IMG/VR virus record: IMGVR_UViG_3300013126_000037
Coordinates: 1 to 57,240 of that record
Strand: one strand, 5' to 3'
DNA from: a virus
DNA length: 57,240 nucleotides
Positions 1 to 57,240 of this stretch are shown here, piece after piece. The notes beneath the pieces were generated by a model. It made no database searches. It was not told the DNA's origin and worked only from the letters and a program-made list of their open reading frames with translations. Every line of letters begins with the position of its first letter. The first letter of the stretch is position 1. The position numbers were made by a program, and so were the translations under genes.

Positions 1-2
1 GT

Positions 3-365
3 GCTGTAACAGAAATCGTAACAGGGATAATGACCGATGACCCAACTGTATATGCCAGCGGAACGGCAGGTTATTGGTTGTATCAATCTGGTCTTAACAG
101 TCAGCAGATTGTTGGTGACACTAGCACAATGGTTGGCAGTGCGTATGTTGAATCTATTGGTGATGCGTTACTTAACCGTAATATTGCTGGTGGTTCTAAT
201 GCTGGAAGACTTGTGAAAGAAGCACTGTATGCGTTGCGTAGTAAATCTGAAATCACGGGTTCGACGCTCAATGTGTATAACGCTGACGATTCCGCAATAG
301 CGTGGACTGCTACAGTTTCATCATCGCCATCCGCTAACCCTGTTACAGGAATTGACCCACCGTAA
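3..365 (+). CDS. Virion structural protein, 3' end only
   Basis: The frame is open from base 3 to the TAA at 363-365, so the start lies outside the window; an internal ATG at 30 exists but nothing suggests it is the start. The visible part ends with a helix (LVKEALYALRSK) followed by short strands (STLNVYNADD, AIAWTATVS). That layout resembles the C-terminal domain found on many phage tail or head-surface proteins. The gene is coupled to the next by a TAATG overlap and sits between the adaptor genes at the far right of the window and the propeller gene here, so a tail-assembly role is inferred. The specific function is not recognised. Confidence 0.6.
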   Translation, partial: AVTEIVTGIMTDDPTVYASGTAGYWLYQSGLNSQQIVGDTSTMVGSAYVESIGDALLNRNIAGGSNAGRLVKEALYALRSKSEITGSTLNVYNADDSAIAWTATVSSSPSANPVTGIDPP

Positions 366-589
366 TGGCTGGTTATCGCTCTTACGCATTTAGGTGGTTC
401 ACAGGCTATGCTGTACCCTCTGATGGTCCAGAGCCACCGGGTCCATCTCCTGAATCATGTGCTTGCCCACCGTGGAAAGTAGATAGCACATTGCAGAATG
501 CGTTTACTCGTCTTGATGAAGGATTATGTGTTGAATACACTAAACCTGCGACGTTAGTAAATGCGTGGGTACGAAAGGGTTGTGGGTAA
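365..589 (+). CDS. Small protein of unknown function in tail operon
   Basis: This 74-residue protein starts at an ATG that shares its A with the preceding stop (TAATG), and its own TAA overlaps the next ATG in the same way. It has a proline-rich stretch (DGPEPPGPSPE) followed by CACPPW and a further cysteine near the C-terminus. I do not recognise a family. Position inside the coupled tail operon suggests a minor virion or assembly protein. Confidence 0.55.
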   Translation: MAGYRSYAFRWFTGYAVPSDGPEPPGPSPESCACPPWKVDSTLQNAFTRLDEGLCVEYTKPATLVNAWVRKGCG

Positions 590-3500
590 TGCCTGATAAT
601 TCGCGTCAAATAAACACCGGCGTTCAGTCGTACATACTGGGCGATCGGCGTTTTGTAGGCATCGACACTAATCTTCAGCCAAACACATTGGATGTTGGGT
701 TTATGCAAGATGTCAATAATATGTTTGTTGATGGCACTAGCCTTACACCTAGGCCAGGTTGGCAAGCAGAACTTACGACCTCATTATCAGACCCGATATA
801 TGCATTAATTGGATACCGCACGAAAGACAACCAAGACAACAAAGTGTTATTCGTGAGTAATAATGCATTGTATTCACATGTTGTTTCTGACCCTGTGACA
901 AACACTAATACGCATCTAGGGTATGGACCATGGGTTGATGCAAGTCAAGTTAAACTTGTACAGCACGGCAAGTACATTTATGGTGTGCCTGGCGCGGGAA
1001 CAGACACAAATGGTGCAACGCCAGCAAAAACAGGCGGATGCATATTTAGAACAGATGGCACTAATCCTATTGAGTACATTCCGCAACTTGAAGCCGCTAC
1101 TACGGACGGAGAAACTTTCGTAAAAGCCTCAGTTAACTTAAGTGGCGTGCTAGTTAAATCTATTACGGCAAAAACAGATATAGACGAGGCGTATCTAACC
1201 ACGGCTGAAGCAGCGTTTGGTAAAGCAGCTGCTGTAACGGCAGGGTTCCCAACAGTATGGTCAGACAATTTACTAAAAAACTCCACAAGGACGCCAGCAT
1301 TATCACCGAAAATTCCAAGTGGTGACTTCGATGGATATGACGACGCGGCGTCTAGTGGTAATGCATATTTTGCTGCTGACTGGCAATCAAGTGGTGCATC
1401 AGTACACGCAAATATTAAATGGGCACAAGGCAGCATGAATGTCAAACAAGCGCCTAATAGTTCGACTTATACCAGTGCAGTTGGAGGAACAAAGAAATAC
1501 TTAATATTAGACAACACTGGTGAATACGTTGAGCAAATTATTGAAGGACTACCATATGAACAATGGGGGCCGGCTACTAGCACTACACCAATAGGATTGT
1601 ATAACCTTCAATGGTATTCGTTTGCAAACATTGTAAAAACAGAAGGCAGTGTCAAATATATGGTTACTGTCACAGGATTGGACAGCAGTGGCAATACTAT
1701 TACAGGCGCACAGTACAGCAAAGAGTTTAAACAAGCATATTCATTAAACGAAGCCGATTGGCTGTTGAACAATGTTGTAGTTGACTTCAGAGAATTTGCG
1801 AGTCAGTTAATCAAAATCAAATTACGTTTTGAAAGCACTGCGACGTATAAACAACAAGACATCATTATTGACAACATCAGGTTTCACGCAAGTGTTTCTG
1901 CTCTTACTACAGACTCCAGTAATCCCTTAACAAGTACTGGTTTAGTGTCAATAAAGTTTAAACAAGAGAACAATAATCTTGCTTTACGTAATGCAAGTTA
2001 CGTTAAAAATAGAGCAATTCGAGTTATAGGTTCTGCAACTACACCGTATCTAGATTTGACTAAGGTCAATACACTTTCATTTAAATGGGACTTTGAGACT
2101 GGAGCTGTTAGCGACACTGGTCGATACCCGAATGTAGTGTTAGGCATTCAAGCCAATGGCTCAAGCACTGTGTCGTGGGCATCTATTGGTGAATGGGATA
2201 AGACTAACCGATACATATCGTTTAACTTGTATAGGCTTAGCAATAGTGAAAAAGCCAACATTCAATATGTGTATGTCAAATTTTTAGAAGACGTAATGAA
2301 ATCGGATGGCACGTCTTTTACAAACTTAGAACCTGCATTTGGTATTGGAGATTTAGTAAAGACAGGTGAAAGTCTTACGCCAAATATGGCGTACGAATAC
2401 GCAGTAACAAGATGGTATCCAGAGAGCCTTACTGCTAAAGTTGCTCCTGATCAATTGTTGTCAGATGGCTTCACATCTAATGGATACGAGACAAACATAT
2501 CAGACGCATCCAACACGGTGTTTACTACACCCGCCCTCACGTCGGCCAGTGTGATGTTGAATCCAATGGTTGTTAGCGGTACTCAATCGTACGCAGTCGA
2601 CTTGTCCAAAGACAGAAAGAAAATAGTTGCTGTCACGGATGTAACAAACGTCGACCAACATCTAGTAACTGCTGTGCCATCTGAATATCAGATACGACTC
2701 ATCACGGCTAATACATCGTCTACCGTAACTTATATCGCGCTGGATGGCACAACTGTTACATTGACATCAGGAAGTTGGACTGCAATATCTGCGTCAGGGT
2801 ATTACTATTACTCTGTTCCGAAAACAGTATCCGGAAAGATAAGATACGTGACTTCTGTTACGGGTGCAGTGTGGCTTGAGTATTACGTTGCGTACGGCAA
2901 GGTGAATTACTATGCGTCTGTTACAGCAAGCAATACTGCAATCAGTGTGACAGCACCATTTGCTGTCAATGACCCAATTGTTTTTACTACAACACTAGGA
3001 AACCTCATTGGTGGGACAACCTATTACGTATTATCAAATAGTGGCACATCTATTACCGTGTCTCTGTCTGTAGGCGGCGCAGTGGTTACACCATCAGCAA
3101 GTACAGCAGCTGGTGCGTATGCAACTATACAAAGAACCACATTAGCACAGTACAGCCACGTGCTTGTTTACAGACGATGTAACACAATGTTTCCAGATGG
3201 TCGATTTAGACTTGTGGGCGTAGTTCCGTATGACCCAACGACATCAGGGCTACAGACAATAACTGGTACAGGTTGGACTGCGTCATACAATAACACATCT
3301 GCCACTGCACCTGGCGTCATCACGTTTGTTGACACAGTGCCTGACAGTAGTTTGCTGTACATACCAGAACTATATAAACAAGGTCATATTCAAGAAATTG
3401 GACGCGACAACTTACCCATAGGTGCTAGTTCAATTGCAATGTTTCAATCACGTTTATTTGTCAGTAAAGCAAACGTGGTGTACGCAAGTTGGGAACTTGA

Positions 3501-4581
3501 ACAAGGTCAAGAATATGGAATCTATACCACTATAGTTCCAGACATAAATGAACCAGGCGTGCAAAAAAAAGGTGCGTCATTTACTGTCGGCGGATACTAC
3601 GACAAAGAAATAATCAGAGCAATGATTAGTTCTTACGCTGAGGGGATACAGCAAAGTAACTCAACCACAGCCACATTGTATGTATTCAAAGACAATAGCC
3701 TCAGCACAATCATTGGCTTTGACCCTACTACGTTTACAGCACAACTGTGGATATCAACTCCAGGCTCAGGCATTACTGCGCCAAACTCATTAATAAATGC
3801 AGACGGACAAATCATTTGGTTAGGCGTAAATGGCGTCAATCAATACAATCAAGGACAGATTGTCCCACGGTCAACAGAACTAAGAAAGTTGTTGTCGCTC
3901 GACCCTACATTGCGTGGACCTGGAAACATTTCCAAAACGTTCTATCGACAATCGTTTTCTGTGTATGCAAACAGACGTTTGTTTTTAGTTAGTACGTCAA
4001 GCAATGCTGGCGGTGCAAATCAAACAGTATATGTGTTTGATTACAGGACTAATGGTTGGGTCAAATGGTCAACCATAAACAATATGACATACACATCGGG
4101 ATGCGTATTGTCGTTTAGTGACAGCATTCAATACGTCATAATGGGCAGCACAACAGGGCAACTGTACAGGCTAACAGGCACGACGGATAATTTAGACACC
4201 GCAACTACGGCTCCTATATCTTGGTCGATACTTACGAGGCAACATAGCCAAACCTATTCTGAAGGTATCGCATACCATGCTATCAACCGTGCATATCAAT
4301 TGGATTTGCACATGCAGAATAACGATGCCACAACTGCCACGGTTACTGGAGCAATGAGAGTTACATGGCGAGTCGAAACACAACAAGGTGTGTACCTGAA
4401 CAACGGAACAACCACTTATGATTTTGCTACAGGAACAAACAGGTCTATTGCTATACGTAATTTAAATAGAGCAATCAAAGCCACCGCATTACAGATACGA
4501 CTGTCGGGTACTACGTCTGGTACGTTCTATATACATGCAGCTCACATACATTGTTACGACACGGCTATACAGAGGTCATAA
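589..4581 (+). CDS. Large beta-propeller tail hub / nozzle-like virion protein
   Basis: This 1330-residue beta-rich protein is read from the ATG overlapping the preceding stop (TAATG). A GTG at 565 is in frame but lies inside the previous gene. The N-terminus (ILGDRRFVGIDTNL, then VNNMFVDGTSLTPRPGWQ) resembles phage proteins that begin with 'gvn...n...d.g.l..RpG'. The last 350 residues contain repeated short-strand blades (LFVSKANVVYAS, ATLYVFKDNSLSTIIGF, IIWLGVNGVNQY, RLFLVSTSS, TVYVFDYRTNGWVKWSTI, YVIMGSTTGQLYRL) typical of propeller-forming nozzle proteins. It lies between adaptor-type genes and gp14/15/16-like genes, where T7 places gp12. It is well above the T7 nozzle length (794 aa), with a long insert of Ig-like or jelly-roll sequence in the middle. 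It could instead be a receptor-binding hub. Confidence 0.55.
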   Translation: MPDNSRQINTGVQSYILGDRRFVGIDTNLQPNTLDVGFMQDVNNMFVDGTSLTPRPGWQAELTTSLSDPIYALIGYRTKDNQDNKVLFVSNNALYSHVVSDPVTNTNTHLGYGPWVDASQVKLVQHGKYIYGVPGAGTDTNGATPAKTGGCIFRTDGTNPIEYIPQLEAATTDGETFVKASVNLSGVLVKSITAKTDIDEAYLTTAEAAFGKAAAVTAGFPTVWSDNLLKNSTRTPALSPKIPSGDFDGYDDAASSGNAYFAADWQSSGASVHANIKWAQGSMNVKQAPNSSTYTSAVGGTKKYLILDNTGEYVEQIIEGLPYEQWGPATSTTPIGLYNLQWYSFANIVKTEGSVKYMVTVTGLDSSGNTITGAQYSKEFKQAYSLNEADWLLNNVVVDFREFASQLIKIKLRFESTATYKQQDIIIDNIRFHASVSALTTDSSNPLTSTGLVSIKFKQENNNLALRNASYVKNRAIRVIGSATTPYLDLTKVNTLSFKWDFETGAVSDTGRYPNVVLGIQANGSSTVSWASIGEWDKTNRYISFNLYRLSNSEKANIQYVYVKFLEDVMKSDGTSFTNLEPAFGIGDLVKTGESLTPNMAYEYAVTRWYPESLTAKVAPDQLLSDGFTSNGYETNISDASNTVFTTPALTSASVMLNPMVVSGTQSYAVDLSKDRKKIVAVTDVTNVDQHLVTAVPSEYQIRLITANTSSTVTYIALDGTTVTLTSGSWTAISASGYYYYSVPKTVSGKIRYVTSVTGAVWLEYYVAYGKVNYYASVTASNTAISVTAPFAVNDPIVFTTTLGNLIGGTTYYVLSNSGTSITVSLSVGGAVVTPSASTAAGAYATIQRTTLAQYSHVLVYRRCNTMFPDGRFRLVGVVPYDPTTSGLQTITGTGWTASYNNTSATAPGVITFVDTVPDSSLLYIPELYKQGHIQEIGRDNLPIGASSIAMFQSRLFVSKANVVYASWELEQGQEYGIYTTIVPDINEPGVQKKGASFTVGGYYDKEIIRAMISSYAEGIQQSNSTTATLYVFKDNSLSTIIGFDPTTFTAQLWISTPGSGITAPNSLINADGQIIWLGVNGVNQYNQGQIVPRSTELRKLLSLDPTLRGPGNISKTFYRQSFSVYANRRLFLVSTSSNAGGANQTVYVFDYRTNGWVKWSTINNMTYTSGCVLSFSDSIQYVIMGSTTGQLYRLTGTTDNLDTATTAPISWSILTRQHSQTYSEGIAYHAINRAYQLDLHMQNNDATTATVTGAMRVTWRVETQQGVYLNNGTTTYDFATGTNRSIAIRNLNRAIKATALQIRLSGTTSGTFYIHAAHIHCYDTAIQRS

Positions 4582-5000
4582 TGGGAATATATACAGCATC
4601 TGATCCAGGTCAAGGCGCGGTTGCAAGCAATGGTCAATCCATTGGGCAGAGCGAAACAATAGAAGATGACGTCATAGTTGTTTCGGATACATGGGATCCG
4701 TACAATACAAACTTTGTACCTTCAAACGAGATAGCAACATCTTCAACGTTAGATTTTGCACCAATGGTTGTGCTAGTTGATGCTAGTGGCGGAGCAGTAA
4801 CAATCACGTTACCTGAGCCTGACCACTTTGAGGGAAAAACTGTTACAATCCAGAAGATGGATACAACTGGCAATGCAGTCAACATCGCCACAGCATCAGG
4901 AGTTATATACGGTGGCTCAACCGCCATAACAACGCAGTACACGGCACGTGACTATACAGCCGTAAATAACACAACGTATCTTGGATGGGTAGGGAGATAA
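4581..5000 (+). CDS. Small beta-rich virion protein, tail-fibre-type C-terminal module
   Basis: The protein has 139 residues from the ATG that overlaps the upstream stop (TAATG). Residues about 70-139 follow a pattern common at the ends of phage fibre or capsid-decoration proteins: VTITLPEPDHFEGKTVTIQK, then NAVNIATASGVIYGG and a closing aromatic strand (YTAVNNTTYLGWVGR). The N-terminal half is acidic and less ordered. A role as a small tail or fibre component is inferred from fold pattern and position. Confidence 0.5.
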   Translation: MGIYTASDPGQGAVASNGQSIGQSETIEDDVIVVSDTWDPYNTNFVPSNEIATSSTLDFAPMVVLVDASGGAVTITLPEPDHFEGKTVTIQKMDTTGNAVNIATASGVIYGGSTAITTQYTARDYTAVNNTTYLGWVGR

Positions 5001-5004
5001 TAAA

Positions 5005-5835
5005 ATGCCACCGTGGATGTTAGCGCAAATGGGTATAAATCAAGCTGTTAAACCCGCTTTTGAGCAGCTGCGTAGTGATGCAATAATGGGCGAATTGGTA
5101 AATGATGAGACTGATTGGCCTGAAAGTAAAAGGTATGGCGGTGCTTTAGGTGGATGGAATAAACAATGGGATAAAGCAAATTATGCTGGCAAACTTGGCA
5201 TGGGATTGGGTGTAGCTGGTGCTGCTGCTGGTCTCATGTCAATGTTTGGTCGCCGTCAAGGTCCATCTCGTTACGAAATCGAACAAGAAGCATTAGCACG
5301 CAGTGGCATGGGCGCCGCTAACGCATACGCTGGTCTACTTGGCAATATGGGACAAGGTCTTCAGACTCAAGGGCTTCGCAATATGAATATGTATCGAGAT
5401 CGATATATGGACGAAGCAATGAACCCGGTAAACATGCAGACAGACATGGCGGCATTAGCGGCGCAAGACTCAGCCAGGCAACGTGGTATTTCTTCACGAT
5501 TTGGCATGATGGGTGGCAATCTTGGTGCAGCACGCGCAATGGGAGCCGCATACAATCCTGCGTTTGCAAGTGGAGTAGCAGGTCTTATTGGCGGGCAAAG
5601 ACAGCGACGTATGGGTGCGTTTGGTCAAGGCGCTCAATGGGGACAAAGCGACTTTGGTCAAGGCATGGGTATGTTAAATAATTCGTATAACGTTGCTGCT
5701 GGTGGCAGACAACAATTTGGTTCTGTGCTTGGACGACTTCAGCAAGCTGCTGATGCTAGACGAGCTGCTTCAGACCAGGCAATGATGGGTGCTGTTAAAG
5801 GCATTGGCTCTTTGGCTGGTGGAGGATTTGGCTAA
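5005..5835 (+). CDS. Internal virion protein, gp14-like (putative ejection protein)
   Basis: This 276-residue protein starts four bases after the previous stop with AGGGAG just upstream. It is rich in Gly, Ala, Met and Gln and has one clear hydrophobic stretch (GKLGMGLGVAGAAAGLMSMF, about residues 61-80) that could enter a membrane. The rest is helical with many Q/M/G repeats. T7 gp14 is about 196 residues, membrane-associated and encoded in the same relative place. The next two genes also fit gp15 and gp16, so the three would form the ejection apparatus released into the cell envelope. Sequence similarity to gp14 itself is not visible; the call rests on composition, the membrane segment and gene order. 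Confidence 0.5.
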   Translation: MPPWMLAQMGINQAVKPAFEQLRSDAIMGELVNDETDWPESKRYGGALGGWNKQWDKANYAGKLGMGLGVAGAAAGLMSMFGRRQGPSRYEIEQEALARSGMGAANAYAGLLGNMGQGLQTQGLRNMNMYRDRYMDEAMNPVNMQTDMAALAAQDSARQRGISSRFGMMGGNLGAARAMGAAYNPAFASGVAGLIGGQRQRRMGAFGQGAQWGQSDFGQGMGMLNNSYNVAAGGRQQFGSVLGRLQQAADARRAASDQAMMGAVKGIGSLAGGGFG

Positions 5836-7988
5836 TGGAAGGACTGGGATTACTGGCTGGCCTATTAGGCGGTTACGCTCAAGGTCGTCAACTGCGTCAA
5901 AATCGTGACATCAGAAAAGCACAAATTGAGCGGCAAACAGAGCAGGATAGGTATACTCGTGCCCATCAATTGAAGATGGAAGATATTGCTCAAAAACGAT
6001 TGCAACTAGCGCAGAATCCCGAACGAAATGTCGATACTGGCCCATCCTTAATATTTGACCGCCAGATTGACCCTATACGAGAGTATTGGAAGGCTTGGAA
6101 CAATAACATTAATAAAGAGACCACGATGGCTGGTCGAAGACGAGTCATTGATGAGGGTGTAGCAAAACTTCCATACCACAGGGAACTAATTAAAAGTGCC
6201 ATGGGGAGATACGGCACACAACTGGGATACACAAGCGACACCGATCCGGACCTTTTATTAGGAGGCATGCATGGCATGTCTGGTGTCGTATACGATCAAA
6301 AAACAGGAGCGTACGTTTCACCTAAAGATATTTATAAAAGTTTTGCACCTGCGGTGTCTGCTGCAGATAAAGCCAAAGTTCGAGATGAAATAACTAGAAT
6401 TACAAATTCTGGTACGTTACCAATAGCGGTACAACGTGCCCAAATGCAAGCACTACGAGATAGTCTGGCTGAGTTGTACGGAGAGGATAACGCAAAAGCA
6501 GAGATTCCGTATTTACCTGGAGACGAAGTAACTACGGGTTACAAACAACTAACTGTTGACGGAAAACCAGAAGCTTATGGTGCGCGTCCTCAACCTGTCT
6601 TCAGTGACACCACAAACCCGCTTTTAGGGACTAAAGTTGAAGGTGGAGTTGCGCGTAAAGCAGTTCCGCAACAGAGCATTCAACGCATGTTTGGCACAGA
6701 TGCTCCCGGCATGTTTGCCACACAGGAAGCTAAAGATGCTTATCAAGATGCTAGGTATAACGCGCCAGAAACCCTTGGCACGCTAACACCGGGTGCTTTT
6801 GATGTAACCAAGGGTCAACTTAATATTGCACCAACGTTTCAGCCATCGAAAATTAAAACACCCGCAAATTTCGCAGACCCAGACAAGGAATTTCGCCGTA
6901 ACTTTGCAATGCGTGTAATGACGGATCAACCGACAACTGAAGAAGAAGCAGGATTAGCTGAATTTATTAAATCGCAACGTGCATATAATCCAAACTTTAA
7001 TCCGTTTACAAATGCAGATGATTTGCGATTCACATTAACATTAGCTCCGCCAGATATTGCACCAACGTTACATAGGTCGGCAGCAAAAATGGCAGAAGCA
7101 AATGACTCATCGATGGAGTTTGTGCCACAAACGTCCAAGACAGTGCCAGTTACAGCGCCGTACACCATTGCACCAAAAGCATCAACTTTAAGTGCACTAG
7201 CGTCGATTGACTACACTAAAGCGAAAACACGCACAGAAGAACTTATGCGTCAACCTAACTTCAGGTTAGCAGTAGCAAGAGAAAAACAAATCAATGAAAA
7301 TATTGCTAATGATAGATGGCGACAAAAGTTTGACACAATAAAGTTTGACGATGAAAGCAAACGTGGATGGGCATCACTTGGTTTGTCAAGAGAAAGGTTA
7401 AATTTTGATAAAGCCAAAGAAGGTTTTGACCAATATATAAGAAAGCACAAGTTAACTCAAGAAGATGTGACATTTGTCCAGTCACTTACACAACACAAAG
7501 ACCTTGAAGTTAAAACATTAACATCTCAACTCAATAATATAAACACGCAGATTAATGCACTTAGTGCATCACAATGGTTAAATCACACGTCATTACAACG
7601 TGTTGATGATGCAGTTATGGCGAAAATTCAAGCAGGTAAAGAGCCTAGTCCTGACGAATGGGCCAATTTAGACCAAGAACAGAAAATGGCTGTAAACGAA
7701 CAACTGCGAATGATGCGCCTGTCCAAAAAAGCAGCTGCGTTGCAACAGCAATTGACTAGTGCAAATGATGACAAACAGACAGCAATAGATTGGGAAGCTA
7801 GTGTACGCAAACAATATTCCAGGCAAGCAGACCAAGAGAAAGCCATAATAGCAGCGTGGAAGAAAGTTGACCCACAAATGGATTCTACTTTATTGGCGGC
7901 TAAAGCTGAGCAAGGCATTTATCCGCCAGACAAAAAAGCAACTAAACAAAGTAAGCCTGTAAATAAAATTAATTGGGAATCTAAATAA
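5835..7988 (+). CDS. Internal virion protein, gp15-like
   Basis: This 717-residue, mostly helical, charged protein starts at an ATG overlapping the previous stop (TAATG). The N-terminus has a glycine-rich segment (GLGLLAGLLGGYAQGRQL) followed by a long basic/acidic helix. The C-terminal 250 residues look like coiled coil, with heptad-like runs around LTSQLNNINTQINALSAS and KAAALQQQLTSANDDKQ. Length is close to T7 gp15 (747 aa), and the gene lies between gp14-like and gp16-like genes. No enzyme motif is visible. Role in the ejection tube is inferred. Confidence 0.5.
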   Translation: MEGLGLLAGLLGGYAQGRQLRQNRDIRKAQIERQTEQDRYTRAHQLKMEDIAQKRLQLAQNPERNVDTGPSLIFDRQIDPIREYWKAWNNNINKETTMAGRRRVIDEGVAKLPYHRELIKSAMGRYGTQLGYTSDTDPDLLLGGMHGMSGVVYDQKTGAYVSPKDIYKSFAPAVSAADKAKVRDEITRITNSGTLPIAVQRAQMQALRDSLAELYGEDNAKAEIPYLPGDEVTTGYKQLTVDGKPEAYGARPQPVFSDTTNPLLGTKVEGGVARKAVPQQSIQRMFGTDAPGMFATQEAKDAYQDARYNAPETLGTLTPGAFDVTKGQLNIAPTFQPSKIKTPANFADPDKEFRRNFAMRVMTDQPTTEEEAGLAEFIKSQRAYNPNFNPFTNADDLRFTLTLAPPDIAPTLHRSAAKMAEANDSSMEFVPQTSKTVPVTAPYTIAPKASTLSALASIDYTKAKTRTEELMRQPNFRLAVAREKQINENIANDRWRQKFDTIKFDDESKRGWASLGLSRERLNFDKAKEGFDQYIRKHKLTQEDVTFVQSLTQHKDLEVKTLTSQLNNINTQINALSASQWLNHTSLQRVDDAVMAKIQAGKEPSPDEWANLDQEQKMAVNEQLRMMRLSKKAAALQQQLTSANDDKQTAIDWEASVRKQYSRQADQEKAIIAAWKKVDPQMDSTLLAAKAEQGIYPPDKKATKQSKPVNKINWESK

Positions 7989-10900
7989 ATGGAAAATCAG
8001 CGACTCAAACAAATTGTCAAAGATCTAGGATTGACGCCAGATGCTAAAGCATCTCGTAAAAAAATAGAGTCTATTGCCACTGATCAATTTGTAATGAGTA
8101 ACGAGTTTAGAGCGCTGTTAGGCGGCGCTAAAGACTCACCTGCTGAATTTACTGCTCTTACTGGTTTAACAGCAAAAGACACAACAGCACTTCAAAACCT
8201 ACGCAATAGTGTAAGTACACGTGTGCGAAAGACTAGTCCACAGAAATTGGGATATGGCGGCGTATTAATGCCGTCGGTTGAAGAGGCACAGGCTTCTAGA
8301 CAACAGGCAAAACGATATGGGGCAGCAGGGATTGCCGCTGAACAAAAGATTAAGAGCCGAGGGTTATTTGAGCAGATTCCGGCATACGTACAAGGTTTTG
8401 CTGGAGGAGCAGCCGCAGACATGGCGGCTTCAAAACTTAAAGCACGTGGATATGACCCAGCGTTAGCATACATACAGGCCGGCAGCGAAACGGATTATGC
8501 TAAGCAGTTGGGTGCTGAAACTGGATTTACTGCATCCAAGACATTCCCGTCTACAGCAGCATCCGTTCCAACCATGGGAGTTGGTGGCGCTGTTGGAGAC
8601 GTTGTAACTGGGGCTTTAACGTCAGGTATTACGTCAGTGTCGCCAGCCTGGATGAGGGCAATTGCTGGAGGTGTACGATTTGGAGGACATCTTTACGGAG
8701 CAATACAAGGCGGGCATATTGGTTCTACATTAGCTGAAAAAGCTCAAGAGGCATTGACCAGCGGGAATCTTACACCAGAAGAACGTGGAATCGGACAAAG
8801 TATGTTCGGCGAGCAGACGCCTGGTGGAAAACTTGGTAGTACTGCCGCAACATTGTCACTGTTTAAACCGACTATCAAGTTGGCTGGTGCACCACTGCGT
8901 AAGCTACTGCCCGCAGTATTTCAGGATTATGGAAGTGTTGCACGTAACCCATACATGATGGCGTCGGTAAAAGACCTTGGTACGCGCGGTTATTTTGTGG
9001 CGCAAGCTGGTCAAAGCGTTGATCAAGGTAATGAGGCAGCAATACAACAAGCAACAAAAACGTTGGGTTATAAACCTACGGACGTTGAACAGCTAAGGCC
9101 ATTTGGATATAAAACGCAGGTTGAAAAACTAGCCGAGATGGGAATGATGGCACTACTTGGTGGCACAACTCGACTTGGCTCAGCATTAGGTAGCCTGGGG
9201 CACATTGATACTACACCTAGACCAAAGTTTAATGTAAACGATATTGCTCAGCAGGTTCAGGATGTACGTAATAAACGGACTGCGGAAGGCAACCAAGAAC
9301 CTGTAACGCCAGCGTCAGGCGTTGCTACTGCTGGCAGTTTCCCACGATTTGAAACAGTTGAAGGCGGAGTGCCAATTACAGTTGAGGAACGCAGTGGTAC
9401 TGATGTTGGTGTATCTCCAACACGCAAAGAGAACTTTGAGGTCATTCAAAAGTTCAACGCAACATTCGGCAGAAACGCCAATAAAGACGTTGCATTTACG
9501 CCAACGTCTGAAGGTGCGCAAAAACTTATCAGCATGAATGCTGATAACGATTACAACGTATTGCACCGCAATGCTGATGGAACCACTGAAATCAGGTCAT
9601 ACGGATGGACTGAACTACCGCAAGAATTAAAAGAACAAGCGAGTAGATTTTTTGGCACTACTACATTTATTGACAGGACAACTCCTGCACAAGAACCATT
9701 TAAATACGACCCAGCCACAACATCCGAGGAGGCACCAGGCAGAGACCGACGCACGTACAACACTGAAAACGATTTACGTGGCGTACCAGTTAAAGATCGA
9801 GCAGGTAATTGGAAGCCAGATATCTACAAGTTACGTAAAGACGGAGTTGACATTCCAGTTCGTGCCGTGTCCGATGTGGACACACGCAATGACAGTGTTG
9901 GCGTTAAGACATTTAGTGGCAATTACTACAGAGTTCCAATTAGTTCACTGCGAGATAGTGCTAACAAACCTATTACCAGGGTAAAGATTTCGGCGTGGCC
10001 AGAACAGGCGTATCGTAAGTCGTACCGTCCAAACGATGTTGTAGGTGACGCAGTGCGGTTTGCTGAGTCTGACTGGAGGATTAGTCCTGACGACCGAGAA
10101 AAAGTTACAGCAGGTGATGAAGAAAGTTGGAAAGACAGTTATGACGTTGATGCCTTAGAGGCAGAGTATTCTGGCGCGGCAGAACGCATTGAAGAACTAC
10201 AACAGATAGAGCGCGGGACAGTATTTGCAGACCGTTACAGCGGTGACAGAGTAGTGCTACTCAAACATGTTGACCAGACTGTAGAAGGTCGACGCATGGT
10301 TGGTATGCTTGTGTACGATGTAGATAGTCGCGTATACGAGCCATACGTAATGAGTTATGCCGATGCTACAGATGTATCGGAAGCAGTCAAAATTAAAGAA
10401 TCTCTGAAAAAGACTACGGAAGTAGAAGACGGCAAAGTCGATAACACAGATGAAGGTGAAGATACCGGACCTGAAGATGGTGAAGGCCCCGGAGATGGCA
10501 CCGATGAAGGTGAAGGTGAAGGTCCTGAAGATGAAGCAGGAGAAGGTGAAGGCCCTGGGGATGGAAAAGTTGAAGGTGAAGATGCAGAATCTGAAGACGA
10601 TGCAGGAGAAGGTCCAGGCTCAGGTGCCGATGACATTGAGCCTCCAAGGATAGCTTCGCGCGGAGATAGTGCAGTTGATTTTGTCAAGTCGCAAATTGTT
10701 AGATATTTAAAACAGAAAACAAACGCCACAAGGCCAACAGTCACACAAGAAGAGCTTGAATCCCAAGACTTTATCCCACAAACACTTACGCAATTAAAAC
10801 GTTTTAAGGATACTGGCGTTAGACAAGGCGTTAATCGTGAAATAGTCGACCAAGCGTATAGTGAACTAGAAGAAGACGGCATTATTGTTGCTCCTAGTCC

Positions 10901-13900
10901 TGATGGTTTTGACAGGGATATTGCACGTGGCGCCAATTTTGATACTGCTGTTGAAAAACTCAAATTTGGGGTCAAGACTCCAAGGGATGCGTCTCTTAGC
11001 TTTGGGGATAAGTTCGGGTCTAAAGAAATAGAACCAGAAGAAAACTTACCGCAACGTACACAATCGTCAGTGGGTAGTGCAACTGGTGAACGTGAAGAAG
11101 ATTATGAATGGTACAGGCAGACAGAAGGAGAGGAACTCCGGACAACTGCAAGTGTTACGCAAGAAGAAATAAAATCAATCCTAAAAGCATATTCACCACT
11201 GGAATCTCGCCCACGAGTAATAAATGTAGAACACGAATTTAGCGCGTCAGATGGTTCAAAAATTGTTGCATTATTGGAGGCTGAAGGCGTCAGCAATGAG
11301 CAAGATGTTGTGCGTGTCATTCAACAACGGTGGAACGCTACAGAACAACAAGCAAAAGCAATAGGTCGATATGTTGATGCATGGGCAACTGGCTGGTCTA
11401 TGACTGTCGCCCGTATGGAAGGCGTCAATTTAAACAAACGTTTGATGGCTGTGAAAACGGATGCTGAAAAAGCTAATGATCAACTTGCATTTGTAAAAAA
11501 AGGTGTTGTTGAACAACTTAAAAACAGTGGAGTTGTGCTTACCCCAACTAGAGTTGCAGAGATTGCAAATGAAGCAATTAAGAATGATGGAAAAGTAAAT
11601 GTAGACGGGAAACAGTACAACATTCCAGTGATTCAAGAATTTAAAAATTTTGATCAATGGAAAAAAGATTTTAGGGAAATTAGTATATTTAATAATACAA
11701 ATGCCAATAGGCAATTATTGTCTGACCTCAAACAGGTTTATTACGAGCAGCACTTAGGCTCATTCATGCAACTTACAGCAGGAGCAGGAAGATTATTTAG
11801 ACCTGGAACCGCCAGTTATGCTCACGTGTCGAATGCTGTAAAAGTGTTAATGAATGGCACTACCGCTTATGCTGGTCGATTAATAGCAGTTGAAAGCACG
11901 GCTACACTTGAAACAATGCTTCATGAATTACATCATGCTTTACTGGAGTCAATGCCACGAGCTGTTTATCACGAAGTATTACGCCATAGATTTCCATCGT
12001 TAGCAATGGTGGAGTTGAAGTACGGTGACAATAAAGGTTTCCTAACTACAGAACAACGTAAAGGCGTATGGATAAACACAAGTTTTGAAGAAGAAATGGT
12101 TGCTGCACTAACTAATGCAGTTTTTACTACCGACGTTAATGGCTATCAGTTTAGATATGAATTTGGTAACAACGCATATGAAGTGCATGTGGCACAAGCA
12201 GTTGTCGAATTAGGTGAATTTATACGTACGCAAAATGCAATCGTGAATGAACTGCAAGCAAACAGTGCCGATCCATCACGAACTCAATGGGTAATGGGTA
12301 ACTTCTATGGAAGAGGTGATGCACTTGATGCGAAAGACATGGCTGGCAATGTTTTTAACTTTGAGTACACAAGAGGCACAACAGTAACTCTTACTGACAA
12401 TGTGACAGGTAGTCAGAGACAAGGAAAAGTATTTGAAATTTTGGGTAATGAACGTTCGCCAGGTATTAAAAGAAAACTTGCGAACATACGCATTACTATA
12501 AAGTTTAATGACGGCCAGCAACAAACAGTCCCGGTTTTAGATGTCCTCAATAAATCTGATGTAAAGACATTAAAAGACCAAGATACTTTTGATATGTCAG
12601 GAATAGATTTAAATACTTTAGCCGACAAATCAAAATATCAAATTCAACGTTTTGGTCGCATTAATCCTCAATTAGAAAAAGCAGGAGATACAGTAGCTAG
12701 AATATTTGGACACTATCAAAAATTTGTAAATCAACAAATAAAAGATGTTGCCCCCTTAATACCAAGTAGTTTGTCATCCGAGCCGCAGACAGATGTTTTT
12801 GCACAGGCTACACCGAATAAGGGTTATGCGTATTCAGCAGGGTACAGGTGGTACGTAAATGCAAAAACTGCCGCTGCGGAATACGGTCAAACAGGGCGGC
12901 CCCAAAAAGGTTATTACGAAGGAAACATGTCCGACAGTCGTTTAGCAAAACGAATGAGGGATTCCTATTTAGGATGGTTGGACGTTGGCGGGTATTCTTC
13001 ATGGGCACAAACAATTGGGGGAGATCCGACAAGTTCTCACGAGCTTTATCGTCAGACTGGGCCCATACCAACTGGTATGTCATATGACACTATGAGGCTT
13101 ATTTATGAGTCAGCAAATACCAAAGAGCAAGCATGGTATGCAAACAGAGGTGTTAGTAATGTAGAAGCAGGTACTGGTGAAAGTGCAGAAACAGGCATAA
13201 CTAAAGTCGAGGGTGGAGAAGTAGATGCCGGGGGAGGTCCTGCGTTTGAGTTGGACTTCGATGTTATGTCAAGCCCTAGTGCTCCTAGTGAATCACAATC
13301 TGAAACGGATATTAATGTTGACGAAGGGCTTAAAGTTGACACCGAGGACATAAATAAGTACGGGTCCGCTTCAGAACGAAGATTTATTTCAAGAGACACT
13401 TTGACAAGCAAATTGGCAAGCGAAGACAAAGTTATTGCTGAAGCAATCATGTTGAAACTTACCGAAGGTAATGATGCCGCGGAAATCTACAATGAAAAGA
13501 CAAAACGAACAGTAGGCTTTTATCTTGCTGAGTATGATGCTGCAGGAAAGGAATCTTTAATTAGACGCATTGCACGATTATTTGACGCCGCATCGACAAA
13601 TGGAAACGGCGATGATGTAGCCTTGGATTACTTAGCCAGCATCAAATCAGATTCGGCAAAAGTCGACGCAATCACAACACATATTGTCGACCTCCTAACA
13701 GACACAAACAAGCGCCGTGCTGACCAGAATGCGCGTTTCAGTGCAATTACTCGATCACGTCAAGAGATTGCTAGGCAGTCGGCATTAAATACTATAGCTG
13801 GCGACATTTATAATACATTAAAGGCTGGAATTGAACGCAAGGTGTCTGACAGCGTAATGGCAACAGTCGTTGATGGAGAAGTAAATAATGCTGGTTTGAC

Positions 13901-16900
13901 ATTTGAGCAAAAGCAATCGGCGCTTGAAGATGCAAAGCCTGATGTCATTGAGTCACTAAAATCTCAATACGATGGCGTGCTTGATGAAGCACTAATCACC
14001 AAAATGGTTGATCAATCTATTGAGAGGTTGTTGGCAGCTCACATACCAACCGACGCCGAAGCTAATAGTGCACAAGAGTTACGGCAGTATGAAGAAGAAC
14101 AATTGAAATTGCAATTGGCTATTGATCGTGCTGATAACAGTGGCGAACAAGCAGATTTCTTTAAAAAACAATTGAATAGTGTACTAGAACAGTCAATGAG
14201 CAACAAAGCAAAAGCCGCTTCTGATGCGGGTTTGTGGAGGCGCGTAATTGCCAATAACATCTTTGGGGCTTACATAAACAACTGGGTAATGAAGGGCTTT
14301 AGGATGCGCGTACCTGAAGCCATGTATCTGCGTTACCCATTGGCAAAGAACACTCGAGTTCTTGATTACTTAGCTGGTAGTTTTGACGTCGGCAAAATCC
14401 GCAGTGGTCTTTCTATTGCCGACGCAAACCTTAATAAATGGGGAGACATGATATCCGGAATCCCATTTATTACTAATACTCAATATAGGCAAGTCGAAGT
14501 ATTGCGTACTCAGTGGCGGCAGATTATGCGCAATGTTTATAAAGCAGAATTTGCAAAAAAAGATTTGTCACCAGCTCGAGAAATTACTGAACTTAACAAA
14601 CTAATGGATGTCTTTCGTGATGAATACAAAATAGACGAAAGGTCTAACGTTAAATCTGGAGAGGTTATTGAAAAGAATAAAGATTTAATCCTACGGATTT
14701 TATCTAAAACAAATGACCCTGAATTAAAACAACGATTTCTCGATTGGGTTTATGAATACAATAAACTTGCAAGTAGCAGTACGTATTTTGACAATGTACT
14801 GCAAGACTTGGCTGAACCAAAAGAAAAACGTAAGGGTTATTCAACACTTAGAGTTGAATCGCAACAATATGACGACTTGCTAAATGGAAAAAAAGTCGTG
14901 TACTACGTATCCAACTGGGGAACTCTGCGTGAATCGTTAGCGCATGTCAAGGCACAACAAGCCACAATCGAGCGTACGCTTGATTCGTGGAATCCATTTG
15001 GTCCAAAATCGACTGAATTTAGATACGAGTTTGTACAAGTCGTTAATACTGAAGTACTGAAAGAAGTACGTAACTTCATCCTTAATACTCGTCAAGTTAC
15101 GGAGGGTGGCGTCAGGTATTACATCTATGATTCGTACAATGAGAAGCAAGGTTTAACGCCGTCGGATAAGTTGACGTTTGATGAATACACATCAGTAGTA
15201 ATGAAGTTAATGCGCAGTACAGCGCGTAACGCTGTTGGACAGTTTTTTGCGCAGATTGACCCAACAGCCACAATAGCTCCAGATATCACAGTCAAAATTA
15301 AACGTGCCGAAAACGACCTTGATAATGACATTGCGTGGAAAAACACGCAGCCAACGGCGTCACAGCATGCAGAGGAAGCATTGCGTCGACACACGATTTA
15401 CTCTATGGCTGCAGGTATAAAAAATCGTGGTGTGTATGCGGATCAATCTGCCCGAATGATTGAGTCAGCAATGCAAGCAAGTCGAGCAGTTGGTAATGAG
15501 CCAGGTAAACCATGGAACACTGTTGAGTTTAACGGTGTTAAATACAAAACTGAAGAGTCGTTCAATAACGCAATCAGTGCATACGATGCCACTGGGCATG
15601 CATATATTGATGTAGTCGACGCCGTTAATGACGCAATTCGTATTAAGAAGTCTGGTGCATTAGAGTCTGATGCATACGGATTTACAGATCTATCATTAGA
15701 GCAACTTGACGAATTGGCATCTATGGCTAAAGGTGCAGAGCGTGATCAACAAGGATTCGATGACTTTAGGGAGTACATCGAAAAAACTGCGTATACGCGT
15801 AATGTCCCAGGCTTACTATTCAGAGCGTCAATGCATGAGCGACAATCAGCCTATCAGCCATCTGTGTGGAGTGTTGGACCGGACAGCAAGCGTACCTTGC
15901 GGATGCTGGGCATTGATGTAAATGACGTTGAAGCACAAGTCAAAAGCAATCGTGCGTTACTTGAAAGAAAACGTCGTCAAAACAGTATTGCTCGCACGGT
16001 AAGCAATGAAATCAATAAAGATGATGAGTCATTCACTATTGAACAGGGATTTACATTTGACTATCTAGAATCCATGGATGCAGATAGAGCTGATCGAGTT
16101 GAATTCTTTAATCTGTTTAATACTATTAATGCATCTAATAGTGGCATTTTGACAAAAGAATTTTCTGAGTCATTCATTCGTGACCTATCAAACAGACCGT
16201 TTGTAATGAAGATTGGTGTTGAAAAGGCAACGTCAGCAGCTGATTACCTAACCTTTAATCAAACAATTGAAGCGATTAATCGGTTGAGTTCAGAAATTGG
16301 CGATTACAAACAAATGCTAAAAATCAACCCTGGTGACAAAGACATCACGGAACGAATGAACCAAGCAGTTCAGGACAGGGTCGAATTAAACAAAAGATAT
16401 AGAGAATCGTTTGACAAGTTTGAAAAACAAAATGACCCTATGTTCCGATTAATCGGCAAAAAAATTGACGCCCTGACATTATTGGCTGAAAATTTTGCAG
16501 ATGGTCTAGGTTTAAAAGGCAATGCTCGACTAGAAAAAATTGGTGAATTGACAGGCGTCCTGTATGACCTAGCCGTTGATTTGCAGGGTGCTAAACAGAA
16601 CGTCGATATGAAAGAAAGTGAAAGACGAAGATTCTTCATTGCTAACTTGTTGCGAAATTCGGGTGCTCGTAACGCTCGGACGTTATTCATGGCATCGACA
16701 TTTGCTGGCTACTCTGAATCGGTGATTGTTCGGGGTACGCTTGATAGATCGTTTCCGCCAGATACTACTTTGCGTGAAGCATTAAACGAGACGCTGAAAG
16801 ACAGTGGACTTACGCTTGATGAACTTGTCATTGGATTGGCGTTTACTTCAGAGAAAATAACATCCGAAGTTCAATCAATTATTAGTGAGCCAGGTGAGTA

Positions 16901-19900
16901 TGAAGCATTCATAAAACGAGTTGCTGCTAACCGTGATTTGTGGAATGGAACCAAAGAGAAAAAAGGATATCTTGATCAGCCTGTAAGTGATATTCAGGCA
17001 AACAAAGAATTACTTAAGGTAATGAACAATGAAATCAGAACTACAGAATTTCTGATTAATAAAATTGTTGAAAACTATCGTAAGCCAGCCAATGCAGCAA
17101 CCGATATGTCCATGCTGTATGAGCAGTTAGCAAAATCCGTAACTCCCCTTGAGGACATGGTTCTTGAGATGAAGCGTCAACATGTGCTCAAAAATGGCAT
17201 GACGGCACAAGAATCATTTTCCACAGCCGTAATGAACGCCACGCAACGTGGTACAGGGGAAGTGCAGTCAGCAATAAAATCTGCTCTTAAACGACAGTCC
17301 GACGTTGAAAATGCACAAATGCAAACACACATGGACGAAGCGCGCTTAAATCAAGATGGACACTACAACCTTGTAGCACGTGGCATGCAACGTGTTTTAA
17401 AAGACATTGAACGCATGGAAGATGCATTTAGCTTCTTGTCAAAAGACAAGAAGTCTATACCTGTAGACACATCTCAAGTCAACGCACAATTAAAACAACA
17501 TGGCGACTATGTATCGTTTATTGTCCTTGACGAGCACGTCAAAGGTGCAACGTCTCAATCATGGCTGTCGCTTCGAGGGCAACGCATCTTAGTGCCATCT
17601 AGTTTTTACAATGCCACCACAGGTCGTGTGACGTTTAAAAGTAATCATTCGTTCCTGCCAAATAACCTGACACCAATGGAAAAGCAAGCTTACATTCTCA
17701 CGTCATGGTTTGTAGAAAACAATGCTGTAGATGGACTACCTATCGGTAGAGCATTATCTGAAAACGTACGCAATTTGTTTAGCCGAGCAATTTCTGATTT
17801 TGATACATCAAAACAAGCAGAACGGCAGTTTAAGGCTACAGTGCTTCATTATACAAATGATGTTCTTAACTCACTTGTTATGCGATTCCCTCTGCGTAAT
17901 GAAAACCTCCGGTACACAAACACTGGAACAATAACAATAAAAGATCAAGTTCCATCAGACGTGCCGAAGAAAATACAATCATGGCTTGCAAACAATGATG
18001 TCAACTGGTTCCGATATTCAACAAAGGCTCGCAACTTTAACTTTGAGCAGCTATTGACTCGCCTAAGAGCCGATGGGATTGAGGTGTCATATCTGTCAAA
18101 CAAAGACTTGTGGGCACTAACTGAAAAACAAGGCGCTGCATCCAATCGTTATTCTGTATGGAAAGAACTTGTTGATGCACGTGACAAATACATTGTTGAC
18201 CCGTTGAAGTCCAGGTTGGAATCGTCAAGCAAATTGATGTCACAAATGTCGCTGCATGAACTCAACATGGAATTGCGTGACTCGGGTTGGACAAACACTG
18301 ATAGGGCGGCATTCTTTGCAGATTACTGGCACATTACGCAGACACGCCAAGGAAACATTCCACGCGACTACATGATTGCAACAGGTGAATTCCCAACACG
18401 TGAGGCAATTCGTCAATACGTAGACAAAACTATGCAAGGTAAATCCGAAGACGAACGCCTTCTTGCGTATACCGAGCAAGTTAAAAATCTTGATGCCCTT
18501 GAACAGATGATTGCTACTGCTGGCTATGAGGCAACTGTTAAAACATCGTCTATTACACAGGCTGAAGTTAGATACAACAATGACCCAAATTCAAGTTACG
18601 TCTTAACTGGCATCATGCGAGATGTACAGGCTGACGCTCTTGATGGCGAGCAACAACAAGTTCGAGAGACGTTGCTTAGTCAGACAGAGTTGTTGACTGG
18701 TAACGCAAAATCAGTCATGAGTGACTTGTTGACGCAAGTAGGGGAACTCAAAACAGAAGCAAAAAGTTTGATGACAGAGTTCTTAAACAATCCAGAAAAA
18801 CTCAACATCAAAAATATCACGGACATTCTAATTACAGGCTCGCAACCAGCTGGTGCTAGAAACATCAAGGTTCCATCCCTGAAAGGAAAGACAACTGAGC
18901 TTGAATCCGAGACTCGCCGTATGGCTGTCCATGTTGAAGTAAGTGCAACAAACAATCTAAAAACACTGCAAGAGAATCTGAAAGATGGCCCACTATCGTT
19001 GGAAATCAGTCGCAACTTGGCTGAGCTTGGAGTAAACGTTGGACGTGGTCGAGTAAAAATACAAGACCTAATAACCGGGCATTCGTCATTCGTGCCAACG
19101 CGTACAATGACTACAGCGCAGCAACAACAAGTGCAACTTATATCAAGTAAGGTCAAAGCATATGTTCAAGCACAAGCACGTGTACTTATTGGTGCTAGGC
19201 TAGAGTTATTACGTAGTATGAATGACTTCGCATATGTAGGATACGAGTATCGGCAAAATGGTCCAAGTGTAGATGTGTACGAACAAGGCGTAAAAAAGTA
19301 CACAATTGATTATAAGAATGGCAAAGTATCAACAATAAATCACGAGGAAATTTTGGCTATTGGGTCAAAAACATCACCGAGTGAATGGTCTTCTGTCTTA
19401 AATGGTTTAGATGAAGGTTTCCAGAACCAAGTAAAAACACTAGATATCGCACAACTCAAGCAATTAGATTTGATGATTACTATTGCTAAGCGTCCAGGTG
19501 AAGCATACATTGGTGGCTCAATAGAAACGCATGCCGATGCAGTTAAAACACTAATTGAAAGCATTCGCACTAATGCAAAGGCAGTACCTGCGGTGTATTG
19601 GCACGGTATTGCAAAAATGCAACGCCCTGAAGAGCCTGGAGCCGAGATGTACACACAGCCCGCAATGTCGCCAGCAAGAGTAGACATGGAATACGGCACT
19701 ATCGACCCTAGTACGAGGCGTACGTTTGTAAACCCAGTTATTGACAAATGGTTGCATTCGTCTACTGGGCAGCCACAACGTGTTGTTCTTAATCACAACA
19801 ATGAGGTTGGGCGTGATGAGTACGGCTACACTGTATACCGTGAAGACGGTAATCGTAGTCATATATATCGCAACCTAGTCGAGTCTGGGCTTAGCCGAAA

Positions 19901-22514
19901 CAAAGCACTAGAAGTCTATGCACTTACTGAACACCCATCATTTAAATCGTGGGCAACTGGCACAATGCTTGACAACTTGGAGTCCAGATCTTCTGGTACA
20001 GGACTAACGACAAGCCCACAGGTTAAACCCGAGCAATATAAAGCCCTTCGAGTGTTTGACGCTATGAAACTTAGACAAACATTGAAGTATCAAATGACCG
20101 ACCCAACCGAAGAAAATTATCAAACAGCAAAGCAATTGTATGGTGAAACACTAGGGTCACATTTGAACGATGCTCAACTAGACAAGTCGTTTGACAAGTT
20201 GACCAACAAGGGTGACGACGTTGCTCCAATATTGATGGAAGTAGATCGATACATTGATCAGTTCATGACAGAAGATATTGCCAAAATGACTAAGGTTTAC
20301 GACAGCCAATTACAGTCAGAGCAAAAAATAATTACTGGCGCACCATTTACCACATTGGCATTTGGTCCAGACGTCGATGGCGTGTTGTACGACACAATGC
20401 CTGGTATTCAAGTTCACGACCTTGTAACCGGGAACCATGTAAGAAAAAACCGAATGCAACAACCACGGTTTATTAAAATGGAGAACCCATTGGTTATTGA
20501 TGCTGGTAACACGGGTGTAAGCGTACCAATGCGCAACGATGCAATTAAAGATGCTGTTAAGGGCAAGCATGATGGCGTTGTATTTACTAACGTCGTTCAA
20601 TCAGCAATGAGTACTGAAACAACGGCAGTGGCATATACGCTTAACGATGCTAACGTTCGTGCTGCATCTAATATGCTTGGCGAGGCTAAAGATACTGAAA
20701 CCAAACCGTCAGCAAAAACAATAGAGGAATACACCGCAGATATTCCATTAAGCACTGAAGCTGCACCGATGGCTACACCAATTATGTATCAAGGCAAAGA
20801 GAATGCACCGCCTTTAGCAATATCCGTAGGTCAAGTCAAAGCCAATAAAACAATGGGTATGCAAGCATTAGACGGGCTTGACAGGCTTGAGCGTGAATGG
20901 CAGGGTTTTACTCGACTTAGCCTTGCAATGGACTTAGCGTATCCTGTCATCCAAGGTGGCAAGTATGCAATGGGAATATTTACGGGTAGGCCTTACGACA
21001 CAGTCATTTGGCTGAATGCATTCAAAAGTGCCTCTAAGGGACTAGCACCCAGGCTTGCGTTTACAGGTGAAAAAGGCAAGCAGCTTGGAGCGCACATGGG
21101 TCGCCGCGAATACATAAAGTTGTTTTTGGAAATCAGCAATGATCCGTTTTATGAGGTCATGAAAGAACTTGGTGTGCCATTAAACTTTTATAACTATGAG
21201 CGTGCAATACACAAAGCCAGACAACGTACATACCAAGAAGGTAAAGGCAAAGTTGCTTGGCAAGATGTGTATGTTGACTTAATGCAAATCAGTGAGGTTG
21301 GACACGTACAACAAGATATGGTCAAGGATGCAATGGTTAATAAATTACCAGTTGCTGGAATGGCTGAACGGTTTACGTCACTCAATCACGACATATTAAT
21401 GTTCAACTTGGTTAAATGGCAGCTGCAAAATAATCCGTTGTTAAAAGACGTTCCACTCAAAGACATTAAGTATCAACGATCCGCTAAGGAAGTTGCGAAC
21501 TTTGTTGCACTTAGCCTTGGTGACTTCCAATATTCAACCAATGAGGACATTGACATAATTGTTGGACGCGCCGCTAAATGGGTGTCCGTTGCACCACGTT
21601 GGCAACTAGCAAACTGGCTAATGAAACCACATTGGAACTACCTATTTGGCAACATGAAAATAACACGCAAGTTGCTTGGTGACAAAAACCGTGTGTTCAA
21701 TGCGGTTGCATCTAATCAGACTAACCCAGCGTTACGTAATTACCAATACAGCGTAATATACGGATCGATGATATTTGTTGCCGCTATGCAAGCGGCTGTT
21801 CATTATCTTGGTCAGTTGTTGTTTAAACGTGAGGATGTAAAAGCCGACCCAACAAAAATAGGTAAATTTAGAGTAGGCGATTGGGTTTATGCTGATAGCA
21901 GTGGCGTGTGGGATGACATCAATAAAATACGAACGGTTTACGATGCAATCAATAAACCAATCAAACAAGAAGAACGATTTGGTGACACTCCAGAATTAGA
22001 CTGGTTAGTTGGTGCTAGTAACCGCCTTGGTTACAACGTCAGTCCTGCAATTATCAAGATGATATTTGAACCATTGTCTGGCAAAGATGTTATTGGTCGA
22101 TCTGTTTACGAAACCGACGAGGAGTGGCGATATCTGTACGATAAAAAGATTAAACCGTCTGTTGCTTTTGCTCCTGAAAAATGGAACATGTCGCAATACA
22201 TAACATCGACATTCCCTACAGGTTTAAACGAAGTTGTAGACACAACATATGAAACAAGACACGAAAACAAGTCAGTTCAAGAAGCAGCTGTTTTGACTCA
22301 AGCAATAGCAAGTACTCTTGGTTCAAGATTGCAGTACGACAAGTACATTCCAGGGCGAATGATGAAACGCGAAAGAATTATTCGACAACATCAACGTAAC
22401 TGGCAAAATGCACCAAACGTATTAGATGTAATGTCTAAAGCAAACAAGAGTAATTCAAACATACTTGATAAGAGTATTGGGATAGTAAAAAAGACTACCA
22501 CTGGTAAGTACTAA
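7989..22514 (+). CDS. Giant polyvalent ejection protein (4841 aa) with zincin and ART-like segments
   Basis: One uninterrupted 14.5 kb frame starts directly after the preceding stop. Visible parts, in order: a Gly/Ala-rich hydrophobic stretch near residues 185-260; an Asp/Glu/Gly-rich spacer at about 820-885; a zinc metallopeptidase motif HELHH at 1312-1316 with a candidate third ligand in SFEEEMVAAL (Glu 1367-1369); long helical and coiled-coil regions; a segment at about 4100-4230 (NPLVIDAG, DGVVFTNVV, then an N-x-x-x-x-AAS end) that resembles the C-terminal part of ART-PolyVal ADP-ribosyltransferase domains; and a C-terminal region (VAPRWQLANWLMKP) followed by a membrane segment near 4587-4612. 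Large phage proteins combining zincin and ART domains are known as polyvalent proteins, thought to be delivered with the DNA. Position corresponds to T7 gp16, but it is nearly four times longer. No lytic transglycosylase or RNA polymerase motif was found. Confidence 0.7.
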   Translation: MENQRLKQIVKDLGLTPDAKASRKKIESIATDQFVMSNEFRALLGGAKDSPAEFTALTGLTAKDTTALQNLRNSVSTRVRKTSPQKLGYGGVLMPSVEEAQASRQQAKRYGAAGIAAEQKIKSRGLFEQIPAYVQGFAGGAAADMAASKLKARGYDPALAYIQAGSETDYAKQLGAETGFTASKTFPSTAASVPTMGVGGAVGDVVTGALTSGITSVSPAWMRAIAGGVRFGGHLYGAIQGGHIGSTLAEKAQEALTSGNLTPEERGIGQSMFGEQTPGGKLGSTAATLSLFKPTIKLAGAPLRKLLPAVFQDYGSVARNPYMMASVKDLGTRGYFVAQAGQSVDQGNEAAIQQATKTLGYKPTDVEQLRPFGYKTQVEKLAEMGMMALLGGTTRLGSALGSLGHIDTTPRPKFNVNDIAQQVQDVRNKRTAEGNQEPVTPASGVATAGSFPRFETVEGGVPITVEERSGTDVGVSPTRKENFEVIQKFNATFGRNANKDVAFTPTSEGAQKLISMNADNDYNVLHRNADGTTEIRSYGWTELPQELKEQASRFFGTTTFIDRTTPAQEPFKYDPATTSEEAPGRDRRTYNTENDLRGVPVKDRAGNWKPDIYKLRKDGVDIPVRAVSDVDTRNDSVGVKTFSGNYYRVPISSLRDSANKPITRVKISAWPEQAYRKSYRPNDVVGDAVRFAESDWRISPDDREKVTAGDEESWKDSYDVDALEAEYSGAAERIEELQQIERGTVFADRYSGDRVVLLKHVDQTVEGRRMVGMLVYDVDSRVYEPYVMSYADATDVSEAVKIKESLKKTTEVEDGKVDNTDEGEDTGPEDGEGPGDGTDEGEGEGPEDEAGEGEGPGDGKVEGEDAESEDDAGEGPGSGADDIEPPRIASRGDSAVDFVKSQIVRYLKQKTNATRPTVTQEELESQDFIPQTLTQLKRFKDTGVRQGVNREIVDQAYSELEEDGIIVAPSPDGFDRDIARGANFDTAVEKLKFGVKTPRDASLSFGDKFGSKEIEPEENLPQRTQSSVGSATGEREEDYEWYRQTEGEELRTTASVTQEEIKSILKAYSPLESRPRVINVEHEFSASDGSKIVALLEAEGVSNEQDVVRVIQQRWNATEQQAKAIGRYVDAWATGWSMTVARMEGVNLNKRLMAVKTDAEKANDQLAFVKKGVVEQLKNSGVVLTPTRVAEIANEAIKNDGKVNVDGKQYNIPVIQEFKNFDQWKKDFREISIFNNTNANRQLLSDLKQVYYEQHLGSFMQLTAGAGRLFRPGTASYAHVSNAVKVLMNGTTAYAGRLIAVESTATLETMLHELHHALLESMPRAVYHEVLRHRFPSLAMVELKYGDNKGFLTTEQRKGVWINTSFEEEMVAALTNAVFTTDVNGYQFRYEFGNNAYEVHVAQAVVELGEFIRTQNAIVNELQANSADPSRTQWVMGNFYGRGDALDAKDMAGNVFNFEYTRGTTVTLTDNVTGSQRQGKVFEILGNERSPGIKRKLANIRITIKFNDGQQQTVPVLDVLNKSDVKTLKDQDTFDMSGIDLNTLADKSKYQIQRFGRINPQLEKAGDTVARIFGHYQKFVNQQIKDVAPLIPSSLSSEPQTDVFAQATPNKGYAYSAGYRWYVNAKTAAAEYGQTGRPQKGYYEGNMSDSRLAKRMRDSYLGWLDVGGYSSWAQTIGGDPTSSHELYRQTGPIPTGMSYDTMRLIYESANTKEQAWYANRGVSNVEAGTGESAETGITKVEGGEVDAGGGPAFELDFDVMSSPSAPSESQSETDINVDEGLKVDTEDINKYGSASERRFISRDTLTSKLASEDKVIAEAIMLKLTEGNDAAEIYNEKTKRTVGFYLAEYDAAGKESLIRRIARLFDAASTNGNGDDVALDYLASIKSDSAKVDAITTHIVDLLTDTNKRRADQNARFSAITRSRQEIARQSALNTIAGDIYNTLKAGIERKVSDSVMATVVDGEVNNAGLTFEQKQSALEDAKPDVIESLKSQYDGVLDEALITKMVDQSIERLLAAHIPTDAEANSAQELRQYEEEQLKLQLAIDRADNSGEQADFFKKQLNSVLEQSMSNKAKAASDAGLWRRVIANNIFGAYINNWVMKGFRMRVPEAMYLRYPLAKNTRVLDYLAGSFDVGKIRSGLSIADANLNKWGDMISGIPFITNTQYRQVEVLRTQWRQIMRNVYKAEFAKKDLSPAREITELNKLMDVFRDEYKIDERSNVKSGEVIEKNKDLILRILSKTNDPELKQRFLDWVYEYNKLASSSTYFDNVLQDLAEPKEKRKGYSTLRVESQQYDDLLNGKKVVYYVSNWGTLRESLAHVKAQQATIERTLDSWNPFGPKSTEFRYEFVQVVNTEVLKEVRNFILNTRQVTEGGVRYYIYDSYNEKQGLTPSDKLTFDEYTSVVMKLMRSTARNAVGQFFAQIDPTATIAPDITVKIKRAENDLDNDIAWKNTQPTASQHAEEALRRHTIYSMAAGIKNRGVYADQSARMIESAMQASRAVGNEPGKPWNTVEFNGVKYKTEESFNNAISAYDATGHAYIDVVDAVNDAIRIKKSGALESDAYGFTDLSLEQLDELASMAKGAERDQQGFDDFREYIEKTAYTRNVPGLLFRASMHERQSAYQPSVWSVGPDSKRTLRMLGIDVNDVEAQVKSNRALLERKRRQNSIARTVSNEINKDDESFTIEQGFTFDYLESMDADRADRVEFFNLFNTINASNSGILTKEFSESFIRDLSNRPFVMKIGVEKATSAADYLTFNQTIEAINRLSSEIGDYKQMLKINPGDKDITERMNQAVQDRVELNKRYRESFDKFEKQNDPMFRLIGKKIDALTLLAENFADGLGLKGNARLEKIGELTGVLYDLAVDLQGAKQNVDMKESERRRFFIANLLRNSGARNARTLFMASTFAGYSESVIVRGTLDRSFPPDTTLREALNETLKDSGLTLDELVIGLAFTSEKITSEVQSIISEPGEYEAFIKRVAANRDLWNGTKEKKGYLDQPVSDIQANKELLKVMNNEIRTTEFLINKIVENYRKPANAATDMSMLYEQLAKSVTPLEDMVLEMKRQHVLKNGMTAQESFSTAVMNATQRGTGEVQSAIKSALKRQSDVENAQMQTHMDEARLNQDGHYNLVARGMQRVLKDIERMEDAFSFLSKDKKSIPVDTSQVNAQLKQHGDYVSFIVLDEHVKGATSQSWLSLRGQRILVPSSFYNATTGRVTFKSNHSFLPNNLTPMEKQAYILTSWFVENNAVDGLPIGRALSENVRNLFSRAISDFDTSKQAERQFKATVLHYTNDVLNSLVMRFPLRNENLRYTNTGTITIKDQVPSDVPKKIQSWLANNDVNWFRYSTKARNFNFEQLLTRLRADGIEVSYLSNKDLWALTEKQGAASNRYSVWKELVDARDKYIVDPLKSRLESSSKLMSQMSLHELNMELRDSGWTNTDRAAFFADYWHITQTRQGNIPRDYMIATGEFPTREAIRQYVDKTMQGKSEDERLLAYTEQVKNLDALEQMIATAGYEATVKTSSITQAEVRYNNDPNSSYVLTGIMRDVQADALDGEQQQVRETLLSQTELLTGNAKSVMSDLLTQVGELKTEAKSLMTEFLNNPEKLNIKNITDILITGSQPAGARNIKVPSLKGKTTELESETRRMAVHVEVSATNNLKTLQENLKDGPLSLEISRNLAELGVNVGRGRVKIQDLITGHSSFVPTRTMTTAQQQQVQLISSKVKAYVQAQARVLIGARLELLRSMNDFAYVGYEYRQNGPSVDVYEQGVKKYTIDYKNGKVSTINHEEILAIGSKTSPSEWSSVLNGLDEGFQNQVKTLDIAQLKQLDLMITIAKRPGEAYIGGSIETHADAVKTLIESIRTNAKAVPAVYWHGIAKMQRPEEPGAEMYTQPAMSPARVDMEYGTIDPSTRRTFVNPVIDKWLHSSTGQPQRVVLNHNNEVGRDEYGYTVYREDGNRSHIYRNLVESGLSRNKALEVYALTEHPSFKSWATGTMLDNLESRSSGTGLTTSPQVKPEQYKALRVFDAMKLRQTLKYQMTDPTEENYQTAKQLYGETLGSHLNDAQLDKSFDKLTNKGDDVAPILMEVDRYIDQFMTEDIAKMTKVYDSQLQSEQKIITGAPFTTLAFGPDVDGVLYDTMPGIQVHDLVTGNHVRKNRMQQPRFIKMENPLVIDAGNTGVSVPMRNDAIKDAVKGKHDGVVFTNVVQSAMSTETTAVAYTLNDANVRAASNMLGEAKDTETKPSAKTIEEYTADIPLSTEAAPMATPIMYQGKENAPPLAISVGQVKANKTMGMQALDGLDRLEREWQGFTRLSLAMDLAYPVIQGGKYAMGIFTGRPYDTVIWLNAFKSASKGLAPRLAFTGEKGKQLGAHMGRREYIKLFLEISNDPFYEVMKELGVPLNFYNYERAIHKARQRTYQEGKGKVAWQDVYVDLMQISEVGHVQQDMVKDAMVNKLPVAGMAERFTSLNHDILMFNLVKWQLQNNPLLKDVPLKDIKYQRSAKEVANFVALSLGDFQYSTNEDIDIIVGRAAKWVSVAPRWQLANWLMKPHWNYLFGNMKITRKLLGDKNRVFNAVASNQTNPALRNYQYSVIYGSMIFVAAMQAAVHYLGQLLFKREDVKADPTKIGKFRVGDWVYADSSGVWDDINKIRTVYDAINKPIKQEERFGDTPELDWLVGASNRLGYNVSPAIIKMIFEPLSGKDVIGRSVYETDEEWRYLYDKKIKPSVAFAPEKWNMSQYITSTFPTGLNEVVDTTYETRHENKSVQEAAVLTQAIASTLGSRLQYDKYIPGRMMKRERIIRQHQRNWQNAPNVLDVMSKANKSNSNILDKSIGIVKKTTTGKY
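10447..10640 (+). repeat. Low-complexity GAAGGTGAAG-type tract encoding a Glu/Gly/Asp linker
   Basis: A run of imperfect short repeats built from GAAGGTGAAGG and GATGAAG encodes an acidic Glu-Gly-Asp-Pro linker within the giant protein. It separates the N-terminal region from the zincin-bearing region. The same tract creates a long open antisense frame that is an artefact of composition. Confidence 0.85.
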
Positions 22515-22516
22515 AT

Positions 22517-22558
22517 AATTAAACACGCCCACCTGATAAAAGTTGGGCGTGTTTAATT
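22517..22558. terminator. Bidirectional intrinsic terminator between convergent operons
   Basis: A perfect 15-bp inverted repeat (22517-22531 with 22544-22558, arm AATTAAACACGCCCA) encloses a 12-nt loop. The arms begin and end with A/T runs, so the RNA from either strand is a GC stem followed by U-rich sequence. It lies between the end of the giant + gene and the end of the - replication operon. Confidence 0.92.
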
Positions 22559-22564
22559 GTGTGT

Positions 22565-22834
22565 TTAATTAACGACGGAGTTTGCACGCACTACATATGG
22601 AACGTAATGCTGCTTAACGCCTTCCACAATTGCGTACTTATCGCCAGTCATGTAGTCAACTGCAAGTGTGGCTTGCTTGACTTCCCCAGTGCTGGTTAGG
22701 AATTCTAGTGTTTCACCAGCACGTTTATATATCGTCTTCTTGTATTTGTCACTAATACTGCTCACAAGCATTGCAGTAATGATAAACCAAACGCTGCTAG
22801 TTGCTAACACAGTGCAGATTATAATTGTCAACAT
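22565..22834 (-). CDS. Small single-pass membrane protein
   Basis: The protein has 89 residues and one N-terminal hydrophobic segment (LTIIICTVLATSSVWFIITA), followed by a charged soluble part of about 60 residues with beta character. It is the last gene of the replication operon and overlaps the previous gene by 7 bp. No family is recognised. It could be a membrane anchor or a holin-like protein, but nothing beyond topology supports that. Confidence 0.6.
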   Translation of the reverse strand: MLTIIICTVLATSSVWFIITAMLVSSISDKYKKTIYKRAGETLEFLTSTGEVKQATLAVDYMTGDKYAIVEGVKQHYVPYVVRANSVVN

Positions 22835-23130
22835 TCCTCATCTCCTTCCAAGTCAACTGTCACTCCGGGTTCAAGTTGTACTTTTGTGTCACCAACCCAT
22901 GTTGGTAACTCATCATAATTGATTTTTAATAAGTTTAACTTAAGTGCTGCATGATTAAGTGTGGTAACACCAAGTATTGATTTGACGTTCCTTAGTATTA
23001 CACTGTGCTGATGTGCACTCACTTTAAGTTGTTTCCTAGCTTCCTTACCGTCCTTGGCAAGAAGGGTAACTATGACTACCCATCTGTGCCAAGGACTCAC
23101 CTTTTTAATCACAGTAAATCTCCATCCCAA
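22828..23130 (-). CDS. Unknown protein downstream of helicase
   Basis: The protein has 100 residues; its start lies 22 bp inside the helicase gene and its end overlaps the next start. The N-terminal third (WRFTVIKKVSPWHRWVVIVTLLA) is basic and aromatic, the C-terminus acidic. There is no later ATG. I see no recognisable domain. Confidence 0.5.
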   Translation of the reverse strand: MGWRFTVIKKVSPWHRWVVIVTLLAKDGKEARKQLKVSAHQHSVILRNVKSILGVTTLNHAALKLNLLKINYDELPTWVGDTKVQLEPGVTVDLEGDEEC

Positions 23131-24431
23131 CTGTGAAACTTCGGAACTGTCGGAAGGAATGTCAGTTTGACTGACCCAACTTGACCGTTCCGATTCTTGG
23201 CAACAATGAACTCCGCGTCCTCTGTTTCAAGTTCCTGCCGCTCATCCGGTGTTGCATAGTACATTGGTCGGTACAAGAAACAGATTTTGTCTGCGTCAAA
23301 CTCAATGCCGCCAGCCTCACGCAAGTCAGACATGATTGGGCGCTTATCGTCACGCTTCTCGACACCTCGGTTCAAACTGGCTAACGCAATGATTGTCGTG
23401 TCAAGTTCTTTGGCAAGAGCTTTTAACCCACGGCTAACGGCATCTAGCTCGTTGCTCCGATTGTCTCCACCTTTGGTTGTTATCATCTGTAGATAATCAA
23501 CAACCACGAGATCGAGCGTCCCGCACTTAGCCTTGACTTGCACTGCCCTATTCTGAAGTATCTGTAACGTACAAGGACTATCGTCAGACAGATACAACGG
23601 CAATCCCTTGTATGTCTTGATTACACCCTTTGCACTTGCTATTTCAGATGGATAAAGAACAGTTGTCTGTAATCTGCGACTGTTAATACCAGTCTCCATC
23701 GCAAGCAACCGTTGCACTAAGTCATCTAGCCCCATCTCAATACTCATAAATAGCGTGGCATGATTTTGACGTGCGGCATTTACAGCCATCTGCATAGCCA
23801 AGGCTGACTTACCCATCGATGGGCGAGCGCCTAGGATGATTAACTCACGTGACTTCCATCCGCCGATAAGAAAGTCAATTGCTTCAAACCCTGTAGATAT
23901 GACATGGGTTTCCGCATCAGTCCTGGACTCCATGTTAGTTACATTAGATTCCAGCACATCAGCAACATGCTTGACCTTTAGACTAGTGGATTCGAGTGAC
24001 CCATGCATGTCAGTCGTTGTTGCCTTGGCTTTCTCTATGTCGCCATCCTCAGCAAGTTGAGCTGCCCGTATGTATGACTCCATCATGTGACGCTGATTGG
24101 ATACCGTCTTTACTCGCTCAGCGTAGTACATGACGTTTGCAGTTGTCGGTACAAAGTCACCAATCTGCATAAGGTAAGCAAGCCCACCAACCTTTGATAA
24201 ATCATCGTCTTCGCTTAGCATGGCGTTAAGAGACACTATGTCAATGGGGTCATTGTAGTCATGCAGTGACTTCATTGCGTCAAAGATGATGCTATGAGCA
24301 AACCTGTAGAAGTCGATGGGCTTTAGGATGCTCATCACGTCAGATAACTTTCGGTTATCCAACATGATGGCTCCTAGCACCGCCATCTCAGCCTCAATGT
24401 CGTGAGGCACTTTAACGTCGACTACATTCAT
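23109..24431 (-). CDS. dnaB: Replicative DNA helicase, DnaB family
   Basis: This 440-residue helicase would unwind DNA ahead of the fork as a hexamer. The N-terminal domain opens with the family signature (PHDIEAEMAVLGAIMLD). The RecA-like domain has Walker A GARPSMGKS (201-209), Walker B LVVVDYLQM (308-316) and the family block KRPIMSDLREAGGIEFDAD (363-381). Length is typical. In the H3 block most DnaB proteins read ALSQLNR; here it is ALASLNR, so the usual glutamine is a serine. The gene follows the loader with a 4-bp ATGA overlap, the order used by SPP1 (genes 39-40). It presumably relies on a host polymerase, because none is visible here. Confidence 0.95.
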   Translation of the reverse strand: MNVVDVKVPHDIEAEMAVLGAIMLDNRKLSDVMSILKPIDFYRFAHSIIFDAMKSLHDYNDPIDIVSLNAMLSEDDDLSKVGGLAYLMQIGDFVPTTANVMYYAERVKTVSNQRHMMESYIRAAQLAEDGDIEKAKATTTDMHGSLESTSLKVKHVADVLESNVTNMESRTDAETHVISTGFEAIDFLIGGWKSRELIILGARPSMGKSALAMQMAVNAARQNHATLFMSIEMGLDDLVQRLLAMETGINSRRLQTTVLYPSEIASAKGVIKTYKGLPLYLSDDSPCTLQILQNRAVQVKAKCGTLDLVVVDYLQMITTKGGDNRSNELDAVSRGLKALAKELDTTIIALASLNRGVEKRDDKRPIMSDLREAGGIEFDADKICFLYRPMYYATPDERQELETEDAEFIVAKNRNGQVGSVKLTFLPTVPKFHSWDGDLL

Positions 24432-24964
24432 CTCTCTGCCAAAGCCTTAACCATCTGTGTTCCTTCTTCAAGCAACAATGGGTTTTCTGGAGCAGATGTA
24501 ATCAATGAGTCCAACTGATATGAAGACCAGTTGTCCTTGATAAAGTCATGGACAAACTGAAGATTGTAGTCGGTTGACTTACTTCCAAACGACATCCATC
24601 CACCAGCACGTTCAATGATTTGCTTTGCGTATGGCGGTAGTTTGCCAGCATCGATTGAGTCCTCAATGAGTTTGTTCCGTTTCTCTGAATCAAATGCGAT
24701 AGCAATGATGCGGCTGATCTCATTGTGGATTGCATGTGCATTCAAGTTTGGAGCAACCAACTTAATGGCAATAGTTCGCAGCTCAGATACGGATGGGCGC
24801 CACTCGCAGTTGAGCAACACATGCCGTGTAACAAGCCCAACAACCGCATCATCCCAACCCTTCATTGCAATGGCATACATCGTTGCTACGTCATCGTTCC
24901 AAGGAACATTTGATGGCAACATGCTCAACACACTGCACACACCAGCAAAAACCTGTTTATTCAT
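24428..24964 (-). CDS. Putative helicase loader (SPP1 G39P-like)
   Basis: This 178-residue protein starts at an ATG preceded by CGGAGG. The N-terminal half fits the small helical domain of phage helicase loader/inhibitor proteins: a tryptophan-aspartate pair (PWNDD), a middle GWDDAVVGLVTRH helix and a 'nCEWRPSVSELRTIA' element, where the family has 'fpPtiadl'. The C-terminal part (KQIIERAGGW) resembles the helicase-contacting region of primosomal proteins. It lies directly between initiator and helicase. The call is from pattern and synteny; overall similarity is weak. Confidence 0.6.
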   Translation of the reverse strand: MNKQVFAGVCSVLSMLPSNVPWNDDVATMYAIAMKGWDDAVVGLVTRHVLLNCEWRPSVSELRTIAIKLVAPNLNAHAIHNEISRIIAIAFDSEKRNKLIEDSIDAGKLPPYAKQIIERAGGWMSFGSKSTDYNLQFVHDFIKDNWSSYQLDSLITSAPENPLLLEEGTQMVKALAER

Positions 24965-24983
24965 TCAAACCTCCGATTCCTTT

Positions 24984-25808
24984 TTATCCTTCACCAAACA
25001 ATTTGTCCAGAGTTGTAAACACCCTGTTTGCCTGACGCATATTTGTTTCCACGACAGAAACATCAGTTGGTTCTGCTGTAGCCCAATGTTTCCATAGAGC
25101 GTGCAAAGTAACCATGTGTGCCTTCTGCCATTTACCAATCAGGCACTTTGTCCTGGCAGCCAACTCATCGGGAGACACTCCGTGATGAACCATCTGCCTC
25201 AAAACAATATGCACTCCCTGCCATTCACCAATGGTGAACAATGACGCTCTGGCTTCCGACATAAACGATGTTCGATAGGCGATAAACAATGCCTTTGCGG
25301 GATCTTCGTCAGTTGGAAGTTTGATTGTCCGTTTGCGTGTCCCCCGTTGGGGGACTATAGGGGGTATATATTCTTCTTTATGTATATTCTTCAATGTAAT
25401 GGGGGTGTTGATTTCTGCACCCTCCCCCCTGTTGATTTCTGCACCCTCCCCCTCTGTTGCTGCACTAAAACCATCAGGCAAGATGATGTAGCCATTGCTT
25501 GTCTGCCTTCCGCACATCGCATGTCTTGTGTCTACACGAAGCACGGTATAAGCCCGTGTGGTGACCGTAGAGAGACTTTTGATGCACTGACTGACTAATC
25601 TGCTACTCATGCCAGTTTCGTTGGCTATGGTGGCAATTGAAGGGCAACTGAACCCCGTCTCGTCAGCGTGTAATGACAAGCATGTCAGCACCATCCATTC
25701 GCTCGGTGTAAAGTCCTTCAGACAAGTAAGGAGTTCGTGATGTAGCACCACGAACCCCTTGCTTAACCGCTTCTTGTTGATTGAACTACCCTGAAACAAC
25801 CCAATCAT
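24984..25808 (-). CDS. Winged-helix replication initiator with iterons in its coding sequence
   Basis: This 274-residue protein has an N-terminal winged-helix domain (residues about 15-95: FVVLHHELL, LTPSE-type FTPSEWMVLTCLSLHADE, PSIATIANETGMSSRLVSQCIKSL) of the kind used by phage replisome organisers and plasmid Rep proteins. A linker at about 120-137 repeats GEGAEIN twice. It is encoded by two tandem 24-bp repeats that match noncoding repeats at 33.5 kb. The C-terminal half is helical, perhaps for loader contact. Order initiator-loader-helicase is that of SPP1 38-39-40. Sequence-specific origin binding is inferred. Confidence 0.75.
   Translation of the reverse strand: MIGLFQGSSINKKRLSKGFVVLHHELLTCLKDFTPSEWMVLTCLSLHADETGFSCPSIATIANETGMSSRLVSQCIKSLSTVTTRAYTVLRVDTRHAMCGRQTSNGYIILPDGFSAATEGEGAEINRGEGAEINTPITLKNIHKEEYIPPIVPQRGTRKRTIKLPTDEDPAKALFIAYRTSFMSEARASLFTIGEWQGVHIVLRQMVHHGVSPDELAARTKCLIGKWQKAHMVTLHALWKHWATAEPTDVSVVETNMRQANRVFTTLDKLFGEG
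25406..25453. repeat. Two tandem 24-bp iterons inside the initiator gene (oriL-like)
   Basis: Units at 25406-25429 and 25430-25453 differ only at the last base. On the - strand each contains GGGGAGGGTGCAGAA followed by ATCAAC. Because 24 is a multiple of three the repeat stays in frame. The 15-bp core recurs twice at 33508-33560. Origin sites inside the initiator gene are known in lambda (O) and SPP1 (gene 38). Confidence 0.85.
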
Positions 25809-26377
25809 TTTTCTCTATGATAAGGACAATAGGCACAAAGTTTTACGTCATTGGTAAGCAAGCACACTGCTGTGTCAAGAACTTGATTTGCAACAGTTGT
25901 GCTCAGCCCTACAGGAACAGGCACGCTATCGCTGATGCTCTTCTCTGTCACAGGCGTTCCCCTTACAACCTCCGTCAATGTGTCTACCGTCCACTCCTTT
26001 CGTTCTGCTTCGTCAAGTAATTTTCGTTGCTCTTCCACATCAAGTTTGCTTACAGCTCGATGATGTGTCCAAGACAGATTTGCGTTTCTGTTTTCTGGAG
26101 GAACAGATCGAGCAACCCATGCAAAGTTAGCAAGGGCGCTGTAAGTAAGCTTAGTGCTTTCAAGAGCTTGACTATACTTCTCGCCGTATCGCGTGTTGCC
26201 ATAGTTCAAGGCATCGCCGAGCATCCACTGTATCGCACCGTTCATTGTGTACAAGCGATTAAGCAGAACCTCCCATTGGTCAAATGAGAGGTCTGCGGTA
26301 AACGCTAATCCAGTTGGTGTGCCGTGAACTCCATCAGGGAATTCCTTAATCTTGCTCAGTTCGCTCATCAGACTCAT
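25805..26377 (-). CDS. DNA-binding-like protein of a phage/plasmid family (ParB-type HTH suspected)
   Basis: The protein has 190 residues. It follows a pattern seen in phage and plasmid proteins of unknown function: a tryptophan helix (FDQWEVLLNRLYT), then WMLGDALNYGNTRYGEKYSQ, a helix-turn-helix-like TKLTYSALANFAWVARSV, and SWTHHRAVSKLDVEEQRKLL. The last two elements resemble the KorB/ParB DNA-binding region. A short CAYCPYH motif ends the protein. It overlaps the upstream gene by about 30 bp. A start at the internal ATG nine bases later is equally possible. Role in replication or partition is inferred from family habit and operon. Confidence 0.5.
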   Translation of the reverse strand: MSLMSELSKIKEFPDGVHGTPTGLAFTADLSFDQWEVLLNRLYTMNGAIQWMLGDALNYGNTRYGEKYSQALESTKLTYSALANFAWVARSVPPENRNANLSWTHHRAVSKLDVEEQRKLLDEAERKEWTVDTLTEVVRGTPVTEKSISDSVPVPVGLSTTVANQVLDTAVCLLTNDVKLCAYCPYHREK

Positions 26378-26921
26378 CCTTTGTGATGCCAGTGAACGTC
26401 ACCGATTCCCCGCCAAGCTCAATGCGTAGTCCCTTTGGCATGAAATCAACGATTTTCAGCCATCGTTCTACTTGTTCCTTAGGCAGCTTGCTGACTAACA
26501 CTGACTGCTTGACGGCTTCAGGTGCATGCTTCAGTGCCCAAGGCGTGAACAAGTCTTGGTCTTCAATGACGAGTTTGTCCTTTGTTGTCCTAAAAGAAAC
26601 TTTTCCGTAGGGTGACGTGTAAGTCTTACTCCCCTTAAGCAACAATGACTTAGCCACATCTGCGGCGCTTACACCGTAACGAAGGTCTAGCCACTTCATG
26701 CGTGACTCAAGTCTTTTGATGCGTGCTTCGCAGTTAGCAACGATTGACTTCATCATCAGGCGCTCAGCTGCAATCTTTGATTCAGTTTCAAGCATGCGTT
26801 TCTGCAATATCCACAGTTGCTTTTCATCCTCAACATGACCATCAATCTGCCATCCTTGGATACCAACAACTTCGCCCGTCTCGGTGTCGATAATCCAATC
26901 GTCTTCAATTACAGTTGCCAT
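26346..26921 (-). CDS. Coiled-coil protein, siphovirus Gp157 / Mu Gam-like
   Basis: The protein has 191 residues. Residues about 30-80 form a long coiled coil (ILQKRMLETESKIAAERLMM and onward), followed by GSKTYTSPYGKVSFRTTKDK, the strand layout of Gp157 and related host-nuclease inhibitor proteins, and a C-terminal strand region (PKGLRIELGGESVTFTGI). It shares one base with the upstream gene's stop. In other phages this family sits beside annealing proteins, as here. Protection of DNA ends or resistance function is inferred only. Confidence 0.55.
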   Translation of the reverse strand: MATVIEDDWIIDTETGEVVGIQGWQIDGHVEDEKQLWILQKRMLETESKIAAERLMMKSIVANCEARIKRLESRMKWLDLRYGVSAADVAKSLLLKGSKTYTSPYGKVSFRTTKDKLVIEDQDLFTPWALKHAPEAVKQSVLVSKLPKEQVERWLKIVDFMPKGLRIELGGESVTFTGITKDESDERTEQD

Positions 26922-27544
26922 TACAGATTCACCTCCGGTATTAACATAGTCTCGGGTGCGTCTTCCATGAACAAGTCGGCCTCTGCTTCAGCAGCATCTG
27001 CGTAACTGGCAAGTACTTGGGCTGCGGCAGCAAGTGATTCGGCGTTAGGTTTACTTGTTGGCCATGCTCTAGTGAATATGGCTTTACATTCATCAGTGGA
27101 GATGCTGACTCCCCATATACGGCGGCACTGCTGAACGTATGGGTTTGGAGCCTTCTGTACGGTAGGTTGTGCTTCTATAACTAATGCTCCAGGTATTGGT
27201 GCGTCAACAATACGCTCGCCTTCATCGAGTTCGTCGAGAGCATATTGAGTGCCATAGCCAGCCATCAGTAGCGCACGCCCGACTGCTCCGGTGAGAGATT
27301 TCTCTTCAAAATCAGGAAAGTGCGCGCGATGCTCACGCTTGTGTCCAGTTGCAACCACTCGCCCTTGTGGGTCGGTGATTGATGCACGGGACAAGCACGA
27401 TACCTCGTCAGTGTCAACTATCTCAGCGTTGATGCCCCAGCCATCCGATACGGGATGCTCTTCCCTAAAAAGAGCAATCCTGACGTAAACGGGGGCGTAT
27501 AATTTGCCCCCTTTCATTTTGACCAAGTGGTCTTCAATTCTCAT
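26921..27544 (-). CDS. Putative single-strand annealing protein (Rad52/DdrA-like)
   Basis: The protein has 207 residues. The core YAPVYVRIALFREEHP, then VSCLSRASITDPQGRVVATG and EEKSLTGAVGRALLMAGYGT is the pattern of phage and Deinococcus DdrA/Rad52-like annealing proteins, where 'EKAETGAIGRALA..G' is diagnostic. The end of the core (DELDEGERIVDAP) is also typical. The C-terminal tail is Ala/Glu-rich. It would anneal complementary single strands in recombination-dependent replication, working with SSB. Start at the ATG overlapping the upstream gene by 11 bp. Confidence 0.65.
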   Translation of the reverse strand: MRIEDHLVKMKGGKLYAPVYVRIALFREEHPVSDGWGINAEIVDTDEVSCLSRASITDPQGRVVATGHKREHRAHFPDFEEKSLTGAVGRALLMAGYGTQYALDELDEGERIVDAPIPGALVIEAQPTVQKAPNPYVQQCRRIWGVSISTDECKAIFTRAWPTSKPNAESLAAAAQVLASYADAAEAEADLFMEDAPETMLIPEVNL

Positions 27545-28211
27545 TGTTGTTCTCCTCTGCCTTGTTGATAAATTCCTCTTCTGGGTCTATGCCATCTTCA
27601 GGATAAGTGTTCTTTACTAGGTCAACTAAAAACGCCGTGTTCTTCATCATTGCCCGAGCAACGTTATGCACACTGCCTCGGTACATGACAGATTGCTCGT
27701 TGTTAGCAAAATGTAGAAGAGGCATAGCAATAATGTTAGTGTTGAGTTCTGCAATGAGCGTGACATCAAAGTTGTCGAGTTGCACGATAAGGTCTGCGGG
27801 TGTTGCTCCAATCACAATGCCACCATTGCGTTCAATGTATGCACCGTCAGACATAATGGCGTATGCCCATGTGTATGGGTCGCATACAAGTGATGCGTCA
27901 TCAGCAGGTGCTTCAGTCAGCCCTGTGGCTTGCCAAGTCAGCCCACCCTTAATGAGTATGATTTCGCCATTGTAAATGGCCATGCGCCAATCAACCGCAA
28001 GAGTGTGCCATGTGGTGACCCCAGCCGTGTAGGACTCGTCGGAAAATGTCCTGGCAAGATCGATGATTTCATCAGGTGTGTCAGCCAAGACAATGGCTCT
28101 GTGGTTAACAGTTTCAATAGCCAGGACGCTGTTGTTGCTAGTGGCAGCGTAATAGACCAACTCGCGATGGTCGTGTGGGACGACGTAGTTATAGTTTGCA
28201 GGAAACTTCAT
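27534..28211 (-). CDS. Unknown protein in replication operon
   Basis: I read 225 residues from the ATG at 28211. A TTG nine bases upstream (28220) sits closer to GAAAGG and is an alternative start. The protein is mixed alpha/beta with an acidic, asparagine-rich tail (EEEFINKAEENNNEN). No domain is recognised. Placement between a nuclease and the annealing protein suggests a DNA-metabolism role. Confidence 0.5.
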   Translation of the reverse strand: MKFPANYNYVVPHDHRELVYYAATSNNSVLAIETVNHRAIVLADTPDEIIDLARTFSDESYTAGVTTWHTLAVDWRMAIYNGEIILIKGGLTWQATGLTEAPADDASLVCDPYTWAYAIMSDGAYIERNGGIVIGATPADLIVQLDNFDVTLIAELNTNIIAMPLLHFANNEQSVMYRGSVHNVARAMMKNTAFLVDLVKNTYPEDGIDPEEEFINKAEENNNEN

Positions 28212-28596
28212 TCTTAGCAATAAACCTTTCTAACCTTTCGCACTGCACGGATTCGCCGTACAGCCTTTCGTACTCGAGTACGACTTCAATCACGTGGTTA
28301 ACACTACGGCATATGACCGTCATCTTTTGGTCAGCCATTGCTTTTTGCTCTGCACGCACGGCGCCTTTCGTTGTCTTTAATTCGACAGCAATAGCAACGG
28401 GCATCTTCCAGTGTGGGCAATGTATGTACAAGTCAGGGCAGCCTAGTGTGTTTCCTTGCCACCCGGTTGGGTAGTGCATGTTGGAACATCGTGGGCATCG
28501 CACCTTACGCCTTGCCTTTCCAGTTTCAATGACTGTGTAGCCTAAAAAACCAAGCGTGTTTTTGACGAGTAATTGCAGGGCGGATTCGTCTTTCAT
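28189..28596 (-). CDS. VRR-NUC-type PD-(D/E)xK endonuclease
   Basis: The protein has 135 residues from the ATG (MKDES) with AGGTGG just upstream; an in-frame TTG at 28647 directly follows a strong GAGGAGG but is too close to it. The catalytic pattern is GCPDLYIH...AIAVELKTTKG...EQKAMAD, i.e. PD, then ELK with Gly, then a Gln-containing helix, as in VRR-NUC nucleases often encoded with phage helicases. A CPRC pair and GCPDLYIHC add possible metal-binding cysteines, which is less usual. It is the first gene of the replication operon and would cut branched or single-strand-containing DNA. Confidence 0.75.
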   Translation of the reverse strand: MKDESALQLLVKNTLGFLGYTVIETGKARRKVRCPRCSNMHYPTGWQGNTLGCPDLYIHCPHWKMPVAIAVELKTTKGAVRAEQKAMADQKMTVICRSVNHVIEVVLEYERLYGESVQCERLERFIAKNEVSCKL

Positions 28597-28647
28597 ATGC
28601 CACCTCATGTGGTATGATTGAACTGAATCACCCTGAAACTGATTCAA

Positions 28648-28774
28648 ACCTCCTCTTGTTCTAATACAGCAGCTCCGCCTTATCCTTCAGGTGGGGCTGT
28701 TGTCATTTCTACGTGCGTAGTAGTTCATCATACGACAAATATATCTACGGAGCAAAGTAGTTTATCTACGCTAA
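28648..28774 (-). promoter_or_regulatory. Promoter/operator region of the replication operon
   Basis: On the - strand TTGCTC (28750-28755) and TATGAT (28727-28732) are separated by 17 bp, a good sigma70-type promoter. TATCTACG occurs twice (28742-28749 and 28763-28770), one copy next to the -35. CTACGTGCGTAG (28709-28720) is a perfect palindrome just downstream of the -10. These repeated CTACG elements look like repressor sites. Confidence 0.65.
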
Positions 28775-29347
28775 TCATTTACGCTTGACTGAGTTGACCC
28801 AATCCCAGCAATAACGGCATAATCCCAGGGTGAGCTTGTATCCTTTAACTGACGTGTTGACCTGTGCTACGGTGCATGCGAACATGCATGCTCTGTGGTC
28901 AGGAGCTCGTCGGAATAAATCCTCAATCTCTGGGTTTGCGTGTACTGTTGCTACCCAATCTGCGTGTATGTGAGTTGGATGAGCATGTGACGTTATAGGA
29001 TCCATGTGTATCTTTTGCCGTTTGCGGTTCCACTTTTGCTCGACCACTACAACTCCTTTGTCGATGCCGATTAAATACGCTCTTCGTGCTGGATGTTGTC
29101 CATTGAGAGCTGCCAATAACCTGTCATGGCTACGCAAACTGATGTTGTATGTATCTACAGCAACGGTTGTTGTAAGCTTGTCAGTGACCGCAGAGCGCGC
29201 CCACTCAGTCGCAACTGAGTGAGCATGCTCGCGATCTGTGAACCATTCGGTTTTGTATCCGGATGTTACGCGATAGTAAATCACAAAGGCAAAACCTTCA
29301 TTTGTTTTCGCTGATGGCAGCATCTGCATGTCCACCATGGTGTCCAT
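28775..29347 (-). CDS. Unknown protein
   Basis: The protein has 190 residues and several possible starts (Met 1, 4, 7, 9); the first overlaps the upstream gene by 67 bp, and the later ones reduce that. It is basic and histidine-rich in the middle (ITSHAHPTHIHADW), with a cysteine-containing end (CRYCWDWVNSVKRK). No family is recognised. The His/Cys content could bind metal. Confidence 0.5.
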   Translation of the reverse strand: MDTMVDMQMLPSAKTNEGFAFVIYYRVTSGYKTEWFTDREHAHSVATEWARSAVTDKLTTTVAVDTYNISLRSHDRLLAALNGQHPARRAYLIGIDKGVVVVEQKWNRKRQKIHMDPITSHAHPTHIHADWVATVHANPEIEDLFRRAPDHRACMFACTVAQVNTSVKGYKLTLGLCRYCWDWVNSVKRK

Positions 29348-29730
29348 TCGCCAGCAAGAAACGAGTCGACGAGTTCAGCTGCGGGCATAACTATCAAGTT
29401 GCGTCCAGGATACTTAGTGTGTGCCACCTGGGCGTGAACAATGACGGGTCCAGCCTGTTCCGTGAGTTCGCCTTCGACCAGGACAATGTGCTGGCTGTTA
29501 ATCAGTGATTGAGGATTTACACCTGATAAAGACTCAGGTACATCAAATGTCACAATGGACAAGTCCCATTCAGGCCAATTGAGCGTGCATTTAAATGACG
29601 AATTATCATCCCGATGAGTCCAAATGAAAGGTGATACCTTTTGCCACCTTTGTTGCAACTCTGGTTCAGCAGCTGCAGCCCATTCATTCATAAGCAGATG
29701 AACAATTGCATCTGCATCATTACGTTTCAT
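29281..29730 (-). CDS. Unknown protein with C-terminal CxC-C motif
   Basis: The protein has 149 residues from an ATG that overlaps the stop of a tiny upstream gene (ATGA). The N-terminal half is helical and tryptophan-rich, and the middle is beta-like. The end reads WWTCRCCHQRK, a compact cysteine cluster. No known domain is seen. Confidence 0.5.
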   Translation of the reverse strand: MKRNDADAIVHLLMNEWAAAAEPELQQRWQKVSPFIWTHRDDNSSFKCTLNWPEWDLSIVTFDVPESLSGVNPQSLINSQHIVLVEGELTEQAGPVIVHAQVAHTKYPGRNLIVMPAAELVDSFLAGEWTPWWTCRCCHQRKQMKVLPL

Positions 29731-29831
29731 TTCAATACCCTCGCAGCAATCACAATAAACTCAACCAATCCGCGTACTACGTGATAGACGGTCACTAATA
29801 CGCCCGATAAAAAGAAGAGGATGATCAGCAT
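29727..29831 (-). CDS. 34-residue membrane peptide
   Basis: A short frame from ATG 29831 to TGA 29727 encodes MLIILFFLSGVLVTVYHVVR and 14 more mainly hydrophobic residues. It is preceded by GGGGTG six bases upstream and ends in an ATGA overlap with the next gene. Coding coupling and a clear transmembrane helix support it. The function is unknown. Confidence 0.55.
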   Translation of the reverse strand: MLIILFFLSGVLVTVYHVVRGLVEFIVIAARVLK

Positions 29832-29999
29832 AGATGTCACCCCGTAAAACAAATGCAACAAAGATTTACTCCTTCAATAAATAACTTGCATCCAACCCAA
29901 TATAAACTTGCACTTAACCACAAAGCACAGTTATTTGCCAACCATAATCAGAGCAATACCTGCGTGTGTGTGTAATGGTTTTGCCGTCAGGCAAAAAAA
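29832..29999 (-). promoter_or_regulatory. Leader and promoter-like region, single cassette-type motif
   Basis: This stretch holds no gene I can support. It contains TACCTGCGTGTG (29957-29968), like the distal palindrome of the cassette promoters. It also has a - strand TATATT box near 29900 and a TTTGCC/GGCAAA inverted repeat beside the preceding operon's U-run. The matching proximal motif at 46 bp is absent, so it appears to be a partial copy. Confidence 0.45.
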
Positions 30000-30021
30000 T
30001 AGCCGACCCGAAGGTCGGCTA
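30000..30021 (-). terminator. Intrinsic terminator of the 33.3-30.0 kb operon
   Basis: On the - strand TAGCCGACC and GGTCGGCTA form a perfect 9-bp stem capped by TTCG and followed by seven T residues. Confidence 0.92.
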
Positions 30022-30026
30022 AGTAA

Positions 30027-30254
30027 TTACCACTGCTTCTCCCATTCTTCGTAGTGGTTCCAGCCAGCATCTGTGATTAGCCAGTAGGTGCAACCCCGCT
30101 CATCAGCACCCTGTGGCGCTACAAAACCTTTCTCAACCAAGACTGCCATTTCGTCTGCAAACTCCGTCTCCGGAATCATGCAGAACCTATGACCCGTACG
30201 CTTGGCAACATATACATGATGCAACAAGTGCGACTCTCTGTATTTTAGATACAT
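30027..30254 (-). CDS. Small winged-helix-like protein
   Basis: The protein has 75 residues with GAAAGG eight bases upstream of ATG. The pattern FADEMAVLVEKGFVA then CTYWLITDAGWNHYEEW resembles the recognition helix and wing of small winged-helix proteins ('lv.kGlv......YxLTdaG'). It is the last gene of its operon. DNA binding is inferred. Confidence 0.55.
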   Translation of the reverse strand: MYLKYRESHLLHHVYVAKRTGHRFCMIPETEFADEMAVLVEKGFVAPQGADERGCTYWLITDAGWNHYEEWEKQW

Positions 30255-30266
30255 TTATTGACCTTT

Positions 30267-30902
30267 CTACGAGAGCATCCCTGCCACCGTTGTGAGCAGT
30301 ACACGTGTTGGACTGCCAATCATCGTGTACGTGTGGCGAGATGTCTCACCAATCTTGACGCTGACACAGGTGAAATACGTGTCATCGTCAGGACGGCGGA
30401 ACTGCACATGAACAGCGCCCCTCGAACTGTTGGACGAGAGTTCGATGATTTCGACATCGCCCTTGTCATCGGAAAGGCGATTGTGCGTAATCTGCATCGA
30501 CTTACGTACAAAGACGTTGTCGAACTTTGCGACTGCATCCAGCACGTCCAACGTGCACAACCGATGTTGGTCACTGAGAGCTTGAAGCACTTCGTGGATG
30601 CCCGCTGCGTCCGTCTTGACGTACCAGTGAAAGAACTGGCACATCTCAGGGTGCGACTGAATCAGCGATGGTTGCTGATACAACTCGGCAGAAACAGGGG
30701 TGTTTCCATTCTCTGATAATCCGTCCAGGCTGAAGACTTCCAACTTTACGATGTGAAACTTGGACGCTTCATTGACGAGTGCGTCAGCCAGTTTGCGGTG
30801 TGGGAAGAAGGCGTTGCCATCGCAGACATAGATGTCCACGTCTGCCCACTCGTTCGACTCTTCATTGACAACATGCGTAACACGCAAATAAATCTTGTTC
30901 AT
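30267..30902 (-). CDS. Unknown protein preceded by pseudoknot leader
   Basis: The protein has 211 residues from the ATG seven bases after GAGGAGG. The frame continues upstream but passes through the structured leader, so the later start is chosen. It is mixed alpha/beta (IYLRVTHVVNEESNEWADVD, then FDNVFVRKSMQITHNRL). No family is recognised. Its translation is probably controlled by the RNA element directly upstream. Confidence 0.55.
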   Translation of the reverse strand: MNKIYLRVTHVVNEESNEWADVDIYVCDGNAFFPHRKLADALVNEASKFHIVKLEVFSLDGLSENGNTPVSAELYQQPSLIQSHPEMCQFFHWYVKTDAAGIHEVLQALSDQHRLCTLDVLDAVAKFDNVFVRKSMQITHNRLSDDKGDVEIIELSSNSSRGAVHVQFRRPDDDTYFTCVSVKIGETSRHTYTMIGSPTRVLLTTVAGMLS

Positions 30903-30907
30903 ACAAA

Positions 30908-30945
30908 CCTCCTCGCTGGTGATTCGCCCCACCAGCAGGGCGCTC
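30908..30945 (-). promoter_or_regulatory. H-type RNA pseudoknot abutting ribosome site (copy 1)
   Basis: In the - strand RNA a 7-bp stem, GCTGGTG with CACCAGC (30930-30936 and 30915-30921 on the +), has the loop GGGCGAAT. Loop bases GGGCG can pair with the upstream CGCCC (30938-30942), giving an H-type pseudoknot. The Shine-Dalgarno GAGGAGG follows without a gap. A second copy at 32404 has compensatory changes in the stem. Confidence 0.7.
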
Positions 30946-30950
30946 AAACA

Positions 30951-31241
30951 TTACGATACGACTTCCCACCCCATCTGTTCGAGGGCGGTATCACCCTTGA
31001 GCAGTGGAACATTGCCTTTTTCACGAGCATGCCACAAAGCAACGTTGACCTGCATCAACTGCCCGTTGATTGGACGTGTCAGGTAAACCTGATCGCCTTC
31101 AGTGTGCGTTGTCGCAGCGATTGACTGTGCTTCAACGTCCCACACCGCCGCCTGCTCCATTCGGCAAGCGGAATCAATCGCACGTGCCAGATTGACGAAA
31201 ACGATTGCCCGTTGATTCGGGGCTTTGACTACAAAACTCAT
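30951..31241 (-). CDS. Unknown protein
   Basis: The protein has 96 residues and overlaps the upstream gene's stop by 4 bp. It contains short beta strands and a tryptophan-ending C-terminus (ALEQMGWEVVS). No domain is recognised. Confidence 0.5.
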   Translation of the reverse strand: MSFVVKAPNQRAIVFVNLARAIDSACRMEQAAVWDVEAQSIAATTHTEGDQVYLTRPINGQLMQVNVALWHAREKGNVPLLKGDTALEQMGWEVVS

Positions 31242-31456
31242 TGGTCACCATCCTTCACCTGAAGCGTCACGCCGTCGACCTTGTATGCATCATGCATGTT
31301 GGACGCAAAGGTCATCGCTTGGTCAAGCGTATCGAACTGATGTGTGGTGTTACTCAACAGGTTGTTCTGTCCGTTGTCGTATCGCACGTAGCGATAGACG
31401 TGGACAGTCTTGGCGCCCTTGTCGAGCGTAATCGTGCCATCGTAATGGGCTTTCAT
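31238..31456 (-). CDS. Unknown small protein
   Basis: The protein has 72 residues from the ATG overlapping the upstream TGA (ATGA). It has beta strands (YDGTITLDKG, VHVYRYVRYD), a helix (LDQAMTFASNMHDAY) and a terminal strand, a compact fold resembling small dsRBD-like or ubiquitin-like domains, but no family is assigned. Confidence 0.5.
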   Translation of the reverse strand: MKAHYDGTITLDKGAKTVHVYRYVRYDNGQNNLLSNTTHQFDTLDQAMTFASNMHDAYKVDGVTLQVKDGDQ

Positions 31457-31788
31457 CTGTTTCTCTCTGCCTCCTTGTTCTCTGCAACATGGTCGAGGTA
31501 TTGAAACCATTTCTCCTCTTCCCATGCTTCGTTGGCTTCGTTGTCATCTCGCAGACTGTATGTCGGTGCAACGCCGTTAACGAAGTCTTCATCAAACGTT
31601 TGCCCGCAACGGTCGCACATTGGCTCCAACCCAAACTCGACAATCTCACCCTTGGTGAGTCTGAAGTCCGAGCTGGGCGCCAAGTCTGGACAGCAGTCCA
31701 AACACATGAACTGTTCGCCGATTGCGGAACCAACCACGCCAAACAATATGGCGTGGTCATCCTTCACATCCCAAAGTTTACTAGTCAA
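31453..31788 (-). CDS. Small zinc-ribbon-like protein
   Basis: The protein has 111 residues. Cysteine pairs CLDCC and CDRC are separated by about 27 residues, suggesting a zinc ribbon. The C-terminal third is highly charged helix (NEANEAWEEEKWFQYLDHVA). It overlaps its neighbours by 8 and 4 bp in the operon. The function is unknown. Confidence 0.55.
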   Translation of the reverse strand: MTSKLWDVKDDHAILFGVVGSAIGEQFMCLDCCPDLAPSSDFRLTKGEIVEFGLEPMCDRCGQTFDEDFVNGVAPTYSLRDDNEANEAWEEEKWFQYLDHVAENKEAERNR

Positions 31789-32398
31789 GAGGAACCTCCT
31801 TGTTGAGAATGACGGCGTGTACTTGTTCCACCGTCAATGGTTTGATTTTGTAGTTGAGTTCAGGGTCATCACTGCGGCAGTCGCATGCCCCACCGCAACA
31901 TGCACAACTCTCACGTTTCTGACACCAGCACTGACGGCAGTCAGACAACCGACTCTCAATGTGCGATGGATACTTGATGTAATTAAGCACTGGTACGCCG
32001 TTGAGAGCAACCGTCAGTTCAAACTCAAAGCGAAGCACCTCATGCTTGACCGTGATGTACACGTGAGCAAAAGATGCTTGTGTTGTGAGTTCTAACCACT
32101 TGTTCCAGTTGCCAACCATGTGTACGTTGACAGTGATGTCGTTTGGATACGCATTACAGATGCTCACCAACAGGTTGGATGGCGTGACCGTGCCGGGGAA
32201 GTTATGCCCGACATTGCCACAGACCACACTAGTCTCACACTTGTATGGGTTGCCCCATGCGACAGCGTGAAACAACTCAGGAGTCACAAGCAGTTCTGTA
32301 CCAGCACCACACGCCCACGTAGTGGACGGGTGCGTGATGATTTTCTGCACAAGAGACTGAACATCAGACTCATGATAATGACTAAAACGAGAATCCAT
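31781..32398 (-). CDS. Unknown protein with cysteine-dense C-terminal motif
   Basis: The protein has 205 residues from the ATG after GAGGAGG; the frame extends upstream through the pseudoknot, which is why the later start is preferred. The body is beta-rich. Near residue 160 eight cysteines fall within 21 residues (CRQCWCQKRESC then ACCGGACDC), a metallothionein- or zinc-knuckle-like cluster. The C-terminus (LTVEQVHAVILNKEVP) is helical. No family is recognised. Confidence 0.55.
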   Translation of the reverse strand: MDSRFSHYHESDVQSLVQKIITHPSTTWACGAGTELLVTPELFHAVAWGNPYKCETSVVCGNVGHNFPGTVTPSNLLVSICNAYPNDITVNVHMVGNWNKWLELTTQASFAHVYITVKHEVLRFEFELTVALNGVPVLNYIKYPSHIESRLSDCRQCWCQKRESCACCGGACDCRSDDPELNYKIKPLTVEQVHAVILNKEVPLD

Positions 32399-32403
32399 AC
32401 AAA

Positions 32404-32440
32404 CCTCCTCGCCTGTGTTTCGCCCCACAGGCAGGGCGCT
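32404..32440 (-). promoter_or_regulatory. H-type RNA pseudoknot abutting ribosome site (copy 2)
   Basis: In the - strand RNA the stem is GCCTGTG with CACAGGC (32426-32432 and 32411-32417 on the +), with the loop GGGCGAAA. Loop GGGCG pairs with upstream CGCCC (32434-32438). Two stem pairs differ from copy 1, both compensated. GAGGAGG and the ATG follow as in copy 1. Confidence 0.7.
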
Positions 32441-32448
32441 GGAAAAAA

Positions 32449-32808
32449 CTAAAGAGTCTTGGCTTCCAAGTCCATGTCAATGAACTCGTCCCAAAACCAC
32501 TGCACACGCCACTTCAAACCGTGTGCGTCCCATTCGACCCGCCAGCACGTCTCAGGGTCATCGGTGTAGTTGATGCGTGTAATGGTGAACTTAGCACCCT
32601 CACCGACACGGCGAACAATGTTCACAATGTCGTAGTGCATCACAGCAGTCATGTCCATCACAATGACTTGCGTCTTCGGTGTCTTACGCACCGCCATCAG
32701 CCAATAACCTTCCGCATGGGTAGGGGCGTTGTGAATCAGCAGATTCGTCATCGCCCTCCCACCCTTGATAGGCACAACACTCATTCTCTCGAGTTTATAG
32801 ATGCTCAT
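32449..32808 (-). CDS. Unknown protein
   Basis: The protein has 119 residues and starts in an ATGA overlap with the upstream gene. It is basic at the N-terminus and tryptophan-rich towards the C-terminus (RVEWDAHGLKWRVQWFWDEF). An internal start at the Met near residue 20 is possible. No family is recognised. Confidence 0.5.
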   Translation of the reverse strand: MSIYKLERMSVVPIKGGRAMTNLLIHNAPTHAEGYWLMAVRKTPKTQVIVMDMTAVMHYDIVNIVRRVGEGAKFTITRINYTDDPETCWRVEWDAHGLKWRVQWFWDEFIDMDLEAKTL

Positions 32809-33257
32809 GGAATCACCTCCAGTTCCATCATCAACAAACGGTCATCGAACTCACCAAGCAGTTCCCCAAGGTTCCACAGAAACCAAGTGAACGCATAGTC
32901 GTAATCCTCGCCGAGGTTCTCAGGCACGCCGTGACCATGCACATAGTCAAACACGTCAGAGATGACAACGTCATAACCAATCGTGTCAGCAAGCGTGCGA
33001 ACATACTCACCAAACGCCATGCAGCGGGGCATCGTTGTCAAGGCGCCATCCTCTGCTTCCTCCTCGGTCACTTCATTGTAGTGATGCTCGAGCAAGTCCA
33101 CTGCAACATCACCGTCAACACCCCACTTCGACAAACCAAACCACAACGCCTTGTGAAAGACAGGAGCGTCAGATGCAAACAACGAACGAACATACGACTG
33201 CAAACGCAGTCCTTCAGCGACCAACATTGGCTTATCGCCATTCAGATAATCAGACAT
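32805..33257 (-). CDS. Unknown acidic protein, first gene of its operon
   Basis: The protein has 150 residues from the ATG after GAAAGGTGA; a longer frame upstream lacks a ribosome site. It is acidic, with helical segments (VDLLEHHYNEVTEEEAEDG) and an antirestriction-like acidic/aromatic feel (YDYAFTWFLWNLGELLGEFD). The latter is suggestive of ArdA/ArdB-type proteins but not enough for a call. It opens the eight-gene operon that ends at 30000. Confidence 0.5.
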   Translation of the reverse strand: MSDYLNGDKPMLVAEGLRLQSYVRSLFASDAPVFHKALWFGLSKWGVDGDVAVDLLEHHYNEVTEEEAEDGALTTMPRCMAFGEYVRTLADTIGYDVVISDVFDYVHGHGVPENLGEDYDYAFTWFLWNLGELLGEFDDRLLMMELEVIP

Positions 33258-33507
33258 AAATGTCACCTTTCGTAGAAACAATCCAAACAAGACAAACCCC
33301 AACAATACACACCAATACACATATCACTCACAACAGATACATCCGTGACAAACAAAGATGACCGCTAGGGCATTTTTCTTGACGAATCAAGGCTAAAACC
33401 CAAGATTTGGTACATCTATACGGGAACTCTTGTAGAGTCTGTGTATGGGCTTCCTACGTGCCTACGGAGGCATGCAGAAATCGACCCCCTCCGTGTCGCT
33501 AAGTCAC

Positions 33508-33560
33508 GGGGAGGGTGCAGAATCTGCACCGCAGGTATTGGGGAGGGTGCAGAATCTGCA
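33508..33560. repeat. Two noncoding iterons (oriR-like)
   Basis: An identical 21-bp sequence occurs at 33508-33528 and 33540-33560, 32 bp apart. It contains GGGGAGGGTGCAGAA, the core shared with the repeats inside the initiator gene, and GTGCAGA-A-TCTGCA(C), a small palindrome. By analogy with SPP1 this is a candidate second replication origin. Confidence 0.8.
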
Positions 33561-33561
33561 T

Positions 33562-33724
33562 CCCACAGTAAAAGTACAAGTCGTGGCACGCCACTAACTC
33601 AAACGGAACGGTACTTGCGGGGATGATATAGATTGTGCGGGCAATCAATTTTCAAATACTTGCGTGGTGTATGTGTGCTACCGCCAAGCCCTGGCAATCC
33701 AAACCAGAGCAGTACTAGCGGGTT
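33562..33724 (-). promoter_or_regulatory. Cassette promoter module 1 (degenerate, three palindromes)
   Basis: The TATA-type block at 33562 is decayed (TTTACT on the - strand). The proximal motif TACTTGCGGGGA starts at 33612, exactly 50 bp on. The next, TACTTGCGTGGT, starts at 33657 (45 bp), and a third, TACTAGCGGGTT, at 33713. A GTCTCGA/TCGAGAC hairpin follows at 33734-33749. The module points at the iterons. Confidence 0.6.
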
Positions 33725-33756
33725 GTGTGTGTGGTCTCGATTTCGAGACAAAAAAA

Positions 33757-33780
33757 GGGCGGGGAGCCGAAGCCCCCCCA
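33757..33780 (-). terminator. Terminator of cassette 1
   Basis: On the - strand GGGGGGC-TTCG-GCTCCCC forms a stem with one G-U pair, followed by CGCCC and a run of seven T residues. Confidence 0.8.
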
Positions 33781-33786
33781 CCCTGT

Positions 33787-34272
33787 TTAGTTGTCCGCCC
33801 AGTGAGCGATGAGAACATCAAGAGCGTTCTTGAGTTCTGCTCGAACAATGACCTTGATGTCATCGTTGGATGGGACGTTCTCCCTGACCGACTCGTCAAT
33901 GAGTTCGGCAAGTTGGGACTTGAACGCCCACGAATCGCAGTAGCGTTCTACAGCTGCGTCAACGTCAATGTCTGGCTCGTCCGTGTCCTCCAAATCGCTG
34001 ACACGGCTTTCGATGTCGTCAACCTTGCTGTCAAGGTCGGAGATGTCCGACTCAGCCTCGCCGATACGCTCAACGAGTTTGCACTCGTTGTTGTCGGTAG
34101 CGACAACGTGGTCTACGAACTCCCGGCGAATCTCTTCCTTGAAAGGGTCGATTGAAGCGTCGATGATTTGCTGGATGTCTTCGACTCGTGTGCCAGTTGG
34201 AGTCAGTTCGACTTTCATGGCTCCGATGAGTTCGATGACGAGGTCTGCGATGCGTTTGGACTGATTGTCCAT
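33787..34272 (-). CDS. Acidic coiled-coil protein (cassette 1)
   Basis: The protein has 161 residues with GGGAG eight bases before ATG. A heptad coiled coil runs through about residues 60-95 (IGEAESDISDLDSKVDDIES and on), followed by an acidic linker (DTDEPDIDVDAAVERYCDSW) and helical C-terminus. No family is recognised. Many phage early proteins that bind host factors are small and acidic like this, but nothing specific is visible. Confidence 0.55.
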   Translation of the reverse strand: MDNQSKRIADLVIELIGAMKVELTPTGTRVEDIQQIIDASIDPFKEEIRREFVDHVVATDNNECKLVERIGEAESDISDLDSKVDDIESRVSDLEDTDEPDIDVDAAVERYCDSWAFKSQLAELIDESVRENVPSNDDIKVIVRAELKNALDVLIAHWADN

Positions 34273-34325
34273 GGTGGTTCTCCCACACGTCCTAAGTGAT
34301 GCAGTCGATGTACGCTACACCCTTG

Positions 34326-34433
34326 AACACTATATAAGTACAGATGCAGTAGGATGCCTAACTGTAGCCAACCCATACCTGCGTGGTTTATGTAGATTGT
34401 GGCGGTTGCTTAATTTCCCAATACTAGCGTGGT
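34326..34433 (-). promoter_or_regulatory. Cassette promoter module 2
   Basis: TATATA box on the - strand at 34331-34336; proximal palindrome TACCTGCGTGGT at 34376 (50 bp from block start 34326); distal TACTAGCGTGGT at 34422 (46 bp further). It drives the gene ending at 33787. Confidence 0.75.
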
Positions 34434-34464
34434 GTGCTTGTGGTTTTTGCCAACGGCAAAAAAA

Positions 34465-34487
34465 GGGAGGGGGCTTTCGCCCCATCC
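34465..34487 (-). terminator. Terminator of cassette 2
   Basis: - strand GGGATGGGGC-GAAA-GCCCCCTCCC stem with GAAA loop and a run of seven T residues. Confidence 0.88.
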
Positions 34488-34489
34488 CA

Positions 34490-35296
34490 TCAACCCATCG
34501 GGAGAGTCACCCACTTTTCCGATGGACCGTGTGCCCGGATTGCAACGTTGCGGGTTCCGTCGCATTTCAGGCATCGTTCGCACGGTATCAGTTCCATGCG
34601 TCCCTTGAACTGCGGGTCGGACACACACGACGTGGTGCGCGTCAATGACCGAAACAGTTCTTTGTAGTTGTCATGCGGAAGCACAGTGAATGTGCCCCAC
34701 CCGGCATGCACAGCACGGTAATGGTCATCGGGTGAATCACACGAAGCCATCACGGTACCACGAAGCCATTCGCCATGCTTCGCATTCCACTGGTGAGTGT
34801 ACCCAGTACGCCCTTTCGCATACGGTAGTATGCATTCCCACACGTGCTGTGGGATAGCCGCTGGGTCACCATAGGCACCCATGCGTAATGGGCGACCCGT
34901 CGCCGCTATCGCACGTTGCACAGTGTGAACATCTGGCATGGGAACATTACCGCGTTCCCATGCACGCCAGATTGTCAAAGGACCCTGCCCGACATTTACG
35001 TAACAGGTCCTCATTACTTTGACTTTGCCCTTTGCATTGCGGCGTTCCTGCATCATGTGTGGGCATCGATTCTTTCCGATACCGCAGATGCTACCGTCCA
35101 ATCCAAGCTTTATCGCTTGAACTGGGTCAATATCCAAACGCATGATATACGTTTGAATCATTGCACCAGTCTTGCGATTACGGGAAAGATTGGACAATCC
35201 CGAAACAAACAATCCAATGGGGGCGCCATCGATTGCAGACGGTCCTGCCCACAGCAGGAACGTGTTATGACGTGAAATACCGTGTTTTGTAAACAT
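34490..35296 (-). CDS. Conserved cysteine-rich phage protein of unknown function (cassette 2)
   Basis: The protein has 268 residues from ATG 35296, six bases after GAAAGG; ATGs 21 bases upstream lack a site. It matches a family found in many tailed phages: GAMIQTYIMRLDIDPVQAIK, then ICGIGKNRCPH, RTCYVNVGQGPLTIWRA, LRMGAYGDPAAIP, GYTHQW, VMASCDS, a GWGTF strand and a closing CERCLKCDG. The paired cysteines suggest a bound metal or iron-sulfur centre. Biochemical function is unknown to me. Confidence 0.75.
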   Translation of the reverse strand: MFTKHGISRHNTFLLWAGPSAIDGAPIGLFVSGLSNLSRNRKTGAMIQTYIMRLDIDPVQAIKLGLDGSICGIGKNRCPHMMQERRNAKGKVKVMRTCYVNVGQGPLTIWRAWERGNVPMPDVHTVQRAIAATGRPLRMGAYGDPAAIPQHVWECILPYAKGRTGYTHQWNAKHGEWLRGTVMASCDSPDDHYRAVHAGWGTFTVLPHDNYKELFRSLTRTTSCVSDPQFKGRMELIPCERCLKCDGTRNVAIRAHGPSEKWVTLPMG

Positions 35297-35318
35297 GGCA
35301 TACCTTTCAAACATCACA

Positions 35319-35443
35319 GTGTAATCACTATTAATTACACTTTATAAGTACACATCGGACAATCTGCTATACCGTAGCCAACCCATACCTGCGAGGTTGA
35401 TGTAGTTTGTTTGCTTTGACTATGTTGGCAATACTAGCGTGGT
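35319..35443 (-). promoter_or_regulatory. Cassette promoter module 3
   Basis: TATAAA on the - strand at 35341-35346; proximal TACCTGCGAGGT at 35386 (50 bp from 35336); distal TACTAGCGTGGT at 35432 (46 bp). A 7-bp inverted repeat GTGTAAT/ATTACAC lies at 35319-35340 at the expected transcript start. Confidence 0.75.
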
Positions 35444-35476
35444 GTGTTTGTGGTTTGCCGCACAGGCAAAAAAAGT

Positions 35477-35494
35477 GGAGGGCCGAAGCCCTCC
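35477..35494 (-). terminator. Terminator of cassette 3
   Basis: - strand GGAGGGC-TTCG-GCCCTCC followed by ACTTTTTTTG. Confidence 0.93.
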
Positions 35495-35497
35495 TAA

Positions 35498-35818
35498 TTA
35501 CGCTACTACGTAGAACGATGTGTACGACGGTTCGCCGATGTCGTCTGCAAACCGTTGTACTAATGCCTCCCATGCCTTGGTTTGCTCAGGTTCCCACTTT
35601 CCGGGACCGGTGCGATACCCAAGCAGGACGCGAACATCAAGTAACTGAAAGTTACCTTCGTCACATTCTAAAGCGTCTTGAACCTCTGAAAGAATACGGG
35701 TTGCTTCCGAAGGCTTTAGAACCTTTTCTTTTACGAGAATATCTACCCAGTCAATAAATGATTCACCTGTAACTGATGCAAATGTGGTTTTTTGTAATCC
35801 ACGTGGTCTGATTTCCAT
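35498..35818 (-). CDS. Unknown protein (cassette 3, second gene)
   Basis: The protein has 106 residues; its ATG directly follows the stop of the first gene of the cassette, with GGAGG nine bases upstream. It is helical (FIDWVDILVKEKVL, SEATRILSEVQDALE) with a short C-terminal strand. No family is recognised. Confidence 0.55.
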   Translation of the reverse strand: MEIRPRGLQKTTFASVTGESFIDWVDILVKEKVLKPSEATRILSEVQDALECDEGNFQLLDVRVLLGYRTGPGKWEPEQTKAWEALVQRFADDIGEPSYTSFYVVA

Positions 35819-36049
35819 CTAATCCTCCAATACTGCGTTAACACGTTCCGCTATTTCATCCCATTGTGCGTGCCACAAAAGATGATTAAAGATACTGTGA
35901 AGGGCTGTGCCCTCAGTCATCTTGCCGTCAAAGTCTTCATACACGAATTCCCTGCACCATTCTGCGGTAACAGGTTCTTTCGTTTCTTCTACCTGTAGCA
36001 CCATGCTGTCGCCGTACCACAGCCACAGCTCCTGTGAAATCCATTCCAT
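35819..36049 (-). CDS. Unknown protein (cassette 3, first gene)
   Basis: The protein has 76 residues from ATG 36049 with GGAGGG nine bases upstream. The open frame continues upstream through the promoter module, which is not coding. It is acidic and tryptophan-rich (MEWISQELWLWYGDSM). No domain is recognised. Confidence 0.55.
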   Translation of the reverse strand: MEWISQELWLWYGDSMVLQVEETKEPVTAEWCREFVYEDFDGKMTEGTALHSIFNHLLWHAQWDEIAERVNAVLED

Positions 36050-36053
36050 GATA

Positions 36054-36177
36054 GTAACCCTCCATTGGTTACACTTTATTTGTACACTTCCACACGTACC
36101 GCTAACTGTAGCCAACCCATACTTGCGAGGTGTGTGTAGTTTGTCCTGGTTGACTATGTTTGCAGTACTAGCGTGGT
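36054..36177 (-). promoter_or_regulatory. Cassette promoter module 4
   Basis: AATAAA on the - strand at 36075-36080; proximal TACTTGCGAGGT at 36120 (50 bp from 36070); distal TACTAGCGTGGT at 36166 (46 bp). GTAACC/GGTTAC inverted repeat at 36054-36072 with the ribosome site in its loop. Confidence 0.75.
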
Positions 36178-36210
36178 GCTTGTGTGCTTCGAGGTCAATG
36201 CACAAAAAAA

Positions 36211-36228
36211 GAGGGGCTTTCGCCCCTC
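36211..36228 (-). terminator. Terminator of cassette 4
   Basis: - strand GAGGGGC-GAAA-GCCCCTC followed by seven T residues. Confidence 0.93.
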
Positions 36229-36232
36229 TGAT

Positions 36233-36670
36233 TCAAACGTACTTTGTGATTTTCACGCCGCCACGTTTACCAAAGTGTACTTTGAAATCAGGACAACCGT
36301 ATTCTAGATTGTCTGGGTTCATGTAGTACACTTCAAACGACGCACGGGTGTCCACGCAGGGATAACGGCGCTGATTATTTATGCGCTCTTGCAATTCCGC
36401 CTTGATTGCCTTGACGCTAGTAAATACCTCAAAGCCATCAAACGCATAATAATGTTCATTGACAAAGCGTGCGTAGAAATACGCAGGACGTCTTGTTGGC
36501 TTTATAACACGTTGCGTCAAGGTTTCGTAAATATACGCAGGATATGCCTTCATGCTGCGGCTCCTGTTAGCGTTGACGCCTAACGCGCAACGCATTGCGT
36601 TGCTAAACGATAGGAATTCCCCGTGAACGTACGTCTCACCTAAAGGTGAACGTTGTTTTACCTGATACAT
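36233..36670 (-). CDS. Unknown basic protein (cassette 4)
   Basis: The protein has 145 residues from ATG 36670 after TGGAGGG; the longer frame runs through promoter DNA. It is basic and aromatic (RRPAYFYARFVNEHYYAFDG). The middle (AIKAELQERINNQRRYPCVD) is helical and the end is beta (FKVHFGKRGGVKITKYV). No family is recognised. Confidence 0.55.
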   Translation of the reverse strand: MYQVKQRSPLGETYVHGEFLSFSNAMRCALGVNANRSRSMKAYPAYIYETLTQRVIKPTRRPAYFYARFVNEHYYAFDGFEVFTSVKAIKAELQERINNQRRYPCVDTRASFEVYYMNPDNLEYGCPDFKVHFGKRGGVKITKYV

Positions 36671-36674
36671 GATA

Positions 36675-36798
36675 ATAACCCTCCAATGGTTACACTTTAT
36701 ATGTACACTTGACGCAGTGTAGCCAACCAAAGCCAACCTGTACCTGCGTGAGTTATGTAGTTCGTTTGGTTTATCTAATATGCCAATACTAGCGTGGT
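36675..36798 (-). promoter_or_regulatory. Cassette promoter module 5
   Basis: TATAAA on the - strand at 36696-36701; proximal TACCTGCGTGAG at 36741 (50 bp from 36691); distal TACTAGCGTGGT at 36787 (46 bp). Leader inverted repeat ATAACC/GGTTAC at 36675-36693. Confidence 0.75.
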
Positions 36799-36830
36799 GC
36801 GTGTGTGGCCCGGATCCCGGGCATAAAAAA

Positions 36831-36850
36831 ACCCGAGGTTTCCCTCGGGT
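36831..36850 (-). terminator. Terminator of cassette 5
   Basis: - strand ACCCGAGG-GAAA-CCTCGGGT followed by a T run; a second GCCCGG/CCGGGC palindrome lies just beyond. Confidence 0.93.
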
Positions 36851-36905
36851 CTGCATACATCGGTAGCCGGGAGTATCACCAGTAGCAGCTACCTGATTAT
36901 GCATA

Positions 36906-37127
36906 TTAGAACAAACTCATAATGTCGTCGTCTACGCCGTCTTGCTCGGACATAGCGTGTTCAGCTGCGTCGCGCACGGCTTGCTTCCAGAACTCAGCGT
37001 CCTCGGGTTCAGGACTGTAATAATCCCAGAGGTCCACGTCAGCCAAGTCGTCGAGTCCAACGCCGATACGGCGTGCAATGTAGTTCGAGACCCGTGTCCA
37101 GAACTGGTCGAATGTCATGCTAATCAT
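36906..37127 (-). CDS. Small acidic protein (cassette 5)
   Basis: The protein has 73 residues with GGAGG 12 bases before ATG 37127 (a second ATG four codons in is possible). It is very acidic (DLADVDLWDYYSPEPEDAEF; EQDGVDDDIMSLF) and mainly helical, the profile of DNA-mimic or host-protein-binding phage peptides, though no family is recognised. A 55-bp gap to its terminator contains no gene. Confidence 0.55.
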   Translation of the reverse strand: MISMTFDQFWTRVSNYIARRIGVGLDDLADVDLWDYYSPEPEDAEFWKQAVRDAAEHAMSEQDGVDDDIMSLF

Positions 37128-37131
37128 GATA

Positions 37132-37255
37132 GTAAGCCTCCATCGCTTACACTATATAGGTACACTTCCACGTGTACCGCTAACTGTAGCCAACCCATAC
37201 CTGCGTGGTTTATGTAGTTTGTTTGGTTAAGGCTATTTTGCAGTACTAGCGTGGT
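37132..37255 (-). promoter_or_regulatory. Cassette promoter module 6
   Basis: TATATA on the - strand at 37153-37158; proximal TACCTGCGTGGT at 37198 (50 bp from 37148); distal TACTAGCGTGGT at 37244 (46 bp). Leader inverted repeat GTAAGC/GCTTAC at 37132-37150. Confidence 0.75.
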
Positions 37256-37287
37256 ATGTGTGTGGCCCGGATGCCGGGCATAAAAAA

Positions 37288-37305
37288 AGGAGGCCGAAGC
37301 CTCCT
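37288..37305 (-). terminator. Terminator of cassette 6
   Basis: - strand AGGAGGC-TTCG-GCCTCCT followed by T residues. Confidence 0.93.
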
Positions 37306-37309
37306 AAAA

Positions 37310-37426
37310 TTAGAACTCAAAGTCCACGAGGTAAACCCCGTTGGACACGCACCACATCCAACACAGTCCGATGGTTATAAAGATTGCCACCATTAGGGCA
37401 TCCCACAATCTAATCTTCGTCTTCAT
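37310..37426 (-). CDS. 38-residue membrane protein (cassette 6, second gene)
   Basis: ATG 37426 is preceded by GGAGGAGG; the gene overlaps the upstream one by 17 bp. A basic N-terminus (MKTKIRLW) is followed by a single transmembrane helix (DALMVAIFITIGLCWMWCVS). The function is unknown. Confidence 0.6.
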   Translation of the reverse strand: MKTKIRLWDALMVAIFITIGLCWMWCVSNGVYLVDFEF

Positions 37427-37655
37427 CGCTAAATACCTCCTCCTGACACACCGGGCAAAAACCCGACATGAAGAATTCTCGAGCAGTAATCTCGAGGTGC
37501 TGCGGAATACTGTTATTCCATCGCATTGCCACGTGGTCATCTTCGCTAACAACAACCTTCACCTTGTCGCCACACAGCACACACGGCGCACTGTATTCGA
37601 CATCTGTTGACATAATGGATGCATCGCGTACGGTGCATAACTCAAAGTAACGCAT
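37410..37655 (-). CDS. Small zinc-ribbon-like protein (cassette 6, first gene)
   Basis: The protein has 81 residues from ATG 37655 after GGAGG. Two pairs CVLC (about residue 24) and CPVC (about 68) indicate a zinc ribbon with a long insert. The C-terminus is acidic (EEVFSDEDED). No family is recognised. Confidence 0.6.
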   Translation of the reverse strand: MRYFELCTVRDASIMSTDVEYSAPCVLCGDKVKVVVSEDDHVAMRWNNSIPQHLEITAREFFMSGFCPVCQEEVFSDEDED

Positions 37656-37659
37656 GATA

Positions 37660-37782
37660 GTAAGCCTCCATCGCTTACACTCTATAAGTACACTTGACGC
37701 AGTAGCACCAACTATACCAAACCTATACGTGCGAGGACTATGTAGTTCGCCCTGGTTGGTCATATTGCAGTACTAGCGTGGT
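37660..37782 (-). promoter_or_regulatory. Cassette promoter module 7
   Basis: TATAGA on the - strand at 37681-37686; proximal TACGTGCGAGGA at 37726 (50 bp from 37676); distal TACTAGCGTGGT at 37771 (45 bp). Leader inverted repeat GTAAGC/GCTTAC at 37660-37678. Confidence 0.75.
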
Positions 37783-37816
37783 GTGTGTATGCTCCGCTTT
37801 TTTGGACAAAAAAAGT

Positions 37817-37834
37817 GGAGGGCCGAAGCCCTCC
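37817..37834 (-). terminator. Terminator of cassette 7
   Basis: - strand GGAGGGC-TTCG-GCCCTCC followed by ACTTTTTTTG. Confidence 0.93.
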
Positions 37835-37837
37835 GAG

Positions 37838-38020
37838 TCAATCCTTCTTTGTTAGGTGCTCGTGAATCTCGGGTATATACCCGATAGTCCACGCTACAAC
37901 AATGGACGCCAAAAACGAAGCGTACCAGAAGTACGACTTGAAGCCCCCGGCGAACATCAGCGATACGACGGCGTGAATAAACGCCACAGCGAATACACCC
38001 AGCAAAAGTCCTTTTTTCAA
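37838..38020 (-). CDS. Small two-helix membrane protein (cassette 7, second gene)
   Basis: The protein has 60 residues from a TTG at 38020, eight bases after CGGAGG; no in-frame ATG fits. Two hydrophobic segments (LLLGVFAVAFIHAVVSLMFA and SYFWYASFLASIVVAWTIGY) are linked by a short loop, and the tail is charged. This is holin-like topology, but such proteins are common in phage early regions too. Confidence 0.6.
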   Translation of the reverse strand: MKKGLLLGVFAVAFIHAVVSLMFAGGFKSYFWYASFLASIVVAWTIGYIPEIHEHLTKKD

Positions 38021-38032
38021 GGCAAAACCTCC

Positions 38033-38054
38033 GTTCCCCGGTTTCCCGGGGAAC
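38033..38054 (-). other. GAAA-capped hairpin upstream of a ribosome site
   Basis: - strand GTTCCCCGG-GAAA-CCGGGGAAC, a perfect 9-bp stem, lies between the two genes of cassette 7 directly before GGAGG. It has no T run, so it is probably an RNA stability or processing element, not a terminator. Confidence 0.6.
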
Positions 38055-38066
38055 TGTCACAAACCC

Positions 38067-38267
38067 CTACGATGCTTGACGAATGACAGCCCTGACAAAG
38101 TTTGTCAGGTGGTGAAGGGTACACATCTCGCTGTCAAACTCGAAGCACCCTACGCTGTCAATATCTACGGTTGTTATCCCGTTTTTATCGAGTTCGACTT
38201 CGCAGTCGTACCCTTCAAAACGAAACTCAATCCGTAAGAATCCGTTTTGACGATATGAATACGTCAT
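38067..38267 (-). CDS. Unknown small protein (cassette 7, first gene)
   Basis: The protein has 66 residues with GAAAGGAATCG before ATG. It has beta strands (FLRIEFRFEGYDCEVELDKN) and a helix (MCTLHHLTNFVRAVIRQA). No family is recognised. Confidence 0.55.
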   Translation of the reverse strand: MTYSYRQNGFLRIEFRFEGYDCEVELDKNGITTVDIDSVGCFEFDSEMCTLHHLTNFVRAVIRQAS

Positions 38268-38307
38268 ATTCGATTCCTTTCACAAAACAATGTAGGCAAT
38301 CCCGCCA

Positions 38308-38415
38308 TACACTTTATAAGTACACTTGACGCAGTGTAGCCAACCAGAGCCAACCTATACGTACGAGGTGTATGTAGTTTGTCCCTATTGACTAGATCCG
38401 CATTACTAGCGTGGT
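38308..38415 (-). promoter_or_regulatory. Cassette promoter module 8
   Basis: TATAAA on the - strand at 38313-38318; proximal TACGTACGAGGT at 38358 (50 bp from 38308); distal TACTAGCGTGGT at 38404 (46 bp). Confidence 0.75.
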
Positions 38416-38449
38416 TGTGAGATGCTCCACGCTTTTAGGCAAAAAAAGT

Positions 38450-38467
38450 GGAGGGCCGAAGCCCTCC
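38450..38467 (-). terminator. Terminator of cassette 8
   Basis: - strand GGAGGGC-TTCG-GCCCTCC followed by ACTTTTTTTGCC. A GAAA-capped 8-bp hairpin (38469-38488) that includes the stop codon of the gene lies immediately before it. Confidence 0.93.
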
Positions 38468-38481
38468 GCCTCTAGGTTTCC

Positions 38482-38577
38482 CTAGAGGTTAATGACGATG
38501 AAGGCGCCGATAAGCGCCGTTGCCACTGCAAGGGCAATTACCGTTGCAGTGGTGGTGCGAATAGTTATACTTTTCAT
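38482..38577 (-). CDS. 31-residue membrane peptide (cassette 8, second gene)
   Basis: ATG 38577 is preceded by AAAGGAG. The peptide has a basic N-terminus (MKSITIRTT) and one transmembrane helix (VIALAVATALIGAFIVINL). The long frame reading in from upstream is not coding. The function is unknown. Confidence 0.55.
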   Translation of the reverse strand: MKSITIRTTTATVIALAVATALIGAFIVINL

Positions 38578-38600
38578 ACCATTCTCCTTTCTAAAAGATT

Positions 38601-38618
38601 GGAGGGCCGAAGCCCTCC
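38601..38618 (-). terminator. UUCG hairpin between the genes of cassette 8
   Basis: - strand GGAGGGC-TTCG-GCCCTCC followed by AATCTTTTAG. The stem is identical to the other terminators but the T run is poor, so it may terminate only partly and tune the downstream peptide. Confidence 0.7.
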
Positions 38619-38620
38619 GT

Positions 38621-38890
38621 TCAGACAACGACACGACGGTACGATATGTACATCGTGTACCGCCCGTCGTAACTTTGGAGCCATGCCTTAGCATGACGCC
38701 AATTCCCGCCGTACTTGACGACGTGCCATTCCTCACGATTGAATCTCGGGAGGATGAGAAAAGCGGAGTCAATCGCTTCACCCATGTACACGTGCAACGA
38801 CTCAGTTTGCAGCGCCCATTCCTGACGCTTTGAAACAACGATGTCGCCAAACATATTGGCGACCTTGACTGTAATGACTTCATTCGTCAT
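38621..38890 (-). CDS. Unknown protein (cassette 8, first gene)
   Basis: The protein has 89 residues from ATG 38890 after AGGAGG; the upstream extension is promoter DNA. It has alternating strands (VITVKVANMFGDIVVSKR; YTMYISYRRVVV) and tryptophan-rich centre. No family is recognised. Confidence 0.55.
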   Translation of the reverse strand: MTNEVITVKVANMFGDIVVSKRQEWALQTESLHVYMGEAIDSAFLILPRFNREEWHVVKYGGNWRHAKAWLQSYDGRYTMYISYRRVVV

Positions 38891-38895
38891 GATTC

Positions 38896-39016
38896 GTAAC
38901 CTCCTAGTTACACCTATAACGTACAAATAACGCAGTATCGCCAACCGAAGACACACCCTACCTGCGAGGGGGAAGTAGTTTCACCTTCCCCTTTATATAC
39001 ACGCTACCTGCGTGGC
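38896..39016 (-). promoter_or_regulatory. Cassette promoter module 9 (outermost)
   Basis: TTATAG on the - strand near 38914-38919; proximal TACCTGCGAGGG at 38959 (50 bp from 38909); distal TACCTGCGTGGC at 39005 (46 bp). Leader inverted repeat GTAAC/GTTAC at 38896-38911. No terminator follows because transcription to the right is divergent. Confidence 0.7.
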
Positions 39017-39202
39017 AGTCAGACACTCCATGCATGCCCCCTGCCTCCTCCTACCCCCTCCCCCTCCCCCGTACACCAATACACCCCCTATATGGCAAGC
39101 CCCCTACCCCATGTAATCCATTAATCCTCCCCGCCCCCTACAGAACATATTTTCTCCAGCCCTCCTCTACCGACGTAGAATATACTATACCTGCCAAATG
39201 TT
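39017..39202. other. Divergent intergenic region with C-rich pyrimidine tract
   Basis: No gene is supported. Between about 39035 and 39170 the + strand is almost pure pyrimidine in blocks (for example CCCCCTCCCCCTCCCCC near 39054-39070). It lies between divergent transcription units. An open frame through it encodes only proline-rich low complexity and has no ribosome site. Confidence 0.75.
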
Positions 39203-39231
39203 TTGCACTTACACACAAAGAAATGTATAGT
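39203..39231 (+). promoter_or_regulatory. Sigma70-type promoter of the rightward early operon
   Basis: TTGCAC (39203-39208) and TATAGT (39226-39231) are spaced by 17 bp. The transcript would begin just before GGAGG of the first gene. A second TATACT box lies slightly upstream. Confidence 0.7.
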
Positions 39232-39248
39232 AGTAGTGGAGGTTTGTT

Positions 39249-39488
39249 ATGAAGAAAGTTGATTTACGGTCGGAGTACGACCAGATTCTTAGTGATATGC
39301 TGCTGATGCAGTATCGGGTTGAGGTTTTTCGTCGTCGTATGCAGGTTGAGCATAGTGTTAGTTGCAGTCAGGTGAGTTTGGCTATTGACGAGTCTGTTGA
39401 AGAGTTGACTGACCTTGGGACTAGACTTTGTTTGGCTCCTGTAGTGAAGAAGTCGTGGTGGGAAATTGAGTTTAAGCAACGCTCGTAG
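39249..39488 (+). CDS. Unknown small helical protein
   Basis: The protein has 79 residues with TGGAGG eight bases before ATG and is the first gene after the promoter. It is helical and charged (YDQILSDMLLMQYRVEVFRR). No family is recognised. Confidence 0.6.
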   Translation: MKKVDLRSEYDQILSDMLLMQYRVEVFRRRMQVEHSVSCSQVSLAIDESVEELTDLGTRLCLAPVVKKSWWEIEFKQRS

Positions 39489-39759
39489 CATTGGGTCGGT
39501 TTGTAAGCGTGATAAGCGAAGGCGTGAATATCGTCCAGCTGTGCGTTTGCTCGATCACATATCGCAATCTACCCAGGAAGTGATTTGGGTTTGGTATAAG
39601 GCAGGTGTTAGTCGTCGAAAAATGAGCGAGGCACTGCTTAAATTAGGTGTGCCTAGTCCTCCGATGAAAGTGCCGTGGGGTGATAGTGCAATCCGTGTTG
39701 TTGTAGAGAAGTATAAGAGGCTGGAGGCGGCTAATGGATCGGCGGAAGAAGTTAACTGA
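39466..39759 (+). CDS. Putative small DNA-binding protein
   Basis: The protein has 97 residues from a TTG at 39466 overlapping the previous gene by 23 bp; the exact start is uncertain. The N-terminus is very basic (KRDKRRREYRPAVR). VIWVWYKAGVSRRKMSEALLKLG is a helix-turn-helix-like segment resembling the recombinase 'ia..ln..gi' helix, followed by a tryptophan turn and IRVVVEKYKRL. DNA binding is inferred. Confidence 0.5.
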   Translation: MSLSNARSIGSVCKRDKRRREYRPAVRLLDHISQSTQEVIWVWYKAGVSRRKMSEALLKLGVPSPPMKVPWGDSAIRVVVEKYKRLEAANGSAEEVN

Positions 39760-40105
39760 CGAGCAGGTTGCTGAGATTCGTGCGTTGTTTGCAGCTGGTG
39801 ACACGGGTGAGGCTATCGCCAGGCAATATGGAATAAGCCCCACTCATGCGTTCAACATCAAGAATAACCAGAAACGTTGTGTAAAGTCTGGCTTCGCAAA
39901 TGTGAGTAGGGCGTTTGCGTGGTTGCTTAAGGGATATTCTGTAAAGCGTGAGTGCTGGGAGGACGATGAATACCTGCGGTATGACAATCAGTCTCATATG
40001 TTTGTTATGACGTCAGGTGATGACACTTGGCAGTTTGATGTGTTTGAAATCGGCGGTATGGACTTATCTGTACACGATTGGAAGCGAGTAAATAATGAAG
40101 GATGA
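39734..40105 (+). CDS. HTH protein with C-terminal Tad2/DUF2829-like domain
   Basis: The protein has 123 residues and overlaps the previous gene by 26 bp. Residues 5-45 (LTDEQVAEIRALFAAGDTGE, then AIARQYGISPTHAFNIKNN) are a helix-turn-helix. Residues about 55-120 (AFAWLLKGYSVKRECWEDDE, LRYDN, then a D-x5-DW ending MDLSVHDWKRV) follow the pattern of DUF2829 proteins: 'A...L..G..V.R..W' at the start and 'D...DW' at the end. Tad2, an inhibitor of Thoeris defence, belongs there. The fusion is unusual, and the binding-pocket residues cannot be judged by eye. Confidence 0.45.
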   Translation: MDRRKKLTDEQVAEIRALFAAGDTGEAIARQYGISPTHAFNIKNNQKRCVKSGFANVSRAFAWLLKGYSVKRECWEDDEYLRYDNQSHMFVMTSGDDTWQFDVFEIGGMDLSVHDWKRVNNEG

Positions 40106-40331
40106 TGAGATTCCACGTAACTACGACCAGATTGCGGAAGAGTTTTCCAAGTTGGTGAAAGAGGCTCGTACGTCAGGCATTGATGTACTGCTTGTGATGC
40201 GTGAGTCTAGTATGTTTTCGCAAGCAACGAGGGTGTCGTTTTCAAGGAACTGCGATGATATCCTGGCATATGGATTAATCCAGTTTGCGTTTGAAACGGT
40301 TGGTGCGTGTGGGCATTTGGAGGAAGAGTAA
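40095..40331 (+). CDS. Unknown small protein
   Basis: The protein has 78 residues; its ATG lies within the end of the previous gene (11-bp overlap). It is acidic and helical (DQIAEEFSKLVKEARTSGID). No family is recognised. Confidence 0.5.
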   Translation: MKDDEIPRNYDQIAEEFSKLVKEARTSGIDVLLVMRESSMFSQATRVSFSRNCDDILAYGLIQFAFETVGACGHLEEE

Positions 40332-40682
40332 GTGACAAAAGCAACGTTGTATCAGTACAAGTTGAAGAATATCTCCGTGGTAGATGGAGACACGTTGAAG
40401 GCTGACGTAGATCTTGGGTTTGGTGTTGTTTTGGCAAGCAAAAAAATACGTCTAGCGCACATCAATTGCCCAGAGAAAAACACCGATGAAGGTCAAGAGG
40501 CTCGGTGGCATACAGAATCTCTGGTGCTTGGCATGGAAGATGTCGTCGTGGTCGTCAAGAACCATCGTGAGGATAAGTATGGACGCATTCTTGGTGATGT
40601 ACTAGTTGCTGGACATGACCTGGCTACCATGATTAAAGAAGATGGCCATGGTGTTGACTACGAGGGTGGAAAGCGAGCGTGA
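40332..40682 (+). CDS. Staphylococcal-nuclease-like (thermonuclease) protein
   Basis: The protein has 116 residues from a GTG directly after the previous stop, with GGAGGAAG upstream. The SNase OB-fold pattern is clear: VVDGDTLKADVDLGFGV, KIRLAHINCPE (Arg and Glu of the active site), EAR helix, and DKYGRILGDVLV (second active-site Arg). The Asp of DGDT and the Glu after Pro are in place, so it is probably active in calcium-dependent cleavage of DNA or RNA. It is short for the family but complete. Early expression next to a methyltransferase suggests host DNA breakdown or entry defence. Confidence 0.85.
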   Translation: MTKATLYQYKLKNISVVDGDTLKADVDLGFGVVLASKKIRLAHINCPEKNTDEGQEARWHTESLVLGMEDVVVVVKNHREDKYGRILGDVLVAGHDLATMIKEDGHGVDYEGGKRA

Positions 40683-40688
40683 TAGCAA

Positions 40689-42239
40689 GTGAGGTATTTG
40701 AGTGTTTGTTCAGGAGTTGAAGCTGCTAGTTTGGGGTGGCATGATTTAGGTTGGACACCTGTAGGGTTTGCGGAAATTGAGCCGTATCCATCAAGGGTAC
40801 TTGCGGATAGATTCCCTCATGTAAAGAACTATGGGGACATGACCCGTTATAAGGAATGGGATATTGACAGAACATCAATTGACATTATTGTCGGAGGAAC
40901 CCCCTGCCAAGCCTTCAGCGTTGCGGGAATGCGAAAAGGAATGGAAGACCCTAGGGGAAATCTCGCCTTGGTCTTTATTGGTATGGTTGATTTCTTTAGA
41001 CCCGAATGGGTTGTCTGGGAAAACGTACCCGGTTGCCTTAGTGTCAACGGAGGAAGGGACTTTGGCTCCATCCTCGGGGCGTTTTCAGAGCTCGGGTATG
41101 GGTGGTCCTATCGGATCTTGGACGCTCAGTACTTCGGCGTGCCCCAAAGACGCCAAAGAGTCTTTCTTGTCGGACATTCTTCAGGAGATCCACGACGTTC
41201 CGGAAAAGTACTATTTGAGTCCGACTGCGTGCGAAGGCATTCTCAGGAGAGCCGAAAAACGAGGAAAGTCACTCCCACCGCTACTACGACAGGCACTGTT
41301 AGCAGTAAGTGGGCGAAAGGAGCAGGAGGACCAGCAGGAGACGAAGCCTACAACTTAGTCACGGTAATGTATGAAAACCATCCTAATGACAGCCGGGTCA
41401 CTGGACCTGTTGATGAATCACCTACAGTCGCAGCTCGGTGGGGTACAGGTGGAGGTAATACTCCACTTGTACAGCATGCATATCGCAAGTCGAGGCGCGC
41501 TCAGAGCACTGAAGACCATGAGACGTGGGTCGAAGACGAGGTCGCAAACACGTTAAACACGTTTGACGTTGGCGATATTCGCAGTACTAACTTGGCTGTG
41601 CAACCTATTGCTCTTGCTGAAAACACAATAGGTCGACAGCCAACTAACGGAGGTAATGGAAACGGGTTTACGGTTGGTGGACCAATGTATACACTCAATG
41701 CAACAGGCGTGCATGGTGTAGCCCAAGCGTTCACGGCCGCCCAGGTACGTCGAAGCGGTACGGTGCAACTGAGCGACATATCGCCAACGCTAACATCGCA
41801 AAACAAGCAAGGTGACACAGCACCATTGGTATTCGCATTTGAGCCAGGATCGATAGCTCGCAACGCTGGTCCAACGGGCATGGATACTGTATGCTCTACT
41901 CTTCGAGCAGACATGGGTGACAATCAACCCGCAGTACTTTCGGTTGAGCCAAGCACATTCAAAGTGCGTGGTGGATGCGACGGTGGAGGTAAAGGTTATC
42001 TTGGACAAACGGAAAAGGCATTTACTGTGTCAACTACACAGGATCAATATCTGTCACTGAACATGGTAGTGCGTAGGCTCACACCGACCGAATGCGAACG
42101 CTTGCAAGGTATGCCTGACGAGTGGGCTAAGGCTTCAGGTAAAGAGTCAGATTCGGCTCGTTACAAGGCAATAGGTAACAGCATGGCAGTGCCTGTTATG
42201 AAGTGGATTGGTGAAAGGATACAAAAGGAAAGTTTATGA
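40689..42239 (+). CDS. DNA (cytosine-5-)-methyltransferase
   Basis: This 516-residue C5 methyltransferase is read from a GTG with a near GTGAGG context. Motifs: I LSVCSGVEAASLGW (4-17, AdoMet site), IV GGTPCQAFSVAG (catalytic Cys 73), VI ENV (111-113), VIII QRRQRVF (153-159), IX RRLTPTECERLQG and X YKAIGNSMAVPV at the end. Between VIII and IX lies about 300 residues of repeated SPT-type segments (ESPTVAARWGTGGGNTPLVQ; ISPTLTSQNKQGDTAPLVF), the target-recognition region, longer than usual. It would methylate phage DNA against host restriction. A second gene lies inside it in the +1 frame. Confidence 0.95.
   Translation: MRYLSVCSGVEAASLGWHDLGWTPVGFAEIEPYPSRVLADRFPHVKNYGDMTRYKEWDIDRTSIDIIVGGTPCQAFSVAGMRKGMEDPRGNLALVFIGMVDFFRPEWVVWENVPGCLSVNGGRDFGSILGAFSELGYGWSYRILDAQYFGVPQRRQRVFLVGHSSGDPRRSGKVLFESDCVRRHSQESRKTRKVTPTATTTGTVSSKWAKGAGGPAGDEAYNLVTVMYENHPNDSRVTGPVDESPTVAARWGTGGGNTPLVQHAYRKSRRAQSTEDHETWVEDEVANTLNTFDVGDIRSTNLAVQPIALAENTIGRQPTNGGNGNGFTVGGPMYTLNATGVHGVAQAFTAAQVRRSGTVQLSDISPTLTSQNKQGDTAPLVFAFEPGSIARNAGPTGMDTVCSTLRADMGDNQPAVLSVEPSTFKVRGGCDGGGKGYLGQTEKAFTVSTTQDQYLSLNMVVRRLTPTECERLQGMPDEWAKASGKESDSARYKAIGNSMAVPVMKWIGERIQKESL
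40864..41358 (+). CDS. Gene nested out of frame inside the methyltransferase
   Basis: This 164-residue frame lies wholly inside the methyltransferase gene, +1 to it, starting at a TTG with AAGGAATGG upstream. The sequence is not random: SFLSDILQ, KYYLSPTACEGILRRAEKRG and LPPLLRQALLAV match a phage protein family I recognise (typically '..SLSDILE....yyLSprAcaGILRRAekRGk.LP..L..AL'). In other phages these proteins also accompany cytosine methyltransferases. SGMGGPIGSWTLSTSACP precedes it as in that family. Function is unknown. Alternative: a conserved shadow forced by the methyltransferase codons. Confidence 0.6.
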   Translation: MTEHQLTLLSEEPPAKPSALRECEKEWKTLGEISPWSLLVWLISLDPNGLSGKTYPVALVSTEEGTLAPSSGRFQSSGMGGPIGSWTLSTSACPKDAKESFLSDILQEIHDVPEKYYLSPTACEGILRRAEKRGKSLPPLLRQALLAVSGRKEQEDQQETKPTT

Positions 42240-42694
42240 AGTTGATTTACGAAGTTATGGAGCATGGCGTAGAACCCTTCGCCGTGCCTCTACCTGAGTA
42301 TAAAGGTAACGCCGCATGCTTCGATATCGCAGCTGCTGTGAAGAAACCAGTGTCTATACACCCAGGTAAATACGCAGTTATCCCTACAGCACTTAAATTC
42401 AAGATACCTGCGGGTTACGAGTTGCAAGTTAGGTCACGCAGTGGCTTGGCGGCATCGTATGGATTGTTTGTGCTAAACGCACCAGGCACAATTGATGAAG
42501 ACTTTCAAGGTGAACTAAAAGTTATCTTGATGAATCTAGGGGAAAACGTAGAACATATTTGCAGGGGGTCACGAATTGCTCAGGTATCACTCAGCCCGGT
42601 CACAAAGGCAGAACTCATTGAACTCAACACGGGAGACTTATTTGAACAACAAACTGAAAGAGGGAGTAACGGGTTTGGATCAACAGGTAGATAA
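42236..42694 (+). CDS. dut: Deoxyuridine 5'-triphosphate nucleotidohydrolase (dUTPase)
   Basis: The protein has 152 residues, starting in an ATGA overlap with the methyltransferase stop. All five trimeric dUTPase motifs are present: ACFDIAAA, RSRSGLA, LNAPGTIDEDFQGELKV, RIAQVSLSP and RGSNGFGSTGR. It hydrolyses dUTP to dUMP and pyrophosphate, keeping uracil out of phage DNA and supplying dTMP precursor. Confidence 0.95.
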   Translation: MKLIYEVMEHGVEPFAVPLPEYKGNAACFDIAAAVKKPVSIHPGKYAVIPTALKFKIPAGYELQVRSRSGLAASYGLFVLNAPGTIDEDFQGELKVILMNLGENVEHICRGSRIAQVSLSPVTKAELIELNTGDLFEQQTERGSNGFGSTGR

Positions 42695-43022
42695 AGGCAC
42701 TGTTGTACACGGACTCAATGAACACTACCGACGTAACGCAATAGATGCTGTAGAAGTGTCCGATGACTGGGAACTTACCCGTTATGAATTCTCAGCACTT
42801 AAGTATTTGCAGCGACGTGGGCAGAAGCCAGGTACTACGTACAACAAAGATTTGTGCAAAGCCATCTGGTATCTCGTATATTGTGTAACCAAGGACAAGA
42901 AGTTTACTGGATGCATCACAGAAATGGTGCTTGCATACACAGGTGAATGTCCAAACGCACAAGCAAACGAAGTTACTAAATACATGCGAAGGGAAAAGTA
43001 TGGACCGACCAATTGCAGTTAG
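42675..43022 (+). CDS. DUF3310-like small phage protein
   Basis: I read 115 residues from the TTG at 42675, eight bases after GAGGGAG; the frame is open further upstream inside dut. The pattern HYRRNAIDAVEV, then RYEFSALKYLQRRGQKPG and DLCKAIWYLVY matches the DUF3310 family ('HY..id.ie.....f..g.aiKYl.R.g.K....eDL.KA.wYl'), common in tailed phages and sometimes called nucleotide-kinase-like without proof. Overlaps both neighbours by about 20 bp. Confidence 0.65.
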   Translation: MDQQVDKGTVVHGLNEHYRRNAIDAVEVSDDWELTRYEFSALKYLQRRGQKPGTTYNKDLCKAIWYLVYCVTKDKKFTGCITEMVLAYTGECPNAQANEVTKYMRREKYGPTNCS

Positions 43023-43545
43023 AGCAATCATGAATGCCCGTCTAAATCTTGGTGTGTGCGAGACGGGTGGTGAAAACAGAGGCAAAGAAGTCGAAGCGTA
43101 TTTGGCTAGTTGCGTGCCTCCATTGCCACCAGGTTCACCCTGGTGTGTTGCTCATGTACGCTACAGGCTCAAACAAGCAGCTACAGACTTGGGGCTTACG
43201 TATGACACATCTATGCCAAGGACTGGTTACACTCCTAATTGGGTAAGGTGGGCGAAACGTACAAATAACTGGGTGTCTGTCAAAGCAGCAAAAGCCAACC
43301 CGCATCTATTGCGTGAAGGTGACGTTGTGTGCTTTTACTTTAAAACACTTGGTAGATGCGCACACATGGGAATGATTGACGCCGTACGGTCAGATGGTTC
43401 TGGCGTGCTTACTGTCGAAGGCAACACATCACCAGAAAAAGGGGATGACAATTATGTCGACCGAGACGGTGATGGGCTGTACCCAAAAGTACGCGATTGG
43501 AGTGAACTTGGCGAGTTTGGCGGGTTCATTACAATAAACTTTTAA
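43000..43545 (+). CDS. CHAP-type endolysin (peptidoglycan hydrolase)
   Basis: The protein has 181 residues from ATG 43000 with GAAGGG seven bases upstream. The fold signature is NRGKEVEAYLASCVPP, PGSPWCVAHVRYRL (catalytic Cys), GDVVCFYFKTLGRCAHMGMI (catalytic His) and VLTVEGNTS (Glu/Asn of the site). No separate binding domain or signal peptide is seen, so a holin would be needed for release. A start further upstream is open but crosses the previous gene. Confidence 0.75.
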   Translation: MDRPIAVRAIMNARLNLGVCETGGENRGKEVEAYLASCVPPLPPGSPWCVAHVRYRLKQAATDLGLTYDTSMPRTGYTPNWVRWAKRTNNWVSVKAAKANPHLLREGDVVCFYFKTLGRCAHMGMIDAVRSDGSGVLTVEGNTSPEKGDDNYVDRDGDGLYPKVRDWSELGEFGGFITINF

Positions 43546-43553
43546 AGATGGTA

Positions 43554-43583
43554 AAGTATCTTGTGGTAAGACACAAGATACTT
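43554..43583. promoter_or_regulatory. 12-bp inverted repeat, likely operator of the Cro-like gene
   Basis: AAGTATCTTGTG and CACAAGATACTT (43554-43565, 43572-43583) form a perfect inverted repeat around GTAAGA. It ends 16 bp before the ATG of the HTH gene and just before its ribosome site. No T run follows, so an operator is more likely than a terminator. Confidence 0.65.
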
Positions 43584-43599
43584 ACCTGAAAGGAATCAT

Positions 43600-43902
43600 A
43601 TGGCAAGACCACATGTGAAGCGGACAAAGCTGCATCATCTGTGTGACCGGGCCGGCTTGACGCAACGTATGTTCGCCGAGCAGGTAGGTGCAGATGAATC
43701 AACAACATCTCTATGGCTCAGCGGAAAAAGAATGCCTAGTGCAAATGTAGTACCAAAGATTGCAGAAGTACTTGGGATGGAAGCCAACTACTTACTTGGA
43801 CTGTTTGTGGCTATGGAGCTTCGACGGAATTACGGCGACACGGTATGTAGATTCGTCTACACACATCTGAATCAACTATCGGCGGAAGAAGACTATTCAT
43901 AA
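43600..43902 (+). CDS. Cro/C1-type (XRE) helix-turn-helix regulator
   Basis: The protein has 100 residues with GAAAGGA before ATG. Residues 8-65 are a standard XRE domain: LHHLCDRAGLTQRMFAEQVG, STTSLWLSGKRMPSANVVPK and IAEVLGMEANYLLGL. No C-terminal cleavage domain is present, so it is a small Cro-like protein. A strong inverted repeat lies just upstream and suggests autoregulation. Confidence 0.88.
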   Translation: MARPHVKRTKLHHLCDRAGLTQRMFAEQVGADESTTSLWLSGKRMPSANVVPKIAEVLGMEANYLLGLFVAMELRRNYGDTVCRFVYTHLNQLSAEEDYS

Positions 43903-43903
43903 A

Positions 43904-44287
43904 ATGATTAACTGCGTAACGCTTACTGGAAGACTATGTGCAGACCCTGAATTCAAACAGACAACAGGTTCATTGCCCATAGCAAAACTCAACATTGCTG
44001 TCGACAGGAAAGGACGTGAAAAGGAAACGGACTTTTTTGACGCTGTATGTTTTGGTAAAACGGCTGACTTTGCATGTACCTACTTGTCAAAGGGACAACT
44101 AGTAGGAATCACTGGGAGCCTTAAGATGCGTCAGTATCAAGCCAAGGATGGCAGTAATCGCAAAGTAGTTGAAGTTGTCGTTGACAAACTTACGCCACTT
44201 GAGTACAAAGACAAGCAAGCAAGCTCGTCACAGTCAATGAATCAAGCACCTATTGCTATCGATGACATTGAAGACCCGTTTGCCTAA
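43904..44287 (+). CDS. ssb: Single-stranded DNA-binding protein
   Basis: The protein has 127 residues. The OB-fold is typical: INCVTLTGRLCADPEFK, IAKLNIAVDR, DFFDAVCFGKTADF, GQLVGITGSLKM and RKVVEVVVDKLTPLE. A short disordered linker leads to the acidic tip DDIEDPFA, the element through which bacterial-type SSB recruits host partners. It lies one base after the HTH gene. Confidence 0.95.
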   Translation: MINCVTLTGRLCADPEFKQTTGSLPIAKLNIAVDRKGREKETDFFDAVCFGKTADFACTYLSKGQLVGITGSLKMRQYQAKDGSNRKVVEVVVDKLTPLEYKDKQASSSQSMNQAPIAIDDIEDPFA

Positions 44288-44294
44288 AAGATGC

Positions 44295-44317
44295 CTGGGC
44301 TATTTTATATAGCCCAG
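44295..44317. terminator. Terminator after ssb, shared with the convergent regulator gene
   Basis: CTGGGCTA and TAGCCCAG (44295-44302, 44310-44317) form an 8-bp stem followed by TTTTCT on the + strand. The left arm includes the stop codon of the convergent regulator; on the - strand ATCTTTT follows. Confidence 0.85.
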
Positions 44318-44605
44318 TTTTCTACCCTTGTTGCATGCTTGCGTACGTGCATCACGTCCACTGCAACCAAGTTTCCAATACATTGAATCCATATGAAACT
44401 GCACTGTCCTGTGGCTGATACCTAAACTTGCAGCCATCTGTTTTGCGGTCAACTTACTTGGCATCATTCCAAGGATTTGACGCTCTCGATCTGATAGTTC
44501 GTATATTACGTCTGTACGAGATTCTTTTTCTGCTGGCGCTTCATCATGTGAACGCCAAGTAAAACCATCAAAATACATACCCTCACGGGAATCTTCCATA
44601 AACAT
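44300..44605 (-). CDS. Orphan LuxR/GerE-type DNA-binding protein
   Basis: The protein has 101 residues with GAAAGG before ATG (a second ATG two codons in). Residues 36-100 form a GerE domain: LSDRERQILGMMPSKLTAKQ, MAASLGISHRTVQFHMDSMY and KLGCSGRDARTQA. There is no receiver or autoinducer domain. It is the only - strand gene among rightward genes and is convergent with ssb. LuxR-type proteins often bind ACCT...AGGT palindromes, which resemble the cassette promoter sites, so it is a candidate activator of those promoters (inference). Confidence 0.85.
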   Translation of the reverse strand: MFMEDSREGMYFDGFTWRSHDEAPAEKESRTDVIYELSDRERQILGMMPSKLTAKQMAASLGISHRTVQFHMDSMYWKLGCSGRDARTQACNKGRKLGYIK

Positions 44606-44671
44606 TACCTTTCATGTACAATCCAATTGTGTTTTATCTGCGATTGTAGCATACCTGCTAGCGAGGTTATC
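44606..44671. promoter_or_regulatory. Divergent promoter region with ACCTGCTAGCGAGGT motif
   Basis: The 66-bp gap between the divergent regulator and the next gene contains TACCTGCTAGCGAGGT (44652-44667), combining both halves of the cassette-promoter palindromes. Its GAGG also serves as ribosome site for the rightward gene. Confidence 0.5.
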
Positions 44672-44923
44672 ATGGGAGTTGTAAAAAAATATCAGAATCC
44701 GTCTGGTGGACTCAATGCCGCTGGGCGTGCGCACTTCAAGAAAACTGAAGGATTAAACCTTAAGCCTCCAGCGCCAAACCCCAAAACGCCTAAAGATGCA
44801 TCAAGGCGCAAGTCTTTTTGTGCACGTATGGAAGGCATGAAGCGTGTAAACACGTCAGCAAAAACTGCAAATGATCCGAATAGTCGAATCAACAAATCAC
44901 TTAGAGCTTGGAACTGTAAATAA
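44672..44923 (+). CDS. DUF6321-like small phage protein
   Basis: The protein has 83 residues from the ATG after GCGAGG; the longer frame crosses the regulatory gap. It has the family signature KYQNPSGGLNAAGRAHFKKT, LKPP, SRRKSFCARMEGMK and a closing SLRAWNC. These proteins are widespread in tailed phages, usually near virion genes. The function is unknown. Confidence 0.8.
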   Translation: MGVVKKYQNPSGGLNAAGRAHFKKTEGLNLKPPAPNPKTPKDASRRKSFCARMEGMKRVNTSAKTANDPNSRINKSLRAWNCK

Positions 44924-44958
44924 AGCAGACTCTACATGTAGGGTGAAAGGAAACAACT

Positions 44959-45393
44959 ATGCCTCAATCAACGCCACCGCGCCCGTCAGCTAATCCTGGT
45001 GGAGAGCGTGGACTGTATCGCAGTGATGCATCACGAGCAACTGTACCGGGGTCAAGGCGACCACAGACTGCAGCGCAGCGTGCTTTGAACCCTGGTCGAG
45101 TTGCACATGCTGCATCTGAAGCCCGTGGTCAATCACGGGGAAGAGCACAAGGAGTTGGCATTGGTGCAACATTAATCGGGTCGGCGATGGCTATTAAAGG
45201 CGCATATGACAACCAAATGGCAGAAAATGCTAAGTTTAATGCGTTTAATAGAGGTAAAGCTGCTGGTCGACAAACGGATTCCGCTGGTCGGTCAACGTCA
45301 CCTGTAGGTAAAAATCCTAAAGAAACGTATAAAGCACCTGTGACAAAAGCACTATTGAATGACGGTCGGAAACCAGTCGTCAAACCAAAATAA
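44959..45393 (+). CDS. Basic low-complexity protein, possible virion component
   Basis: The protein has 144 residues with GAAAGGA before ATG. It is Arg/Gly/Ser/Ala-rich with one hydrophobic stretch (GVGIGATLIGSAMAIKG, about 66-82), a profile shared with the following genes. Ejection or minor capsid role is possible. No family is recognised. Confidence 0.5.
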   Translation: MPQSTPPRPSANPGGERGLYRSDASRATVPGSRRPQTAAQRALNPGRVAHAASEARGQSRGRAQGVGIGATLIGSAMAIKGAYDNQMAENAKFNAFNRGKAAGRQTDSAGRSTSPVGKNPKETYKAPVTKALLNDGRKPVVKPK

Positions 45394-45441
45394 CTTGGCT
45401 ATATGAGGTAGCAAAATGGTTACCAGAAAAGGAAAAACAAG

Positions 45442-45597
45442 ATGAGTTGCAAACAGTGTGGTAGTCCAATGTACGGTGGTGCATGTATGAAATGTAGTGG
45501 GAAGGGCAAACCCATGGACAATAAAAATATGAAACCATCGACAAAAGGTAAAGGTAAGAACATGATGCCTATGATGGCAGCCAAACGAGGTAAGTAA
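45442..45597 (+). CDS. 51-residue zinc-ribbon peptide
   Basis: ATG 45442 is preceded by AAAAGGA. CKQCGSPMYGGACMKC has two CxxC pairs ten residues apart, a minimal zinc ribbon; the rest is Lys/Met-rich. The stop overlaps the next start (TAATG). The function is unknown. Confidence 0.65.
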   Translation: MSCKQCGSPMYGGACMKCSGKGKPMDNKNMKPSTKGKGKNMMPMMAAKRGK

Positions 45598-45806
45598 TGA
45601 ACACTGTGCCCAGTAAGCCAAAAGATGGTAAAGCTACGCCTACAAAAGAAGAAATTAAGGCTGTGATGCCTAATAATGCCATGCCAGCGCATATGCCAAT
45701 GCGTGGCTTGTCTAGGCTGATGCAAGCTCGTCAAGAAAATGGTGCTGGGCGCAGTATTAATAACTTAATGAACGCTCAGGCAAGACAAACCAAATTCAGA
45801 GGCTGA
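45597..45806 (+). CDS. Unknown small protein
   Basis: The protein has 69 residues, translationally coupled to the zinc-ribbon gene by TAATG. It is Met/Pro/Ala-rich (AVMPNNAMPAHMPMRGL) with a basic helix after that. No family is recognised. Likely a virion-associated or assembly peptide by position. Confidence 0.55.
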   Translation: MNTVPSKPKDGKATPTKEEIKAVMPNNAMPAHMPMRGLSRLMQARQENGAGRSINNLMNAQARQTKFRG

Positions 45807-45807
45807 T

Positions 45808-47151
45808 ATGGACGAAAAAAAGAAACAAGAATTAGCCGGACTATTAAGCATGGTTGGTGTTGTCGGGGGCGGTGTGGGCACGCTTGCTGGTGGTGGGTCA
45901 TTGATTCACAACGCAGTCGGTGCAAATAAAGCCATTGACCAACAGTATCAAAATCGCATTTTAGGTAAAACAAATACATTTACTCTAGCAAGTCTTAATC
46001 CACAACAAAGAGCTGCTGTAAAACGCTTGACTGGCCATGATGTAAGCACGTGGGAAGGGGGCATGCCAGTTGGCGAGTTGCCAGTTAAAGTTAATGGAAG
46101 AGATTTTTTATTAAAAGAACTTATTTTTGATAAGCAATATGGTGTCAATGCAAAATTGCCTAAAGATGCGGGGGGATTACAACTTCGTGAGGCTATTAAT
46201 CAGTTGGTTGTTCCAGTTCAACAGCAGGTATTAAATGAAGCACAAAATAAAGTTAGAAGCCGTGAAGTTTTAAAAGACACGTTATCGCAGCATGTTGCCG
46301 AAGGCGGTTTAATTCCTAAAGTCGAACGAGGTAGCGGTCGATTTAATATGATTGGGCAAGGGACAAGCGCATCAGCACTAAGGCAAGGCGCTGCTGGTTC
46401 AACTGCTCCGACATCGTCACTTATCACAAATGAAGGATTTGAGACTGGGCCGAGGATGTCGTTTAATCAAATTGCTGGTCGACTACCTGCGGGACACCCA
46501 TCGGCGTTTTCGGGCAACAAGGTTCCGGGTACAGACGTAATATCTACACAGCGTGGATTACAGGGACAAACCACTCCGTCAACTTTGACGGAGCCTGTGC
46601 CACAGGCACCTGGTGCGCCTCGAACGCCAATGGCAACTCAGACAAACAATTTCACGGGACCAGAAACATTTCCGGAACGACAAGCCGCGTATCGTGAAAC
46701 AGTTAAGCAATTAAGGCCAACTGGACTTAATGCACTGAGGGCGAAGATTAAAGTGCCAGGTACAGGGACGCAAGCAGTCAAGGGTTTAGTGCGCGGTGCA
46801 GCCAGAGGCATAGCCAGATCACCAACATCTGCCAAAGTAGGAGCTGGAGCATTGGTTGCGGGCGGAGCTTTAAAGTTTTTAGCTGACAATTACACTTCTG
46901 ACAAAATGGTAGAAGATGCAATTCGTGATCCTGTTGAAGGAACGCAACCTGGCGCTAGACCGCCAGCAGGTTCGACTAAAAACACACCTGTGCCGAATGA
47001 AGGTGAACAACAAATCATAGATATATTTGACCAAAAGTACAATTATCTTTCTAAAGACGATAAGTTATCAATAGCCAAACGAATGGCAGCTGAAGGGAAA
47101 AGTTTCAGTGCTACCGCTCGGATATGGTTGAAGTACAATGCCTCAAACTAA
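45808..47151 (+). CDS. Putative virion-associated protein
   Basis: The protein has 447 residues. It has a glycine-rich hydrophobic N-terminal segment (LLSMVGVVGGGVGTLAGGGS), a helical region near 130-160, a Pro/Thr/Gly-rich disordered centre (about 200-290), a second hydrophobic stretch (KVGAGALVAGGALKFLADN) and a helical C-terminus. Two possible membrane segments and position before the terminase fit a protein packaged and ejected with DNA. No family is recognised. Confidence 0.5.
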   Translation: MDEKKKQELAGLLSMVGVVGGGVGTLAGGGSLIHNAVGANKAIDQQYQNRILGKTNTFTLASLNPQQRAAVKRLTGHDVSTWEGGMPVGELPVKVNGRDFLLKELIFDKQYGVNAKLPKDAGGLQLREAINQLVVPVQQQVLNEAQNKVRSREVLKDTLSQHVAEGGLIPKVERGSGRFNMIGQGTSASALRQGAAGSTAPTSSLITNEGFETGPRMSFNQIAGRLPAGHPSAFSGNKVPGTDVISTQRGLQGQTTPSTLTEPVPQAPGAPRTPMATQTNNFTGPETFPERQAAYRETVKQLRPTGLNALRAKIKVPGTGTQAVKGLVRGAARGIARSPTSAKVGAGALVAGGALKFLADNYTSDKMVEDAIRDPVEGTQPGARPPAGSTKNTPVPNEGEQQIIDIFDQKYNYLSKDDKLSIAKRMAAEGKSFSATARIWLKYNASN

Positions 47152-48079
47152 TAAAATCAGTAAGTTGATTAACTTACTGCAACGTGCCAACGCTGGTACA
47201 AAACCAGTTAGGCAGTTTGCAGGTAAGGCTGGAATGACTGGATTACAAGGCGTTACAGCCATGGGTGCAGGACAGACGTTTGCGCCAAACAAGTCATTAG
47301 AACAAGGCATTCATTACATGATGCCAGGTACATATGTAGATTTAATTGCCAATGGCGTAGGTGGACCTGCGGGTAGTGCAATGACAGCGGCAAAAACAGG
47401 ATGGGAAAACGTTATTTCTAAAGGCAGAGAAATACTTGACCCATACGCTGCTAGAGATTTGTTTCATAGCGCATATGACCCAGAAGGCAAATACGCTGCG
47501 GTAACAAGAGGTGTGGCAGATGTTTTAGATGTACCCGTGCAATCAGTAATGGACTACGCATCATTACCGATTCCCGGCGCAATGCCATTTTTACTGAAAG
47601 CAAACGCTGTCAATCAACTTGCAAATGTTGCAGTGAGAGACGTCAATCTTCCGGGCATTAACACACCAGATAGATACAAAATACCAATACTTCACGATCC
47701 AGATGAGGCGCCTGACGATTACGATAGAGAATACAATCAAGGCGTTTATGAACACAATAAAAATGTTAATCGTGGATATGACAATGCGGATGATGTTTGG
47801 AAGTTAGCTCAGAAACGCGCTGCGGATTTATCAGCAATTACGTCTGGAATAGTCAGGGAAGGCAAACGCATTGGATTATCTGTAAAACAAATAGAAGCAC
47901 GCATAAAAGATGCAAAACGCAAATATGGAGCAACGGGTGCGGATGTGTTACGTGCTGGCGTCGAACCCGGCGGTATTCCAAAAGATTTCACGAACATTAA
48001 AAATCAAATTGAAGCCAGTAGACTTACAGGTGGGAAGCAAACTGGCTACGGCTATAACTCTTGGGATAGACGGCGGTAA
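47138..48079 (+). CDS. Putative virion-associated protein
   Basis: The protein has 313 residues and starts 14 bp before the end of the previous gene. The N-terminal half has Gly/Ala stretches (GMTGLQGVTAMGAGQTFAP; GVGGPAGSAMTAAKTG). The C-terminal half is charged helix (LSVKQIEARIKDAKRKYGAT) with a glycine/aromatic end. It pairs with the preceding gene in style. No family is recognised. Confidence 0.5.
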   Translation: MPQTNKISKLINLLQRANAGTKPVRQFAGKAGMTGLQGVTAMGAGQTFAPNKSLEQGIHYMMPGTYVDLIANGVGGPAGSAMTAAKTGWENVISKGREILDPYAARDLFHSAYDPEGKYAAVTRGVADVLDVPVQSVMDYASLPIPGAMPFLLKANAVNQLANVAVRDVNLPGINTPDRYKIPILHDPDEAPDDYDREYNQGVYEHNKNVNRGYDNADDVWKLAQKRAADLSAITSGIVREGKRIGLSVKQIEARIKDAKRKYGATGADVLRAGVEPGGIPKDFTNIKNQIEASRLTGGKQTGYGYNSWDRRR

Positions 48080-48088
48080 TATGGCTTT

Positions 48089-48847
48089 ATGTCAGAGATT
48101 ACAGTTATCGATGGAAAACGCTATAGGATTGACGGTACATCTAAAACAAAGTTATGCAACGGTATTGTCGTTGACAATGTATTAGACGGAACTACGCGGA
48201 ACTGCAATGCTCGCGCAATGAAGGGGCGTGATTATTGCCAATACCACGGAGGTAAGGCATTAATAGGTCCAGAGCATCCAAACTTTATTACAGGGCTTGC
48301 AAGTAAAAACAAAAAGCGTTTTAGCACTGTCGGAAAGCAATTATTAGATCGCATTGAGGAATTGCGAGAAGACGTTGACCTATTCAGTTTAAAGGATGAC
48401 GCAGCGTTTATCACTGCAATTATGGACAAGCGTGCGGAAGCGGCAGCTGAAGGGGTTGGGATTGACCAGTACAAAAAAGTGCAAGCAGCTTACGGGTTAG
48501 CACACAGTAAACTTGGTAGTCCAGATTTTGTAGATGCGTTTGAGCAAATTGGAGATGTCCTAACAGACACTCTAACTATGTATGATGCAAGCAGAGATGT
48601 TATAGAGTTAATAGAGAAGCGTGTAGATATTGTTGAAGCAGAACAAAGAATGATGCACGCAAAGGCGTATACTCTGGAAATAGACCAAGCGTTTTCGTTA
48701 GTGATGCAAGTGTTAGAGATAGTCAAAGATAATGTGCGGTCGTCTGAGGAGTTAATCGCCATACAAGCAGGATTCCAGAAGTTACTTAAGGTTTATCAAG
48801 CTCCTGATGAAGACGTCGTTGACGCGGAGATTATAAGTGAATCTTAG
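48089..48847 (+). CDS. terS: Terminase small subunit (putative)
   Basis: The protein has 252 residues. A Cys/His cluster near the N-terminus (C at about 23, NCNARAMKGRDYCQYHGGK, then GPEHPNFITG) is typical of phage small terminases or packaging proteins that carry 'C...G..rC..HGG'. Residues 80-240 are helical, suiting an oligomerisation ring. The end overlaps the large subunit start. It would bind the packaging site and load the large subunit. Confidence 0.75.
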   Translation: MSEITVIDGKRYRIDGTSKTKLCNGIVVDNVLDGTTRNCNARAMKGRDYCQYHGGKALIGPEHPNFITGLASKNKKRFSTVGKQLLDRIEELREDVDLFSLKDDAAFITAIMDKRAEAAAEGVGIDQYKKVQAAYGLAHSKLGSPDFVDAFEQIGDVLTDTLTMYDASRDVIELIEKRVDIVEAEQRMMHAKAYTLEIDQAFSLVMQVLEIVKDNVRSSEELIAIQAGFQKLLKVYQAPDEDVVDAEIISES

Positions 48848-50570
48848 AGACTTAGAGAAACTCACACCAAAGAAATTTAAACAGTTTGCAAGGCCAGACA
48901 AGCCGTTGGCTAACGCGTTGTTGGAAGCAATGGACGCTCGGTTAAAAGACATCATCGACACTGGGGACTACAACAGCGGGAGGGCATATTCTATTAACGG
49001 CGCAGAATTAGATTATCAACGGTGGCTCAAAACCTATGCTCCGCACGCAGCAAGTTCTAGTCTTGGCGAGCATCATAAACGTGCGTGGGAGTGGGCGGAA
49101 AACATAACACAAGGTGAACCTCCTCCTGCACTCATCGAGTGCTGGTTTCGTGGGGGCGGTAAAAGCACGACAATGGAATTGATATCTGCTCGTATTGCAG
49201 TCAAAGGTTCCAGAAGGTTTTTGCTATACGTTTGTTCTACTCAAGAAGCAGCTGACCGTCACGTTACTGACATTGCAACCACAATGGAACGCTGTGGAAT
49301 TGAAAGGGCTATGAACCGCTATGGCTTCTCGAAAGGTTGGAATGCGTCAAAGCTTAGAACTGCTAACGGGTTTAATGTTCTTGCCTTTGGTCTCGATACT
49401 GGTGCTCGTGGTGTTAAGTTGGACCATCTACGTCCAGATTTCATCATCTTGGACGATATTGATGAATTGGATGATTCGGTTACTAGAGTCGATAAAAAAA
49501 TCGCTACTATAACGCAAACCATTTTGCCAGCAAAGTCAAATGACTGCGCTATTGTTTTTGTTCAAAACAAAATTCATGCTAACTCAGTAATGAGCCAAGT
49601 ACTTTCTGGTGAACTGGACATGTTGCAAAATCGTGTGCAATCACCCATAGTTCCTGCTGTCCTTGACCTGCGATATGAACCTATCGAAAAAGAAGATGGT
49701 CGTATGGGTTACAAGATAACTGGCGGAACAGCATCATGGGAACACAAATCACTGGAGAATTGCCAGCGTGAAATTGACGACTACGGGCTTATATCGTTTT
49801 TGCGAGAATGTCAACATGACGTTGGTGTTGGAGGAAGATTTTTCCCTGAGTTTAAGCAACATGATGAAAAAGGTAATCCTTGGCATGTTGTTGATGTGGT
49901 GGATGTAAAACCTTGGTGGCGCGTGTGGGCATCTCACGACTTTGGTACAAACAGCCCCTGTGCATTCTTGTTATTTGCCTCAGACGATGTTGAAAACATA
50001 TATGTCATCGGAGAGGTTTATAAAAACGGTATGGTGTCTAGCCAACAGGCTGATGCGGCTCTAGAGTTGCTACGTGCGCGAGAAATGGCTGCACCTGTGG
50101 ACAAAGACATACCTGGTGGGCAGTGGAACACTAAACTTGAGGCGATTGCATTTGACTGGGGTAACACATTTCCTCCAGAAAAATACGATCAACGAATTGG
50201 TGAGTATCCCGTAGAAGTCTGGTGGCGTAAGGGTTTGCCAGCAGTGCGCGCTGTTAAAGACCGTAAGGCTGGATGGCGACGGTTAAAAGAATGGCTGGCG
50301 GCAAGTCGCATGACCGACGGAGTTGTTACACCTAGATTTCGTATATTGCGGAACAGTTGCCCGAACCTGATTAGAGAACTTGAGGGTGCAATGGCTGACC
50401 CGAAAGACCCTGAAGACCTTGACAACGGCACTAAAAGCGACCACGCACTTGACTCATGTCGATACGGTGTCATGTGGCGTGAATATCCAGTGAAGTGTGA
50501 TGAGGTAATTATCAACCCGGCTACAAAACCACACTGGTTGCAAGGCAAGAAGAACGAGGATTACTTGTGA
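48837..50570 (+). CDS. terL: Terminase large subunit
   Basis: The protein has 577 residues from a GTG overlapping terS by 11 bp. ATPase: Walker A ECWFRGGGKST (101-111) with an Arg before the loop, RFLLYVCSTQEAA motor strand, Walker B DFIILDDIDE (201-210). Nuclease: HDFGTNSPCAFLLF, GEVYKNGM, IAFDWGNT and a final DHALDSCRYGVM, giving the conserved acidic residues. It translocates and cuts concatemeric DNA at the portal. Confidence 0.95.
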   Translation: MNLRDLEKLTPKKFKQFARPDKPLANALLEAMDARLKDIIDTGDYNSGRAYSINGAELDYQRWLKTYAPHAASSSLGEHHKRAWEWAENITQGEPPPALIECWFRGGGKSTTMELISARIAVKGSRRFLLYVCSTQEAADRHVTDIATTMERCGIERAMNRYGFSKGWNASKLRTANGFNVLAFGLDTGARGVKLDHLRPDFIILDDIDELDDSVTRVDKKIATITQTILPAKSNDCAIVFVQNKIHANSVMSQVLSGELDMLQNRVQSPIVPAVLDLRYEPIEKEDGRMGYKITGGTASWEHKSLENCQREIDDYGLISFLRECQHDVGVGGRFFPEFKQHDEKGNPWHVVDVVDVKPWWRVWASHDFGTNSPCAFLLFASDDVENIYVIGEVYKNGMVSSQQADAALELLRAREMAAPVDKDIPGGQWNTKLEAIAFDWGNTFPPEKYDQRIGEYPVEVWWRKGLPAVRAVKDRKAGWRRLKEWLAASRMTDGVVTPRFRILRNSCPNLIRELEGAMADPKDPEDLDNGTKSDHALDSCRYGVMWREYPVKCDEVIINPATKPHWLQGKKNEDYL

Positions 50571-50695
50571 TTATTCTCGGCATATGTGCATGCGTGCTAT
50601 TAGCAGCATCTGTAGTAATGCAATTTGCAATATACTTCTATTTAAAGACGTTGGTTAAAACGCCTTGGTATTACAAGGAAAATAGGTATTTGTAA
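50567..50695 (+). CDS. 42-residue membrane peptide between terL and portal
   Basis: A GTG at 50567 overlaps the terL stop (GTGA) with CGAGGA seven bases upstream; its TAA overlaps the portal ATG (TAATG). It encodes one long hydrophobic helix (MIILGICACVLLAASVVMQF) and a basic tail ending YYKENRYL. Perfect packing on both sides argues that it is real. A holin or spanin-type role is possible. Confidence 0.65.
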   Translation: MIILGICACVLLAASVVMQFAIYFYLKTLVKTPWYYKENRYL

Positions 50696-52920
50696 TGGAT
50701 ATACGGGAAATATTGCAAGCGGCTATACAACGCACGCAACAACCAAAGGTGACTGCATTGCAAGCACCAAATGCTAAAGGTACGCCAGGCAGTTTTGATG
50801 TAGAGAATTTACTGCTCAATAAGGATGATGATTTATCAATTGACCACGGTAAATCGGAATGGCGAGTTAGTCCTGAGAACGACAAGGAAGAAGCACTCAA
50901 AGTCATTGCTTATGTAAAAAAGCAGTTTGATATGGCATATGTGTCTAGACTAGAAATGGAACTCGAATGGACACAAGCACTAGCATTTTTTGAGGGTAGG
51001 CAGTGGTTCAGGATTAATAGTCAGACACGTAACCTTGTTAATTTGCAAAACCCTAATGAGGCAGCACGTTATGTGACCGTAAATAAAATGCGTCCACTAA
51101 TTGATGGTGTTGTTGGCAAACTCACACAGTGCGCTCCAGATGCTAGGGCGGTACCACTTTCGTATAGCGAATTTGACCAACAGGCTAGCGAAGAAGCAAA
51201 CTTTATTGCTGGCCATTACACCAGGAAGTTTGGACGAGAAACACAAACTAAAGAGCGTGTTCGATGGGCGTGTGTTACGGGTACATCATTTGTAAAGGTT
51301 TGGTGGAATGCTAAAGCAGAACAAGTTGTTCCAGAATTTTCAATCATGGATGGTTCTGTCACAGGCTTTAAGTCAATGGCGATAGGGGATGTAGAAGAAC
51401 AAATTGTCCCGTGTTTTAACGTTTACTATGACCCAGTTGCACAGACAGATGATCAAGTTAGGTGGTTAATACATGCGTGCATTCGTCCTCTATCTTGGTT
51501 TGTCGACAATTACGGTGATGCTGGTAAAAAGGTGGTTCCAGATGCTATTGCTGGAGATAATGCGGGTTATGTGGATGCATACTTGGAAGGGTTGGGTAAC
51601 ACAGGGTTTGGGTGGGTTCAACCGTCGACAGCACGATTAAATAACGCTGACCATAAAAAACGAGCTGCTATTGTTTATGAGTATTGGGAAAAACCTACAG
51701 AACAGTATCCTAATGGTAGGTTTATTGTTAGCACAAACAGTGCATTGTTGTACGCTGGTGAATGGCCTTATGAGAAGAAAGACGAGTTTCCATTTGTGCC
51801 ATTGCGCTGGCAACCGCGTAGCGGTACGCCATACGGGCACAGCCTAGGGTTTGACTTGTGCCCGTTACAGCTTACCTACAACCGCCTGTATTCCAGAGCC
51901 GTAGAACAACTGGAGACTACTAAAGACTATGTGCTGGTGGAGCGTAACAGTAATATTGGGGCAGATGCCTTTAATAACACTAGTGATGACATCGAGGACA
52001 AGAATAGAACATATCGAAAAGTTTATTACAATCGAGGAAGTCACCCACCAACTATTACAAGAGCACCCGGAATAAGTGGTGACCTATTCCCGTTCATGCA
52101 AACTATCGAAAAAGACATGATGGATATCGCTGGACTACATGATGTATCTCAGGGTCAAGCACAAGCAGGTACTCCAGCGGAATCGGTCAAGTTACTGCAA
52201 CGGGCTGATAATACGCAGCACTCATACATACGTGCTGATATCGAAATTAGTATTGCGAAGATAAAGGAGTGGGAGATTGCACTCGTTAAAGAATTCGCAC
52301 CCGCTCCATTTGTTGGCAGTGTCGATGATCAAATTAATAGCAAGAGTCCTGCTCAACAAGGGATTGTTGATTTTCAAGCTATCCGTGAAGGTGGCATGTA
52401 TAAGGTTGTGTATGTACCTGGGTCATCTCAAGAAGACAGTCCTGAACAGAAGTTGCAAAAGATTGCAGCGTTAAGACAGATGGGTTTATTTGGTGATCCG
52501 GCTGACCCAGAAACAAATGCCCTCGTAGTCAAGATGTTACAGTTGCCAGAAACAGGAGAGATACTTGACCATCTTGCACGGCAAAACGAAAAGCAACAAC
52601 AGATGCAACAACAAATGATGGAAATGCAACAGCAACAAATGATGGCTCAACAACAGGGTCGAGGTCAGCAATATGACCCGGAGGCTGAAGGACACAAAGC
52701 AGAAATTGATGCGGAAAAGCAATCCGCTTTAGCAGAACAAAAAGCCCAACTTGAGCAACAGAAAATACAGGCACAAAGCAAAGCAAAGCAAGAAGAATAC
52801 GCTGCACAAAAAATTGCAGACATCAATCACGCTATGGCAATGCAAGCAGTTTCTCCGGAACCAAAAGAAACTTCTACTCCCGGAGGAAAGCAGAAACCGC
52901 AACCTGCACCAAAAAAATAA
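50695..52920 (+). CDS. Portal protein (P22-type)
   Basis: This 741-residue protein has the portal core: a helical wing (ALAFFEGRQWFRINSQTRNL), YVTVNKMRPLIDGVVGKLTQ, ERVRWACVTGTSFVKVWW, VPCFNVYYDP, FPFVPLRWQPRSGTPYGHSL and MDIAGLHDVSQGQA with SVKLLQ. From about residue 635 a Gln/Met-rich coiled coil (QMQQQMMEMQQQQMMAQQQ) extends into an Ala/Gln/Lys helix and proline tail, like the barrel of P22 portals. It is the dodecameric DNA gate. Confidence 0.92.
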   Translation: MDIREILQAAIQRTQQPKVTALQAPNAKGTPGSFDVENLLLNKDDDLSIDHGKSEWRVSPENDKEEALKVIAYVKKQFDMAYVSRLEMELEWTQALAFFEGRQWFRINSQTRNLVNLQNPNEAARYVTVNKMRPLIDGVVGKLTQCAPDARAVPLSYSEFDQQASEEANFIAGHYTRKFGRETQTKERVRWACVTGTSFVKVWWNAKAEQVVPEFSIMDGSVTGFKSMAIGDVEEQIVPCFNVYYDPVAQTDDQVRWLIHACIRPLSWFVDNYGDAGKKVVPDAIAGDNAGYVDAYLEGLGNTGFGWVQPSTARLNNADHKKRAAIVYEYWEKPTEQYPNGRFIVSTNSALLYAGEWPYEKKDEFPFVPLRWQPRSGTPYGHSLGFDLCPLQLTYNRLYSRAVEQLETTKDYVLVERNSNIGADAFNNTSDDIEDKNRTYRKVYYNRGSHPPTITRAPGISGDLFPFMQTIEKDMMDIAGLHDVSQGQAQAGTPAESVKLLQRADNTQHSYIRADIEISIAKIKEWEIALVKEFAPAPFVGSVDDQINSKSPAQQGIVDFQAIREGGMYKVVYVPGSSQEDSPEQKLQKIAALRQMGLFGDPADPETNALVVKMLQLPETGEILDHLARQNEKQQQMQQQMMEMQQQQMMAQQQGRGQQYDPEAEGHKAEIDAEKQSALAEQKAQLEQQKIQAQSKAKQEEYAAQKIADINHAMAMQAVSPEPKETSTPGGKQKPQPAPKK

Positions 52921-52951
52921 AACTGTTGTGGTAAAGTGAGGAAAACAACTA

Positions 52952-53767
52952 ATGTCTGACGAGATGGTGACACCAACTCCCGATTCACCAGCGGGAGCGT
53001 CTGACTCCAACCTTGGTGGAGCTTTTGCTGAATTCATTCAGGACGCCGCCGGTCCTGAAGGTGATGCGACAGGGGCGTTAAACGCAGATGCAGTCAGCAA
53101 TGCAAGTCCGGATGACGTCATTAACGAGTTGCTTGGCCTAGAAGGTGACAAGCCCGGTAATGTCCCGTACGAGCGGTTCCGAGAGGTCAATGAGCGTGCA
53201 AAGCAAGCCGATGCCACATCTAATGAATTAGGTCAGTGGAAAGGTGTAATTGATGAGTTACGCGCCCAAGGATTTAATAGCGCCGCTGATGTACAGAAGG
53301 CCCTTGCAGAACAACAAGCACAAATGCAAGAGCAGGAAATCAGAGATCGCTACGAGCGCCTTTCGGAAGCTAATCTCATTGATGCGCAGAGCGCGTATGC
53401 TCAGCAGGAAGCTGAAATCACTCGACTTCGTTATGAACGACAGATGGGTGAAGTGCAACAGTATATGCTTGATAAGCAGATGACTGAAGCAATTACTCAG
53501 TTCCCTCTAGCAAAGCGGTCGCCAGACTTAGTTGCGAGTCTAGTGCAGTCAGGGATTAATCCCGCACAAGCTGCAGAACAGGTTCACAATATAGTCAAAG
53601 CAACTGCACAAGCTTTACTCCCAGATTTAACGAACAGGTTGAACAAGGGTGGAGCAGTTACACCAATGAGTAGCGGTCGGACACCAGCACCTGCTGTACA
53701 GCCTCCCGCTGCACAACGTGGACTATCTACCATTACGCAACTGCTAGGAATATCTAAAGACTCCTAA
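52952..53767 (+). CDS. Capsid scaffolding protein (putative)
   Basis: The protein has 271 residues between portal and capsid genes, with GTGAGGA upstream. The acidic N-terminus precedes NVPYERFREVNERAKQAD, a signature of many scaffold proteins. A long coiled coil follows (about 95-190), and the C-terminus is Pro/Thr-rich with a terminal helix for capsid contact. It would direct procapsid assembly and then leave. Confidence 0.82.
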   Translation: MSDEMVTPTPDSPAGASDSNLGGAFAEFIQDAAGPEGDATGALNADAVSNASPDDVINELLGLEGDKPGNVPYERFREVNERAKQADATSNELGQWKGVIDELRAQGFNSAADVQKALAEQQAQMQEQEIRDRYERLSEANLIDAQSAYAQQEAEITRLRYERQMGEVQQYMLDKQMTEAITQFPLAKRSPDLVASLVQSGINPAQAAEQVHNIVKATAQALLPDLTNRLNKGGAVTPMSSGRTPAPAVQPPAAQRGLSTITQLLGISKDS

Positions 53768-53783
53768 GTAAAGGAAAGACAGT

Positions 53784-54836
53784 ATGGCAATTGACTTCAA
53801 CGGAGCGCTGACACTTGCAGACTATGCAGCTATCTCCAACGACAATCTCGTAAAAGAGATTACAAAAAGTCTGCACAAGACGTGGAATGCACTTAAGGAC
53901 ATCCCTCTGCACACTAGCCCAACATTGCGACAGGTTGGAATGCGTTACCTTAACGCTAACATTCCTGCTCCAAACTGGACTGGTATTAACTCAGAACCCG
54001 TTGCGTTCCGCAGTAAACCAAAATCTTACGAAGAGCAGTTGTACCTGGTTCGCAATAAACTAACCGTAGACCGACGTTTGCTTAACCAACCAAACTCTAT
54101 TATTGATCCAATCGAAGCACAGGTGCAGATGTTCCTCGAGGGCTTCGCCTATGATTTCAATGATAAATTTATAAACAATAACCCGGCAAGTGGTGCTGCC
54201 GGGAACTCAGCGGATTGTTTTCCGGGTTTGAATTATCGCCTGAATAACTACGCTGACTATGACATTCCATCAGAAATGATTATTCCATCACAGAACATTT
54301 CTGCTGGAACATTGGGTCTATTCCCAGCTTCGGGCAGTGGTGCAACGCCTGCTAATAAGTTTTTTGCAGACGTACAGCAGTTGTTTGACAACATGAATAG
54401 CCCAGACGGTGACGGAATTGTCCTGTACATGTCGGAGCTCACGAAGCGTCAAATGGAAATGGCAGTACGTGTCATGGGTATTGGTGCTGGATTTGATATC
54501 ACCCAAGATTCCTACGACCGACCTGTTGAAAAGTACAAGTCTGCAACAATTAGGACCGTTGGGCGTAAGTCTGACGGCGTGACGTCAGTCATTGGCAACA
54601 ACCAAGCATTGACGACTGCTGCTGGTGCTCAAACGGAAAAGTGTTCCTCCATTTTTGCAGTTCGATATGGCACTGGATACGTTACTGGCTGGCAGTCAGA
54701 GCCGTTCAAGCCAAAGTACTTGGGTTTGTCAAACGAAAATGGCATCATGCACAACGTGCTGTTTGACTGGGGTGTTGGCTTGTGGATTCCGCATAACCGC
54801 GCTCTTGGTCGTCTTGACCTCACGGTAGCGGTGTAA
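53784..54836 (+). CDS. Major capsid protein (HK97 fold inferred)
   Basis: The protein has 350 residues after AAAGGAAAG. It has an N-terminal helix (LTLADYAAISNDNLVKEITK), an E-loop-like segment with RQVGMRYLNANIPAPNW, a spine helix with DPIEAQVQMFLEGFAYDFND, FINNNPASG, a P-domain helix (FFADVQQLFDNMN) and a terminal strand set (GIMHNVLFDWGVGLWIPHNR). Order scaffold-capsid and size support it. Confidence 0.9.
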   Translation: MAIDFNGALTLADYAAISNDNLVKEITKSLHKTWNALKDIPLHTSPTLRQVGMRYLNANIPAPNWTGINSEPVAFRSKPKSYEEQLYLVRNKLTVDRRLLNQPNSIIDPIEAQVQMFLEGFAYDFNDKFINNNPASGAAGNSADCFPGLNYRLNNYADYDIPSEMIIPSQNISAGTLGLFPASGSGATPANKFFADVQQLFDNMNSPDGDGIVLYMSELTKRQMEMAVRVMGIGAGFDITQDSYDRPVEKYKSATIRTVGRKSDGVTSVIGNNQALTTAAGAQTEKCSSIFAVRYGTGYVTGWQSEPFKPKYLGLSNENGIMHNVLFDWGVGLWIPHNRALGRLDLTVAV

Positions 54837-54864
54837 TTACTAACGGTTTTAAGGAGAATAAATT

Positions 54865-55710
54865 ATGGCACGTGATGCTAAACTCACAATCAAATGGGAC
54901 AACTCCGTTACTGGAATAAAAGCCCTGCCTAACGCTACTCAAACTATTGCTGGCGCAGCAAATGCCACTAACAGCAGTACGAGCCTTTGGGTTAACTTTG
55001 GCGGTTTCTTGCAGACAGTTGCAGATGCCGCATCATTTGCAGCACAGGCTGATGCACCTGCACCCGGATCGTCGGCTGTTCCACTGTTGAATTCGGGTGG
55101 TCGTGACCAGTTGTACATGCGTGTTGCCTACCAAGTAAACACGGCTTATGCGAACGCAGGTGACTTGAAGTTTGAAGTGCAAGCAACACAAGATGCGACT
55201 GTAGCGACTCCTGTAACGTATGTTATTGGGCAGACTGTTGCGCCTAATGGTATTACAGGTGGCGCGGCTATTTCTGGGTCAGCGGCAACTGCTACTGTCA
55301 CAGCGGTATCAGGAACCGTTTTGACAGCAGCTTCCCATGGTCTTAGTGTTGGAGACTATGTGCAACTGACTACTGTTGGTGGGTTGGTAATTAATAGCCA
55401 GACGCCACCAGCAAACTCGGTTTATCAAGTTCTTACTGTCCCAACAACAGGTACATTTACAATTGGACTTGGTCCTGGGTCGCTGTATAGCGGAGCAAGC
55501 ACATATGCGACAACTCCACTACCAGTATCTGGAACAATCTCTGGATGTGTATTTAAACGTGCATCCGGCGGACGCATCGCGTCAATTCCTATTGCACCAA
55601 ACCGTGCGGGAAGTCTTAGACTAAATACGGTTGGTGTGTCTGGTGCAGGAAGTCTAATTATTACTTCTGCATCGGTTGCATACGGACGTGATTCCGCTGC
55701 TATTGGCTAG
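54865..55710 (+). CDS. Head decoration / virion surface protein (putative)
   Basis: The protein has 281 residues with AAGGAG before ATG, directly after the capsid gene. It is beta-rich, Ala/Thr/Ser-rich and almost cysteine-free. An internal module (AASHGLSVGDYVQLTTVGGL) recurs in many phage structural proteins. Position suggests a decoration or head-fibre protein. Confidence 0.55.
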   Translation: MARDAKLTIKWDNSVTGIKALPNATQTIAGAANATNSSTSLWVNFGGFLQTVADAASFAAQADAPAPGSSAVPLLNSGGRDQLYMRVAYQVNTAYANAGDLKFEVQATQDATVATPVTYVIGQTVAPNGITGGAAISGSAATATVTAVSGTVLTAASHGLSVGDYVQLTTVGGLVINSQTPPANSVYQVLTVPTTGTFTIGLGPGSLYSGASTYATTPLPVSGTISGCVFKRASGGRIASIPIAPNRAGSLRLNTVGVSGAGSLIITSASVAYGRDSAAIG

Positions 55711-55718
55711 GTGATGAC

Positions 55719-56366
55719 ATGACAAGAGGCGAGATTAAACGACGCATTAGGCTACTCGGCAGACATTATTTTGCTGGGGATAATGACCTAGACCCGTTTG
55801 GTCTTGACCTCTTGATTACGGAAGTCACTAATCAAATAGCACGGTCAACCGACTGTTACATTGGTAGGCGATACCTAGATATAGTCGCTGGCACAAGTGA
55901 ATATTGTGACAGCGACTTATATCGTGTCAAGAATATATTTGTATTGCAGCAAGACGGTGATTACGTCAGGGCCAAGTTAATTGACTGGGCAGACGCTCGG
56001 TCTCGTGACTTTAGACGTACCGATTTAGATACAGTGCCAACACACGCTATTGTGTTTGGCATGAACCGAATTAAACTGTACCCACAGCCATCAACGGCGA
56101 TAACCAATGGATTGATGATTGAGGGTTATGCTATCCCTGGCGATTACTGGTTGTATGACACATCAGGGAATCCTGTAACTCTTACAGATGCACATACGTG
56201 TCCTCTGCCTGAATCTGGACACGACGCAGTTGTATATGGCGTTCTCATGGAAAAAGCGTTGCAGATGCGTGACGGTGATGCCGCACAGATATACACGCAG
56301 AAATACCAAGATCGAGTTGGGCAATTAGAGTCCAATGCAGCCGTATACAGTAGGAGGACTCTGTAA
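55719..56366 (+). CDS. Head-tail adaptor protein (gp11 / gp4-like)
   Basis: The protein has 215 residues. A helical N-terminus (GEIKRRIRLLGRHYF; LDLLITEVTNQIARSTDCYI) leads to a beta middle (IKLYPQPSTAITNGLMIEGY) and PLPESGHDAVVYGVLMEKAL with a closing helix. This is the layout of podoviral adaptor proteins that sit under the portal. Coupled by TAATG to the next gene. Confidence 0.7.
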   Translation: MTRGEIKRRIRLLGRHYFAGDNDLDPFGLDLLITEVTNQIARSTDCYIGRRYLDIVAGTSEYCDSDLYRVKNIFVLQQDGDYVRAKLIDWADARSRDFRRTDLDTVPTHAIVFGMNRIKLYPQPSTAITNGLMIEGYAIPGDYWLYDTSGNPVTLTDAHTCPLPESGHDAVVYGVLMEKALQMRDGDAAQIYTQKYQDRVGQLESNAAVYSRRTL

Positions 56367-57109
56367 TGGCGTTATCAATTGCTAACATTAGAGAAGAAGC
56401 CTACAGACTCTTAAACGAAACTGACAGCAGTGTCTTGGGGCAATTACCTGATGGCACTGGCGGAGTTGACACTATATCTCCGACAGACGGTGTCACAACT
56501 TTTATCGTTGAAGCGATTACTGATTTATGTAAGACATGTGTCTATGTACCAGTAAGTGCAACACTTGCTTTTGCAAATAATAGCTTGTCATCAAATATTA
56601 CATCTGCTAGTGCAGTCACTAATAGTGGTTCTATATGGACTATAACAGACGTCTACTACGGCTCCACAAGATTATTGCATGCTAGCGAGCAATCTATCAG
56701 GGCAAATGACCTTAGTTATAAACAAACAACGGCTGGGTCAGTTGCTGGCATATTGTATTGGTATAAACCTGACGCTTATCGCGTGGCGGTGTATCCGTCC
56801 AATGCGACTGGTGGGTCAATCAATATGACTGTTTATGGTGCAGGTATACCGCCAATGCCCGTAGATGACGCAACGCCATCGTTAGACTTTTTGGCAGATG
56901 ATTTACTCAAGCAGTTACTGGCAACATATGTTGCAATGAAACTTATCATGAAAAATATTGATGACCCAAGTTTGGCTCAACGTATGTTTTGGCGCAACTG
57001 GTACGACGAGCAGCGCATGAAATTGTGGATGCAAATGGATATGTCCATGAAAACACCAGGTGCACCATTTGCCATACCGCCAGTTAATCCTTCAGGAGGC
57101 AAAAAATGA
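56366..57109 (+). CDS. Second adaptor-like head-tail protein
   Basis: The protein has 247 residues and the same overall plan as its neighbour: N-terminal helix (IANIREEAYRLLNET), IVEAITDLCKTCVYVPVS, a beta middle (YRVAVYPSN, INMTVYGAGIPPMP) and LADDLLKQLLATYVAMKLIM. It may be a paralogue that forms the next ring. It ends in an ATGA overlap with the last gene of the window. Confidence 0.65.
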   Translation: MALSIANIREEAYRLLNETDSSVLGQLPDGTGGVDTISPTDGVTTFIVEAITDLCKTCVYVPVSATLAFANNSLSSNITSASAVTNSGSIWTITDVYYGSTRLLHASEQSIRANDLSYKQTTAGSVAGILYWYKPDAYRVAVYPSNATGGSINMTVYGAGIPPMPVDDATPSLDFLADDLLKQLLATYVAMKLIMKNIDDPSLAQRMFWRNWYDEQRMKLWMQMDMSMKTPGAPFAIPPVNPSGGKK

Positions 57110-57240
57110 GTATCGCGTGGGGACGGTTAATTTTAATTGCAATAGGTGCGTTTACTGCAAGTGCAGCTCCAGAGTTTGATTCTGCGTGGAAAGCACAACA
57201 CATTGCAGATACGGCTCCGTTTGGCGTTGTCATGCGTGTA
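57106..57240 (+). CDS. Virion protein, 5' end only (runs off window)
   Basis: Forty-five codons are visible from the ATG overlapping the previous stop, preceded by AGGAGG. The N-terminus is hydrophobic (WGRLILIAIGAFTASAAPEF) and then reads FDSAWKAQHIADTAPFGVVM. If the window ends were joined, the frame would stop at bases 7-9, so the gene probably continues in sequence not shown. Confidence 0.6.
   Translation, partial: MSIAWGRLILIAIGAFTASAAPEFDSAWKAQHIADTAPFGVVMRV

Follow-up and report, generated by a model that had tools for sequence, protein, structure and literature searches.

A repeated promoter module with two far-upstream sites precedes an array of small-gene cassettes in a virus genome and its relatives

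Extended start-associated sequences (ESAS) of cluster K mycobacteriophages are promoter-bearing motifs of 46–47 bp, present in 7 copies in Adephagia, with SigA-like −35 and −10 hexamers 17–18 bp apart and a 15–17 bp imperfect inverted repeat inside the motif (PMC3203893, PMC11373665). Cluster O mycobacteriophages carry 17-bp palindromes that mostly do not lie at predicted promoters, some of them falling within genes (PMC4351075). In the early-late switch of phi29, the phage proteins p4 and p6 activate one promoter while repressing early promoters (PMC3100819). The NarL-type regulator DevR/DosR of Mycobacterium has a receiver domain and closely packed boxes, with the proximal box overlapping the −35 (PMC3029386). 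Here we describe an array of promoter modules in a 57,240-nucleotide stretch of DNA from an uncultured phage (IMG/VR record IMGVR_UViG_3300013126_000037), called the window throughout, and in its relatives.

Architecture of the cassette array

The array lies on the minus strand, and each cassette follows a conserved promoter module whose two upstream sites, one proximal (P) and one distal (D), lie at about −58 and −104, as the initial annotation had described (Table 1). The nine block starts it had given are present in the sequence, as are the P and D coordinates of all nine modules, and P stands 50 bp upstream of the block in 9 of 9. D and P are 46 bp apart in seven of the nine modules and 45 bp apart in the two with blocks at 37676 and 33562. 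Eight modules (34329–39016) have the proposed order and spacing, but the ninth (33562), which had been counted among the copies, is atypical, with a third site at 33713 and a position ahead of the next operon, not of a mini-cassette. The record contains exactly 7 occurrences of TACTAGCGTGGT, on a single strand and every one inside the array; by this count, and by the core-pair spacing set against shuffled motifs below, the repeat is far beyond chance.

The −10 follows the pattern TAnnnT, in which the T and the following G are invariant, and start codons lie mostly 70–115 nt from P with a ribosome site ahead, so that the pattern and the distance together fit a promoter. The earlier statement that there is no conserved −35 stands for hexamers, with no TTGACA-like sequence 16–18 bp ahead of the −10 and none of the nine window modules found by a sigma-70 scan, but every group retains a short, weak −35-like TNGG at about −39 to −36. 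A terminator precedes most modules, its T-run ending 24–26 bp ahead of D in modules 2–8, and terminator-like sites number 22 against 5.5 expected. Searches found no phage sigma-70 region 2 and no Rfam family reaching the gathering threshold, and the phage RNA polymerase profile PF00940 gave no match, its control being equally silent. A second hairpin between terminator and D was seen by inspection in many window modules; it is not evident in clade-B sequences and is not counted as part of the module.

Table 1. Coordinates of the promoter modules, cassette genes, candidate regulators and additional core sites in the window
Feature	Coordinates	Strand	Block start	−10 region	P	D	Remarks
Module 1	38912..39016	-	38909	38912-38917	38959-38970	39005-39016	D diverged; no terminator ahead
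Module 2	38311..38415	-	38308	TAAAGT 38311-38316	38358-38369	38404-38415	Terminator stem 38450-38467 just upstream
Module 3	37679..37782	-	37676	TAGAGT 37679-37684	37726-37737	37771-37782	D-P 45; terminator stem 37817-37834
Module 4	37151..37255	-	37148	TATAGT 37151-37156	37198-37209	37244-37255	Terminator stem 37288-37305
Module 5	36694..36798	-	36691	TAAAGT 36694-36699	36741-36752	36787-36798	Terminator stem 36829-36852
Module 6	36073..36177	-	36070	TAAAGT 36073-36078	36120-36131	36166-36177	Terminator stem 36210-36229
Module 7	35339..35443	-	35336	TAAAGT 35339-35344	35386-35397	35432-35443	Terminator stem 35477-35494
Module 8	34329..34433	-	34326	TATAGT 34329-34334	34376-34387	34422-34433	Terminator stem 34470-34483
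Module 9 (atypical, post-array)	33565..33724	-	33562	TACTGT (−10-like) 33565-33570			Sites 33612, 33657 and a third, 33713-33724, 56 bp from 33657; next operon follows
Cassette genes, 1-2 per module	33787..38890	-					Basis: gene calls and identity to colinear genes of relative G002
Cassette 1 gene	38621-38890	-					Plus 31-aa frame at 38482
Cassette 2 genes	38067-38267 and 37838-38020	-					
Cassette 3 genes	37410-37655 and 37310-37426	-					Second gene 38 aa
Cassette 4 gene	36906-37127	-					
Cassette 5 gene	36233-36670	-					
Cassette 6 genes	35819-36049 and 35498-35818	-					
Cassette 7 gene	34490-35293	-					
Cassette 8 gene	33787-34272	-					
Candidate regulator, 99-aa stand-alone GerE/LuxR-type HTH protein	44300..44599	-					Pfam PF00196
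Alternative regulator, XRE-type HTH protein	43600..43902	+					Pfam HTH_31/HTH_3
Core-like site ACCTCGCTAGCAGGTATG	44650..44668						Upstream of GerE gene, just ahead of −10-like TACAAT; counterparts in relatives
Divergent rightward early promoter region	39180..39240	+					Reversed core over −10: clear in relatives, degenerate in window

The cassettes are one- or two-gene units and so not always monocistronic, as they had first been called. Their proteins share 44–91% amino-acid identity with the colinear genes of G002 (43% for the gene at 35498), and gene content turns over across the arrays, with 51 clusters among 108 predicted genes. The promoter block is retained while the genes behind it are replaced, these being small, mostly uncharacterised and nearly all equipped with copies of the block. 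A family search with the cassette proteins gave no informative match and the one strong match was to a PHROG of unknown function, which leaves their earlier designation as takeover genes unproven. The predicted fold of the protein encoded at 34490–35293 had a mean pLDDT of 57.5 and was set aside.

Conservation of geometry and site sequence in relatives

The array is present in nine virus records that represent five lineages, in some of which both sites are altered in sequence; a third lineage was reached by a scan with GerE as query, and the array is present there too. All five lineages belong to related phages, so their independence as tests is incomplete. Across the nine records, the core CNCGYNRGTA forms 69 same-strand pairs lying 20–120 bp apart, and 63 of them are spaced at 44–48 bp (44 bp, 1; 45 bp, 8; 46 bp, 35; 47 bp, 18; 48 bp, 1), with 6 pairs at all other distances together. 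The opposite strand has no such pairs over the same range in these records, and shuffling the motif 20 times produced zero pairs in them. The spacing constraint, whose absence from related phages had been named beforehand as a refutation, is kept in distant relatives with differing site sequences. The proposed fixed length is strict between P and −10 but not between D and P, where it ranges from 44 to 48 bp in relatives; within each genome D–P varies by 1–2 bp whereas P to −10 is constant to about 1 bp, and the P-to-TG distance in the five groups is 58, 59, 58, 56 and 57–58. Position 5 of the −10 is genome-specific, being G in 9 of 9 window modules, whereas 8 of the 9 in G002 have A or T, a change with the lowest p among 106 columns (0.0004, uncorrected) that we treat as a lead only. 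Pattern matches L008 and L014–L020 carried no D–P module and were taken as chance matches. Even distant DNA similarity of the array to named phages is absent; terminase and GerE searches returned weak matches only, in unannotated records, and two scans of cellular genomes with these queries gave no match.

The sites had been described as palindrome-like, but they are directional direct repeats and not conserved palindromes. The dyad ACCT-CGC-AGGT is limited to the window's clade, where the arms are complementary at 69% of positions in both sites, compared with 18% in P and 44% in D in the next clade. In clade B core dyad symmetry is absent and the best dyad centres of the whole module are weak, and this loss rules out a palindromic operator as a general feature. 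The core itself is near-invariant across lineages, and P is a two-part site, its upstream part being the conserved ACTACA/GATCTACA (consensus GAWYTACA) a few bp ahead of the core.

Copies of the core, mostly reversed, also occur at two other promoters. At the GerE promoter all lineages have the core, or a sequence close to it, overlapping or flanking the −10; at the rightward promoter the core lies over the −10 in lineages B–E and has 2 mismatches in the window. The position of the core over both −10s suggests repression of the GerE and divergent early promoters.

Candidate regulators and alternative explanations

A GerE-type protein is encoded in every array-bearing record. In the window it scores 49.5 bits against PF00196 (cut-off 23.5), with the domain match confined to residues 37–84 of the tested frame, and each of five records has one PF00196 match over the cut-off. 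The 99-aa protein has no receiver domain ahead of its GerE domain, has sequence matches to DevR and GerE structures, and carries a recognition helix, SHRTVQFHMD, that is nearly invariant across array-bearing records. Orthologs of the XRE-type protein are likewise found in all of these records; they are only 35–44% identical outside the window's clade, and their recognition region varies by lineage (ESTTS, APTVS, RPNVS, APSVS). The initial annotation had proposed a single regulator of either type. The repetition of one promoter block with two upstream sites at near-fixed distance makes it probable that all cassettes answer to one phage protein; a common regulator of this kind is plausible, and of the two candidates the GerE-type protein is the stronger.

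With moderate confidence, we favor a model in which the modules form a terminator-insulated array of activator-dependent promoter cassettes under the control of the stand-alone GerE/LuxR-type protein of the phage. The TAnnnT −10, accompanied by no more than a weak −35-like element, would be recognised by host RNA polymerase, and a phage DNA-binding protein, most likely of GerE type, would bind the two-part P (~−58) and D (~−104) and recruit polymerase at each module, so that all cassettes would switch on together. On single, mostly reversed cores over the −10 of its own and the rightward early promoter, the same protein would damp both. Retention of the geometry while site sequence changed argues for this model, and the GerE assignment is favored by a recognition helix and a core that are both near-invariant, whereas the XRE recognition region is not. 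The position of the sites points to activation rather than repression at the array, although repression from upstream sites could in principle occur, for example by looping. Many GerE-type proteins bind inverted repeats as dimers, whereas the array site is directional; this speaks against the model, as do the co-occurrence of XRE orthologs with the array, just like GerE, and the degenerate core at the window's rightward promoter. A fuller version, which we put forward tentatively, is that the GerE-type protein may be a dual switch that turns on an interchangeable cassette array via paired ~46-bp direct repeats and shuts down both its own promoter and the divergent early one; the array would then serve as a plug-in platform whose control module is kept while genes are exchanged.

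The XRE-type protein, conserved as an HTH protein in all array-bearing records and encoded rightward of the divergent promoter that has the reversed core in relatives, might instead act from P and D and repress the rightward operon containing its gene. We consider this improbable, as the XRE recognition region differs among lineages with the site core unchanged, and XRE alone would not account for the core at the GerE promoter. That same core also weighs against a host transcription factor binding D and P, as does the change of sites lineage by lineage across whole arrays; phage early genes are frequently driven by host factors, yet these two observations are more easily explained by a co-evolving phage protein, making a host factor very unlikely.

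Another reading treats the modules as ordinary, unaided host sigma-A promoters in which D and P serve a phage repressor as operators for silencing every cassette at once, a scheme that has been suggested for cluster K promoters. A good −10, the presence of a weak −35-like element and the overlap of the core with two other promoters in the fashion of repressor sites are consistent with it, but D at about −104 and P at about −58 lie beyond the core promoter and a standard −35 is absent. Lysogeny repressor operator arrays, such as the cluster A stoperators, belong to temperate phages with integration functions; a search of five records, some of them fragments, for the tyrosine integrase family PF00589 gave no match and to that extent no sign of lysogeny. 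We judge the repressor reading unlikely. It is very improbable that the repeats have a non-transcriptional role in replication, in packaging or in cassette recombination. Blocks of 100 bp repeated between exchanged genes might act as recombination sites, and genes do turn over behind a constant module, but the fixed distance to the −10, the position between terminator and start codon, the agreement of module with gene orientation and the presence of the core at two further promoters argue for a transcriptional role.

Significance and comparison with described systems

Small phage genes of unknown function are usually found without a clue to the timing or purpose of their action. In five lineages or more, the promoter module would single out a gene set that is co-regulated as one class and whose members are freely exchanged, which makes these genes good candidates for host takeover or counter-defence, and it provides a sequence handle for locating more of them. 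Its paired-site geometry, kept despite sequence change, offers a clean test case for cooperation between widely spaced sites at promoters without a standard −35.

The array resembles ESAS in placing a short promoter motif with binding-like repeats before several small genes of one phage, under a presumed regulator. Unlike ESAS, the array module exceeds 100 bp, has two directional far-upstream sites and a terminator in front, and lacks a standard −35 hexamer: the SigA hexamer pair is missing (0 of 9 in the sigma-70 scan, with only TNGG at about −39), as is the 15–17 bp inverted repeat, there being no core dyad in clade B. Cluster O genomes similarly hold many binding-like copies, many of them intergenic, but the paired sites of the array, unlike those palindromes, stand at a fixed distance from a −10. 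With DevR/DosR the array shares two or more sites per promoter and a putative regulator with a GerE-type DNA-binding domain; the phage protein differs in having no receiver domain, its putative sites are 46 bp apart, and the nearer of them, P, has the centre of its core at about −58, whereas the proximal DevR box lies over the −35. At the activated A3 promoter of phi29 the −35 is poor and the p4 binding site lies far upstream. The positions of the array sites would fit the same combination of upstream activation and early-promoter repression, extended from the one such region of phi29 to up to ten putatively activated promoter copies and to a candidate protein with a GerE domain.

Module geometry across related arrays

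All nine promoter modules that the initial annotation placed at 33562-39016 on the minus strand are present in the window (57,240 bases, 45.5% G+C), and every block, proximal (P) and distal (D) site coordinate assigned to them was found in the sequence. Each module consists of a D site, a P site and a TATA-type −10 block, in most cases with a terminator in front and a small-gene cassette behind. P lies 50 bp from the block in nine of nine modules, and D and P are 46 bp apart in seven and 45 bp apart in two; exact copies of the distal 12-mer occur seven times in the whole record, on a single strand and only in the array. Ungapped alignment of these modules with nine of the nearest relative reveals conserved positions extending beyond the three named elements, with a strongly conserved ACNAACTACATA preceding the P core CCTCGCAGGTA and, downstream of that core, GGNTTGG, GTTRG, TGTAC and then the −10 TAnnnT followed by G. 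Taking the −10 as −12 to −7, P is centered near −58 and D near −104, as first proposed. In modules 2 to 8 the T-run of a strong terminator stops 24-26 bp upstream of D. Most predicted start codons are 70-115 nt away from the P start, with ribosome sites ahead of them, and the cassettes, originally described as monocistronic, have one or two predicted genes each. Several modules carry an extra short hairpin with a different stem after the terminator T-run (for example GCCCGGGATCCGGGC, and at similar terminator-to-D spots); this extra hairpin is not evident in clade B.

Searching with the D and P site pattern identified one colinear relative, virus record G002, 62,008 bases long, in which all nine window modules have orthologs, each with D and P 46 bp apart. 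Terminase relatives led to records G013, G009 and G011 (ten modules apiece), a GerE protein scan to L079 (53% G+C, five modules), and a scan with an array-adjoining protein to L085, L086 and L089 (7, 8 and 8 modules). Grouping by site sequence, not by a tree, defines five related lineages: A (window, G002), B (G013, G009, G011), C (L079), D (L085) and E (L086, L089). Several of these records are fragmentary, and L087, which duplicates four L086 modules, was left out of counts. Position 5 of the −10 is G in all nine window modules and A or T in eight of nine G002 modules (p = 0.0004, uncorrected, lowest of 106 columns), a change that spans the whole array and is perhaps tied to the host polymerase. 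About 5 kb of G002 (11.6-16.7 kb) separates the stretches matching the two window ends, and the window record is therefore probably incomplete; the two ends of G002 match overlapping parts of the window, a pattern that a circular genome or one with terminal redundancy would give.

Sites in clade B differ in sequence (P CACGTAAGTA, D CCCCGYNAGTA), and the core common to all lineages is CNCGYNRGTA. Perfect cores form 69 same-strand pairs 20-120 bp apart in nine records, 63 of them at 44-48 bp (1, 8, 35, 18 and 1 pairs at 44, 45, 46, 47 and 48 bp); no opposite-strand pairs occur over that range, and shuffled core motifs yielded no pairs in the nine records. Spacing from P to the −10 is tighter, the TG following the −10 beginning at 58 in A, 59 in B (one at 58), 58 in C, 56 in D and 57 or 58 in E. 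Loss of the site-pair spacing in relatives had been named as grounds for abandoning the proposal; with core pairs concentrated at 44-48 bp and P to −10 tight, the spacing is therefore retained. The palindrome-like character proposed for the P site did not survive comparison: dyad symmetry is not kept across clades, and arm complementarity, 69% of positions at both P and D in clade A, falls in clade B to 18% at P and 44% at D. D and P are better described as directional direct repeats.

One copy is atypical: it has three sites, the additional one at 33713 lying 56 bp from that at 33657, and it is followed by the next operon, whose leader is ~300 nt long; the array proper therefore comprises eight modules, and the original count of nine includes this divergent member. 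The module following the last cassette in lineages D and E also has two cores 54-56 bp apart, and the last clade B module has a D-P distance of 48 bp, its expected −10 place lacking TG in two of three records. Repeats and a possible hairpin mark the window post-array leader, and L085, L086 and L089 have repeated GCAGAATCTGC-type elements at the corresponding place; these elements are possibly an attenuator or RNA-binding site.

Cassette genes and neighboring features

A simple gene caller predicts 108 genes behind the modules, which group by similarity into 51 clusters; some of the short ORFs that have a cluster to themselves are probably not genes. A single cluster, that of the phrog_2554-matching protein, is present in all eight arrays reaching the position of its gene (34490-35293 in the window), and clade B relatives of window cassettes are limited to this gene and one other (35-38% identity). 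The module thus persists as the genes behind it turn over. Pfam gives no informative match for any cassette protein, so their designation as takeover genes is a guess. Elsewhere in the window, the unusually long open frame perhaps encodes a tape-measure or tail protein, judged by size and place, and the methyltransferase-like, dUTPase-like and nuclease-like genes may bear on base modification or defense evasion.

Coordinates of array-associated elements and other features in the window
Feature	Position	Strand	Description
Long open frame	7989-22514	+	Single frame, 4,841 codons
Post-array operon leader	33420-33565	-	Two TGCAGATTCTGCACCCTCCCC copies; possible CCCTCCCCGTG/CACGGAGGGGG hairpin
Atypical module copy	33562-33668	-	Precedes next operon
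Cassette gene	34490-35293		Matches phrog_2554, a PHROG without known function
Cassette gene	36233-36670		Relative in clade B
Extra short hairpin	36800-36830		GCCCGGGATCCGGGC
Nuclease-like gene	40332-40682		Pfam SNase; adjoins the methyltransferase-like and dUTPase-like genes
DNA cytosine methyltransferase-like	40689-42239	+	Reads so by sequence
dUTPase-like	42236-42694	+	Reads so by sequence
XRE-type HTH protein	43600-43902	+	Alternative candidate regulator
GerE-type HTH protein	44300-44599	-	99 aa; PF00196, 49.5 bits

Candidate regulators and known systems

Established from sequence are the module, its geometry and conservation, the terminators, gene turnover and, in relatives, a core at each of two further promoters. 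Upstream of the GerE gene, G002 has a perfect core CTCGTAAGTA between TTGACC and TATAAT, and the window has CCTCGCTAGCAGGTATG at the corresponding place; clades B, D and E carry GTTATACTTACTTGCTAG or a close variant, a reversed core-like sequence overlapping a −10-like TATACT, and lineage C carries GTTATACTTACCAACGG. At the divergent rightward early promoter, TATACTTACGAGC or TACCTACGTGC lies over the end of the −10 in clades B to E, a reversed core with one mismatch overlaps TATAGT in G002, and the reversed core is degenerate in the window. By position, single sites over a −10 would fit repression and paired sites at −58 and −104 would fit activation.

We consider it somewhat better than an even bet that the GerE-type protein regulates both the array and the other promoters. 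This phage protein would bind the putative module sites, activate array promoters and repress promoters elsewhere, with array expression predicted to be early from its place beside the divergent promoter. In sequence the protein is similar to the DNA-binding domains of ChrA, GerE, DevR and NarL, and it occurs in every array-bearing record. Clades A, B and D and one of the two E records share the recognition helix SHRTVQFHMD unchanged, and in C and the second E record it has V to I or M to Q changes, a stability that matches that of the site core. The same scheme with the XRE-type protein as binding partner is unlikely; XRE is likewise in every array-bearing record, but its recognition region is variable. 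Sigma-A promoters under repressor control are just as improbable an account: a sigma-70 scan picked up none of the nine window modules because they have no TTGACA-like hexamer at 16-18 bp. The initial claim of no conserved −35 holds for that hexamer and needs amending for a short TNGG element, which each of the five groups retains near −39 to −36. We give a small chance each to a host factor at the sites and to a non-transcriptional role of the repeats.

A search of open-licence papers found nothing relevant on comparable arrays in phages or on GerE-type regulators encoded by them, and with that scope the absence is a weak sign of novelty. Phage phi29 has dual-acting proteins, p4 and p6, which activate one promoter set and repress early promoters (PMC3100819). 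DevR is a GerE-type regulator with several sites per promoter (PMC3029386), whereas the phage protein differs from it in domain make-up and in the positions of its putative sites. Promoter motifs that recur ahead of small phage genes have a precedent in the cluster K ESAS, which number seven in Adephagia and combine SigA-like hexamers at 17-18 bp spacing with an inverted repeat under an unidentified regulator (PMC3203893, PMC11373665); the arrays described here lack these defining features of ESAS.
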